This document shows positions 1 through 64,000 of a DNA stretch of 64,000 nt, piece by piece. The notes beneath the pieces were generated by a model. It was not told the DNA's origin and searched no databases. It was given only the letters and a program-made list of their open reading frames with translations. The DNA comes from Isoetes taiwanensis (lineage: Eukaryota > Streptophyta > Lycopodiopsida > Isoetales > Isoetaceae). The DNA lies in contig JAJEKV010000001.1 of NCBI GenBank assembly GCA_021234155.1, positions 18,061,382 to 18,125,381 of the forward strand. Reading direction: 5' to 3'. The position numbers were made by a program, and so were the translations under genes. Numbering within the stretch: the first letter of the stretch is position 1; each line of letters begins with the position of its first letter.

Positions 1-3000
1 AATCAAAACCACCGGAAGGTACCTCAAGAGAAGAAGACGGCATAGCACTGTGGAACGTGACAACATCCAAGCCATGTGATCGAGGGGATCAAACAAGGAA
101 GTTTGGAAGCTCGATAGGCTTAGGCGGCCGATGACTTGCACGCAGCGGACTTGCATGCAACTTGGTGAACCCAAGGATGGACGATCCAAAGAACAACTGC
201 AGAAGAGAACAACTCCAGAGGAGTATAGCCAAAGGAATCGCGCACAGCCTCAAGAGACGCCTTCAAATAGCTCCAAGTATCATGAAGGGGGGAACAATTA
301 CCGCCCGAGAACAGGATCAGGAAGCAGACTGAAATGTCGAAGCATCAACGACCAGCACGCCTTTAGTTAGAATGGGATGCAAAGCGCGTTGTGCCATAGC
401 CGACAAACACCAGAGGGCCCAAATATATCAACAAGTTAGCCCGGAGTACGAGCTGACGTACAAATAGGAGGATATATATCGTCAACACCATTGCACCGGG
501 AGGAACACTGATGACATTGCCAAGGAGTAGGTGTGCAACTCAAAGGGAGGCACAAGGGAGACCTAATAGCTCTAGTAGTAATTGTAATTATGTAAGCTAT
601 ATGTTTTGCATGTATAGTTCCCTTGTTATTCCTTCCCTCCCATAGCGTAACAGATCAAAGGAAGAGATGTCATGCAAGTTGCAGGGGTGAAGCAATCAAC
701 ATCGTCAACACTCTTCGGGCAACACGATAACGACAAGAGGACTCGACGTATGAGACATCGATGGAGTCGAAGAAACAATATCGGATACAGAGTCGTCCTT
801 TAGCTGCCAAGACAAAGAGTTCAGGATGAAAGATCTTTTTCAACAGCGCCACCTTCAGGCTTTTGAAAAGCGGCATGGAAGATTTCAAGTGATCAACTAC
901 GCCATCAAAGCCACCAGCAATGAGAGGCTTCTAACGAACAAAGTCAACCTCTACATCAAAGAGGAGCCACCGTCAAGGAGACTGAAGCATCGAGCGACTC
1001 AGAAGAACGTTACCTTGCTACTTCAAGCAGGCAACGAGTGGATGAGCTTCTAGCAAGCTCAAGGATCTAAGGCCATGCGGTCTAGTAGGTTAAATGTAGG
1101 GATGGTAACATCCATATTGGGATTAGAAGGCATTGTTAGATATTCTCGCCGAAAGGATTGCCCCAATATTGAGCTAAGCGTCAAGGATTGGGAAAGAAAC
1201 GCATAGGAGTGACTAAAATTATACACGATTTTTAACAGTCATCCAACGTATTGAAACCACTTGGTGAGATTGATCTCCTCGCTAAGAAGGAATCATTACT
1301 AGGATAATTATTGACCATGTATAAATCTAGCACCTCCAAAAGAATAATCCAACCGAAAGAAAAGAAGTAATCTAACAAGTCCGGCCAACTTGTTACGATG
1401 GCATCAATTCGATTGGTAGGAATACTAAGAAAGGGGGAATCTCTAGAATATAAAAGAATAATACATGTAAGGTACATCTAAAATAAGAATTATAGTAATC
1501 AAATAGTCTTTTGAGACAAAAGGAATTGTCATGATGACAAAACCTTGTGGTTTAGAATCATTCTAACTAAGTAGGTGACCCATAACTATATTGAAATAAA
1601 TGATAACATAATATGTGCATCCATCTTAGATGGTTATATATGTTAGCTAAGGCTAGTAAAGTAATGCGCTAAGTAAGAAGCGTATAACCTCTTAAGGGGA
1701 GAGAATAGATATGACGTTGTGTACAACGTCATTGAAGGGGTGCAGGACCATTTTCTTTTCGAAGAAAGTGGGAGGGCTCAATTTTTTTGATTGAACGCAC
1801 TTGCATCGAATTGACCGACCCGTAGAATAGAGTTCACTCCGGCAATGGCCGAAGCGAATAGAGCGTAAGATAGATAGATAGATGAACAGGAGGCCTTCAA
1901 TGTGCGAGACTGACGTCGTAGCTAACTACACCAATGAAGTGGAGCAAAACTATGGGAGCAATGCAACGACCAAGTCATCTCCAAATTACTCGACGCCGGC
2001 TCAATGGGTGGATGCATTTGAGCCTTAGGTAAGGCGTGTGCATGCATTATAAGCTTTAATGTATCTTATAAATAAGTTACATATAGATCCTAATAATTGC
2101 ATAGAAATTACTGTACGTATATGTATCATACCAAAATAAGTTAAATAACAACGATAATGGAGGTAGCATGTTAATTAATCCTTCGCAAGGATGAAATTCC
2201 TTCCAAGGATATACTTAAGTGCATCTTAGGGATATACTTCCAAGGGTAATGCAGAACCCAAGGAAGAGAATAAGCACATCTAATCCTTGTGTATGGTAAT
2301 TAAAAACCTTGTCCATGTAACAATAGGTCTAAATCAGGGTTATTGTTTAAATAATCGCGATCTAAAAGTCGTTAAATATTGCAAAGCTTAGAGTAAATAT
2401 AATTGTACTATCGGAAGTAATGTATCCGATACTATGATAATGTTAATTCATAAATATTACCTTAGGGTAATTATGTAAAATCACATGCATTAAAGGAGCC
2501 AAAAAAAACGGCTCAAGCATGTCGATTTGGGTAGATTAATAGCTTGCTTAGTATATCTCCCACGATGCAACCTATGAGGTAAGGGTTGCATGCGTTGTAA
2601 CCGATGATGAGATTACTACGGTGATCTCTAGGACGTGGTGTAATGTCAATGTAGGCATGACCGCGGTGCTGCTTGGAAAGTCTACTTCTGTCCCACGGAA
2701 GTAGACGACCTCAAGAGAAAGGAGGTCATTGAGGAATGCATTGATAGGAAAAGCACCTCGATAGGAGGAATCTGGCCTTCACGCCCCATATACGGGAAGG
2801 ACCTATCCTCCACGCTGGGCAACTAAAGGTGTAGGCATGAGTGGCATATAGGCGCTGTCTCCACGACCATAATGGAAGATTCACCCTCTTCCTATGCCGG
2901 GAGATTAGCCATGCATCCATGTAGATAGGTGGGGTGGTCACCATATAACCAAAATTTTATTAATAATTAAAATGGTACCAACGTAGTGTCGACCTGCAGG

Positions 3001-3038
3001 CCAATAGAGCGCTCCGGAGGGCAAGGAGGTCGAGCTAC

Positions 3039-3580
3039 GAAGACTTGCAACATAAATTTTGTTATAATGTGTTGCAAGGGATGAAGAGTACCTTAGAAGT
3101 GTAAATTTTGTATGAAATTGATAAACTTTGATAAACTTAAATGTTGTATTAAGTAAGGTTAATAATTACCTTATGGGATTAAGTTATGAAGTGATAAGTT
3201 AATTGATAATGAAATAGTACAAGAATGTCTTAAACATTACCTTAGAGTAATTCTAATAATTAAGATAGTAAGTATGTAATTATAGATATTGTAAAATTAT
3301 TGCAGGATTTTAAGGTGCGAAGACTTGCAACACAAATTTTTGTTGGAATGTGTTGCAAGGAATGAAGAGTACCTCAAATAATAATTGTATATGAAAATGT
3401 TAAATTGTGATAAACTAAATGTTGTGATAACGGAGACTAATAAGTACCTTGTTTTAATAGAAGTTACGATTTGACAAGTTATTTGATAATGTAATGGCGT
3501 AATAATGATAAAAAAAATATTACCTTAAGGTAATCTTAATAAATGTGTAAGTATTATAGTAGTATATCGTGATGCATCAA
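3039..3580. repeat. Two tandem AT-rich units of about 280 bp with internal hairpins (copy 1)
   Basis: Units start at the shared GAAGACTTGCAAC at 3039 and 3319. Each unit opens with an inverted pair, CTTGCAACA... facing ...TGTGTTGCAAG, separated by about 15 bases. Each also contains an ATTACCTTA-GGTAAT type palindrome (perfect at 3521-3536, imperfect near 3236 and 2457). The same pair is at 15514-16050 in the second long repeat. Function unknown. Confidence 0.75.
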
Positions 3581-4219
3581 AGTTGATTGGCTAGGAAGAT
3601 TCCAAGGTGGGAGACCCTAACGATGTTTGCGGGACAAGCATCATTTCAAGGTGGGGAGAATGACGCGTTCCAAAGACGAGCATACGGCTGCCCAAGACGA
3701 TACCGCATCTTTGCACCATCACGCCGCACACGCCGGCCCAATCGATGTACGCGCGACGTAGTACCCAAGCAAGGTCGCCCTAGGGGACAATCTTGCAATG
3801 GTGCGCATTACACTTAGCAACGCGCGCGACTTTTAGACCTTTAACCCATTAAAGGTAGACCAAGGGTCATGGAAACCCTAAACCTAACTGATAGCCTACA
3901 TAAGGCACCAAACCCTAACTTTCCTTTCGCCTACGCACCTTCCGAAGCTCGGAGCGGCGCTCGAAGTTGATGTGCCACCCTTCGAGGTGGATATATGATG
4001 TTATGTTACCGACGTATGTTTACGCTTCCGCAGCCTAGGTAGGCCCCGAGGAAGACGGGGTAAAATGACCCTTCACTCTTCCCATCGTGGACTCGGGTCA
4101 GCGTTGATATGTGGAGGGCCCTCAGAAATGTGGAGCTGGTGGGGATGAACTCCGTTTGTATACACGGTGCGGCATCGTGATATGAGTAGGGGACGCCACA
4201 GGGGTGCATGACGAAAAAA

Positions 4220-4258
<39 letters not shown>
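4220..4258. repeat. ATCT tetranucleotide microsatellite
   Basis: About ten ATCT units. The matching tract in the second long repeat (16690-16741) is longer, with about thirteen units, so the two copies differ in array length. Confidence 0.95.
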
Positions 4259-4979
4259 AAATATAATTTTTGGTTCATATACATTGCTTTTAAAAATGAT
4301 TTATCATTACTGAGAAGTGATGATGAGATACTTATTCCATCTGCAATCAAGGACAGCCTTCTGCAAGTGCTAACATAAGCCTTTGGGGCTGTCATTTAAA
4401 AAAGGTGTGCATGTGTGATACAAAAGCCCAAATTTTAGAGGCAACTAACTAATGCAAAGAAAGATTCACTTCATTACATGCGACCCTCGAGGTAAGAACA
4501 TTGTTGTCCCTTTCTAGACAAAAGTTTTATGTAGCAGACCATTTTGAATGCCTATTGCAATTTTTTGTACCCAAAAATATCATCTTAGATCATTAATTTC
4601 TAGATTCCTGAAGCTATAGTCTGTCCTGGAGAAAAATATGGCTCAAGATTATGTTGCAGATGCATTTTATGGGCTGGGTTATACATGCTTTCAAGTTGTA
4701 GAGCATCTTTGGAGCCGCCTTAAAATTTTGGGAGCGTACTTTGATTCTCCTGCCAATTCATTAACATGCATATAGAGCCATGCGGGTTGTTTATTTGAGA
4801 TTGTCCATATCTAACATAGATAAAATAGAAAGGGTACACTGGAGCATGTTGAACCAATCACTGGAGGCATTGGATCTCTCAAGACTCGAGCTGGGTCTAA
4901 GCTTTGGAATATCAGGGCACATCTGCAACCATGCATATGTTAGAAATGCACATCTTCACACGCAGGCTGCACTTGGAGG

Positions 4980-5166
4980 CCAGGCCCAAGCTTTAGAAGC
5001 AGCGAACTGCCTACAGCTATTTTTTTTTTTTCTGCATGGATTATTTTTCATCTTCGATATTCACCCAAGTCTTCAAGGCTTGGGTCTAGAAGCGGCGAAC
5101 AGTCTGCAACTGCACATCTTCTTTTTGCATGGACGATTTTTCATCTTGGATGTTCACCAAGTCTTC
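4980..5166. repeat. Diverged tandem duplication of about 95 bp
   Basis: Two neighbouring units share the order: a CTTGGGTCTAGAAGC-like start, GCGAAC, CTGCA, a T-rich run, GCATGGA, TTTTTCATCTT and GATNTTCACC-AAGTCTT. The same structure lies in copy 2 near 17465-17646. It is not evidently coding, although a 140-residue open frame runs over it. Confidence 0.6.
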
Positions 5167-5880
5167 CAGATTTTTCCTAATAAACATTCATTTAGAATAT
5201 AGACACACATATATGTATTTTAGCTTTAGCTCTTCTGCAAAATCAGTGAACATAATAAATTTGTGAAGATTACAATCCTGCAACCACTTTGAGGATGTGG
5301 ACTGATGTATCTGCTTTTTTTTAATGAACATACCTTTGGGTATGTGATCATGATCATATACTACCAGTTCATGGCTTATCTCAGGTTATTTCTTTCTCGG
5401 GTAATTTCATCTTTGCCGCGTCTTTACCTTCTTTTGTCTATAAACCAAGTGCATTGTTCTCATCATTTTTGGAGTTGTTCCTTGCCATCACTTGAAAGAT
5501 CATTCCAATGCTAAGCCCTTAACTAGCATCTAGCATAGTTGTGTTCTTTGCAAATCATGCATTAACGGGCCGTATACAAATGCAAATGTGAAACACTTTA
5601 TCATGTGAGAGTAAAATACTTAAACCATGTGAAGATGAATGGCTTTTATCTAAAAATTGTAGAGTGTCTTGGGAATTGTTTGATTCTCTTTTGGGGGTTT
5701 GAAATGATTCATCCGCCATTATTTCTTTATGGTGAAGACTTTTCCTCTTATTTGGGGGCGTGCAAATTCTAGCCGCTGCATCCTTCTATGTCCGGATGAA
5801 GTGAAGAAGTGTGAGCATAATAGATATGGCGTAGTATTTCTTGAGGGCCATCCATAAGACACTAGGGTCTCTTCCAAAAC

Positions 5881-6078
5881 CCCGCACGAGGGCCATCCAT
5901 CCTTGGCACGAGGGCCAAAAACTACACTCTCTAACAAAGACAGCCACGAGGGCCATAAGTCACAACCAAGTCCACTGGCACGAGGGTCTCCTAACACAAG
6001 CACGAGGGCCAACCAAAAACTAGCATGAAGGTGAAGCTCCCACTGGTACATATCAACAAAACTGGCACGAGGCCACAC
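5881..6078. repeat. Scattered GCACGAGGGCC motif cluster (copy 1)
   Basis: The core CACGAGG recurs six to seven times (near 5885, 5908, 5946, 5980, 6000 and 6066), often followed by GCCA, at irregular spacings of about 20 to 65 bases. The same cluster is present at about 18358-18548. The core is conserved while the spacing and flanks vary, which resembles a cluster of binding sites more than a slipped microsatellite. Function unknown. Confidence 0.7.
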
Positions 6079-6369
6079 TCCTCAAATAGTACAATAGCAA
6101 GTGGCACTTCCCACCCACAAGGAGTCAAAAGAGTCAAGCAAGGATATCAAACAAAGAGGAAGTGGCATGGAAACAGGAAGCTACAAGGCTCAACTAAGAA
6201 AACCAAGAGATCATCATTATGCAAGAGGGTGGGTGGGAGGGTGGGTGGGGCACCGGAGACCAAGCAACAACTGCGGAGATGAAGATGTGCTGATGAAAGG
6301 GAAAGAAAGGAGCCATGGGAATATAAAGCAGACGTCTAACTGCCAGGTGAGCATAACTACCATGTAAAA

Positions 6370-6440
6370 ATCTAGTTTTTGACAATTACATTTATCTTCT
6401 TATCATAATACGAAGATAAATTCAATTGTCAAAACTAGAT
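6370..6440. other. Long hairpin (about 29-bp arms, 12-base loop)
   Basis: ATCTAGTTTTTGACAATT on the left faces AATTGTCAAAACTAGAT on the right, and TTTATCTTC faces GAAGATAAA inside it, around a loop of about 12 bases. It lies just past the 3' end of the minus-strand tyrosine recombinase (6547) and 80 bases inside the edge of the long direct repeat. It could be a tiny foldback transposon, a 3' structure of the retroelement, or part of its terminal repeat system. Confidence 0.7.
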
Positions 6441-6546
6441 AAGGGAGAGAGAGAGGAAGAGACAAGCTGAAAGAAAAGCCATATCTGGACATCTCCACTA
6501 TATATAAACCAGAATACAATGCTGAAAAAACAGAGGCAGCAAGGAA

Positions 6547-7560
6547 CTATGAGGCAATGGGGCGAGAGGAGGAAGCCAAACAAAGCTCAAAGTCACTTGG
6601 ATCAGAAGGACCCAAACCCAAGGAACGAGAAACCAATAGCTGTTGCTGAAGAGATGGGCAAACATAGCCATCCTTGGCTGAATCAGAGCGCCAACGCCCA
6701 TGAGCTTTGAAGATTCTGTCTGGAATGTCAAAAGCGGCTGCTGATGTTGCACCTCCTCTCCTTGCTGAATGGGTACCAAAGGCTCTAGCATCTTCCCCAA
6801 TCGCAGAAAGGCAAAGCTTAAACCAAGATCTCAAGGTGGAGTAAGACACAGGTTTTCTCCTCAAGAAGCACCCTCGACGTGTCACGCGAATGCCTCTAAT
6901 CAAGTGGCCACCAGCCGGGCCATCCACATGAACAAAATCACCCAACCGAAGCAACCTCTCCAAAAGAGCCACAGGGCAATAAGGACCAGGAAGGCGGGCA
7001 ATGGTGACCCAAGCTCCCACACCCGTTTGGTCAGTCTTAGAGGAACGGATAAAGAGGCTTGCATGGGTATCCAAAATTAATATCTCATTCCAAAATAAGG
7101 CCAACAATTCTTTGCTGCGCAGGAAGGCCACAAAGGCAAGGACAACAGAAGTGCATCTCATAACATCTAGAAGAGAAGCTGACGGGCAAGCAAATTTGTG
7201 AAAGAGTTTACGAACCATATGAGGCAGAATAGGTTGCTTCTTCTGGATCAACGGGGTGGACAATCTCTTAGCAATATCTCGAGCAAGGCCAATTAGGGGT
7301 GGTGCAGAGGTTTCGAAAATTTGCAAGAGTATGATGGAAAGCAATAGCAGCAATGGTGGTACTGACCCGGGCTGATGGATTTGGAACGGATGTCAAAAGC
7401 ATAGTCAAGAAAAGGCAAATCGTAGGAGGGCTAGTAGGGAGAAAATCACGTCCCTTTGCTATGCACCAATTCTTGAAGAGGGACCAAGCATCTTGATAAC
7501 CTCTTAAAAGTCTTTGTCGGACCTAGAACACATCAAGAACTTCCGGAAAGCAGCCTTCAA
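6547..7560 (-). pseudogene. Tyrosine recombinase of a DIRS/Ngaro-type retrotransposon, frameshifted
   Basis: The open frame 7353-6547 has the catalytic domain of a tyrosine recombinase. FLRSKELLAL carries the first Arg, THSARRGG gives the HxxR box, and HGRWRSDSAKDGYV gives the His/Trp position and the Tyr nucleophile. This spacing is typical of DIRS and Ngaro recombinases, which insert the circular cDNA by recombination instead of with a DDE integrase. Upstream, in another frame (about 7540-7330), the core-binding domain is recognisable (GYQDAWSLFKNWCIAKGR, then a stretch ending AAIAFHHTLANF), so at least one frameshift near 7325 breaks the gene. It follows the RT and RNase H on the same strand in the order expected for the group. 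No methyltransferase domain is visible between RNase H and recombinase. The family call is strong; the Ngaro versus DIRS placement is inference. Confidence 0.85.
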
Positions 7561-7909
7561 CTCAAGTACGTCAACATCACCATCCAAAGCGTTCCAAAAC
7601 TTTGAACAAAAAACCTCTCCATGAACAGAAAAACTCACCTAGTTAGTGTTGACGATCCGCAAAGCAATAACTCAGGACTAGTTGGTTTGTGGCACGGCAG
7701 CTTCGAAGATGGGCTCGTCAGAAGACCTTGTCCACCGGGGAAAGTACAAGTGATCCACAATAGTTGCATCCCACTCTCCCGGCATCATTGTGTAGCGAAG
7801 GCCACCATGTGACTCGATGAAAAACTACCAAGGTACAATCAGCTCGGCGGGGCTTTTAGCAAAAGAGAAGGCTTTGAAGACCAAAGCGGGAGGAGGAAAA
7901 CAATAGCTA

Positions 7910-8716
7910 TTAGTACCATGCGGGAATTTGGGCAAAAGCATCAGGTGGACATGGGTCTCCCGGAATAGGATGCCAACAATTAAATCTAGGAAGCAAATGG
8001 TTATATAAATTAGCAAAGCGGTCCCAGTCATGAGGGCCCCAAGCTAGATCAATGATGCGAAAAACTTCAGGTGTCAAACCATAATCATCAAAATCCTTAA
8101 GCTTAGATAGGTAATCGGCCCACTGATTGAGGCTACGAGGAATCCATGCAGGTTTGAGGACAATGCTATGACGGAGACAAAGGGTGAAAATCTTGAGGCA
8201 CAAATAGTGGAGAGTCGAGACTTGGGAGCCACCTTTGGACAAAATGTAATAAGAATTCAGAGAGTCCCCATAGGCAAGAAGGCCTTTGCCACTGAAATCT
8301 TCAGCATGGAGTTCAAGAAAATGGCATAAGGCCAACAGTTCACGAGCAGTAGAAGAAGAAGCCTGCTCCAACTCATCAAAGGACCCAACAAAAGAATCGC
8401 ACATCGAAGAATCATGTACCCAAACACCCCAACCTGAGCCACTAGCATCATAAGATAAGGAAACCACTGGGGAGACTGGCTCCCATATGTAAGCTGAGTT
8501 CAACAGGTCAAACCACTCAGTCCATGCATTAATCTGAACCAAGGTAAGGGGGCATAGACGCACAACTTGGGACCAAGTCTTAATAGAGGCATATGTGTTC
8601 AAGAGATTGAAACTAAGTAATTTGCAGAACGGACCAAAGACAGCCTTGAAGGAAGCAATCATACCCAAAAAAGCAGCAAACCGCCGAGCATGCACTTTAG
8701 TAACTGAGGAGAGCGA
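7910..8716 (-). pseudogene. Retroelement RNase H domain (DIRS/Ngaro type)
   Basis: The frame 8695-7910 shows all four RNase H acidic residues in order: SLSYDASGSGWGVWV (Asp), STARELLALCHFLE (Glu), LLAYGDSLNSYYIL (Asp) and LNQWADYLSKL (Asp). It sits directly downstream of the RT (8718-9365), offset by a frameshift near 8710, so the two were originally one polyprotein. The segment before the first Asp has the connecting region usual between RT and RNase H. The protein would degrade the RNA strand during cDNA synthesis. It ends where the frame closes at 7910; the roughly 350 bases before the recombinase core-binding region have no recognisable domain. Confidence 0.85.
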
Positions 8717-8717
8717 C

Positions 8718-9380
8718 TTAGCAAGCTCTAAAAACTTCTGACGACGCTGCGGCGCAATGGAAAGCTGAGTTTACCATGTATCCCAGAAATTTTACTTCAT
8801 GGGCAAATGTAAGCTGACACTTATGTAAGGCAATGATAAAACCTGCAGACTCAAAGGTTTGCAAAATAAGAACCCGCAACTCCTGAAACTGACCAGCAGC
8901 AATAGCAAAAAGGAAATCATCTACATAAGGGATGCATCGAATACACTTTGCTCTAAAATACTTCACAATTTGACGGATCAATTTAGTGAAAACGTAACAC
9001 GCCGTGGAAAGCCCAAAAGGCAAAGCCGTAAACATATAGAATTTGTCACGGAAATGAAAACCCAAATAAGGCCAAGCTGAAGGATGCATGGCAACATGGT
9101 GATAACCAGAATGAAGATCAAGGGTAATCAAGACATCGTCCTTCCTCACTACTGAAGCCAACTCATTGATGCCCTCATATTTAAAAGGTCTTTGCTCCAA
9201 AAATTGGTTAACAAACCGAAGGTCTAATATCAAACGGAGTTTATTTGCAGCTTTAGGAACCACCCCCAGAGGAGAGCAGATGAAAGGAATGACAGAGGTT
9301 TCAGTAGCAGCACCAGCTAAAATCAAATCCTGGATGGCAGAATGTTTAACCCAATTTACAGCCAATGTCTCACAGCTCGC
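8718..9380 (-). pseudogene. Reverse transcriptase of a DIRS/Ngaro-type retrotransposon, 5'-truncated
   Basis: The 215-residue frame contains RT motifs in order: SPLGVVPKA and LRLILDLRFVN (fingers), LITLDLHSGYHHVAMHP (first catalytic Asp), FTALPFGLSTACYVFTKLIR, and the active-site box IPYVDDFLFA. The ALPFGLSTA/YVDD pattern together with the downstream RNase H and tyrosine recombinase is characteristic of DIRS-like elements, not Copia or Gypsy. The frame shifts near 8710-8750 before joining RNase H. Upstream similarity stops around 9380, where the sequence becomes unrelated, so the gag gene and 5' end are missing or unrecognisable. Confidence 0.87.
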
Positions 9381-9384
9381 GACT

Positions 9385-12300
9385 GGTCAAAGAACTAAAC
9401 TTTAGTTTTTGAGCAGGGCGCAACCTGTGAGACCTCCAAACTTTGAACCTCCATAACTTGAGCTACAGAGCTCCAAATCGCCTGAAATTTGTTGCAATAA
9501 GACCATTAGAAGCCTAGAATCCATTTATGACCTCAAATTAGCTAGAAATGTCAAACCCCAGCTCAAAATGACCAAATTTGCTCAAACCCTTAAATTGTTT
9601 TTCCAAACTGTGGTTTGTTTGTAAATAGAAGCATACCCCATTAGTACCTCGCAAGTATTGCCCTCGGCTCAAAGCTGATGCCTTACTCCTAGATAGAAGT
9701 GCCCAAGAACACCCCTTTGTTATAGTCATCTAGACCTCAGCATAGTAACCCAAGTCCAACTGTTGGTACATCACCTCTGCTCATGCCAAAGGCATAAACC
9801 TTGACCTAATTTTGTGTCCTTCTAATAGAGTTTGACTTATATAGCCGCCACATTGACACTCCCTATTGCCAGGATACCTAGAAAGGAGCTAGAGCCTAGA
9901 GTTGCCCAAGTCACTCCATGGGTAGAGATTGGACTCCCCCAAACCAACTTTGCTAGGATCTTAGAGTATGCCTCAAACATCATGGAGGTTTTGCAAAACA
10001 AACCTCAATTCATGCCATACCACACGTCCTAATGCCCATAGACTTGTAGATTATAGATATGTCTCCAGTAATGCTGCTCGAGCCATCTTGCTTGCTTATA
10101 GAGCCCAAAATCTTGTAGGAGAGCCCTTCAAGTAGACCCTTAGACTCTAGAATATCTGGCGTTGCTTTGAGTCTGAGGGCGAGCCACCAGAAGAGCTAGG
10201 GCAGCACTGGAAGACATCAAGGGCCTAGCCGATCTACAAACAGATAAGGAGAGGAGACCGAAAAGACAGACCCAAGAGAGGGATGCACAACGACAAATAC
10301 CTCAACCGACAAACGAGGAGAACAGGACACCATCGGCCTATCATCAATCTTCATCAAATGAGGATCTCGACGTCTTCACCAAATCCATGCACACGAGTTT
10401 CAAATGGAAGAACGTAAGGCAGCAAAATACAGGTGCAGGAAGACGTTAGACATCGATGCCGCGTTAGCATCACGAGCTAGAGCCAGAGGGCATAATCTTC
10501 CGTCGAGGAGAGAAGTCATGGCGACACGGAGAAGTGATAGAAACCGGAGGGAAGACAACCACGACCTTGCAGCCCGGCAGCTCAAATTTAATGTCATGCA
10601 ACGTCAACAAAAGGAGCAAACCAAGCTAGGCAACCACAAAGCACCTAAAGCTGACCCGGACGAAGCTTCCAGCTCTCTTGCACTAGGAGAACTTTCATCG
10701 GTTCCAATAAGTAGGAGACCATGAGGGGGAGGAGACGCATATCAGGGAACATCTCCGACTTGAAGGCCTATATCAGCATTAGGGGCAAGATCAAGGAGGA
10801 GAATATTCTCCTCGAACAAGAATTCGGACCCGAGAAACACCTAGAAACCAAAGGAAGGACGACTTTACCACGCCGGCCAAGGAGTCCGAGACTGAATGGA
10901 TAGGACCCAAGGGACGGAGGAGACAACCTAGCCAAGCAGGTACAAATCACGAAAGGCAACCGAAAGGAGCTATGATAGGTGCAATGGAGATGATCACACT
11001 CCCAGGCACAAGAGAGGCACCTTGGAATGGAGCAAAGCCCAAGCAACAGGAGCCGCACTCAGAAATTCAACCTGCGGAGGAATGACAATGCCTGCCTACC
11101 GACCACGATCTCGAGCTTCAAGAAATTCAAGAATGCCCGACCGCAACAGCCGGTGATCCTACTCAAGCGATCAACGCACCGCATAACGGCAACCTTGCAA
11201 CGGTATTAATAACCGCGATGTAGGGACATTGAGCGGTCACCGCATTCCTCACGGCGAATATACACATTAAGGAGGAGCATCTTTCTCAAGGGATCACATC
11301 GGCGAACACTCTTCGAAGCGGCCGGACGAGCTCGGATCAGACATGAAGCTCAACAATAGTAGCAACATCTCAAAGGGAATCCCGAGTCAACCGAGCGAAG
11401 AAGACGCAGCGGCAAAAGAAGAATCAAACGCGATAGGAGGGGAAACCCTAAAGGAGTATAAACATTTAAGTAGATCTTCGTAATTGTTTTGGAAAAGTGG
11501 ATGAATTAAAATCCCAATGTAAATGCGTATATATGTCTATTGTATATATCTCAAGCTCCCACAGATATAATGGGGAAACATGAGTTTACAGTCAGGTTTT
11601 ATGGATTTAGCGCGTAGATCAGGAAGCTCCTTCACTTCGACTACCAAATGAGGAAGCAAGGAAACACAACTATAGCCCAAGATCCAAATGGAAGAGCAAG
11701 TACGAGGGAGAAATGACCAGAGGCCAAGACACTTCCGGAAGTGCCCTCAAGTAGAAGACCGCTCGTTCACCCAATGTCAGAACAAAAGACAACACCGGTC
11801 ATGTCAAGATCATCGCGCACGAGGACATCGTCAGGACGCAACACTACCTCTTGTGACAGCAACAACACTTGACGAACTTATGACACGAGTGGCCTCAACA
11901 ATAGGAGGAACGCCCCGACAACAACGAGCCAACTAAGAAGGCAACATCTCGACAACCATAATTCCACCTTGTGGTAATATAGGGTGATGCGCTTATGACA
12001 CGGTATTAGATGGAGATGCACTTACGAAAGCCATCTGCGACGAGGAGATATGCCTTCAACAACTAGGTGATGGCTTTCGCCGTACTCCTACCAAGAATTA
12101 GAAGAGAAGAAGCCGATCATACCTCCGACATGTGGCACGTCAAACGCCCAAGGTAGAAGCATTCGACACCTTAACGACAAGGATAGCAACTGAAGCACCT
12201 TCGGCAAAAAGAGAGTTCAAGATAATAGCCAGGCTATTCAACGACAAGAGTATATCTAAGGCAGGTACTTCTTCAACTCAAGGGTCAAGCTACGCAGATA

Positions 12301-12481
12301 TAAGGATCCATCATCCCGACAACATAGCCAGCAGGGAGGAGAGCCATGATGCCTTACTTGCCAGAGAGACCGACATGCATAGAGGGACAAAGGTCAGGAA
12401 CTGAAAGCTGGAGAAGTGCTAGCAACCGACTTCTTCCACGAGCTCCCTAGAGGCAACAGGAGAATCAAAACTGACGAGCAC
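9385..12481. other. Unassigned sequence between the retroelement and the second long repeat
   Basis: No protein family is recognisable on either strand. The plus strand from about 10100 to 12400 is rich in Arg, Gln, Glu and Asn codons in broken short frames (for example 10404-10724), which would fit a decayed retroelement gag or spacer, but there is no zinc knuckle or other motif. Part of this stretch may belong to the long direct repeat, since copy 1 is cut by the window start. Confidence 0.4.
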
Positions 12482-15400
12482 AATCAAAACCACCGGAAGG
12501 TACCTCAAGAGAAGAAGATGGCATAGCACTGTGGAACGTGACAACGTCCAAGCCATGTGATCGAGGGGATCAAACAAGGAAGTTTGGAAGCTCGATAGGC
12601 GAGGCGAGCCGATGACTTGCACGCGGACTTGCATGCAACTTGGTGAACCCAAGGATGGACGATCCAAAGAACAACTGCAGAAGAGAACAACTCCAGAGGA
12701 GTATAGCCAAAGGAATCGCGCACAGCCTCAAGAGACGCCTTCAAATAGCTCCAAGTATCATGAAGGGGGGAACAATTACCGCCCGAGAACAGGATCAGGA
12801 AGCAGACTGAAATGTCGAAGCATCAACGACCAGCACGCCTTTAGTTAGAATGGGATGCAAAGTGCGTTGTGCCATAGCCGACAAACACCAGAGGGCCCAA
12901 ATATATCAACAAGTTAGCCAGAGTGGTGAGCTGACGACAAATAGGAGGATATATATCGTCAACACCATTGCAGGGAGGAACACTGATGACATTGCCAAGG
13001 AGTAGGTGTGCAACTCGAAGGGAGGCACAAGGGAGACCTAATAGCTCTAGTAGTAATTGTAATTATGTAAGCTATATGTTTTGCATGTATAGTTCCCTTG
13101 TTATTCCTTCCCTCCCATAGCGCAATGAGATCAAAGGAAGAGATGTCATGCAAGTTGCGAGGGGTGAAGCAATCAACATCGTCCAACACTCTCGGGCAAC
13201 ACGATAACGACAAGAGGACTCGACGTATGAGACATCGATGGAGTCAAGAAACAATATCGGATCAGAGTCGCCCTTTAGCTGCCAAGACAAAAGAGTTCGG
13301 GATGAAAGATCTTTTTCAATGGCGCCACCTTCAGGCTTTTGAAAAGCGGCATGGAAGATTTCAGGTGATCAACTACACCATCAAAGCCATCAGCAATGAG
13401 AGGCTTCTAACGAACAAAGTCAACCTCTACATCAAAGAGGATCCACCGTCAAGGAGACTGAAGCATCGAGCGACTCGGAAGAACGTTACCTTGCTACTTC
13501 AAGCAGGCAACGAGTGGATGAGCTTCTAGCAAGCTCAAGGATCTAAGGCCATGCGGTCTAGTAGGTTAAATGTAGGGATGGTAACATCCATATTGGGATT
13601 AGAAGGCATTGTTAGATATTCTCGCCGAAAGGATTGCCCCAATATTGAGCTAAGCGTCAAGGATTGGGAAGGAAACGCATAGGAGTGACTAAAATTATAC
13701 ACGATTTTTAACAGTCATCCAACGTATTGAAACCACTTGGTGAGATTGATCTCCTCGCTAAGAAGGAATCATTACTAGGATAATTGTTGACCATGTATAA
13801 ATCTAGCACCTCCAAAAGAATAATCCAACCGAAAGAAAAGAAGTAATCTAACAAGTCCGGCCAACTTGTTACGATGGCATCAATTCGATTGGTAGGAATA
13901 CTAAGAAAGGGGGAATCTCTAGAATATAAAAGAATAATACATGTAAGGTACATCTAAAATAAGAATTATAGTAATCAAATAGTCTTTTGAGACAAAAGGA
14001 ATTGTCATGATGACAAAACCTTGTGGTTTAGAATCATTCTAACTAAGTAGGTGACCCATAACTATATTGAAATAAATGATAACATAATATGTGCATCCAT
14101 CTTAGATGGTTATATATGTTAGCTAAGGCTAGTAAAGTAATGCGCTAAGTAAGAAGCGTATAACCTCTTAAGGGGAGAGAATAGATATGACGTTGTGTAC
14201 AACGTCATTGAAGGGGTGCAGGACCATTTTCTTTTCGAAGAAAGTGGGAGGGCTCAATTTTTTTGATTGAACGCACTTGCATCGAATTGACCGACCCGTA
14301 GAATAGAGTTCACTCCGGCAATGGCCGAAGCGAATAGAGCGTAAGATAGATAGATAGATGAACAGGAGGCCTTCAATGTGCGAGGACCGGCGTCAGAGCT
14401 AACTACACCAATGAAGTGGAGCAAAACTATGGGAGCAATGCAACGACCAAGTCATCTCCAAATTACTCGACGCCGGCTCAATGGGTGGATGCATTTGAGC
14501 CTTAGGTAAGGCGTGTGCATGCATTATAAGCTTTAATGTATCTTATAAATAAGTTACATATAGATCCTAATAATTGCATAGAAATTACTGTACGTATATG
14601 TATCATACCAAAATAAGTTAAATAACAACGATAATGGAGGTAGCATGTTAATTAATCCTTCGCAAGGATGAAATTCCTTCCAAGGATATACTTAAGTGCA
14701 TCTTAGGGATATACTTCCAAGGGTAATGCAGAACCCAAGGAAGAGAATAAGCACATCTAATCCTTGTGTATGGTAATTAAAAACCTTGTCCATGTAACAA
14801 TAGGTCTAAATCAGGGTTATTGTTTAAATAATCGCGATCTAAAAGTCGTTAAATATTGCAAAGCTTAGAGTAAATATAATTGTACTATCGGAAGTAATGT
14901 ATCCGATACTATGATAATGTTAATTCATAAATATTACCTTAGGGTAATTATGTAAATCACATGCATTAAAGGAGCCAGCAAAAATCGGCTCAAGCATGTC
15001 GATTTGGGTAGATTAATAGCTTGCTTAGTATAATCTACGCATGCAACCTATGAGGTAAGGGTTGCATGCGTTGTAACCGATGATGAGATTACTACGGTGA
15101 TCTCTAGGACGTGGTGTAATGTCAATGTAGGCATGACCGCGGTGTTTTTGGAAAGTCTATCGTCCCACGGAAGTAGAGCGACCTCAAGAGAAAGGAGGTC
15201 ATTGAGGAATGCATTGATAGGAAAAGCACCTCGATAGGGAGGAATCGGCCTTCACGCCCCCATATACGGGAAGGACCTATCCTCCACATTTGGGCAACTA
15301 AAGGTGTAGGCATGAGTGGCATATAGGCTACCTGTCTCCACGACCATAATGGAAGATTCACCCTCTTCCTATGCCGGGAGATTAGCCATGCATCCATGTA

Positions 15401-15513
15401 GATAGGTGGGGTGGTCACCATATAACCAAAATTTTATTAATAATTAAAATGGTACCAACGTAGTGTCGACCTGCAGCCAATAGAGCTCCGGGAGGGCAAG
15501 GAGGTCGAGCTAC

Positions 15514-16050
15514 GAAGACTTGCAACATAAATTTTGTTATAATGTGTTGCAAGGGATGAAGAGTACCTTAGAAGTGTAAATTTTGTATGAAATTGATAAA
15601 CTTTGATAAACTTAAATGTTGTATTAAGTAAGGTTAATAATTACCTTGCGGGGATTAAGTTATGAAGTGATAAGTTAATTGGATAATGAAATAGTACAGT
15701 AATGTCTTAAACATTACCTTAGAGTAATTCTAATAATTAAGATAGTAAGTATGTAATTATAGATATTGTAAAATTAATGCAGGATTTTAAGGTGCGAAGA
15801 CTTGCAACACAAATTTTTGTTGGAATGTGTTGCAAGGAATGAAGAGTACCTCAAATAATAATTGTATATGAAAATGTTAAATTGTGATAAACTAAATGTT
15901 GTGATAACGGAGACTAATAAGTACCTTGTTTTAATAGAAGTTACGATTTGACAAGTTATTTGATAATGTAATGGCGTAATAATGATTTAAAAATATTACC
16001 TTAAGGTAATCTTAATAAATGTGTAAGTATTATAGTAGTATATCGTATGC
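15514..16050. repeat. Two tandem AT-rich units of about 280 bp (copy 2)
   Basis: Counterpart of 3039-3580 inside the second long direct repeat; the units start at 15514 and 15796. It has the same CTTGCAACA/TGTGTTGCAAG hairpins and ATTACCTTAAGGTAAT palindrome. Confidence 0.75.
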
Positions 16051-16688
16051 ATCAGGTTGATTGCAGGCTAGGAAGATTCCAAGGTGGGGAGACCCACGAT
16101 GCTGCGGACAGCATCATTTCAAGGTGGGGAGAATGTGGCCAAAGATGCGATACCGGTCTCAAGACGATATCGTGATCTTTGCACCATCACGCGTACACGC
16201 CGTCCAATCGATGTGTACGCCGACGTGTACCCAAGCAAGGTCGCCCTAGGGGACAACTTGCAATGGTGCGCACACTTAGCAATGCGCGCACTTTTAGACC
16301 TTTAACCCATTAAAGGTAGACCAAGGGTCATGGAAACCCTAAACCTAACTGATAGCCTACATAAGGCACCAAACCCTAACTTTCCCTTTTCGCCCACAGA
16401 CCTTCCGAGCTCCGATTCGCGCGCCTGAGTTGATGTGCCACCCTTCGAGGTGGATATATGATGTTATGTTACTGACGTGTATGTTTACGCTTCCGCAGCT
16501 AGGTAGGCCCTGAGGAAGACGGGGTAAAATGACCCCTTCACTCTTCCCACTGTGGACTCTGGGCGGTCACAGTGATATGTGGAGGGCCCTGTATCAGTGT
16601 GGAGCTGGTGCGGGGGATGAACTCCTGTTTGTATACGGTGCGGGCATCGTATATGAGTAGGGGACGTCACAGGCATGACGTAAAAATA

Positions 16689-16689
<1 letters not shown>

Positions 16690-16740
<51 letters not shown>

Positions 16741-16741
16741 A
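16690..16741. repeat. ATCT tetranucleotide microsatellite
   Basis: About thirteen ATCT units; expanded relative to its partner at 4220-4258. Confidence 0.95.
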
Positions 16742-18357
16742 AATATAATTTTTGGTTCATATACATTGCTTTTAAAAATGATTTATCATTACTGAGAAGT
16801 GATGATGAGATACTTATTCCATCTGCAATCAAGGACAGCCTTCTGCAAGTGCTAACATAAGCCTTTGGGGCTGTCATTTAAAAAAGGTGTGCATGTGTGA
16901 TACAAAAGCCCAAATTCTTTAGAGGCAACTAACTAATGCAGCAGTATTCACTTCATTACATGCGACCCTCGAGGTAAGAACATTGTTGTCCCTTTCTAGA
17001 CAAAAGTTTTATGTAGCAGACCATTTTGAATGCCTATTGCAATTTTTTGTACCCAAAAATATCATCTTAGATCATTAATTTCTAGATTCCTGAAGCTATA
17101 GTCTGTCCTGGAGAAAAATATGGCTCAAGATTATGTTGCAGATGCATTTTATGGGCTGGGTTATACATGCTTTCAAGTTGTAGAGCATCTTTGGAGCCGC
17201 CTTAAAATTTTGGGAGCGTACTTTGATTCTCCTGCCAATTCATTAACATGCATATAGAGCCATGCGGGTTGTTTATTTGAGATTGTCCATATCTAACATA
17301 GATAAAATAGAAAGGGTACACTGGAGCATGTTGAACCAATCACTGGAGGCATTGGATCTCTCAAGACTCGAGCTGGGTCTAAGCTTTGGAATATCAGGGC
17401 ACATCTGCAACCATGCATATGTTAGAAATGCACATCTTCACACGCAGGCTGCACTTGGAGGCCAGGCCCAAGCTTTAGAAGCGTGAGCGCCCTGACTATT
17501 TTTTTTTTTTTCTGCATGGATTATTTTTCATCTTCGATATTCACCCAAGTCTTCAAGGCTTGGGTCTAGAAGCGGCGAACAGTCTGCAACTGCACATCTT
17601 CTTTTTGCATGGACGATTTTTCATCTTGGATGTTCACCAAGTCTTCCAGATTTTTCCTAATAAACATTCATTTAGAATATAGACACACATATATGTATTT
17701 TAGCTTTAGCTCTTCTGCAAAATCAGTGAACATAATAAATTTGTGAAGATTACAATCCTGCAACCACTTTGAGGATGTGGACTATTGTATCTGCTTTTTT
17801 TTAATGAACATACCTTTGGGTATGTGATCATGATCATATACTACCAGTTCATGGCTTATCTCAGGTTATTTCTTTCTCAGGTAATTTCATCTTTGCCGTC
17901 TTTACCTTCTTTGTCTATAAACCAAGTGCATTGTTCTGTCATTTTTTGGAGTTGTTCCTTGCCATCACTTGAAAGATCATTCCAATGCTAAGCCCTTAAC
18001 TAGCATCTAGCATAGTTGTGTTCTTTGCAAATCATGCATTAACTGGCTGTATACAAATGCAAATGTGAAACACTTTATCATGTGAGAGTAAAATACTTAA
18101 ACCATGTGAAGATGAATGGCTTTATCTAAAAATTGTAGAGTGTCTTGGGAATTGTTTGATTCTCTTTTGGGGGTTTGAAATGATTCATCCGCCATTATTT
18201 CTTTATGGTGAAGACTTTTCCCTCTTATTTGGGAGCGTGCAAATTCTAGCTGCGTATCCTTCTATGTCTGGATGAAGTGAAGAAGTGTGAGCATAATAGA
18301 TATGACGTAGTATTTCTTGAGGGCCATCCATAAGACACTAGGGTCTCTTCCAAAACC

Positions 18358-18548
18358 TGGCACGAGGGCCATCCATCCTTGGCACGAGGGCCAAAAACTA
18401 CACTCTCTAACAGCACCGGCACGAGGGCCATAAGTCACAACCAAGTCCACTGGCACGAGGGTCTCCTAACACAAGCACGAGGGCCAACCAAAAACTAGCA
18501 TGAAGGTGAAGCTCCCACTGGTACATATCAACAAAACTGGCACGAGGC
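18358..18548. repeat. Scattered GCACGAGGGCC motif cluster (copy 2)
   Basis: Counterpart of 5881-6078 near the right edge of the second long repeat. Here the cores read GGCACGAGGGCC more uniformly than in copy 1. Confidence 0.7.
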
Positions 18549-18770
18549 CACACTCCTCAAATAGTACAATAGCAAGTGGCACTTCCCACCCACAAGGAGT
18601 CAAAAGAGTCAAGCAAGGATATCAAACAAAGAGGAAGTGGCATGGAAACAGGAAGCTACAAGGCTCAACTAAGAAAACCAAGAGATCATCATTATGCAAG
18701 AGGGTGGGAGGGTGGGTGGGGCACCGGAGACCAAGCAACAACTGCGGAGATGAAGATGTGAGCTAGTAGT

Positions 18771-18796
18771 TAAATAAATAAATAAATAAATAAATA
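18771..18796. repeat. AAAT microsatellite
   Basis: About six AAAT units directly beyond the right edge of the second long direct repeat, between it and the CPSF100 3' flank. Confidence 0.9.
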
Positions 18797-19047
18797 TACA
18801 AGAATGTACACAGATACCCCAACTAAAAATTATGAGGATGACTTCACTTTTTCACACAGCAGCATAACAAATCTCTGCTCAGATAGAATTTTATTCTTGA
18901 AGATGACCGTAGATCCCATATGAAGTACCGGATGAAAGCACCCCATACACATAAAGTGACATCAGCAATGAAACGGGGCTGGGAGTGTACTGCTGGAACA
19001 GGGTTACTCCTATTAAGGATTCTCAGCATGAACATCCTGCAACGGAT

Positions 19048-19181
19048 CTCTCACACCAAACGGAAGGCCCCCAGCTTTCTCTGTCTTTTCTGTTGATCCT
19101 CCACTTGTACCCCAATCACTCACACCAAATGGGAGGCCCCCTCTTTCTGTGTCTTTTCTGTTGATTCTCCACTTGTACCCC
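19048..19181. repeat. Tandem duplication of about 67 bp downstream of CPSF100
   Basis: Two units (about 19048-19113 and 19117-19181) share CTCACACCAAA-GG-AGGCCCCC, TCTTTTCTGTTGAT-CTCC and ACTTGTACCCC. They lie just past the CPSF100 stop codon (19279) on the 3' side of the gene, so they may fall in its 3' UTR or terminator region. About 10% of positions differ. The rest of 18797-19278 shows nothing recognisable. Confidence 0.75.
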
Positions 19182-19278
19182 TTGTCCCTTCCTCAGCATA
19201 GTCACAGCAGAGATCTCAAACATCAAATAACATCTAACAATAGAGATTCTTTCCTTTCTCCTCTAGGATAAGAACAGC

Positions 19279-22200
19279 TCATAGAACATAATACTGAGAA
19301 TATAGAAGCTCCCGAATGGTATAATAATCATCAGATAGTGGTCCTTCTATCACAAGCTGTTGACTCCCACTCTGTAAGTTTTAGGTCATAAACTCTTAGC
19401 ACATGCGACCTTAAATGCTTATAAAATAGCACTGATATACCTTTCTTACAGCAATGTTGTCCCCACAACGCAGCACACCACCAGTGAACTCAGCCTGCAA
19501 AATTATGCAAAATAAGTCATACTATTATAACTATTGGAACACACCGTAGAACAAGGATCAACAATCGGATCGTTTGAAATGATATGATGCATTACCTGAA
19601 TACCCTTTGCCGCAAGAAGCTGTTTAAAATCTGCAAGCCTCAAATCCCCTACAAAAACAGCCTTATGGGGAGGCGGAACTCCAGATATTGGAAGGAGTGG
19701 CAGCATATCCTCTTCTTGACTCCCAACCTCACCATCAACCCAAGCCAATTCATAATCTCCAAGCTGAGCATGTTTTGAAGTACCTTAGCTGAGGCAATGT
19801 AGAGCACAATTATACTAAAAACCCTTCGTAATTAGTACCTTTTTGAAGAGTACTGTGCTCATGAGCCGTTCGGATAAACGTACCTAAAAGTATCCAATAA
19901 GTAAATTACTCCTTATAAGGTATCAAAATATCATCCTACATGTAAGACAGATAAATTGAAATTTGCTACTAGCCAAAAGTAAGAAAATTGCAAAAACCTT
20001 GTATGCACTCAAGTCAGATGTAGCATCCACGGACTCGCCAATTCTAGGTGCATATACGAAAGTGCATACGTTTTTCAAACAATGCTGCCTCAAATGCTCT
20101 GTTGACTCTGCTGATCCATGTACCAAAACCTGGATATTGAAAAACCAAATTTTGATATATAACAGATATATGGTGTTCACACTGAATGCCAACAGTCGCA
20201 ATGCGTACAAGTTTGAGAGGTGCAACATGTGCCAAGATTGACTTGATGGATCTTCCATCCGAGCGCCCCTCAAAGTCCATATACTGGAGACTACATCTTA
20301 CTTGCACCTGATCCACATTCCACAGATTCGAAACAATGCTATCAACTCGAAACCAAAAGCTACAAAAGCTAAACCAGAAGCATTAAACTTACAGTCAAAT
20401 CATTTATAACAACTTTTGATGGTGTGTCCGCCATTGTATCTCCACTTTGCAATGATTTTTCACCTGCCTCTCCATGTCCTGAAGCCTGTCAGGTGTTGCC
20501 CATTAGAACACTAAGGTATGGCCCTTGAATAGCGAGAACAACTGGGTGTAACTCCTTGCCCACAAGTACCAGAAAGTCATAAGCATGCAGCTGGAAAATA
20601 GGAAAATATGCACTAAGATCCACAGCCTGTTTCATGACTGTTCACGTCCTAAAAGAAGACATGTCTGGGTGCCAATATTGCTATTGGGAGCTAAATGCAC
20701 TTATCAGATTATCCTCCTGCAGGTCTAAATATTATGTCAGCCATGAAAGGTGCATGCTTTGAAGAATAGACTTGCCAGAGCCCCGAGTGAAGAATCGATT
20801 TGTCAAAGAATGTCAAAGAAAGCAAAATATAAATACTACTTACCGCCTGTAAAAGCATGTGCTCTGTCTCATTCTCCTTCATGACAAAATCGTCCGGGTT
20901 TATAACCTCGCCATATTCATCCCATTCATTGTTATTTTCATACAAAGGGAACATAGGCTCAACTGTATCTTCTGAAGGGACGAAGCCATCAATCAGAACA
21001 TTTCGGTGTAGAGGAGCAACAACAGGGACACCAGATCCTGTACAGAAAGAAAAGAAGTAAAAATATTATCTAATAGGAAGATATACAAGGTGAAACTACA
21101 TGATCCTTATTTCATATGCAAAGGCTTAGCCGATAGTGTCATTGCGGCATTTCCCACAATACAAACATATCATACAACTCCAATTACTGCAACCATTTCC
21201 TTTGAATACAAACTCCAATTACTCAAAGTAGCACCATTAGACAAAGAAGATCATCTTATATTTTTTGTCATTTTAGATATCTTTTCAAACATTTCATATA
21301 ATGTTTAACTGGTTGCCACTTAAGTCCGGAGTTTTTTCTTTACAACAACAATTTTACATATAATGGCACTGAACATTTTTGGTGCATTTGGTGGACACAG
21401 AAAACGAACTTGAAGAGGAGGAAAGCTCTTCAGTATGGACTCTGTTCATTTTACAAAAATTTCCTAGCATTTTTCACAAAGGCTGTGATAATTGTCATTT
21501 GATGAGCTTCTTGTTGAACTGGACGTTTATGATGGAGCCCTTGCTTGGCATGAGAACGGAAGACCTTCGTTATTCGGCCCCCCTCGTCGGAAAACAGGCC
21601 AAAAAACAGAAAAACTGCAAAAAGCAGCAAAAAAAGGCCAAAAACATCGCCGGAAATCACTTTAACCATTGTAAAACAGGGAGAAAAAACAGTTCCGATA
21701 GAATTCCGTTTTTTTTTTTGGGGCAGGGGATATAACGAAGTCTACTCATGAAAACAACGAATTAAAGATTGGCACTAGTGGTGGCTAGTGATCAAGTTGG
21801 CTGATTCCAATGCCAATTTACTGGAGAAGCTGTCCTGAAAATTTACAGCCAGGTTTGTCTTATGTACTGGATAACTAATGTAAGAAATTAACAGGATAAG
21901 CTTGCAAGAGTTGCTGATGTAATTGCCCTCAAAAAGTTTTCAAATCTAACAGCAAGCTTGCAAGAGTTGGTGACATAATCTTTAAAAACGATTCAAACTC
22001 TAACACTCTACCATGATAGTTTTGAGTAAGCAATATATCAAGCAATAAGCACAAACCTTCCGGAACAGATTGTGAACCACCAGACTCGGCAAGAACTGTC
22101 TCAGATGTGCTCACATCCCCGGCTGCAGCAGCTACAACATCAGTTGCCTCCTCAGCAGCAAAGCTTGCTTTCCGAGCCTCCTCTTCCTCCTCTTCCTTGA

Positions 22201-25200
22201 TTCGAATTCGTTCTTCCTCGTAAGCTCTCAACTCGTCACCAGTTAAAGCAACCTTTTTGCTGATGGTAACTTTAACAACCTTGGGAGGTGGTTCACTTTG
22301 CAACAACCGTGCTAAAGTTCCTAACTGCCAAACATTTAACATATTAATAGATACATCAAAAATGGTCTAAAGCAATGGACGCCATTATTTGATACCTGGC
22401 CTCTCTCAGTAAACAGTATCAGATTCCGGGGATCTGGAGCCCATTCGATAAAGAGATCCCTAGCAAAACCTGCTTCCAAACTTGCTGCGGATGCAAAGAC
22501 AACCTTCCAAAAAAAAAAAAAAGAGAAATTAATCTTCGTAGGTGCAATCTATAAAGCGAGACAGAAACTATGTTACAAAGCAATAACCTACTTTAGGCCC
22601 TGGTGGTAGTTCATCAAACTCCTTACGGCTATTGCACAGCTTGAGACATCTTGCAAATCATGTACAGGATAATCAGACACTTTAAGAAATATAGCAAGTA
22701 GCACAATAATGGTAGAAACATACTTAAGCAAGAAAGCATTATCCCGTGTATGCTCAAATGTCTTGGCAATTGAGTCACTCATCCACTCCAATAAACTCTT
22801 TGCAAACTCTATTGTGCTGTAGGAGACATAGGTTAATAAAGCCATTGGATAACTCAGCCGATGTTGGGTCCAATGCTGCATGTTTGAAACATGAGGAATA
22901 TCAATAACATATTCACAACAAAGACATGATAGCTTCTCTCATTCATCAACAGCCCCAAAAACACAATGAGATACCAGTTTCCAGTCCGGACTAAACCTGG
23001 ACCCCAGTGGCATAGTTGCACTAACATGAAGCATCCCAATTTCTCGTGTATTTATAATACTCTGGGAAGAAGAAGAGGAGGCTTGGACAAATTACAAGGC
23101 ATCTGCATGGCATCTTCCACTGCCCAGCATTATAAATGTAAGCCAGAAGCCATAAATTTGAGCCAGATTTGGCCCATTAGCGTTTTTAGAGGTCCACGTT
23201 GGATTTGGGAAAAAAAGTTAACTTCATAGGCAAAAAAAAACCCGTATTTCGGGGCACATTGCCTATCGGAGGCCCAAATTTCATTCCGTTTGACGTTGCA
23301 TTGCAATGTTTCGGTGCAACCATTGGAGAGTTGTCTCTCAAGAAAAAAATAGTGCAATGATCAGTTCATAATTAGTGTCCTCTTATATTTAAAAGACCTT
23401 ATGATCTCTCTATGAGGTATGATAATGATGGCATTTACCAGCCGATAATAGAAGATGCCAGCATGAAAAGCAACATGGCGCCTAGTTGTCAGTGCAAGGT
23501 AGATATTTTTATATGTTTCCGAAGTTAGGGTGCAGATTCTAAGTTTTCTTAGCGCATAGCTGTCATTTAATTGCTAGCTTTGCCTTAACACCTTTCAAGC
23601 TAGGAGGATGCCCAGATAATAAAGAACTAATTTCTTTATTCGTCTCATCATTTACGGATCTCTAGTAGATACTAATAAAATCTTTCTTCTTCCTATGTTA
23701 TGTTTTAGCCAATCTCACAAAATTAGTTAATATCCTTCAATGCCAATCAAGTTCATCCCCTTAATGCCTCCTAAAGGTCCAAATGCATGAGCCATAGCTT
23801 AAACCATTCCAATCATATAGAAAGGATACCAAATTGCTCACACCAGCACGAGAGCAATCATCAAGTGCCGGGAAAAAAAGCAGTGATGTTTCTATCCCTG
23901 TGGCTTTATATCATGGATAAATTTCCAGAATGCAGAATGCATATTGCATCCCTTGTGACGCTGTAAGCTCAATAATCAATTCTAAGGTAACGTACCTGCT
24001 CAAGATGCAATATAAGCTCCAAAACACGTCCTGCAGCTTCAACAGGCAGAAGCACGTTTCCATCCGCACGAAGGACCCTTAATATGACATCTACAATCCA
24101 GGGGAAACAGCACATGTTGATAAAAATGTAAATATCCCAACCAATATCCAGAAGCTGCTTACCAATAAATTCCTGATCTCGCTGCCTGCGTGAAGGTTGA
24201 GAATTCAAAGCATTGTATGCATCCGTTACAAGCACTGCAGGTCGAATAAACATTTCCAATACAGTGCCACTCAGGTGTCTGCAGTAATACACATGATATA
24301 CTTTTACTTGTTCTTAAAAATCAAACATCACCCCACTTGAGAGTAATCTGCTACTGTGTATCTAAGAATCCGTCTTCCCAATCTCATGATTTTTACATAG
24401 TATTTTACCTGTAAATGATTATAGAAAATACAACGTCATGGGGGCATTCCCATGAAATGAACAAATAGATTAAAAAAGAATGTGTTTCGTCAATGGCAAT
24501 GAATAAGTAGGCCAACTATCTGTGAAAAGCACAAAAACGTGGAGGAAAATGGCCTGAGAAGTGCTCTATGGGAGTGCAGCCCTACCTCCATATTTCATGT
24601 CACTTATGAAACATACTCTGCCAATGAATTGAACCATGCAGAAAATAAAGAACACAAATATGCAAATGAATAGAATGCTAAGAAAGGCAAAAAACAGATA
24701 TGCAAATAATGTGGGAATAAGCACAACGGAAGAAAGAAAAGAAAAGAAAAGAAGAAAAGGAAGGGAAGGAAGAAAAGGAGGGGGGAGGAGGGAGGGAGGG
24801 GCTAACATCTGTGACAGACCACATGGGTTATGAGACCAATTACTAGACTGCATAAGATGGAGACCAACTAAAATATTAAGACACTTCTTATTTCTTCCCA
24901 GCTATGGATGCAAAGTTTGAAGGTTCAACAAGCTACTGGTATTACAAAAACGCCATGAACAATCATTTTGGATTCATAAACTGGTAAAGCGGCATTTGGA
25001 AAACATGACTACCTTTCTTTCCGGTGGTTAAAATCAACTGCATAAATTATATCTTCAGTATCTTTGGTTATTTTCCAAATGGTCCCTCCTAACAAGTGCC
25101 CAGCTGCATAGGGAGTGATAGCTATTCCTTCACCTTTCCCTGGATTGAATAGAAGATTCAAAAATAGAACATGAAGATCCTCACAATTGTAAGAATAAAT

Positions 25201-26572
25201 GGACCTGATAGTGGCAAATGTTGTGAATATTTCAATTGTATAGTTGTTTCCTTCAGAAACGCCTTATCCACGTCATCCAAATTAAAAACGTCAAAGTTTG
25301 ATACAGCCTGCCAAAGTTATTATGTTTAAATTAATGTCCTCTTAAAATATAGAAACACCTACAAAATATATCAGTGGATGAATGCCCAATAACTTTATAT
25401 GTATCAAGAAATTGCTTTTATTCTGCATAAACGTAGAAACTACCGCCCCACACTGAAGATCAGAAAAGGTGTTGGCAAATCTTTCAAAAAACTATTGAGC
25501 TGTTTTAAACAACAACTTCTCAGCAGAAAAGAGAAAGGGGTTAATGTAGGGATTAGAAATGGATGGAGGATTTGTACACGTCATGCTCCTCAGGCAAAGC
25601 TAGCGAATAGTAGAAAGCATTATGCTGGCATGCCCCTAGTGGGTTTAGAAATGACCTGATGCCCAGTTTACTCCAAGAATTCTTGTCCTCCTTTAGATAT
25701 TTACCATTTTCAGTTTTTCTGAATAATTCTAATTTGGTTTTCATGCTCACATCTAAATTATTGAAACAAAGAATTTCTCTCTGATGAATCCAGATATTCT
25801 GGTTCTGAAAGTTCATCCGCTTTCCTTATTTCATAATAAGTAAAGCCTTTCATTCTAAGTTGCATGCTTGATAAATTTGCATCTCTGTATATAATGATGT
25901 TTTCTAATTCAAGGCTGCACATGTATTTGCCTTGCGAGAATTTATAAGTTCCTCTATCATATTAAACACGTACAGTTTCTCTTTTATTTTAAGTTGAAAT
26001 ATAAGATCAAACTGATAATCAACAAGCTATAGAGCCTAGAAATTACCCGTCTTGAAAGATAGTGATCATACATATACATTTGCCCCATCATGTGCACAGG
26101 ATGCGTACAGTAAACAGGTGCACAAAGACCTAGCTTCCCAACTGCATAGGGCAATGCACCAAGGTGAAGAGTGTCGGGATGAGAAAGCAAAACTGCATCA
26201 ATCGTGGGTGCAACACTGTATAGAAAACAGAGGTCGGAGGTGAAAAAATCCGTGTATTGTGATTTATTTCTAAGGATTGAAACCTTGCTCTAAACCCTAA
26301 ACCCTGCTGCAAAATGAAGATTAATGCTACGACAGAACAGGAGCTACATTGCAGTTGAAGATATTGAATAAATCATAAAAGCGCAGAATGGAATGATTCA
26401 AATGAAGACAAAAATGCAGAAACCTGGCAAGGGGTTGCAAGGTAGTAACGTCAAAGGAATCAGTCCAACCGCAATCGAGAAGGAATCGATAGTTGTCTAC
26501 TTGAAGCAGGTAACAGAGCGGGCCCTCTGAATGAGCTCCGCTTAATGGCGTAAGCTGAACACTAGTCCCCAT
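19279..26572 (-). CDS. CPSF100: Cleavage and polyadenylation specificity factor subunit CPSF100 (CPSF2), 18 exons
   Basis: This is the metallo-beta-lactamase/beta-CASP subunit of the mRNA 3'-end processing complex, the inactive partner of CPSF73. My exons are 26572-26424, 26215-26047, 25307-25205, 25139-25013, 24278-24163, 24090-23996, 22875-22724, 22649-22592, 22503-22396, 22324-22057, 21037-20844, 20485-20393, 20307-20209, 20129-19998, 19883-19839, 19763-19596, 19494-19441 and 19371-19279. Every intron is GT-AG, the joined frame has no stop, and it gives 740 residues; the Arabidopsis protein is about 739 (recalled). Landmarks are [18 protein letters not shown] at the start, [27 protein letters not shown] in place of the catalytic HxHx[26 protein letters not shown], a Glu-rich linker, [26 protein letters not shown] and the C-terminal [14 protein letters not shown]. 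The second Met at 26572 is the start; an upstream in-frame Met at 26635 is less likely by homology. Exon 8 and the exon 17/18 junction are the least certain. Confidence 0.96.
24728..24801. repeat. Homopurine tract ending in G-runs, in CPSF100 intron 4
   Basis: More than 70 bases of almost pure A/G on the plus strand change from GAAAAGAAAAG to GGAGGGGGGAGGAGGGAGGG. Four or more G-runs at the right end could form a quadruplex on the template strand of CPSF100; the transcript carries the pyrimidine complement. Confidence 0.8.
26291..26304. promoter_or_regulatory. Telo-box pair in first intron of CPSF100
   Basis: TAAACCCTAAACCCT lies about 270 bases inside the gene, in intron 1. AAACCCTAA telo-boxes are common near the start of plant housekeeping genes. 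The motif is short, so its function here is only suggested. Confidence 0.4.
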
Positions 26573-26677
26573 CGCCCTCCTCCGTCGGAACAACAGTTTT
26601 CGGGTTATTTTTCCATCCAATATGACCATATCCAACTAGGATGCAACGTTAGTCATCTTCTTTGCTGATGTGTTAGA

Positions 26678-26840
26678 CACGTGCCAGACACGTCCATTAC
26701 GGTGAACATTCTTTAATGACGTGGCATTGAAGTTTCTTAATTTAAGTAGCAATTTCTACGGGTGATTCTACATATGAAACATAAAAAATCCACGTAGGAC
26801 ACATTAAAGGAACAAAAAAACAAAATAGAGATCCACGTGG
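26678..26840. promoter_or_regulatory. Cluster of ACGT-core boxes upstream of CPSF100
   Basis: Five ACGT cores lie 100-270 bases before the start codon: a G-box CACGTG at 26678, ACACGTCC near 26688, GACGTGGC at 26718, CCACGTAG near 26790 and a palindromic CCACGTGG at 26833. In plants such sites bind bZIP and bHLH factors. The density is well above chance for this AT-rich stretch. The transcription start is unknown. Confidence 0.45.
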
Positions 26841-27724
26841 CAATATTTGAGCAAGGGACACATATATTATTTTTAGGGCCAGCCAATATTGGCTGTCCTT
26901 TAAAAAAAACTACGTAAGTATTTTTAATTAACTTCCACTCAAGTACTTTTTGACATGGCAAAATTATATTGGGCAATTAATTAAAATTAAATATTTTAAA
27001 GTCCTAGTCGAATCTCACCCCCTTTCTCATAAGGAATTTATTGTCCATATGGATGAATTAGGGTGCATTAGGGCCCAGATTCCACTATCCCTGCAGTAAT
27101 TGTAGGGATCGAATCAAAAGCAACAAATGCGCATGTGACACTACTGTCGATGTTCCATCGCAGGGTGGAAGCTCATGATCTGGCGACAAATAGAGAATTT
27201 TATGAACGGAGGACCTTGCACGGAGGATGCCTGAAGATTTGCCACCTAGGATGACCAAAGCTTCGATAAGCAACCTGCTGGTCTGCAATGGAATGTAAAT
27301 TGTATCAGTTAGCCCTGATTTGCCCCCTATTTCTTCCCAACAAGTCTAGAAACTAGTGGAATCTTGGATTGAGTGTGTTGTTTCTCCACAATGTACTCCT
27401 GGCTATTTATCCGGATACTTGGAATAAGTTGCAGAGCCAAGCATTTCATTTAGCATCAGGATGGTTGTTGTGGTTTATCTGAAAGTGCAGGAGATTGTGT
27501 GTCTTTCAGGGTTTGGATATTCCTCCTGCAGTTGTCCTCCAGGACGCATAAACTATAATTGCTAAGGCCTATCATTGCTCTTCGCTTGCTCCTGCCAAGC
27601 GACAGTTGATATTTGAGTTCCATTTGAGTGTGTTGTCTTATGCATAGGCTGGTGGTTCTACTCAGTGGATCATGATTATCCTCTGAGATTTTATTCCCCC
27701 CGTGTATTTGTATCTGGCTTTTGG
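26841..27724. other. Intergenic sequence between CPSF100 and the transposon nest
   Basis: No recognisable gene. A 67-residue open frame on the minus strand (27288-27085) has no family I know. The stretch probably holds the distal CPSF100 promoter and old transposon debris. Confidence 0.4.
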
Positions 27725-27864
27725 TGTATTAATTTTGAGGTGATACAATATGATCATTGTAGAAGGCTTGAAGCAAATATCGATTTTGCATTGTTATGCA
27801 TATGTTTATGGAAGTTAAATTATCTTGTTGTGTTTTGAATGCTTGTTATCTAATAAATCTTACA
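27725..27864 (+). repeat. 5' LTR of the outer Copia element (140 bp)
   Basis: TG...CA ends. It aligns to 44647-44826 except for about 40 bases missing here, including the TATATA run and flanks at 44735-44775. The primer-binding site follows two bases later. Confidence 0.75.
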
Positions 27865-27865
27865 T

Positions 27866-27877
27866 TGGTATCAGAGC
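27866..27877 (+). promoter_or_regulatory. Primer-binding site for initiator Met-tRNA (Copia)
   Basis: TGGTATCAGAGC, the standard Ty1/Copia primer site complementary to the 3' end of the initiator Met tRNA. It lies directly after the 27725-27864 LTR and fixes that element's orientation as plus. Confidence 0.85.
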
Positions 27878-27888
27878 AGGTTGAGATT

Positions 27889-28047
27889 ACATTATGGCAA
27901 GCAGATTTGGTTAAAACAGCAGTCATGATACAAAACACCTTGCCATCAGTGAGTATAGGAGGAAAATGTCCAGAACAAATGTGGTCAGGAAGATTGCCTA
28001 ACTATGAAAAGTTCAAGGTATTTGGATGTCTAGGATACACATGCTAA
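27889..28047 (+). pseudogene. Copia integrase C-terminal fragment
   Basis: The frame reads ...ADLVKTAVMIQNTLPSV, PEQMWSGRLPNYEKFKVFG and CLGYTC, matching the region after the integrase core of Copia polyproteins (compare the younger element, AVVVQNILPTSSI...GCLAYVHVP). It breaks at 28047, and the continuation resumes at 34811. Everything between the primer site and this point of the polyprotein has been deleted. Confidence 0.85.
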
Positions 28048-28087
28048 TCTGCCACCAAAGGATATTTGGAAAGAGAATAGTTTCACA
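28043..28087 (+). repeat. Short direct repeat at the left edge of the tRNA-Leu insertion
   Basis: GCTAATCTGCCACCAAAGGA and the following 25 bases recur at 34767-34810. Read in Copia frame they encode ANLPPKD-WKEN-F, so this is native integrase-linker sequence duplicated around the inserted segment. Confidence 0.7.
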
Positions 28088-28137
28088 CGTACTCAAGAGT
28101 ACTGATGAAAGAGATCTACTATAAAAGCACTAGTTAC

Positions 28138-28217
28138 GTTGAGATGGTCGAGTTGGTCTAAGGCGTCAGATTCAAGTTCTGGTCCGAAAGGGATGTGTTC
28201 AAATCTCGTTCTCAACA
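28138..28217 (+). tRNA. tRNA-Leu(CAA)-like gene, probably decayed
   Basis: An 80-base cloverleaf with a perfect 7-bp acceptor stem (GTTGAGA with TCTCAAC), a D arm with GTCGAGTTGGTCTAAGG, a CAA anticodon in the loop TTCAAGT, a variable arm GGTCCGAAAGGG and a T loop TTCAAAT. The T stem has one mismatch, and the anticodon stem starts with a T-G pair. It derives from the common plant nuclear tRNA-Leu family (recalled). It lies in a segment duplicated at 34480-34650 inside a broken retrotransposon, so it is more likely a fossil or a transposed copy than an active gene. Confidence 0.6.
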
Positions 28218-28592
28218 TAATATTCATACTTCTGTGCATAGACTGCATCCATCTTAGCAGCTTGTGCTCTCGCCAACTACATTATTATTGATCTAGCTGC
28301 ATTTTGGATTCCCAAGGGTTGCACACCTCAACATTGTCAAAACATGTCAATCACAACTTCAAATGCTAAATTTAATTTTTAGCAATACACGTTCAATAGA
28401 TTAAATGAATATTTAGAAATTTTGTTTAATTCAAGCGCAATAAAAATTGTCTCTTCCAAGAATTTGACTTGTTCTCTCGCAGTCATGTCACTGGTGCCCT
28501 ATTTGGTTATTAACTCATTTGTTATAAATTGATGTTTTTCAAAACTTCATGAAGGAAAACATCAATAAGAATCTTCAAATGGACTTACTATT

Positions 28593-28667
28593 GACCGCAA
28601 TGGGAATTGAACCGACAACCTTTTTATCCAAAGTCAAACACGCTAATGCACTGCGCTTTGTAGCCCC
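28593..28667 (-). tRNA. Degenerate tRNA-like sequence
   Basis: On the minus strand a 75-base stretch shows a D-arm-like AGCGCAGTGCATTAGCG, a possible anticodon loop CTTTGGA and a T-arm-like GTCGGTTCAATTCCC. The acceptor ends do not pair well. It may be a decayed tRNA, possibly of organelle type, or chance. Confidence 0.25.
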
Positions 28668-28803
28668 ATTAGTGTTGGTCTAAGTCAAGTTCTATTATTG
28701 ATGAAAGCTTATCAACAAAGCTATTACAAAGGATTATGGCATAGCACACAAGATCTCAACTCTAAAGATGCATAACATGCATGCATCTTAGTGATCCATT
28801 GCC

Positions 28804-28808
28804 ACAAA
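28804..28808. repeat. Target-site duplication of the inner Copia (left)
   Basis: ACAAA, repeated at 34443-34447 on the other side of the element. Confidence 0.85.
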
Positions 28809-29395
28809 TGAAGGAAAAATTCTAGACAATTATGCTTCTAACTTCTTGATTCTACTTAGAAACGACCAAGGAATACATAGTCACTATAATTTCAATTTTA
28901 TCAATGACCATAGACTGCTACAGTAAAAACACTATTCATTTGGTATGGCTTCGAATACTGTAGCAATCAACAATTGATCCCCGAGAGCCCAAGCTTCATT
29001 GATAATATCTGATCGGCAATTAACAATCCAAGAGCCTTTGCTTAGACGAATTCTCCTTGTATTTATACTGATCAATCCAGCTCATGCCGGACCGATCTCT
29101 GAGTTGCCGGACCGATCGCTCAGCTGATCCGGAAAGGCCCAATATGGCACCATCCGATTGCTTCATATAATAAGCAATATCCTTCAAGAATAGAACCTCC
29201 AAATATAACTTAACCTTTTTCGCATGGTTAAATCAAACCTTTAGAGATATTCAGCTCACCCTTCAAAACCTTAGCTTATGCAACGAGTTTAAAGGTTTGA
29301 TTCTCCAAATGGTTCGTCTAAGGATTATGATCTTATCTTAGATCATATGCTACACCATTGCATCAATATTACATGATCTCCCTTCTTTTCTCACA
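28809..29395 (-). repeat. 3' LTR of the inner Copia (587 bp)
   Basis: Identical to 33856-34442 except for five C/T differences. The adjacent interior (minus strand) has the polypurine tract GAAGGGGAAG. Confidence 0.95.
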
Positions 29396-29405
29396 TACTT
29401 CCCCT

Positions 29406-29910
29406 TCATGTAATATTACCTGACTTGCAGCACTGTATAGCACTTCTGTCTTTTTCAAATCTACTAACAGGCAAAGCTTTGGTCAGTATGTCTGCTAATT
29501 GTTCATCAGACTGTATATAAGTCAACTGCAACACCTTTTGAGAGACCAAATCTCTGATAAAGTGTAACTCCAATTCAATATGTTTTGTTCTTTCATGAAG
29601 GACAGAATTTTTAGTCATTGCTATGCAGCTTGTACTATCACAGAACAAGATTGTTGGCAAACTTTGGCAGCATCCCAACTCATTCAAAAGTCTTCTTTCC
29701 CATACAATCTCTTTAGCAATCAAGCAAGCTGAGTTATATTCTGCTTCTGCAGTTGATAGAGCTATGTTGTCTTGCTTTTTACATTTCCATGACACTGGTG
29801 CACCTCCAAGTATTGTTATGTATCCTGAGGTAGATTTCCTCTGATCTAAATCCCCTCCCCAGTCAGCATCACAAAATGCTTTGAGAATCATGTCATCTGA
29901 ATTATATTTT
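29406..29910 (-). pseudogene. Inner Copia RNase H, 3' part
   Basis: LKAFCDADWGGDLDQRKST (first Asp), APVSWKCKKQDNIALSTAEAEY (Glu), LFCDSTSCIAM (Asp) and ERTKHIELELHFIRD are the standard Copia RNase H motifs. The domain continues upstream across the MITE: the codons for FGIK at 30233 join YNSDDM here once the MITE and one copy of the AAAA duplication are removed. Confidence 0.9.
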
Positions 29911-30232
29911 GGGTGAAAGCATGCTAGGGTGTACCATCTAAAGTACTTTTTAGGGAGTGCAAAACTACCCAGAAAAGTACCCAGCACTGGGTACTGGGAA
30001 CTTGCATAAATGCTGCAATAAATAATAAATTTGAGAGTTAATTCATTTATATTAGTCTCTAATAGTATTGTTATCCTCTAATACTATAGATTGACATGTT
30101 ATTGACCTTCAATTCAAAAAATTTCGATTGATTTTAATGGAAAGAGAAAACAGAAAGTACCAGTTTTAAAAGTACCCAGTGTAGGTACTTTTGAGGGTTC
30201 CAAAAGTGGTACACCGTAGCATGCTTTTACCC
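29911..30232. mobile_element. MITE of 322 bp inside the Copia RNase H
   Basis: Terminal inverted repeats of about 26 bp start GGGTGAAAGCATGCTA and GGGTAAAAGCATGCTA (rc of the right end), with GGTGTACCA shared further in. Subterminal repeats of AAAGTACCCAG lie inside. The target duplication is TTTT (3 or 4 bp). There is no coding capacity. Superfamily not determined. Confidence 0.88.
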
Positions 30233-31403
30233 TTTTATCCCAAAGTCCATTGTGCCTTTCAAATACCTTAATATTCTCTTAGCTGCAATCCAATGTGTCC
30301 TTCCAGGGTTATGATTGTATCTGCTCAGCATATTTACTGCAAATCCTATATCAGGTCTGGTACAATTGGCTACATATGATAAACATCCTATTAAAGACAT
30401 ATATGGTACATCTTCCATTTGTTTTCTTTCTTCTTCACTTTGTGGACACAGGTGCTTTGATATTTTGAGTCCAGAGATCATTGGAGTGGCAGCCACATTG
30501 CAGTCCTTCATTCCAAACTTCTCAAGCATATTTTCAATCTGCCCTCTTTGGCTCAATGCTATAGTTTTGTTTTTTCTATCTCTCAACACCTCTATTCCCA
30601 AAAATCTTTTTAATTCCCCAAGATCCGTCATCTTAAAGCGTTTAATCAGCAAACTTTTACAGTGCTCCAATATATTTTTCCCATTTGCTACCATTATATT
30701 ATCGTCCACATACAAAGCTATCATACACCAATCTTTTCCAGCTTTGTATTTATATAAATTCCCATCACATTTCAACTTCTGAAAACCTTGCTCTTGCAAG
30801 TAATTATTCATGCATTTGTACCATTCACGAGGCGACTGTTTTAGCCCATATACAGCTCTCTTCAGCTTCCAGACCTTCCCTTCACCTATTTCAAAACCTG
30901 GAGCTTGCTTAAGGTATATCTCTTCTTCAAGTTTTGCATTTAGAAAGGCAGTGCTCACGTCCATATGATGTAATTCAAGGTCATGTGCATTAGCCATGGC
31001 TAACAAAATCCTCAAGCTGTTCAATTTGACTAATGGTGAGAATGTCTCATCAAAGTTCTGTCCCCTTTTTTACTAATCTTGCCTTGAATTTCTTTAGTCT
31101 GCCATCATTGCTTGGCTTTATTCTAAAAATCCACTTACTTCCTATTACATTCTTTCCTTCAGGTCTGTCAACTACTTCATAAGTCTCTGTTCTTTTGAAG
31201 GCATCCATTTCATCTTGCATTGCTTCCAGCCAAAAGTTCGAATCTCTACTATTTATAGCCTCCAAATAACTCTTCGGCACTGCTGTATTTTCTAAAAGCA
31301 AAATATCAAAGATATTATGAACTTCTAGCGCATATGCATGCAGCCTTCTACTTTTCCCATGTTCATCTCTTCCAAGCTTTTTAAGCATCGATTTGTTTTC
31401 CTC
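30227..31403 (-). pseudogene. Inner Copia reverse transcriptase
   Basis: Two frames overlap a frameshift near 31050. The first (31388-31050) has NFWLEAMQDEMDAF and GSKWIFRIKPSNDG. The second (31024-30227) has LHHMDVSTAFLNAKLEEEIY, VYGLKQSPREWY and the active-site box IALYVDDNIMVANG, then ALSQRGQIENMLEKFGM and IGCLSYVANCTRPDIGFAV. All are characteristic Copia RT motifs. The frame runs into the MITE at 30232. Confidence 0.93.
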
Positions 31404-32510
31404 TCACAGAATTTGGGCTTCAGTTCTTTTACCTTTTCTTGCAGGTTGATCAGTGGGAAGATCTTGTGCTATGATTGGAGTATTCTCGAGTCCAGCATCA
31501 TCACCTTGTCCAGCATCACCAACTTGTTCTTTACTACTATCTTCAGTATCAGCTTCCATATCGTCCTCTTCAACATCACTCGAGTCATCCAAAAAACTTA
31601 TTTTATCTTCTGCCTTTTTTATTTCCTTGGGAATTTCTCTGATCTCATTTTTCTCCTCCTTTTCAGCCATGTCATAGGTATTAACCTTAGGAATCCTTTT
31701 GTAGAATTCTTCTTCATTAAAGACAACATCTCTGCTCACTAGTATTTTTCTTTGAGCTGGATCATACAATCTGTACCCCTTCAAATTTGAATCATATCCT
31801 ACCAAGTAGGAGATATATGCTCTGTCATCCAATTTTTGCCTTAATTGCTCGGGAACATGAACATAAGCCAGGCAGCCATAAGTCCTCAACTCATTGTAAC
31901 TTGGAGTTTTCCCTGTCCAAAACATCTCTGGTATTCCACCCTGAATACTAGATGTTGGCAGAATATTTTGAACAACTACAGCAGTCCTTAAAGCTTCATC
32001 CCATACATAATTAGGTAATCTAGAAAACTTCAACATGGATCTCACAGCATTAAGCAAAGTCCTGTTCTTTCTCTCAGCCACTCCATTTTGTTGGGGGGAA
32101 TATCTGCAGGTTAATTGTCTCCTAATTCCACGGTTAGCACAAAATGTTTTGAATTCACTTGACAAATACTCACCTCCTCTGTCAGATCTTATGCATTTGA
32201 CCTTTCTTCCTATCTCCAGTTGAGCTTCTGCTACAAACATTTTTAGAGCTTCAAAAGCTTGATCTTTAGTCTTCAAAAGATAACATTTCGTTCTTCTGCT
32301 AAAATCATCAATAAACGTCATGAAAAATCTATTTCTTGCCATGCTTGTTATGTTCAAAGGCCCACAGAGATCTGTGTGAACCAGATCCAATAATCCCTTT
32401 GCCCTTTTGAATGTTCTTCTGAAGGGTAACCTTGCCTGCTTGCCAAGCATGCATCCTCTTTGTATGACACAACCGTGTATGCCAAGTTTTAATAGTAGCA
32501 CATTCAACAC
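31404..32510 (-). pseudogene. Inner Copia integrase
   Basis: The 368-residue frame contains the integrase core: DLVHTDLCGPL (first Asp), CIRSDRGGEYLS (second Asp) and QQNGVAERKNRTLL (catalytic Glu). It is followed by the KLDDRAYISYLVGYD region and an acidic linker. The preceding zinc-finger part (WHTRLCHTKRMH) is in the upstream frame, so there is a frameshift near 32480. The frame ends in an in-frame TGA (31406-31404), and the RT frame continues directly after it. Confidence 0.93.
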
Positions 32511-33225
32511 TGTTCAAACTTACAGGTTGCTCATATTCAAGGCCAAACAACTTGCCAACTCTTTTGCCAATAAATTTTATTTCATTATTGAGAAAGATTT
32601 TACAATCAAGTCTTTCAAAGACCACCTTATATCCAAGGTCAACTAATTGGCAAATGGAAATCAAGTTCCTTACAAGTCCAGGCACACAAAGCACATCTCT
32701 AAGCTTAATAGCTTTCCCATCTAGATCAAACAGTTCTAACACTCCTGAGTCTTCTATTTTTTGCAAAGCACCATCACCTAATTGCACATGACCAGCTCCA
32801 GCTCCCTTACATTCTTTGAGCAACCTTGAGTCACATGTCACTGTTTTTTCAGCTCCCGAATCTAAAATCATAAACTTGTTATAGTTCTTGGTTAGCTCAT
32901 TAGAAACAGAACAAATCTGATCAGATCTTACCTCTGTTGTTTCATCAGTTTCATCCTCTTCACTTGAATTGGCTTCCACAATGTTCATCTCGAGGTTTCT
33001 TCCTCTCACGCCACTATTTGTTTTGACAAAGGAGCCTCGATTATTTGAGTATCTCTCCTTGCTTTTCCCCTTTTCAGAAGTCCCCTTTGGACTAGGACAA
33101 CTTGCTGCCATGTGGCCTTTGCCATCACAGTTAAAGCATCTAATGCTTTTCCCTGCATTAGGACATTCAGCCTTAAAGTGTCCATACTTATTACAACTGT
33201 AGCATGGATTTGGATTGCATGCTCT
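32511..33225 (-). pseudogene. Inner Copia zinc knuckles and protease
   Basis: Two CCHC knuckles (CYSCNKYGHFKAEC and CFNCDGKGHMAASC) are followed by the aspartic protease motif FMILDSGAEKTVTCDSRLL, LGDG and LRDVLCVPGLVRNLISI. The frame then leads into the integrase HHCC region. The segment is offset by one frameshift from the upstream gag near 33255. Confidence 0.9.
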
Positions 33226-33254
33226 TTTATACGTCCAACATTTCTTAGCAAGGT

Positions 33255-33830
33255 AGCAAGTTGGCTGTTATGAGCCGCAGATCTGGCCAGGGATAAAATC
33301 TGATATTGCTCATTAAGAATGACACCAGCCCCTTCCAAATCTGCAATAATGGAATCAAATTTTTCCAAATAATCTGTCAGATTATCTTTTTCATACAATT
33401 TCAACCTCCTGAGTTGTTTCTCCAGAACATCTATCTGTGATGAAGTCTTGACTTCATATTGACTCACCAGATACTCCCACATTTCTTTTGGACTCATGCC
33501 TCTCAATTTTAGCTTGATAGCAGTTCCAACTTTGCTTGTGATAATGGCCTGTGCTTCCATTACCTTTAATTCATCAACAGATCCAGAGGTTAGTTTAGAA
33601 ACTACACTTGTTGTTTTACCTCCACTTCCATCTGTTTTTTACTCTTGAACAGTGCTCTCACTTGATTCTGCCACAGACGTTGCCACTTTTGCATTCTCTC
33701 CTTCAATCAAATGCCACAAGTTCTCAAACTCCAGAACCTGCCTTATTCCATGTTTCCAAATCTGAAAGCCATTATCACCCTTGAAGACATCAATGGATGA
33801 CAGTAAATTAGCACCAAAACGAGTAGACAT
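33255..33830 (-). pseudogene. Inner Copia gag
   Basis: It starts MSTRFGANLLSSIDVFKG 13 bases after the primer site, then FQIWKHGIRQVLEFENLW. A single TAA near 33640 interrupts the frame. After that the typical Copia gag helices continue (ITSKVGTAIKLKLRGM, MWEYLVSQYEVKTSSQ, LKLYEKDNLTDYLEKFD). It ends in a frameshift just before the zinc knuckles. Confidence 0.88.
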
Positions 33831-33842
33831 TTTTAGTATGAG

Positions 33843-33854
33843 GCTCTGATACCA
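33843..33854 (-). promoter_or_regulatory. Primer-binding site of the inner Copia
   Basis: On the minus strand TGGTATCAGAGC, complementary to initiator Met-tRNA, directly inside the 5' LTR. Confidence 0.93.
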
Positions 33855-33855
33855 A

Positions 33856-34442
33856 TGAAGGAAAAATTCTAGACAATTATGCTTCTAACTTCTTGATTCT
33901 ACTTAGAAACGACCAAGGAATACATAGTCACTATAATTTCAATTTTATCAATGACCATAGACTGCTACAGTAAAAACACTATTCATTTGGTATGGCTTCG
34001 AATACTGTAGCAATCAACAATTGATCCCCGAGAGCCCAAGCTTCATTGATAATATCTGATCGGCAATTAACAATCCAAGAGCCTTTGCTTAGATGAATTC
34101 TCCTTGTATTTATACTGATCAATCCAGCTCATGTCGGACCGATCTCTGAGTTGTCGGACCGATTGCTCAGCTGATCCGGAAAGGCCCAATATGGCACCAT
34201 CCGATTGCTTTATATAATAAGCAATATCCTTCAAGAATAGAACCTCCAAATATAACTTAACCTTTTTCGCATGGTTAAATCAAACCTTTAGAGATATTCA
34301 GCTCACCCTTCAAAACCTTAGCTTATGCAACGAGTTTAAAGGTTTGATTCTCCAAATGGTTCGTCTAAGGATTATGATCTTATCTTAGATCATATGCTAC
34401 ACCATTGCATCAATATTACATGATCTCCCTTCTTTTCTCACA
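33856..34442 (-). repeat. 5' LTR of the inner Copia (587 bp)
   Basis: Partner of 28809-29395. On the minus strand it begins TGTGAGAAAAGAAGG and ends ...TTCA next to the primer-binding site. Confidence 0.95.
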
Positions 34443-34447
34443 ACAAA
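34443..34447. repeat. Target-site duplication of the inner Copia (right)
   Basis: ACAAA, matching 28804-28808. Confidence 0.85.
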
Positions 34448-34479
34448 TCATGGAAAAGAAGTCAAAGATGCCACCATAG

Positions 34480-34760
34480 ATGCCACCAAAGGATGTTCAG
34501 AAAGAGAGTATTTTCGCACATACACAAGAGTACTGATGAAAGAGCTCTACTGTAAAGATCTACCAGTTACGTTGAGATGGCCGAGTTGGTCTAAGATGCC
34601 AGATTCAGGATCTGGTCCGAAAGGACATGGGTTCAAATCCCATTCTATGGCATAGCACACAAGACCTCAGCTCCAAAGATGCATAACATGCATGCATCTT
34701 AGCAATCCATTATCATGCAAAATGCATGCATCTTAACAATCCATTATCATGCAAAAGAAG
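34480..34760. repeat. Second copy of the tRNA-Leu-bearing segment
   Basis: It matches 28048-28213 (leader plus tRNA) and then 28735-28800 (ATGGCATAGCACACAAGA...CATGCATGCATCTTAG). The 28218-28730 spacer of the first copy is absent. An ATGCATGCATCTTA-CAATCCATTATCATGC element is tandemly doubled at the end. The two copies were adjacent before the inner Copia inserted between them. Confidence 0.75.
34571..34650 (+). tRNA. tRNA-Leu(CAG)-like gene with broken acceptor stem
   Basis: GATGGCCGAGTTGGTCTAAG (D arm), anticodon stem CCAGA/TCTGG with loop TTCAGGA giving anticodon CAG, variable arm GGTCCGAAAGGAC, and a perfect T stem ATGGG/CCCAT with loop TTCAAAT. The 5' acceptor strand GTTGAGA has no proper partner (TCTATGG), because the sequence there switches to the GGCATAGCACAC segment. 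It is a paralogue of 28138-28217 with a different anticodon. Probably non-functional. Confidence 0.6.
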
Positions 34761-34810
34761 TCAAAGATGCTAATCTGCCACCAAAGGATGTTTGGAAAGA
34801 GAATAATTTC

Positions 34811-36037
34811 AGGAAATAAGAAGGAAATTGGATGACAGATCAGTGATCATATTTAGTGGGATATGATGATAACTCAAAGGGATACAGAATGTACAATCCC
34901 TTAAGGAAAAACATTATAGTGAGTAGGGATGTGAGCTTTGTTGAAAATATATTATACAGACCTAAGAAAGAAACGGAGGAAGGAAAGCAGAATGCAAACA
35001 CTGACATGAACACTATGATGAATGAGCAGGTTGACACAATAGAAAATATAGACAAAAGTCTTGATTCTGATACAGAATCAGAAGAAGAAGAAGAAGAAGC
35101 AAATATGAATGAACAGGAAGCAGACACAAATACATTTGAATCTCCAGAGACAAATACTGAGTGTCAGGAAATGATTGAAAGCATAAAGACAAAAAGGAGA
35201 AAACCAGAAGGGGAAAGGCTTAGGGAAGAATTAAACTTGGATATAACAGAATATGGAAGAAAAACAGATGGCAGAAGCAATAGACTGGAAATCAGAAATT
35301 AAATGTTGATGAGGCTTTAATGATAATGCAAGCAGGAGCAGAAAACTTTGAGAAAGCAATAAATGGTATTGAAGGGCATAAATGTAAACAAGCTATGATA
35401 GAAGAAATGGAGTCTTTTGATAGGACCTGCACATATGATCTGGTGGATTTGCCAAAGGGAAAACATTCAATAGGCAACAAATGGGTTTATAAACTTAAAG
35501 TAAATTCTGATGGCACTCCCAAATATAAGGCAAGATTAGTAGCTCAAGGGTATTCACAAAGAAAAGGAATTGACTTCGAAGAAACATACTCACCAGTGCT
35601 TAAGTTGGTTAGCATTAGAACGATTATTGCAATATCTAATGCTCTAAATTTGGATTTACATCACATGGATATGTGTACAGCTTTTTTAAATGCAGTCTAA
35701 AGGAAGAAGTATACATGAATCAAGCTCAGGGCTTTGAGAAGGGAATTGGAAAAGCATGGAAATTAAAAAAGGCTGTTTATAGCCCAAGGCAATCACCTAG
35801 GGAATGGTATGCTTGCATAAATGAATTATTGAAGGAGCAGGGGTTTACAAAGTTGACAAATGATGGAAATGTATATATTCTAAGGAAGCAGGAGAATTTT
35901 TGCATTATGGCAATATATGTTGATGATTGCATATTGGCTTCAAATAATACAAAGTTTATGGAGGAATGTAAAGAATTGATGAAAGGAAGATACAAAATGA
36001 CAGACCTTGGTGAGCTGTCACAATTTCTTGGAGGAGC
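34811..36037 (+). pseudogene. Outer Copia: integrase tail, linker and reverse transcriptase, interrupted by LINE
   Basis: It continues the 27889-28047 integrase frame. EIRRKLDDRSVI and YDDNSKGYRMYNPLRKNI are followed by an acidic linker (34970-35290) and RT motifs NKWVYKLKVNSDGTPKYKAR, SPVLKLVSIRTIIAIS, LHHMDMCTAFLNA, QSPREWYACINELLKEQGF, MAIYVDDCILASNN and KMTDLGELSQFLG. Frameshifts occur near 34850, 35305 and 35695. The frame stops at 36037 where the poly-T of the LINE begins. It is clearly a different subfamily from the inner Copia. Confidence 0.9.
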
Positions 36038-36410
36038 ATTTTTTTTTTTTTTTTTTTTTTTTTTTAGGGCAAGGTTGTTTTTATATTGCATCTAAGAAAG
36101 ATGCATCAGAGGGTATATCATAAAAGACATACCTAATAAGTTCATGATACTATATGGCCAAAACTCATGGTCCATAAAAGGATTCATGATGCCAAAAAAA
36201 GTTGCATGGTCCTTGTAAAAGGGATCCATGAACCATAATAAAACAGCCAGAACAATAAACTGTTTAAACAAAATAGTGTAGCAGTCAGAAAGAAAAGAGT
36301 TCTCTTTAGGCCTGTTTTCAAGTTCAATCTCCATCCACTAGATCCTGCATAGTAATATCAGCAACTCTACTGTTTCCCAAGATGGTAAGAAGAGTATCCA
36401 GTACACAGGT

Positions 36411-36710
36411 CTAGAAATTGGTGAAGTCAAGAAGCAGCAGCACATGAGCCTCCCTTTTCTGCTGCCATTTGTGATAAAGATTGGTAAAGTGAGGTTTAAG
36501 ACTGTTGTACCTCCATACCTCAGCCCGTTTCAACACCTTTTTAATAGCTTTAGCATGTATAACCTCTTGCTTCAGTTGGACCAGCCTCTCTTCGAGTTCA
36601 GTCCGAGACAGTTGTGATTCCTCCTCATCCGAATCTGCAGCAACTCCCATTGCTCGATCCATACTCCCAACTCTATAGAGTCTCCTCTGTGCATCTGTGC
36701 AAGACATCAT
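36411..36710 (-). CDS. Small third ORF downstream of LINE ORF2, hypothetical coiled-coil protein
   Basis: A 99-residue frame starts 30 bases after the ORF2 stop. A middle section, EEESQLSRTELEERLVQLKQ followed by EVIHAKAIKKVLKRAEVW, has heptad character and looks like a coiled coil; the end is basic and hydrophobic. Plant L1 elements normally have two ORFs, so this may be a genuine accessory frame, a 3' UTR open by chance, or a relic of a longer ORF2. No family recognised. Confidence 0.35.
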   Translation of the reverse strand: MMSCTDAQRRLYRVGSMDRAMGVAADSDEEESQLSRTELEERLVQLKQEVIHAKAIKKVLKRAEVWRYNSLKPHFTNLYHKWQQKREAHVLLLLDFTNF

Positions 36711-36739
36711 CTGAAATGGTTAGATTAGTTAGAAAGAAA

Positions 36740-39700
36740 TCATATAATCCATAGAATTTCCTCCCTATGAGCTATGGCTGTGATTTGGATGATATCAACA
36801 AAAGCTCTCTTAAGCCAAAAGATGGAAGGGGGCTGATCATTAATAACAACCCTATTTCTGTGTAACCAGACCATCCAGCAGCTCAAAGTTCTTGTGGTAC
36901 TTTCCAATCTGTCCTTAGTATCCCAAAAACTTAACAGATTTTGATCTGTAGGGGCTCCTTTGTTAATCTGGGCAGACCAACTCCAAAACTCAGTCAACCA
37001 TGGACATGTAAAGACATGGTTTGAAGTTTCCACCTGGCCACACTGAGGAGACAAATTAGACACAGGCCTATCAAATTTTGCTCTTTTCTGATTTGTTTGC
37101 AAACTCTGGTGAACAGCCAGCCACCTAAAAGCTTTGATTTTATTAGCATAATAGCTTGACCATCCTTGGGCACATATTTCTACAAGTTTGTCTTCATTGC
37201 ACTGCCATAAAGGGCCAGCCTTGGAGAGTTTATATGGTACCAGAGCCTTATAGATTTCTCTGACAGAATACCATTCTTTGTTATTCAAATGCCATGTACT
37301 TGAATTTTTACTGAACTCATCATATCCCTCTATTCTACTTATAACTATCCTGAATATTTCTTTGTCTAGCTCTGATCCCTTTGTTTTCTCTGCTAATTCC
37401 TCCCAAGTCATCCATCTTTCCTGCACCCTCAGATCCTCAAAAGTTCTAATGCCACTATTATGCCACTGCATGTATTTTTGCGGGTGTTTCAATGCAAGAC
37501 AACCTATGTTTTCTGGTGCAAAGTAAGGGTGCCAAAAGAAATGCAAATCTTTGCTTGTAGCATCAATATTAGGGGGTCTATAACACAAGGATGCATTATT
37601 CCAGGCCTCCAGCATTCTTTTAATAATACTAGAGGTCCCCGGGCATGGGGATAGCTGGAAGAAGGCTGAGTCTGGAAGTTGATGCTTTAGGGTATGACTT
37701 CCTACAAGGAAGGATTCCTGAATCCAGAATTTCATGAGTTGTAAAGCAGGGGATGGCCTTGTGGCATAAATAGCTTTCCATACCATTTTAGCTGCTAATG
37801 CCTGAGCTTGAATGAACATGTCCTTACAACCCATACCACCATCTTTTTTAGGTTTTATTAGATCTGCCCATGCCACTTTATGAGAACCTTGCCATATGAA
37901 TTTCCTAATTGCAGCCTCCATTTTACTATAAGAGTTTTTGTCTCCAACAATTGCAGACGAGAAGTACACATGTGTACTACTTATGACAGCATTAGCAATT
38001 TCAATTCTACCTGCCAATGATAATGAGGAGGTGTACATGGATAACTTTCTCTTAATTCTGGTCACAATTGGTTCCCACAGGCCTTGTAGAGAACTGTTAA
38101 TTGATAAAGGAATTCCCAGAATACTTGTGGCAGAATTTGCTTTTAAAATTTTGATCCCTTGTAGCATTGTATCCTGAGAGTCATAAATTATTGCACTCTT
38201 GTTTTTGTTCAGTCTGACACCTGCAGCATCTCCAAATTCATCCATAGCAGCCAAAAAATTTTCTAGGCTCTTCCCCTCTTTTTCTGGTTTAGCTGCTAAT
38301 GCCTGAGCTTGAATGAACATGTCCTTACAACCCATACCACCATCTTTTTTAGGTTTTATTAGATCTGCCCATGCCACTTTATGAGAACCTTGCCATATGA
38401 ATTTCCTAATTGCAGCCTCCATTTTACTATAAGAGTTTTTGTCTCCAACAATTGCAGACGAGAAGTACACATGTGTACTACTTATGACAGCATTAGCAAT
38501 TTCAATTCTACCTGCCAATGATAATGAGGAGGTGTACATGGATAACTTTCTCTTAATTCTGGTCACAATTGGTTCCCACAGGCCTTGTAGAGAACTGTTA
38601 ATTGATAAAGGAATTCCCAGAATACTTGTGGCAGAATTTGCTCTTAAAATTTTGATCCCTTGTAGCATTGTATCCTGAGAGTCATAAATTATTGCACTCT
38701 TGTTTTTGTTCAGTCTGACACCTGCAGCATCTCCAAATTCATCCATAGCAGCCAAAAAATTTTCTAGGCTCTTCCCCTCTTTTTCCAGAAAAACAAAAGT
38801 ATCATCTGCATATTGCATCATTGTGAAAAAACCTTTATTGTCTGGGAGCTGAAGACTCTTGATATATCCCTGAAGTTGCAGTTGCATAGCTTTCCTGGTC
38901 ACCATCTCAGCTACAATGAGAAACAGGTAAGGGGCCAAAGGGCACCCTTGCCTGACCCCTCTTTGACATTTAAATAACTTGGTAGGTGTGCCATTGACAA
39001 TTAATGCTGATGCAGAGTTAACATTGAAACTCCATACCTTTTTGTAGACACTGCTAGGAAGTCCAATATGTGTCATAGCTTTCTCTAAGAACTGCCAGCT
39101 TATTGTATCATATGCTCTTTTGAAATCCAGCTTGAGCAGCATACAATTTTGTCCCGATCTGTTGTTCCAGTGCAATCCTTCAGCAGCTCCAATATAATTT
39201 TCCAATATATTCCTCTGAGGTAAGAAAGCTGATTGGCAAGGATTGATTGTTGAGTGCAGAAACATTTTTAATCTATTTGCCAATATCTTTGCCAGGACCT
39301 TGTAACTTGTGTTTGTCAGAGAAATTGGTCTCCAATCCCCAATACCTTTTGGACAATCCACCTTTGGAATAAGTGTTATGTGGCCAGCATTTATTGCTGG
39401 GTTAAGACTAGTGGCCTTCCAAGCACCTTGAAAGAAAGTTATCAGGTCATCTTTCATAATTTCCCAAAATTCTACATAAAACTCGGGCTGGAATCCATCT
39501 GGTCCAGGGCTCTTTCCAGCAGCCATGGATTTAAGAGTCTCCCAAATTTCTTTCTCTTGTGGAATTGCTAGTAGTTCATCATCCTTTAATTCCTCCTTAG
39601 CTTTAGGAATATTCTGGAAAAAGTTCCCAATAACCTGCTCATCTACATGATAACTCTGAAACATGTTCCTATATTCTTCATGGAAAAACTCTTCTATTTC

Positions 39701-40904
39701 CTTTTGATCTTCAATAATTTTACCATTATCATCATTCACTCTCACAATACCATTGTTGAGGATTCTACTTTTGGCTGCCCTGAAGAAGAAGGCTGAACTT
39801 CCCTTATCCATACCATTGATGTATAAACATCTACTTCTCACAGCAAGAGATTTAGCCTCTCTCTCTTCTATGACCTTTACCTTTTTCTCAAGCTCCTCCT
39901 CTTCTTGCTGTACCTGCTTGTTGTTCTTATCCTGAAAAAGTTTTTTCCTGATTTCACTGATCTTAAGATAAATATCATTCTTTTCTTTCCTCTTCTCCTT
40001 AATCCAATCCCTGCCCCATTTTTTGATCCAACCTTTAAACAACCTCAGCCTTATAGTAAAAGCTTTCATGGACTCAGTTTTTGGTAGAGGAGGCAAGGAA
40101 CTATAGAAAGCCTTGAATTCATCACAGAACTTTTTACACTTCAATAGCTCTGTGTTAAATTTAAATGGGATGTTCTGACCACCCTTGCATGCATCAATTT
40201 TGTCATCCAAATATTGTGGAAGATGGTCCGAGATTGAATTCCCTGTGTCACCAGTGACTACCATATTATCCCATTTGAGCAGAGATTTATTACAAAGATA
40301 AAATCTATCAAGTAAACAATAGATTCTCTCATCCCCCTTTCTTTTATTACTCCAGGAATATGTTTGAGATGAGGATGGAGGGATATATATACATTCAGTC
40401 ATTAGCAGATCCCAAGCATCCCTTTCTTTCTTTGACATATTTAATTTTTTCCCCAACTTTTGATCCCATTGTGGAGTGTTGTTGAAGTCCCCTGCTATCA
40501 AGTAATTTTCCACTTGGTTACCATCAATCCACTGTTTTATTTGTACCCACTGATCAGCCCTTTCACTTGGTTCAGTAGATGCATAGACATTGAAAATTCC
40601 AACCTTTTCTGCACCTTTCTCGAGGCGCTTTCATGGTCCATGCTTTTGAACTATGTGTAAATTTCTGACAGCAACTAAATCCTTTCCAAACCATACAAAC
40701 ACCACCCTTGGTTCCATCTGCAGTGGCATATATAGAGTCACCATTGGGAATGATCCAAGCCCCCAAGTGTTGGGATTCAAAACTTGGAAGTCTATGTTCC
40801 CGCAATAGAATAATGTCAGCCTTCATCTCCTTAAGAGCAATGAGTGCCCTTTTTCTTTTGAGGGGGCCCTTTATCCCCCTCATATTCCAAGTAACAATCC
40901 TCAT
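36740..40904 (-). CDS. LINE ORF2: endonuclease and reverse transcriptase (one frameshift, internal duplication)
   Basis: The N-terminus (40904-40572) is an APE-type endonuclease: MRIVTWNMRGIKG, ADIILLREHRLPS, GGVCMVWKG. A single-base frameshift near 40615 separates it from the main 1257-codon frame, which continues with LIAGDFNNTPQWDQK and SISDHLPQ. RT follows: AGKSPGPDGFQPEFYVEFW, ITLIPKVDCPKGIGDWRPIS, LKLDFKRAYDTISWQFLE, RGVRQGCPLAPYLF and the active site MMQYADDTFVF. After RT, a 167-codon segment is repeated head to tail in frame (37787-38787). The C-terminus has a zf-RVT-like FRWLAVHQSLQTN...QCGQVETSNHVFTCPW region. It overlaps ORF1 by one base in TAATG, which suggests translation by re-initiation. 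Confidence 0.93.
37787..38787 (-). repeat. In-frame 501-bp tandem duplication within LINE ORF2
   Basis: Copies 37787-38287 and 38288-38787 align with an offset of exactly 501 bases and only one visible difference (TTTTAAAATT versus TCTTAAAATT, a Lys/Arg change). The unit is 167 codons, so the frame is kept. The encoded block runs from EKEGKSLENFLAAMDEFG to FIQAQALAAK, just after the YADD box. Confidence 0.95.
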
Positions 40905-43135
40905 TAAGCAGGGTACTTTATTCTTGCCTGAGACCTTAAGTTAAAGGCCGGGCTATTGGCTGAGAAATGGACCTTTTTGCTGCCTTTCTTGGTCATAGGA
41001 GTATAGAACATCTCAAGTTCATCCTTCTTAGCATTTGATTCCTCCATTTTGTGATCAATTGGGCTTATTGGGTTTGATCCCAGGCCATTTGATGTTTTAG
41101 TCAACACTACCCGGCCTTCTAGACTTATTAGTCCACTAGATTTCTCCAGTCCTAGGCTAGAAGGTGTTATAGGCCTGTGCTCAAACTGATCCACTTCACC
41201 CTGGCCTTTGATAGGACTTATAGGGATTAAAGTAGAGCCAGTCATGTTTGAATCATCATCTTGTTCATTCCCTTCTCCAATCTTCTCAGTATCTGTGGGC
41301 AGATATTCCATTGGGGATCTAGTGTAGAATTTGAACTTGCTGCCATCCACTAGATTTGCTGGGGTTGAAAATTCAGTTGGGGTAGCAGGAACCCTCTCCC
41401 CATTTTCAATTTCTTGTTCTCTTTCCATTATGTCTAAAAGAACATCACACAGTTCAGGGCTTTCTGTAATTTTTCCTGGAGTAGAAAAATTAATGTTTTT
41501 TGGTGTTACTTCTTCATGAGCATGAGAGCCTTCTCCTTTATGCAACATTGTACCACCAGTAGAAAGATCCGAGTCAGAGGACTCGGGATATGCATTGACT
41601 GGAGGAAATTCAGATTCCTGAATGGTAAGGGTGTTTTTCCTGAGTTGATGGGCAGGTGTGACCACCATTTCATTCTGTTGAAGATCTATTACCCCCTTAC
41701 CTCTATCACCAATCAGGTTCAAATCAGCAGGACTTATTAAGTCTTTGGATTTCTCCAATCCTTGGCCTGCTGGATTGTTGAGGACCTTGACTTGACTTGC
41801 CAATTTTGAATTCTTTTCCTTTTCCTTCCATTGTTTCCTGCTTGCTTTTTCATTGTTTTTTTGTTGTTGCTGCTCCACTAATTTTGATCTTGCTTTTTCC
41901 TTCCTTGCTTTTTTGTAGGCACTGCCATTCTTGTGTTGTCTTCTTTTCTTGGTTCCTGGAGTCCAATGATCATTCCTTTGTGTTGTTTCTCCCATGTTTT
42001 CAGAAATACCATTAGTGTTTTTCTGATCATATCCTTCTTGATTATTTCTGGGGTTGGATTTAGGTAAATCAGGCCTGACTTGCTTAAATCCCTTACATAC
42101 TCCTCCACCATGAAGTCTCAAACCACAGATATTGCAAGGACTTGGGAGGCCTTGCCAATTTACCTTTAGGCATTTCTGTTCTCCAAAAAAGTCTTGGTAT
42201 TGGACTGAGGATGGGATCGGGTTTAAGATGTTCAGTTGGATCCAGACCTTTGGTGCCCTTTCAGGGACTGACTCCCATCCAATGTATTCCCCAATTGAAG
42301 AGAATAACCTCTTAAAAATGTCCTCATGCCAATAAATTGGACTGAGGCCTTGAACAGAACAAGAGGCCGGGTGGTAGAGTTCATTGAGGTTCTGTGGGTC
42401 AAATTTTGCCTTCCACTTCTGAAAATAAAACTGGGTATTGGCTTTAAAAATGGTACCTTGTTTAAGGAGGAGTTGAACAGATTGTTCATTTCCACATTCA
42501 ACAACAAAGAAAGGAAAATCAAGCCAATACATCCCTGTTACCTCAATGTTCCTGTTTATTTTGCAAATTTCACTCCTTAGCATACTGAGCTTCACCCCCT
42601 CGTGCCTTATACACCCTATTACTGCCTTGGTTTCAAGCTGTTTAAGTCTATCAGGGACATAAACATGTTGGAGGGAAGGGATACCTTTGAATTCATGGCT
42701 GCTTCTCCTCTTGATCTTGTCGAGTTGGGCCCTCTGCTCTGCATTTATCTCGTCCAAAATCGGCTGCACCAAATGGGACTGCATTTGAATAGCTGGGATC
42801 GAACGTGACCTCGTCATCCGGCTTCCTTCCGCCATGCTCGGAATCAGCCAATCTCCACAGGTAAAGTAGGTATTTTTACTATTGTCAAGATTTTTTATCC
42901 CCTTTTCAGTCATACAACGTACCATTTCAATCATCTGGATCCTATTCTGACGTGACATCTGCCTGAAAAACATCATCATCTGACCCTCCATGTCCTTGTC
43001 ACTGCCCTCTATTCCAACTTTCCCCTGTCCCCCTGTTTCCTGTCCATCAACTGTTACATTCTCAACCAGGTCCCGAATCCCAATACTCGTGTTCCTCAGT
43101 TGGCCATCTGTTGGCCCCACATCTGTTTTGCACAT
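40904..43135 (-). CDS. LINE ORF1, nucleic-acid-binding protein
   Basis: An uninterrupted 743-residue frame. An N-terminal third has the fold-like pattern of plant L1 ORF1 (DUF4283-type; the YWLDFPFFVVECGNEQSVQ region and KWKAKFDPQNLNELYHP). One CCHC zinc knuckle follows, CNICGLRLHGGGVC. A long Lys/Glu/Asn-rich tail comes after it, with the charged stretch KNGSAYKKARKEKARSK. Role: binds LINE RNA in the ribonucleoprotein. The start codon follows about 80 bases of leader, and the stop TAA overlaps the ORF2 ATG. It is unusually intact next to the frameshifted ORF2. Domain names are from family knowledge, not a search. Confidence 0.85.
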   Translation of the reverse strand: MCKTDVGPTDGQLRNTSIGIRDLVENVTVDGQETGGQGKVGIEGSDKDMEGQMMMFFRQMSRQNRIQMIEMVRCMTEKGIKNLDNSKNTYFTCGDWLIPSMAEGSRMTRSRSIPAIQMQSHLVQPILDEINAEQRAQLDKIKRRSSHEFKGIPSLQHVYVPDRLKQLETKAVIGCIRHEGVKLSMLRSEICKINRNIEVTGMYWLDFPFFVVECGNEQSVQLLLKQGTIFKANTQFYFQKWKAKFDPQNLNELYHPASCSVQGLSPIYWHEDIFKRLFSSIGEYIGWESVPERAPKVWIQLNILNPIPSSVQYQDFFGEQKCLKVNWQGLPSPCNICGLRLHGGGVCKGFKQVRPDLPKSNPRNNQEGYDQKNTNGISENMGETTQRNDHWTPGTKKRRQHKNGSAYKKARKEKARSKLVEQQQQKNNEKASRKQWKEKEKNSKLASQVKVLNNPAGQGLEKSKDLISPADLNLIGDRGKGVIDLQQNEMVVTPAHQLRKNTLTIQESEFPPVNAYPESSDSDLSTGGTMLHKGEGSHAHEEVTPKNINFSTPGKITESPELCDVLLDIMEREQEIENGERVPATPTEFSTPANLVDGSKFKFYTRSPMEYLPTDTEKIGEGNEQDDDSNMTGSTLIPISPIKGQGEVDQFEHRPITPSSLGLEKSSGLISLEGRVVLTKTSNGLGSNPISPIDHKMEESNAKKDELEMFYTPMTKKGSKKVHFSANSPAFNLRSQARIKYPA

Positions 43136-43230
43136 CCTGTCCCCTTACCTTTTCCACGATCGCTTCACCAAGTGCCTAACCTAGCGCCATACCAAGAAAC
43201 CCCCCACATTGGACAACTCCGAAGAGCATT

Positions 43231-44066
43231 TTAGACAATGTTGCTGCTTCTTATGTATTGGGCCAGATTGAAAGGTATGCGTATAGTCTATCTTAAATTA
43301 GATTTTGCTAAGGCATATGACGGTGTGGATTGGGAATTTTTGGAAAAAAGCCTCTTAGCATTGGGCTTTGGTCAGCAGTTCACCAGGGATGTTATGAAGC
43401 TCCATACCTCGGCACAGTCTACCATGTTGTTTCAGGGGGAACCCTCCACTGTTTTTTCGGTTGGGCGGGGTGTTCGCCAAGGATGGCCATTAGCTCCACT
43501 TTTGTTCACAGTAGTAGCTGAGGTCCTCTCACAGTTATTTGCTAAGGCTGTGCAGGATGGGATAGTCCAGGGGTTGAGTATGGAGGACGGTTCATAGGAA
43601 ATTTGTAATCAGTATGCTGATGACACGTTTCTCTTTCTTGTTGCTGATGCGGACAATCTTCAGAATGCAAAGCTTCTTCTTGATACTTTCTCTTTAGCAT
43701 CTGGAGTTCTTGTTGGTTGGCCAAAGTGTTCTACATTATGGACGCTTGATGGGGTTGTGCCCCCTTGTGTTGCTGATTTTCCTTGGAGGGTGCTTCCTCA
43801 TGGGAAGGCTACTAAACTTCTCGGTATTCCTGTGGGCATTCATATTTCTACCTCTGGTGCTTGGGATATTATCATAGAAGGGTTGCGAAAGCATTTGTTT
43901 TGGTGGAATACTGCTAAGCTCTCTCTGCCAGCGCGAATAACTGTTGCTAAGCATGTTTTAAGTAATTCCCACATCTATATGGCTTCTGCCCTTCTGGCTT
44001 CCCAGTCAAAATTTCAGGTGATTGTTACCGTTGTCCGTAATTTTATTTGGGATCAAAATTTCATAT
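43231..44066 (+). pseudogene. Second LINE: reverse transcriptase fragment (L1 clade)
   Basis: Plus-strand RT pieces read SILDNVAASYVLGQIER, YLKLDFAKAYDGVDWEFLE, VGRGVRQGWPLAPLLF, then after a stop at 43596-43598 NQYADDTFLFLV, ASGVLVGWPKCSTLW, HGKATKLLGIPVG, LSLPARITVAKHVLSNS and VVRNFIWDQNF. The sequence is clearly different from the LINE at 36039-43215 and lies in opposite orientation. Both ends are truncated; endonuclease and ORF1 are missing. At least one stop and one frameshift. Confidence 0.9.
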
Positions 44067-44646
44067 AGAAGAAAAGGGTGATAACTTGAGAAGTACAATT
44101 TTATATATGCAGTTATGCTTACAGATGAATTATGAAGGCAGACAAATAAGACTGGGGGGATACTTGAATTTGAACAAAGGGATGCTACAGTGGTGAGATT
44201 GAAAGGAGCAAAGACCAGTCCTTAAGGACAAAGCAGACATAGTGAAACAAAGCAGACATATGCATGTTGAAGCATAGAAAATTGGATATAAGGGTCGAAT
44301 GTTTAAGTGCCTAAGTTAAGGTTATTTACAACATATGAGAAAATGAAAAGGAAAATCATATTGCATTTGGAAGGTTGACATTAGGTCATATTTCTCGGAG
44401 GGAATCGTTATTCAAATTTTGGTCCAATACAAAAGAGACATGCTCTGATCCAGAAACAGAAACATGGCAATCGGTTAAGCTGAGCCGCCGGACTGATTGC
44501 TTTAAATAAAACCTAAGAAGCATTGTTTGATACGGTGATTGATCGATACAAAGTAAATCAAAGAAGGTCTGTATTTTTAGATTATATCTCAATGTCTATT
44601 GCTTGAACTTAGACATTATAAAGACAATGAGTTTAATGGTGGAAGG
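44067..44646. other. Residual sequence before the outer 3' LTR
   Basis: No coding signal. It is probably the 3' untranslated part of the outer Copia or LINE debris; it ends in a purine-rich GGTGGAAGG that fits a polypurine tract next to the LTR at 44647. Confidence 0.45.
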
Positions 44647-44826
44647 TGTATTAATTTTGAGGTGATACAATATGATCATTGTAGAAGGCTTGAAGTAAAT
44701 ATCGATTTTGCATTCTTATACATATGTTGGTGGAATTAGTATATATATATATATGTGGTAAAGATATGATTGAAGTTAAATTGTCTTGTTTGTGTTCTGA
44801 ATGCTTGTTAACCAATAAATCTTACA
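44647..44826 (+). repeat. 3' LTR of the outer Copia element (180 bp)
   Basis: It begins TGTATTAATTTTGAGG and ends CTTACA like 27725-27864, but includes an extra 40 bases with a TATATATATATA run. No target duplication match was found with the left end. Confidence 0.75.
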
Positions 44827-47800
44827 TAATCATCATCCAAGTAATCTTTCTTCCATGCTCTTCTTGATTTCTAAGCTGAAATACATTGGAAGAATACTTT
44901 GCTATTTGGCTGCTTCCTTCATTCTGTATCATATTGCTTACTCTTTCTTATGCCTTTTTTTATCCCCTGCAGCAAGCTCCTTGCACAAGCATCAGGATCA
45001 GAGCATCGTCCAAGCACAGCTTGCACCAACATTAAAGCATCGACTAAGCATAAGCAACAACCAAGCAGCATCGACCAAGCATCTTCTACAAATTTGTGTG
45101 CACGAAACCTCTCTGGTATATATAGACAAAGTACAAACTATATATATATATTTTTTAGCTATATATTTCCATTAGTGAACCTATTATTCTGCAAGGATAA
45201 TAATCAGCATTCTCTCCAACCAAAGAAATATCTTGCAGTTGCTTTAGATCACAAACAGCATAAATTCAAGAGTAAGGCTGAGCTTTCTGTATGGTCATAG
45301 CTATAGCAGATGGTTAAGGTTAATGCAAGGCCGTTTGGCCCCTTTTTCTTGCACTTGCATAATCTAAGCTGCTATAATAGTCTGTTTCTTTCTTTGCTAA
45401 TGCCAAGTTTGTTTCTACCTCTATAGATTAGGCTACATCATATCAGGATTCTGCGAAATAATGGGTCTAGATGGATGGTCTTGCTTCCAAAAGTCTTGAT
45501 TTTAGGTCAGAGTTCAGTAACAGATAATGTTACTGAACTCAGAGTTCAGCCTTTCTGTTAATTTGTTTCCCCAGCTATAATACACCTTTCTTCTCTGGCT
45601 TATTTGCAGAATGTACATGGCAGAGAATCGTTCACGAGTTTCATTTCAAAGGTAATCCATTATTGCATGCATATCCTACAAAAGTGAATTCGCCGCTTTT
45701 ATTCCAACATTGTTTTTTGTTGAAAATATTACTTTTGCCCATTTAATTTGGATACAGAAATATAGTGTTTGGTTTGACGACCTCCCATGCTAGAAGTTGC
45801 TTCAATAGAGATTACAGATTCTTTTTTCATTTACCCCTTTGACAATGCAAGGCAGCAAAAGAAGCGTTGGCTAAAAGCAAGCAATCTTAGAGCAGATTAG
45901 ATATACAAACTCTTTTGCGCTTCAGTCTCTATCATGCATTTTTTATTAAAACGGTTCTGGAAACTATGTCTCTCTGTGGGTGACTATGTTGTGATTTATA
46001 ACCCTATTTTGTAGGCATCTCAGTTCGCTGATATGGCCATTAGCTTTATAGTTTTTAATTCTCACCTGTTAGAAAACCATTGAGAAGCAAACGCGTAGAA
46101 TCTATTAGATTCATTGATGGCACGATTAACTAATGTTTTTGAACTTATGCGCATAAACTTTGATATTTTTTTAGCTGCTATATTGCTAAATGCTTAAGCT
46201 TTATCATGTATTGCTCACTCTTCAGCATTTGCATAAGGTTTTGTTATGTATTAGAATAGTGTTGAAGCTAAAATACCTTTGCTCTTTTGGTATGAATTAA
46301 AAGATGAAGGGCAGAAACATTAATGTGGATTCCCTGCTCAAATATGTTAAGATCCCTTATTGGATGCCAGTAACTAAATTTATGTATAATAATTGTTTTC
46401 TCAGTATTGGGTCTTTTGTTAGTCCAAGAAAACAACACAAAATGATGTTTGATCCTATACGTAGAGTATCAAAATTGTCCATCTTTCAGTATCTTCTTCA
46501 CCCTGTATTGTCTTCTATTTTGTGCAACTCTCAGGTATAGTCGTAGTTATAAACCATCTGCCCAAGCTGCAATACAAAGATGGACTTTTGCCAATGTTTT
46601 GAAAGGACTGTTGGTAAAGATTCTTTTTTATTGGATTGAAAGCTATTGTCATTTGCTATGAGAATATAAGTAGAATGGCTTAAAAATTAAGTGTGTTTGG
46701 ATTTGGTTCTACTTTCTTTCCCTCATCAAATACCCTTATGAAGCTGTTCTTATCAATGAATTTAGCAGAGGCACTACTTGCGTCGAAACTTGAGCTGAGA
46801 TCCTGTATGGCATCTCCTTGCAGTCTAAGGTGAGGCAGACCATTGTTCAGGTTATTTTGAAATTCTTGAGATTTTGTGAAAAGCCACCATGCAGGATTGA
46901 ATTCTTCAGCCTATGTACTGGGCATGAAATTTCGAAGAAACAACATGTAACAACCTAGCAAATGGTTCGCTTCTTTATCACCTTAGCATTTGGAGTGTTC
47001 TTTAGGACTTTTTTTACATCTGTCTCAGGCTTAATGGCAAAAATAAGAGGCACTGTTTGATTGGGTTATATTTTGTGCTGGGAGAAAGCAGCTTGCTTTA
47101 TGAAAATAACTCCTTCTGCAGACCTGCTATGGAAACTGGCATATGGTGTCATGTCATCAGCATATGGTGTCATTTGGGTGAGACAAAGTGAACGAGAGAG
47201 AAGGAACACAAGGTAATCCCAAAAGTGAATATATAATTCATGAAGAGTACATGCTCTTATATACAATAATGAAGGGCTAATAGGCAAAGACCCTTTTAGC
47301 TCCATGAACTATTAATAAACAATGACCTATCAATAGACAAAGGCTAAGATTGTATGGATGTATTATAAATACATTCCAACATTCCCCCTACAATCTTGGT
47401 CTCTTTGTAAAACAAAATAAGTAGCATGTATCTTCGAGGGTGAGATCAAATGCACAATGTATGATGTATGTCCCCCCTGCAGAGTTGATCTCTAGCTCGT
47501 AAAAGTAAAAAACCTTTTGTGGGAATCAAAAGAAAAACCCGAGCTCCCTCTAAGAGTATATTCATCATGACGCAAATAAGTGCTTTTGTAAAAATATATA
47601 AAGACGTATTCGAGGTGAAGAAGAATCAGTTCCAGAAAAAATTGATATAGTCCTTGACCTGTAAGATAATATTGTTGCCATGCCTGTTCTTTTCTATGAA
47701 GAATGACAGAAAATAATAAGATTAGATTTGTAGTTAAAAAGAATAATAAATTCATCTTTTTAAAGGTGAAAAATAATCGTGCATCTAATAGCATATCGAT

Positions 47801-48154
47801 AAGCTCCCCATGCTGTAAAAAATGTTCGCCTGCATTAAACTTTGATCACTTGATATATTCTACGGGCATAATTATGACGTGTTGGATCATGCTGAGAAGC
47901 ATTTAGAACTTGCTGGTAAAGTTTTTACTGATATAGATTCGTTAATGATACAGCCATCTGATACACATGTTCGTTGATGACACAACCATCTGATACACAT
48001 GACTTTGCAAGCCATAATGTCTTTCTATCAAGCTATTCTTGCTTATCTTCATTTTTTTCAGAATCCTCATAGTGCATTTGTTTTCTTTTCTTATAATCTG
48101 GCAATTTTTCTTATCGTCTACTAGCTTTATGTATTAATTTGCAATGTGATGCAG
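44827..48154. other. Gene-poor stretch with a probable Copia LTR fragment
   Basis: No convincing exons. Around 47150-47381 there is a sequence that on the minus strand starts TGTTGGAATGTATT directly after a polypurine AGGGGGAA, the usual Copia polypurine/LTR junction. The rest is AT-rich and shows nothing I can name. Some of it could be introns of the BEACH-like pseudogene that follows. Confidence 0.4.
47150..47381 (-). mobile_element. Copia LTR fragment (solo LTR or 3' end)
   Basis: The minus strand reads ...TTGTAGGGGGAA then TGTTGGAATGTATTTATAAT, the classic polypurine tract/LTR start of plant Copia elements. A direct GCATATGGTGTCAT pair lies at 47137 and 47158 near the presumed far end. 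No partner LTR in the window. Confidence 0.45.
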
Positions 48155-48790
48155 GCAAGTTCTGGTCGATGCCTATATGATGCATCTCCTGTAATGGAAC
48201 CAAAAGAATTGCATGAAGCTAGAATAATGGGGAGTACCCAATTATGCTATAGGCGTATTATAGTCCATTGCATTGGGGGAATTGGCGTTTTCTTTCCACT
48301 ATTGTTATAGCTTGAAGGGTGTCAAATACCAACCTCTGAGCTTAATGCAACGGACATCAAGAATAATAAGCAAGATACAAAGGGTTCCCATTTGATTGTG
48401 GATGTGGTTGAATTGCTCATAGAAATTGTAACTGGGAATTTCGCAAACCAGCAATCCCTTCATAACAATGTTGGCATTCTATTCTTGGGCTTTTTTTGGA
48501 GTTTGTTCCCTTAGAACATGTTTCTGTTAAGGTTATTTCAACGGCATAACTCCAATCTTTTCTGCATGCTTTAAAATCAGCTTTTGAAGTAAACTATGTG
48601 TGCAACAAGCCAGAGAGAGTCAAATGAAGTGTTGTCATTTGTTTGGAGAAGTTCATCTTTGGTCCATTGCATATTGATCATCAGGGACTGCAGAGTGCCT
48701 ACATTGCGCCATGTGGCATAGATCTAAAAGTGTGACGACTTCCTACTCCAAGAAAAGTATTAATGATTTACAATAATGAGTTAGATGCAT
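48155..48790 (+). pseudogene. Probable exon of a BEACH-domain (neurobeachin/SPIRRIG-like) protein, decayed
   Basis: A good splice acceptor (GTGATGCAG) opens a frame reading SSGRCLYDASPVMEPKELHE, ARIMGSTQLCYRRI and IVHCIGGIGVFFPLL, which resembles the concanavalin-like region of plant BEACH proteins. The same frame continues past a TAG into VDVVELLIEIVTGNFANQQ and LHNNVGILFLGFFWSL, then another TAG. Two in-frame stops make it a pseudogene or a misjudged exon. The identification is from memory of the family pattern and is tentative. No other exons of the gene could be placed confidently in 44800-53000. Confidence 0.4.
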
Positions 48791-48909
48791 GCAAGTTCTT
48801 GCGAGGCTTGCCTAATGGGTTCGTGGACATCGCTAATCATAGTTTTCAAGTTAGATGCATGCAAGTCCTTGCGAGGCTTGCCTAATGGGTTTGTGGCATC
48901 GCTAGTCAT
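48780..48909. repeat. Tandem duplication of about 68 bp
   Basis: GTTAGATGCATGCAAGT-CTTGCGAGGCTTGCCTAATGGGTT-GTGG-CATCGCTA-TCAT occurs at about 48780 and again at about 48851, just before the GATA arrays. Confidence 0.85.
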
Positions 48910-48921
48910 TACTATAGCTAT

Positions 48922-49048
<127 letters not shown>

Positions 49049-49166
49049 TATGTTTTGTAATATAGCTTCTATATGCAAGATCAAACAATTTGAAACATGA
49101 TTATTACAACAAGATTTCCATAATGATCAAGTTTTTTGATAAGTTATAGGAAAACATCCACAATCA

Positions 49167-49308
<142 letters not shown>

Positions 49309-49425
49309 GTTTTGTCATATAGCTTCTATATGCAAGATCAAACAATTTGAAACATGATTATTACAACAAGATTTCCATAATGATCAAGTTTTTTGATAAG
49401 TTATAGGAAAACATCCACAATCAAA

Positions 49426-50039
49426 AGCTTCATTATGGACACGTTATCCATCCATAGGCTAGAAACACATTGTACAACATTTTTGAATAATAAATGAATA
49501 CTACACCTTACTACATCTAGGAGAGTGCAACAACGGTTAATTATATCATAAGTGAACACATCATACTAGCACAACTAGGCAGTCAATGCAACAATGGTTC
49601 ATTATTATCATAAGTGAACATTCATACTTTGCGTAGTGTTAGATAATCACAAGTGTTAGATAAGCACCTTATGGCCATGATAAAATGCTTTATTTATTGT
49701 GGGCAAACAAATTTCAAGGACCACATTGTTTGCATGGTATCTTCTTATAACATTGAAGAACCTCGAATGGTGAAACGTATATCCTTTGTATCGATGATCT
49801 AAAAAAAATGCCACACCGACATGTTTCAAACGAATCAAAAAATTCCACATCGGCCAAGAAAAACGTTCTCGTGGCAAGCACCTCGTGTAAGAAATTTAAC
49901 ACCATTGGATTGTTGAGGTCGTATTTGGTTTCCCCAAGGTTCTAAAACACTATAAAAACTCAAGCTTCTGATGCATGTTCTACACGACTCTTCGAGGGTA
50001 TGGAAGCTCTTAAGTCTGTATTTTCTTTGCCATTTATAA
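49426..50039. other. Non-coding stretch
   Basis: It contains a local duplication of a CAACAATGGTTCATTAT-ATCATAAGTGAACA phrase (near 49530 and 49590). A minus-strand frame at 49905-49656 has no recognisable family. Confidence 0.4.
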
Positions 50040-50380
50040 GGGCCCGGTCACATGAAGATGTCAACATCTTCCATTAGACGTCAAAAACTCAAAACGGAGG
50101 GGTCACATGGAGCTTTTTGACATGAATCCCTTCATGTTGACATCAATCCATCCCATCGGCTCTCTCCTCGGTTGGATGCATTCATGTCAAGATGAATCTC
50201 TTGGATATCAGCACGTGGCGGATCTCAGGGCACTTGGCAGTAATCCAAAAATTAGCGGGCATAAGAAGAACGACAGGAATGGAGGCTGCCTCTGGATCTT
50301 CATGTGACCCTGTTTCTACTGCTGCATTCATGTTGACATGAAAGAGTCTCTGTTGACATCTTCATGTGACCATACCACCC
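50040..50380. mobile_element. MITE-like element of about 340 bp
   Basis: The ends begin GGGCCC and GGGTGG (rc), and GGTCACATGAAGATGTCAAC is perfectly inverted between 50046-50065 and 50352-50371. Further inverted CATGTTGACAT/ATGTCAACATG pieces lie inside. No clear target-site duplication and no coding capacity. Confidence 0.7.
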
Positions 50381-53028
50381 TGAAAGAAAGGGCAGCACCT
50401 TCTCTGTCTTCTTCTTGGCAAGAGAGCATAGCCTTGGGCAACCAGCACCTTATCTCCTCCAGATTGTTGCCGCATCAACCTCACCATTGCCGTGACTTGG
50501 ATCTTCTTTGCCATTTCTGGCCTCAATAAGTTTTGTTTGTTTCTCAATGAAAGCATGCAAATATTTCCTTCATGACACTTAGAGATTTATAACGATTACA
50601 GGACTTTAGTTTCACGAGTCTCTTCATTGGGGCTTTAAATTTTTCTTGCAACTTGGTAGAATGATCCATTCAAGGATTGGTACAGAATGCAATTTGGATC
50701 AAGTTTTATGTTATCTTCTGCACAGCTAGTGAGCAAATGAGTTTACTTTCTGAATTAGAGGTAGAACGCTTAATGCATCTTCATGTGGTGTAAATGCCAA
50801 CCTGTAACACATGCTTGTGGATATACCGAACGATCTGCTTTAAATTTAGTCAATGACTTGAATCTGGCAGGCCATATGGATTTGAATTTCTAGAATACTT
50901 TTGCTTTTTTTCTTTCTTTGCACAGTGTGATCTACTACAAATTTAGTCAGTGACTTGAATCTGGAATCTGATTTTGATGTTAAACATTATCGACCCAAAG
51001 CATAAAACTACCATTATTGGGCTTGATTACTTTGCAATAATGAGGGGTTTTCCTACAACGAGCTCTGCAAATTGGTTATGGCATTCCTTCTTCAAGTAAC
51101 CACATTGATGCAGCATTCGGATCAGTTGTATGAGCTGAAATGATCATCATGAGTGAATGTAATATTGAATAGTTTATAGAGTTTATAAGGCCAATCTGTG
51201 TGCTTTTTATGCTGGGCAGAAGGTGAAATTGAAAGATAAGATATTCCTTTCTCCATTTGATTTCTACCTTGCTTTCTTTATATTGTAATGTGCCATTCTT
51301 TATTCAATTTCTTGCTTCATTCTTTGCTTGAAATCCGTCCTTATGGAAGGAGTTCATTTTAGTTGTTGCAGAATTGGTACTTGATATGCAAGTCTGTAAG
51401 CTTGAACTAATTAATGATTTCTTTTTTCCTTTTGCAGATTGATTTGCTAGAAAAGCTGAGATGGTTGGAGCTTTTCTTAGATGTAAAGATCGTATTTGAT
51501 ATTGCCACTGGAGCCTTATGCAATCCATTACTTGCATCAATATTCTAAAATATGAGTATGTCTGTGCCAATCTTAAGTTTGGCCATGTCTTATATTGTAC
51601 AATTTATCTAGTGATTCATTTTGCGTTGCATTTCATTCCTAGTTAATAGCTGCAGATATAACCAGAATAAGATGAAGAGAAGATTCTTATCAAGATTCTA
51701 GATTGATGATGCCACAACCACTTTGACCAATATCTTTCACTATTTTTACTTCTAGACCATGGACATGCTCTAATTTAGGATTTAATCCGTAGTCATGCTC
51801 CAAAAGTCATTTTCCATTTTTATTATTGTCAAATGGAAATGTAAAGGTACTTTGCAAAAGCTAATTCATTTCTCACAAACATCAATAAGGCACCCTTCTA
51901 TTTTCCATTTGTAAAAAGCCTCTTGCTTGATATGTGCCTTAATTTTTTCTAGTTATCGATAATGATTATTTTTCCTCCACATCCAAAGTATAAATGTGAA
52001 TTTTTCTTCAACTAAATATTGGAATTTGAAATTGTTTTTATTCATTATGCACTTAAACTTTGTTCCACAAGGTTGCTTACCACTAACCGTACATCCAAGA
52101 CAAATTAATTTCTCATACCTAGATTTTAACATGACACATGCCGACAATTGGCAGTAGCATTGTCACCGCACTTCCATCCTGTAACAATGTAAAATTATTG
52201 CCATGCAACCACATGGACTGCCCACCGAAGGTGGGCAATTTTCTAGTCTTCAAGATATATCTTATTTATCATATTTGATCCTGTGCCCAAGACTCCAGAG
52301 CTTGGGTTTGCTCAAAATTTCTTGTATGAAATCCCTTTCAACAAAAATTCATTCCCTTGGTGAGAAATTCCAAATGAATTGGTATAAGAAACACTAAAGT
52401 AAGCAAAATTTGTGGTTTGTGGTAAGAATTCTGGTTTGAAGTAAAGTATACGTCTTTCTCTGAAGATCATGTTACCGCATTACCAAACCTTAGAAAGCAT
52501 TGCATCAAAAAAGAGGGTAGCAAAGGTTAAGCATTTTAGCATCGAGGACTTGACATCTAGGATTTGTGCACGTATGCAACATATTGTAGACATCCTATTC
52601 AATAAAAAACATTCAAAAAGTATCTTCAAAAAAATCAGGATCCCATATTATAAGCTCACTACCAATTATATGCTCATTTCTAAATTTCTTTTATAATATC
52701 ATTATAATTTAAACGGCCTATTTATATGCAATACCTTTTCTAAGGCGCTGAATGTGCATTGCTCTTTGGATTAGCCCAGGCTTGATTCCTGGGGAGTTTG
52801 CTTACTACACAGTATTTGGGTAACTTTGCCTAAGTATTTCTTTCTGCCAGGTTAAGTTTTGGGCCTGGGTAAAACCAGGGCAGACCATGTCTCAATTTCT
52901 AACTAGGTTTAGTTTTTGGAGTATTTTATTTGCTAGATGAGATCCTAGCAAGTATTTTGTAAAAATTTTTTTCATATAACAAACAACACATAACTACCAT
53001 TAATGTTAATTAACACAAACCATTGCAT
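50381..53028. other. Gene-poor sequence
   Basis: No gene recognised. A possible exon after a TTTTGCAG acceptor at 51439 reads IDLLEKLRWLELFLDVKIVF, but I cannot assign it. The stretch is otherwise AT-rich. Confidence 0.35.
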
Positions 53029-53032
53029 TTAA

Positions 53033-53375
53033 CACATTTAAATTGAAATCCCCCTGAAGCCCCCTTTAATTTGGGTGCATATTCACACGGGGGGTGACGT
53101 AGGGCAGCGAGAGCCCCTAAAATTATGTTTCGCGTGTACGAAATCAACACCATGTAGTATATTACCTCAAATCTTATAGTATTTTGCAAATCTTGTTATA
53201 CAGTATGGCAAATTTTGTACATGGATACCCCACAAACGAGGAACTTTATGTACGGTATAGATTAAGGAATAAAGGGTGAATATGCCTATCCAACGACTCG
53301 ATGATGCCGAGTCACCCCCGTGTGAATATGCACCCAAACCAAAGGGGGTTTCAGGGGGATTTCAATTTAAATGTG
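53033..53375. mobile_element. MITE of 343 bp with about 61-bp terminal inverted repeats
   Basis: The left end starts CACATTTAAATTGAAATCCC and the right end is its reverse complement. The two arms match over about 61 bases with three mismatches, including GGGTGCATATTCACACGGGG. TTAA flanks both sides (53029-53032 and 53376-53379), which would be a 4-bp target duplication or a palindromic extension of the repeats. There is no coding capacity. Confidence 0.88.
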
Positions 53376-53378
53376 TTA

Positions 53379-53412
53379 AATAGAATAGAATAGAATAGAA
53401 TAGAATAGAATT
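53379..53412. repeat. TAGAA pentanucleotide microsatellite
   Basis: About seven AATAG units between the MITE and a T-run. On the minus strand it lies right after the A-run that ends the next LINE, so it may be that LINE's 3' tail. Confidence 0.85.
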
Positions 53413-54961
53413 TTTTTTATCGTCCACGGAGACCAATCGGCCTATGGGACCCAATACAAAAAGTCTTGTGATCACATTCTTGCGGGATTAAAAACCCCCC
53501 CCCCAAGGGTTTTCGAGGAAAAACCGTGGCAGCAATAAGGCTAGCGACATCAATTAAATGGTTGATCGGGGCATATCTCGAGCCCCTCAAGTCGGTGCTT
53601 CTTGAATGTATGATCCGGTGAGGGCACCAAGTCGTGCCCGATATCATGTGTGGCGGCTCATCATGTCTAATCAATCGAGTATAGCGGTCCGGACGATCAT
53701 ATCTTTGGGCATCTCACGGAAAGTGTGACACTCATCCTCCAGCGACTCGATGCGGCAACCGACAAACCCTATCGGCGTTGCTCCCCAATCCATCGACTGT
53801 CTCAATCAGGAGATGGTGGGCACACTGTCTTGAATGGAGGCGATATGCTGCGCTTTTCATGGGCGATGTGAGCGTAGGTAGCGTGGGCCTCGTTCTAATG
53901 TGGGATTTATGTCTTTGTAATGTCTTTGTTTTGACTTGCTCCGAGCCCGGAATCCCAAAGCTTGCTGGAGAAACAAGTATCAAGGTAACATCTCAGTCCG
54001 CCACGACCGCCTGTTTCTACGGATGCACATGTGCTCTGGACATTCCATCTAGTTAGCCATCGCGACTCTTTTATCCTTCCAACAATTCTTTGAGTCGTTG
54101 TGGTCCCATTGCCTTTGATAAGCCAAGTGCGGTAGACGATCATCATCCATATTTACCACCTTCCTCGGAAATAGGCGATGCGGTGTCTATCAAGGGCCGT
54201 CGGGAAGTTTGTGGAAACCTTTGTCTCCTCGCAACAAAATTTGATAAGGGACCGTGGATTTCACCGAAAAGTGCCCGTGCTAAGAAGGCCTTAGACTGTT
54301 CTAAGTCGCCCAAGTAGCAAGGGACACCACCGGGCCCCGGACTTCAACTCCGCATACAAAGAACGGGCTCTACCAATACCGAGACGTGATGTGTGCGATG
54401 CCCCCAATCATATAGTTTCGCGCTCGTGGTTATTGTTGCATTGCATAGAGTGCTTTCGGCCTGGCGCTACACGCAATCTTATGGAAGTGTCCCAAAGATA
54501 GTGTAGAAGGAAACTCCACTCCCGGATACTTGTAGGTGGGTGTCACCTCCACTTGTTTCCCTCGATAAGTGAATGAAGGGGGCCTTGGATCGCTGAGGAT
54601 GAGATTAGGACCACCTTGGTCTTGGCTAGATTGGCGTTCATGTGCGTGGCACGGCGAATGTATCCGAGCATCTAAGTGGAGACCGCATATCCTCCGGGTG
54701 TGAGCTAATAGGTCAACATCGATGCGCATAGATGAGTTGTCTGATGACCTGATGCAAAAGTTGGGTCCCGCCACCCCCATTGTCCATGAGCCAGTGTTCC
54801 AACTGGTCAATGTACAGACCAAACAATGTTGGGGAAAGAGGACATCCCTGGCGGACCCCAATACTGCTAGTGAATGGTTGTCCCGTCATCCGCATGGCCT
54901 GTACAACTCTCGTACAACCTGTATACTGCATTGCAATGGTTTGTGTTAATTAACATTAATG
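53413..54961 (-). pseudogene. Decayed non-LTR retrotransposon (RT to 3' end)
   Basis: The minus strand at 54931-54713 reads TSSIGVRQGCPLSPTLFGLY and IDQLEHWL; a damaged YADD box follows (LIYA...DVDLLAHT near 54700). In other frames there are NLILSDPRPPSFTYRGKQVE and VTPTYKYPGVEF, typical of the region after RT. The rest (to 53413) is broken C-terminal sequence ending in an A-run. Many frameshifts. The GVRQGCPLSPTLF signature and different sequence show a LINE clade distinct from the two L1 copies. Endonuclease is absent. Confidence 0.75.
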
Positions 54962-55180
54962 ATATGTGTCATATTGTTATATTACTTACAACTCCATATG
55001 GTGGAACAAAAAATGACCTACTCGCTAACTTAGACGCACAGTAAAGGAGATGATTGAAATACACTAAATATAAAGGACTTGCAAATGATCCTAGTAGTAA
55101 TGGTTGTACTAGGCCATTATATGGGTCCCATAGCCTCTTGGTCTTCGTAGACGGGTGAAAATATCGTTACCCTGGTTTTG

Positions 55181-55628
55181 GTGATTCCATCGCGGTGAAT
55201 ACTTTCCCGCGGAATCACAGACCCTCAGGCAACGGGATCCGTTCCGGAGATCCCTTTGGCCGTACCTGACGGTACGGCAATGAATTCAATACTGTCCGGT
55301 GGAATCACAGTGGTAGAATACTGCCGGACGGAATCACCACTTCATTATTCCACGCGATGGAATCACGACGACGGAATACCGCCGGATGGAATCACCCGTC
55401 ACGGATCCCACGGCACGGAATCACCAAGTTGCAATCCCGCCGGACGGAATCACAAACTTGTTATTTCATCTGACGGAATCACCATATTCTGATTCCGTCC
55501 GACGGAATCACCGTAGATAGGATTCCTCCCGACGGAATCACCCAGATTGGATTCCGTCCGGCGGAATCACTACGATCTGATTCCAGCCGACGGAATCACA
55601 TCACCGTGAATCAACCGGATGGAATCAC
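55181..55628 (+). repeat. Left terminal array: 29-bp palindromic units, GGAATCAC orientation
   Basis: GGAATCAC occurs at 55301, 55330, 55359, 55388, 55418, 55446, 55475, 55504, 55534, 55563, 55592 and 55621, a strict period of 29 (plus or minus 1). Earlier degenerate units continue the phase back to 55211. Between conserved cores each unit usually has GATTCCGTCCGAC just upstream of GGAATCAC, so the unit is a near-perfect palindrome, while about 6-9 bases between palindromes vary. The array reads inward toward the Ulp1-like gene and is GC-rich unlike its surroundings. Confidence 0.93.
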
Positions 55629-55958
55629 CGCGAGTGAAGGACGCATCCAGGTCGTCGATGCCACGTCGACATGGGATATCCGTCGCTATTTTATATAAAA
55701 AGCCTATTTAAATTCAGGGCCCAGCTTTTGAATTGAATGCCGGACGCCGGGCATTATTAGCCGCTGCACCGCCATCGGCGGAAATGATTGCATGGTCATT
55801 GCCCTATCACCGCGATGCCCGCGTCAACCCATAGCGGATAGTGATCTGTCCGAAGGAATCACCACCGTTAGCGCCCGAAGCCCTTTCTCCACGGCCGTTC
55901 GGCCTCCGTTTCCTCCTTCCCTTCGAATTCTTGTCCCTTTCTTATATCATTTGTTCAT

Positions 55959-58362
55959 ATGGATCAAAGCCCTGGAACCTCGGTTAATGAGAACTTCCAG
56001 GCAGAATCTTCCGCTAACTCGGCTTTCAATTTTCCTGCCAACAATCCTTTGCCGGAAGAACTGGTAGATTCGGAGGTGGACTCCCCTCCTAAGTTTCCTC
56101 CAGGTTTTGAGCCAGTTGGAGGCGCTGGTCAGATGGCGGATCTTGCATCTATCAAAGGTATGACTTTTTGTTAGTCGGGGCCGACTTATTCCTGTGTGCC
56201 CGTGGAGGGAGTCCTCGCCTCCCCGAAGCTCGCTTCCCGACAAAGAAATAAAGAAAAGGCTACGTAAAAGGGCCGAAAAGCAAGGATCCAAAGGAAAAGG
56301 TTGATTGCAAGGAGCCCGAAGATTTCGGAGAGGATGCTGTGGAGAACCCTCCTCAGGATTACACCGGATACATGGATGATGAAATCGCAAACTGGAGGTT
56401 TGATCGGGCAGATGGGCGTTGTGGGTGTAGTAGCAGTTACTCCAAAAAATGGGATTTGGAGATCCACAGACTCGCAAAGCATTCCATGACGAATGATTAC
56501 AAGCTGCCACCATTGGCAAGAGGCCGGAAACCAATTGCTCCAGAAATGAGCAGGAGGAAGAGGAACTTTGAATTGGTGAAGTCAGTTGGAGGCGGATGAA
56601 GATTATCCGCGGCAAAGATAATCTTAGGCGGATTTTGGTGAGGGCCAGGCGAAGGGCCGAGGCTATCGCAGAGGAGCAGATTGAGCACGAACTTCTCAAT
56701 CCTGCTATGAGGTCTGCTTGAGTCAATCAACAGGTGGAGATAAGGCGGACGGTAGAGGAAACTCTGGAGGAGCAGAAGAGGGAAGCAATTAAAAAAAATC
56801 GCCAAGCCAGATTTGGTCCCGGCAGTTGAAGAGATGAGGGCGAGATTTCATATTCAGAGAGCAAGCTCGGGTAGAGAATGATGATTTCAGCAAGGAATTC
56901 GCACAGGCCCAAGGAGATCTTGCATCCCCCCCTCCCAGGAAAGTGACCAAGCTCCCACTCAAAAGCTCCCCGAGAACTCCAAGGAAGAAGAGGGGGGCAA
57001 AAAAAACAGAGGACTACCTTGCCCCTAACCATATAGTGTTTGAAACCTCCAGCTACATTCAGGGTTTGCGTGAGGCAATTCAATCAGCAGGACTCCCCGA
57101 TCCCAGAGCTTCATCGGAAGAGGAGGGCACTTTAATTGAGATCCCCATGATGCATAGGCTGGAAGCCAGTTTTTTTAATTCTGTCTTTTCTTATCAATCA
57201 GGTCTTCTTTCCAGGAGGTGGACCTGTAACTTCACATTTAAATACCCACTGACACTAAGCAGCACAGCCATTCGAGTGGGCAAGAAATCATCAGCAGTAG
57301 AATTTCGGGTGTATGGCAACTTCGCCCAAGATTTCATGACAGTTCCCGGGCCTGGAGAGGATGTGGATTGCAGAATCAATGAAGAATGTGTTGGTGCCTA
57401 TCTGCTGTAAGTCACGGTTATAAGCACTACGGTTATTGCAATGCTTTGATTCGCTGACTATGTTGGGCTCTGCAGGGCCTTGATACATTCCATTCCCCAA
57501 AACAGAAGATCCCAGCATGTTTTCGTGCATCCTGCGGCCTTTGGCCTTTTTTTGCAGAACAGTTTGGAAGGTCAATCAGGTTCATATGATCTGTTTGCTA
57601 AATTAATCCCACCGAAACCCTTTATCAGGCAGAATTGGCGGATGCAGAATGTCGGATTCTATTACTTCCCAGTCATGAGCAGGTAAAGAATCCGTTTTAA
57701 ATCCATTCATGGGCAATTGAACCTAAAATCGGGTTTTGCAATTGTTTGCAGCAATCACTGGAGCTTGTACATATTGGTTTCAGACGCTGATGCATGCCAC
57801 CAGCTCCGGACTCCTTGTCCAGTGTTGCTCCATTTAGATTCAGGGCATGCACTCGAGCTTGCACTGTTTCGCCACTTTGTGAGTTAAATTCTGCCCCTTT
57901 CAGGTCAATTTTTGGGTTCCTCTGATTCCTTTGGCCACAGATTTGTGTCCGACATTATGAAGAGGTGGAAGTTTGAGTCGTCCAGATTGCACAATGCCCC
58001 CTACGTCTCTTTGAAGGTCCCTCAGCAGGAAAACACCCAGGATTGCGGCATTTACACGATCTGTTTCGTCAAGTGGTTCTTGCAGGATATGTGCAACACC
58101 AAAGAGCAGTCTGTGGGTATTTTGTGTCTCCAATTTTATCTTATCTATTCGAAGTTCGTGCTAATTTTCCTGATTGCAGGTTGTGGATACTTCGAAATGG
58201 TTTGGGCGTGCTGAGATCGACCAAACGAGGTCCTCATTTGCAGTGATGCTACAAAAATTGGGAGACTGTGTCCAACAGAGAAGAAGCACCTTCCACTTGC
58301 CCGAGGGAGATTGGAGTGAAACCGGTGGCCCTATGACCCGTTTAAGGATCAATGGGCCTTGA
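55959..58362 (+). CDS. Ulp1-type cysteine protease-like gene carried by the Mutator element (multi-exon, partly decayed)
   Basis: The C-terminal part has the C48 (Ulp1/SENP) catalytic set: His in SNHWSLYILVSDAD (near 57757), Asp in VLLHLDSGHALE (near 57838), and Gln and Cys in VPQQENTQDCGIYTICF (near 58043). Placed exons include 55959-56157, one ending at 57406, 57476-57682, 57752-57879, a catalytic-Cys exon to about 58110 and 58180-58362. The last ends VQQRRSTFHLPEGDW..LRINGP. The middle region (KTEDYLAPNHIVFETSSYIQ, MMHRLEASFFNSVFSYQSG) resembles nothing I know. Region 56225-56900 (charged, coiled-coil-like) needs frameshifts to read through, and the 57879-57903 junction does not keep frame with the obvious splice sites. 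The protein would cut SUMO-like modifiers if functional. Starts with MDQSPGTSVNENFQ. Confidence 0.8.
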
Positions 58363-58586
58363 ATTTTTATTATGTTTGTGTGAATATGTCAATAGAATAG
58401 CAAAAATACCAGCCTTGCTGGGTTTAATCTGAGTTCCCGAATGTATCAGAATTTGAATTCGGTTGAATTTGAATGTATTTTAGCGCGAATCTGTGTCAAA
58501 ATGTTTGAACTTGAATATTCGAATATGCCGTCCATACCACTTAAAAAATAGAGAATAGTCACGCCAATGGTCGAAAATCTAGGTTG

Positions 58587-58660
58587 GTGATTCCCTCGCA
58601 AGGAATCTCTATCCGGTGGAATCACAAGATGGTGATTCCATGCCGTGGAATGCCCGCCGC
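58587..58660. repeat. Internal cluster of the Mutator palindrome
   Basis: GTGATTCC at 58587, GGAATCAC at 58618 and GTGATTCC at 58632, with degenerate partners (AAGGAATC, TGGAATGCC). Further single copies are at 58821 and 59858, the last a clear GTGATTCCATCCCATGGAAT palindrome. They lie after the Ulp1-like stop codon, so they may be the end of one element or internal regulatory sites. Confidence 0.8.
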
Positions 58661-58753
58661 CATCATTGCATGCCGCAGGCATTAATTGCTTGTTCACGTC
58701 AAATGCACGCCGCATTACGGACGGACGCCTAACCGGCGTGCGCGAAGCGGGCA

Positions 58754-59493
58754 ATGAAACGGCGCCACGTCGGCGGCTACACTGACGGACAATTTAGGGC
58801 AAAATCTAGGCCCATAGGGGGTGATTCCACTCCACAGAATCATCCTTCGGCGGCCGGACCAGCACCATCCGGCCATTATTCACTCATAATTCCTTGTTTG
58901 CCGCTCCCGTGGAGGCGCCGATCTTCCCCGTCGGCGCTTGCTTCCCAGCCATCGGCGCTAGTTTCCAGTTTATCGTCATCAGGTAAGAATCATGTTCGCC
59001 TATAGCAAATGATGGATGTTCTTACCATCTGTTGCTGAGTTCCAGGCATGGCGGACTGCCCCCCAGTAGCCATAATCGACGGCGTCCTCGTGGTAGACCT
59101 TGGTTTTCTGGAGGCGCTTAAGGATTGCAGGCTTGAGAGTCTGCAGCAGCGTCTCCGGAGTCGTGCACTGGTAGAGGTGCCGCCAATTTCCGTCGCCATA
59201 CCTTCTGGACGCGGTTGTGAATGCATTAGAATTCCTGTGAAGGTCTCCAACGTTTCACACATCCCCCGCACGAGGCGGCTTGATGAGGAGTGGACAAAGA
59301 ACTGTTTGCCTACATTCACGCGAAGGCGCCGAAGGAGTTATCTGCAAAGTGTGGCTGCAAAGATTCTGCTGGTTCTAAGCGAGTGAAGGAGGAGTGCAAG
59401 GACGAGCCAGATGACGATGATTTTGTGTTCCCGGGTTACTCTTTGCAAAGACCCAAGTTCGGGAAGGTCAGGCGGTCTCTTAACAAGGTGTGA
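58754..59493 (+). CDS. Two-exon hypothetical gene inside the Mutator element
   Basis: A first exon from 58754 to about 58981 (MKRRHVGGYTDGQFRAKSRP...VSSLSSSG) is followed by a good intron (CAG-GTAAGAATC to TTCCAG, about 58982-59044). The second exon holds MADCPPVAIIDGVLVVDLGF and RTRRLDEEW. One frameshift near 59295 leads on to ELFAYIHAKAPKELSAKCGC and DEPDDDDFVFPGYSLQR, ending at 59493. No family recognised. The first ATG may instead be 59048 with the upstream exon as 5' UTR. The position, between terminal arrays and in the Ulp1 orientation, suggests element cargo or a captured host fragment. Confidence 0.45.
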
Positions 59494-59857
59494 CTTCAGT
59501 GCCGCTATTCCTTTGGTGAGCTTTATTTACCGCGCAACTCACTCACCGCATGAACCGCAGAGAAAAACGAGCCCGCCCCGATTCTGATTGCATAGTTCGC
59601 GATGATTGATGAAGCAGGCGCGTCCCTTTTTTTTCCTTTGTTTTGTTGACACACCTTTCTATAAATCCGGGGGAATTCTGAATCCCTCTTGAGTTTTTGA
59701 GTTCCTGGTAGCTACCTTGCTTAAGGGCTTTTTTTGAAAATACAAATCTAAGTTGCTTGATGTTCAATCTGTTCAGTTAGCTTCAAATTGCAACCACATG
59801 CAACTTCTCCATGCATACAAACTGTTTTTTCCTGAATCTGTGGCATGGCCGTGTATG
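59494..59857. other. Spacer before the minisatellite
   Basis: No gene seen. It is probably the 3' flank of the small two-exon gene; it ends at the single palindrome at 59858. Confidence 0.4.
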
Positions 59858-59874
59858 GTGATTCCATCCCATGG

Positions 59875-60860
59875 AATATTCTATACATATTGTGAATTTA
59901 CACAAAATTTTGAATTTATACATAACATATTTATACATAGAGGGTATAGGTAGTATTTGTACATACGGTATTTGTACAAAGATAAGTTAGACATGGAGTA
60001 TTTAGAGGTAGTTATACGTGGAGTGGCTATACGAAGAGTATATGTACATAGAGTATTTATACATGTAGTAGTTAGGGTTATACGTGGAGCAGATACATAG
60101 AGTATTTGTACATACGATAGCTATACGTAGAGTATTTGTACATAGAGTATTTATACATGTAGTAGTTAGGGTTATACGTGGAGTAGATACATAGAGTATT
60201 TGTACATATGATAGCTATACGTAGAGTATTTGTACATAGAGTATTTATACATGTAGTAGTTAGGGTTATATGTGGAGTAGATACATAGAGTATTTGTACA
60301 TACGATAGCTATACGTAGAGTATTTGTACATAGAGTATTTAGACATCTAGTACTTAGGGTTGTACATGGAGTAGTCCGGGTTATACATAGAGTATTTATA
60401 CGTGTAGTAGTTAGGGTTATACATGGAGTAGATACAAAGAGTATTTGTAGATAGATTGGTTATACATAGAGTAGTTATACATGGAGTATTTGTACAAACT
60501 TTGCTTATACATAGTATTTATATGTATAGTATTCGTACATAGAGTATTTATACATCTAGTAGTTAGGGTTATAGTTAGGAGTAGTCACATGTAGTGGTTA
60601 GGGTTATACATGGAGTAGATACATAGAGTATTTGTACATACTTTGCTTATACATAGAGTATTTATACATATAGTATTTGTACATAGAGTATTTATACATC
60701 TAGTAGTTAGGGTTATAGTTATAGTCACATGTAGTAGTTAGGGTTATACATGGAGTAGATACATAGAGTATTTGTACATACTTTGCAGTATACATGTAGT
60801 AGTTAGGGTTATACATGTAGTAGTTAGGGTAATACATAGAGTATTTATACATCTAGGCAA
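59875..60860. repeat. Large minisatellite with 94-bp higher-order period
   Basis: Nearly 1 kb of short phrases such as ACATAGAGTATTTGTACATA, TATACGTAGAG, GTAGTAGTTAGGGTTATAC and GGAGTAGATACATAGAG. The GTTAGGG phrase recurs at 60071, 60165, 60259 and 60353, exactly 94 bases apart, and the 94-bp unit is built of about 20-bp sub-units. The right part is more shuffled. It lies between the convergent genes of the Mutator element and reaches the 3' end of the transposase. Confidence 0.95.
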
Positions 60861-63451
60861 GGTCTTCCATTTCATGTTCCTTCCAACCAAGTTTCCTTTT
60901 CTTTGCCTCCCTCTTCCCTATTTCCAAGAGTGGTTTCACCCTAGCAAGACTCGTGCCATAAGCCTCCTCTTCAGTCAACACTGGCAGAGATGTTATGGTT
61001 GTGTCATTGGCCTCCTCCTCGTTCATCCTTTCAAGTCTTGTGTCAAGCTGTCTCATCATCACTTCCGTGGCTATGAGGAGGGTGGGATCCTTTGAGGCCC
61101 GCTCCATAACCCTAGCAACACAAGACTCCAAAGATGCCCTAGCATCTTCCACTGTCAAGCCAACTTTTGGGGTTGGTCTAATGTCATCCTCTAGACTACT
61201 TATGTCTACCTCGGCCCCTTCAAGGATATTGGCATGGGTGTTACCAGATCTACATGGGCGCAAGAGCTCCATGCCACCACATGCATTTCCATGTTGGGAC
61301 CCTAGAACTTGAGGTCTTGATCCCTGTACCTATCCATCATTTGGATAACCTTCACTTGGTGTTTGCAAATGTTCCCCTTGGCGCCCCATGGGCAATCACA
61401 ATTCGCCCAATTCTTATTTGCCCCATTGACAAAGTAGGGTTGGCGGTTCAAATCAAGAGTTTGGACATAGGCCTCTCCTCCATCGAGGTCCACGAATGTG
61501 ACTGCATCATCAGGAATTTGCCTAGCCTCGTGAATAGCCGACTCTATAATTTGCTCTTGTGATGTGTTTATCACAAAACCAGCTTCCTTCAACCCCCTGT
61601 CAGCAAGCAAATGATACAATATGGAGGGTTAGTGCATACATGAAGCAAATTTTAGTCACTTCTAGTAATTACCTAGAGTATGCCATGTGGGTCTCCACAT
61701 CATGGACAAGCATGTGAAGTAGCCAATCTATCCTCCTGCCTTTTAATTGGGACTTGGAAATCCCGAGGCGCAATTTTAGTGCCTTGTGCCAAGCCTCTAT
61801 TGCAGCATTGGTTTCTTGATTGGAATGGGGAAAGATTCTTGTGGCCAGGACCCAATCACAAATGTTGCGAGTCCACTCTCGACTCATGTAGGCCGCCAAC
61901 TTTGGATATTGTGGGTACTTTCTCTTTAGTGCTTCCAACTTCCTCGAAGCCTCTTCCCTAACAGCCTCTATGTAATCATCCCCGTACTCATTGTTACCTG
62001 GGGGACACTTTGTTCCATACATGATCTCGCCCAACTCCTTGAACATTTGGTTCCTCAAATCTTTATTCTTCACGTTCTTTGTCAACCACTTCAACCAGTC
62101 TCTCCTCATGTGCCAGATGCAAAGGTTGACACGTACGGTAGGGAAAACCTATGGTGGAGGGGGAAAGTTGACACATAGGGTTAGTATGGAACCAAATAAA
62201 CCAAAATGAAAAGGAGGATAACTAGGAAACATTATTACCTTCTTTATTGCATGTATTTCAGCATCACAAGAATCGGTGATAAAACATGAGGGCTTCCATG
62301 TCGAGTCGTGGTGTTCAATCCACACTTTCATAGCTTCTAGCCATCTAGCTATTGTCTCTTTCTTCTGGGTATTCGTGACAATCCAAGCCAGTGGCATCCC
62401 ATTGAAGTGGTCATCGAATCCAACCAGAGTGAAGAGGTAATACCTGTTTAAATAGAAACACGCTTTAGCAAACCTAATTTCCAAGGAACCTAAAAAGGAG
62501 CAACCATACCTCTTCTCGTTTGACTTGTAGGTGGAGTCAAGGCATATAGCTCTATCCTTTCCAAATCTCACCATGGCATCCCTTTGAATGGGAGTCATGA
62601 CCCCAAGTTGAAAGATGTCACCTTGTTCATAGTGGAAGACACAATCTTGGTGTTGTTGGACCCACATGTGGACGCTTGTTGCTTGGTCTTCATGCAACTT
62701 CCATACATTTCGAGCCACCAATTTATTAATATTGTAGACATCATGCATCTTCAACATGTCGTCCCTGGACAACCCCTCCAAACCAGCCACATCCTTCTTC
62801 AAGTTCACCCTCTCTTGGTGGATGTTCATCACCATTCTAGGTGTTATATAGTGCACTAGCTTCTGTTTGATCCATTCTTTCTTTTCAGCCGAGAGCCATG
62901 GTGCTAGCCTATACCTCAACCCTTTCTCAATAGGTTGTGCTTTACCATGGCAGATTGCACCTTGCTTGTTCACATGATCCCATTTGTGGTAGGTAATTTG
63001 AGTGCAATTGGGAAGAAGATAGAGCTGCTTCAAAGTAAAATGACATTGGCAACCCCTTCTAACACTCTCCCCTCTCTCAATCCTCTTCCTTCTCTGGCCT
63101 GGAGGGGGACGTCGATCCTCAACAACATGAGTGTTCTCAGAATTGTCTTCTGGCCCAAAGACACACCAGTACCTTTGTTGCACCAGGAATGAATCAGACA
63201 TGCTTTAAAATCCAAACAAATTATCACAAGTCAGGGAAAGGAAATTCACACCTCTTCAAAGTCAGATATGAACCTTTGCTCGGTTTGGATAGCTCTTTAT
63301 TCCTTTGAGAGCTTCTTATGTAGAAACTGCATGGTGCTTCCCCACTTTTTTGCTCCCCAGCTATGAAATCCCCAACCCGTGAGGTGGGAATGTGGCACAA
63401 CCAAACCGGTTGAGTACCTCCTTGTGGTTCAGGACTCTGGTGCTCTAACAT
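60853..63451 (-). CDS. Mutator-like (MULE) transposase with SWIM zinc finger, five exons
   Basis: Exons placed by GT-AG and phase: 63451-63252, 63202-62510, 62443-62239, 62148-61673 and 61596-61302 with a further frame to 60853. DDE elements: ICLDSTYKSNEKR (first Asp), CFITDSCDAEIHAIKK (second Asp), LCIWHMRRDWLKWL (the C-x-x-H box after intron 3) and TNAAIEAWHKALKLR (Glu). The C-terminal SWIM finger is CDCPWGAKGNICKH. All four junctions keep the reading frame. A stop (TAG) near 61303 is followed, one base shifted, by 139 more codons (MELLRPCRSGNTHANIL..., acidic, ending KKRKLGWKEHEMEDLA), so the tail is either frameshifted or spliced. The enzyme would cut at the terminal arrays. The gene points inward from the right array. 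The 63252-63451 first exon is the least certain. Confidence 0.9.
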
Positions 63452-63659
63452 AACCCAGGGTAGTCGACTGTGATCAAAATGCCCTTCTGCAGGGTCTGTT
63501 TACCAGATGCCTGATTGCAGCTGTCAATAAAAATGCTATCAGAGCTTGCCCCGCTGCAAGGACATGGAAATCAGTTGTTCCAGGCACTAACCTCCTCGAT
63601 CTTCTTGTCCAGATCCATCCCGAGCTCCCCGCTGCCGTCGTCGAGCAGAGGAATGCAAG

Positions 63660-64000
63660 GTGATTCCATCGGATGAACAGAGAAGGTGATTCCATCGCAT
63701 GGTTCGAACAGGGGTACGGGGGATGCACATTTTTTAAATTCCGGCGGGTTGGACTCACGACGACACCATGGCCGTCGATCTGGTCCATGAATGCAGTCTC
63801 GATGTTGAGACTTGTCGAACATGCAACTTCGTACCTCCAGTGCATTCGTCTTGCGGAATTCCACCTGGGTGATTCCATCCAGTAGATTCACGGTGATGTG
63901 ATTCTGCGGGATGGAATAACATTTTGGTGATTCCGTCAGATGGAATCAGATTGTGGTGATTCCGCCGGACGGAATCCAATCTGGGTGATTCCGCCGGGAG
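63660..64000 (-). repeat. Right terminal array: 29-bp palindromic units, GTGATTCC orientation
   Basis: GTGATTCC occurs at 63660, 63686, 63869, 63898 (GTGATTCT), 63927, 63956 and 63985; the last five are exactly 29 apart. The orientation is opposite to the left array, so the two form terminal inverted repeats. A stretch of about 170 bases (63700-63868) without clean units interrupts it. The array continues past the window end. Confidence 0.92.

Follow-up and report, generated by a model that had tools for sequence, protein, structure and literature searches.

VANC21, from the Arabidopsis VANDAL elements, binds short motifs that lie as dense, one-orientation arrays in terminal, intergenic, and intronic DNA, with local CG hypomethylation (PMC5735166). 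Some VANC genes also carry Ulp1 (KIU), and KIU is one of the three genes of its element, according to the excerpted text of a 2026 review (PMC13317346). Ulp1 genes running in reverse to the transposase are known—again from excerpts—in KI-MULEs as well as TIR-MULEs (PMC2528002, PMC13317346). Repeats within the TIR itself are described, in the available parts of the sources, for Muta1 and Muta5 (9 copies of 12- and 15-bp subterminal repeats) and for Tm1 (13-15-bp repeats; PMC5225508, PMC3169594), and the partial text on Galileo gives a long TIR with three transposase THAP sites, two of which are found in direct repeats.

The element described here was found in Isoetes taiwanensis, within a stretch of 64,000 nucleotides that was analyzed as a whole (the window). 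It is a ULP-bearing MULE with foldback-type composite ends. Both kinds are already described. All results refer to one element copy, whose right end is located beyond the window.

As in KI-MULE/Kaonashi and in families of grapevine and melon, as far as the excerpted sources describe them, a MULE transposase, a reverse-oriented Ulp1-like gene, and three candidate genes are present. Unlike KI-MULEs, which these texts treat as non-TIR, the element bears clear array-type TIRs and thus falls outside a strict KI-MULE definition; TIR-bearing ULP-MULEs have been reported from grapevine and from melon. With VANDAL/VANC it shares a short motif of one orientation, placed as tandem arrays in noncoding terminal and intergenic DNA (PMC5735166, excerpts of PMC10398659), whereas the motif words differ, VANDAL TIRs are given there as mostly absent or degenerate, and a VANC domain was not found in the pieces scanned here. 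Like the foldback-type MULEs Muta1/Muta5 and Tm1, its TIRs consist largely of short tandem repeats (PMC5225508, PMC3169594, in part); the units excerpted for those elements measure 12-15 bp, in contrast to the 29-bp unit, its unequal dyad, and the interior cluster found here. CRISPR-looking short repeats with diverse spacers and an association with mobile elements, including a VANDAL3 copy, are also known from Arabidopsis SIRC, but the excerpted account of SIRC cassettes gives 2-8 direct repeats and does not describe paired terminal arrays (PMC10342631). In maize MuDR, too, the genes converge and are flanked by TIRs in which transposase-binding sites and promoters are located (PMC3310237, in part, and general knowledge). 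Among the open-licence literature matches listed, which came from searches by topic and not by the letters of the unit and are partly excerpts, the 29-bp unit is absent.

The element and its genes

The left end of the element and its three candidate genes are as follows.

55144-55152: candidate 9-bp target duplication, directly before the candidate left terminus (a reading of the sequence)
55153-55172, plus strand: candidate left terminus GGGTGAAAATATCGTTACCC (likewise; its partner end would lie beyond the window)
55959-58362 (about), plus strand: predicted Ulp1/C48-type cysteine protease gene of several exons (PF02902)
59048-59386, plus strand: small ORF, the putative third gene
61302-63201, minus strand: MULE transposase with MULE domain and SWIM finger, predicted in 3 exons and reading 577 aa before its first stop

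The transposase matches PF10551 (2.2e-10, above cut-off) and the SWIM finger PF04434 (9.9e-5) in a Pfam scan, which agrees with the Mutator assignment of a first-pass annotation of this DNA; a PDB sequence search with its first exon gave no match up to E 1. Convergent with it runs the protease gene, whose Ulp1/C48 domain is recognized by PF02902 (3.9e-6 for one exon, 1.1e-6 for the joined pieces), by HW, D, and QDCG motifs, and by a PDB match to Sentrin-specific protease 7 (E 0.0014). The N-terminal half of the protease is interrupted by stops or unrecognized introns. One piece of the gene (56252-56599, plus strand) contains a C-x-C-x12-H-x4-H stretch, a possible small zinc finger without Pfam match. 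The small ORF has zero Pfam or NCBIfam matches. The VANC protein domains DUF1985 and DUF287 gave no Pfam match in the small ORF and the scanned N-terminal pieces of the protease—a scan that covers part of the broken N-terminal half and leaves distant relatives possible. No RNA family reaches its gathering threshold in 54900-64000. Within the element lies an AT-rich satellite (59880-60860) of 15-bp subunits around TACATAGAGTATT with 94- and 144-bp higher-order units; its core TAGTATT recalls the VANC21 motif YAGTATTAY, perhaps by chance.

On the left, the reverse transcriptase remnant of a LINE (minus strand; PF00078 3.4e-5, below the curated cut-off) stays open as far as 54949. This suggests a left edge of the element between 54949 and 55181. 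In this interval, a MULE-like start GGGTGAAAATATCG at 55153 follows right after the 9-mer 55144-55152 and is a candidate terminus.

Elsewhere in the window, positions 1-6289 and 12482-18760 form a direct duplication of 6.3 kb (96.4% identical), and a 498-bp tandem duplication (37787-38785, 99.8% identical) is found within a LINE ORF open over 1296 codons. At 28804-34442, two 592-bp direct repeats enclose a retrotransposon which we take to be Copia-type from Pol_BBD and zinc-knuckle matches plus motifs typical of the group; the 99.0% identity of these repeats suggests a probably recent insertion. A further retroelement (6547-9386, minus strand) carries a reverse transcriptase (PF00078 9.9e-19), an RNase H-like ORF (PF13456 0.059, below cut-off), and a tyrosine-recombinase-like ORF (PHROG integrase 0.0052), and is presumably DIRS-like, a label that follows motifs typical of that group. 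The excerpted text of a 2022 review excludes DIRS from land plants, until then found in green algae only (PMC9033089). Hence, the host may be unusual in this respect, or the DIRS label is wrong.

A directional site in inverted terminal arrays

The repeats at both ends of the element consist of two half-sites in alternation, GGAATCAC (R) and GTGATTCC (F), whose starts are 14 and 15 bp apart in turn, and each array is a dyad about two centres with a period of 29 bp. The window contains 18 matches to the pattern GTGATTCC-N7-GGAATCAC at up to three mismatches; 100 shuffles gave an expectation of 0.27 and a maximum of 4.

55181-55218, plus strand: outermost composite unit, in which a weak half lies between an exact F half and an exact R half
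55301-55628, plus strand: left array, 12 unbroken exact GGAATCAC halves with starts from 55301 to 55621
55692-55700, plus strand: TATA-like sequence TATATAAAA, a consensus match only, about 64 bp inside the left array
55841-55862, plus strand: single proximal site, exact R half at 55855, poor dyad partner
63660-63708, no strand assigned: two proximal sites on the right, each with an exact F half (63660, 63686) and a poorly matching partner
63869-64000, minus strand: right array, in the opposite orientation to the left one; 5 F halves, 4 of them exact, are visible before the window ends

The outermost left unit has its exact GTGATTCC at 55181 and its exact GGAATCAC at 55211. All steps of the left array are 29 bp, except for one of 30 (55504-55534). 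In the right array, exact copies of GTGATTCC start at 63869, 63927, 63956, and 63985, with a one-mismatch copy at 63898. The proximal site at 55855 precedes the predicted ATG of the protease by about 97 bp and is not among the 18 pattern matches.

The unit is directional. Its inner half is exact in 12/12 left units, while the other half averages 5.4 of 8 matching positions (range 3 to 7); in the right array the inner half is again strict (exact in 4/5), and the four visible partner halves match at 6, 7, 7, and 6 of 8. Among the left units, mean pairwise identity amounts to 0.30 for the 6-bp R-F spacer and to 0.56 for the relaxed half. These units were picked via the exact octamer, yet the 12 of them tile the region without a missing member. 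Altogether 9 of the 29 columns of the left array are invariant, 8 of them contiguous, beside near-random spacers. Such a pattern looks like a constrained binding site and would be hard to obtain by neutral slippage.

This bears directly on one alternative, a neutral minisatellite, in which a functionless TIR segment was expanded by slippage. Slippage can expand 29-bp units, and the single 30-bp step together with a likely extra unit on the right side suggests turnover. But uniform mutation would be expected over all columns, in place of 8 contiguous invariant ones (plus one other) next to near-random spacers, and the octamer is also present outside the arrays in the same element; we regard this explanation as improbable.

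The left and right arrays can be aligned as the two arms of a single inverted repeat (131 bp, 80% identity, E 1e-28, the right arm being cut by the window edge), and the alignment ends at the inner edge of the arrays. The element thereby has a long inverted repeat made of short tandem repeats and presumably terminal on the right as well, as in foldback-type elements, with the unit number of its right end only partly within the window. Between the arms, individual units can be paired: unit 63985 on the right is identical to unit 55534 on the left at 21/21 non-core bases, and unit 63898 matches unit 55592 at 19/21, compared with a mean of 10.2 over all pairs. Unit 63956 ties between 55563 and 55475 (17/21 each), which leaves two clear pairs, and the permutation test for unit order alone lacks significance, the observed value being reached in 5,083 of 20,000 shuffles. 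The homology of the arrays hence follows from the two clear unit pairs and the 131-bp inverted alignment. Shared units also mean that at least some of the variable spacers are common by descent and are not CRISPR-like acquisitions. The two spacers common to both ends (21/21, 19/21) speak against a CRISPR array; Cas families are absent from the Pfam matches of the nine pieces scanned. A 36-place array pattern has zero exact matches in viral contigs, which is of little meaning for this element.

The first-pass annotation had described facing half-sites in 29-bp tandem arrays of opposite orientation at the two ends, and the 18 pattern matches and the inverted alignment bear this out. Its fixed core holds for the octamer and its variable spacers for the 0.30 identity, apart from the two spacers that both ends have in common. 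Its palindromic unit survives as a dyad of F and R half-sites with unequal halves. A palindromic 7-bp loop, and with it a perfect 23-bp dyad, was dropped, since the loops show 31 complementary pairs against 30.7 in shuffles (21 sites, p 0.52). Phasing of the palindromes at about 2.7 helical turns per unit was abandoned as well: at 10.5 bp/turn, 29 bp correspond to about 2.76 turns, which puts successive units off one helical face. What goes beyond that annotation is the directional site, the arrays as one inverted repeat, the interior clustering, and the weaker CpG depletion near the clusters.

To our knowledge, the TIR of maize MuDR is without such a tandem array. The annotation knew of no such terminal repeats in Mutator elements; a view of them as foreign to the group is not supported as it stands, given the composite short-tandem-repeat TIRs published for Muta1, Muta5, and Tm1, whose excerpted accounts do not show the present unit.

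Sites in the interior and the CpG pattern

Further exact sites are found in the interior of the element, at 58587, 58618, 58632, 58821, and 59858.

58587-58654, plus strand: interior motif cluster (exact F, R, F halves)
58821-58843, plus strand: lone interior site of the motif; the small ORF begins about 205 bp further on
59858-59880, plus strand: lone interior site of the motif, bordering the AT-rich satellite

The first interior pair (58584-58626) is 79% identical over 43 bp to the outermost left unit (55178-55219; E 1.5e-5). Once the AT satellite is masked, the octamer is the commonest 8-mer of the element. Its 27 exact copies in the window—counted with the predicted gene models and a left edge at 55155—fall 26 times into noncoding DNA of the element, never into gene regions (4,744 bp, introns included), and once into the flank (54,949 bp); at up to one mismatch, these three classes hold 34, 4, and 30 copies. 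Within the window the motif is thus nearly specific to the element, with 1/27 exact copies outside, and with 0 exact sites in gene regions it forms a motif array in noncoding DNA as in VANDAL/VANC. Upstream of each of the three candidate genes, a cluster is followed by a gap of about 160-210 bp and then by one or two single sites. The polarity of the sites follows the arm of the element: in the left part, 14/15 exact sites are R, and from 58587 on 10/11 are F, independent of the direction of the nearest gene.

These distributions can be read in different ways. In one of them, the arrays are multi-site transposase-binding ends—a foldback-type composite TIR that the transposase would coat at both ends and pair, with the interior sites as relics or transposition enhancers. 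The longest arrays do lie at both ends, inverted and with some units in common, the polarity goes with the element arm, and Muta1, Muta5, Tm1, and Galileo are precedents, as far as their accounts are excerpted. On the other hand, this reading leaves unexplained the CpG pattern described below, there is also a cluster of sites in front of an internal ORF, and the Muta1/Tm1 precedents concern repeat structure, the excerpts describing no transposase binding to those repeats. This role, which the first-pass annotation had considered likely, is possible; a VANC-like target array is at least as good a match to the interior cluster in front of an ORF, to gene regions free of exact sites, to a ULP gene in the element, and to the CpG pattern.

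Alternatively, a host transcription factor might bind the array as an upstream activating sequence, with the TIR acting as a promoter. The TATA-like sequence at 55692 and the sites upstream of all three candidate genes would suit this. Yet the 55-kb flank holds just 1 exact copy, a run of at least 12 consecutive sites is, by general knowledge, unusual for a host enhancer, the orientation does not match transcription at the small ORF, and a search for a TATA-like match near the right array, on the transposase side, found none. We hence consider host-factor sites unlikely, although less so than a neutral minisatellite.

In plants, CpG decay follows methylation, and TpG/CpA goes up when methylated CpG decays. 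In 300-base windows, CpG obs/exp reaches 0.99-1.49 around the left array (starts 55050-55800), 1.02-1.38 around the interior cluster (58350-58650), and 1.01 in the last window (63600), against 0.19-0.51 over the transposase gene. The flank has a median of 0.42 and a 95th percentile of 0.98 (312 windows of 350 bp); its GC-rich windows (GC >=0.47, n=45) have a median of 0.73, and 2/45 reach 1.1. With the sites themselves masked, DNA up to 200 bp from a site has a CpG obs/exp of 1.10 (96 CpG, 1,631 bp), against 0.50 in the rest of the element (163 CpG, 6,368 bp); other radii (100 to 300 bp) give 0.98-1.22 near and 0.48-0.53 far. Circular shifts at 200 bp reach the observed difference in 4/177 cases, all of them 150-300 bp off the true register, and placements over the flank in 0/462, in a test on one element that was devised after the profile was seen and in which neighboring shifts are not independent. 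The motif-free leader of the transposase (63202-63455) has a value of 0.24, and TpG/CpA is low around the left array (0.86-0.94).

Since CpG decay follows methylation, this weaker depletion suggests that the DNA near the clusters carries little methylation in the germline, above all at the left one, which is what one would expect of VANC-type binding. The pattern is imperfect: CpG obs/exp is 1.34 in motif-free DNA (59511-59650), 0.87 in the small ORF, 1.03-1.23 in the AT-satellite windows (59850-60150) with one site at their edge, and 0.90 for the right array alone, where TpG/CpA is raised (1.29-1.32) to the level of the genes. The GC-rich flank control, the satellite windows, and the raised TpG/CpA of the right array weaken the argument. 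The pattern could also arise from host DNA that is GC-rich and was captured, or from ordinary promoters that stay unmethylated.

A possible target array for anti-silencing

The arrays probably bind a protein encoded by the element. We tentatively prefer a VANC-like anti-silencing role of this ULP-bearing MULE, in which the arrays and the interior cluster are bound by such a protein; it is slightly favored over end-binding by the transposase. The TIRs would repeat, every 29 bp, a directional binding site of the approximate form GATTCC-N7-GGAATCACC, and a DNA-binding protein, most likely the product of the protease gene or of the small ORF, would dock on the arrays and the interior cluster. Bound there, it would keep the noncoding control regions of the element free of cytosine methylation, like VANC of Arabidopsis VANDAL, so that the genes of the element could be expressed, and it may also mark the ends for the transposase.

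Anti-silencing is preferred because the octamer is exact in 12/12 units beside spacers of 0.30 identity, because exact sites are absent from gene regions, and because of the CpG pattern. In addition, clusters lie upstream of all three candidate genes and not just at the ends, and VANC21 and the Ulp1-bearing VANC genes (KIU) provide precedents for the motif array and for the gene, respectively. Against it speak the VANC-type domain not found in the scanned pieces, the clear TIRs in which the arrays sit, whereas VANDAL TIRs are mostly absent or degenerate, and the exceptions to the CpG pattern in 59511-59650, the small ORF, the satellite windows, the right array, and the GC-rich flank. The polarity, following the element arm and not gene direction, suits end recognition better. 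A more specific version of the anti-silencing reading seems doubtful, namely that a non-VANDAL MULE lineage has its own anti-silencing system, in which an Ulp1-bearing protein recognizes the 29-bp unequal-dyad TIR unit and one array serves as both end-recognition site and methylation shield, leaving a measurable lack of CpG decay.

If the arrays are transposase-binding ends, the element would offer an example of multi-site composite ends whose unit is easy to score. If anti-silencing holds true, sequence-specific anti-silencing encoded by a transposon would extend to a long-TIR element. It would also suggest a screen by sequence only—for CpG retention near motif clusters—that might be used without methylation data.
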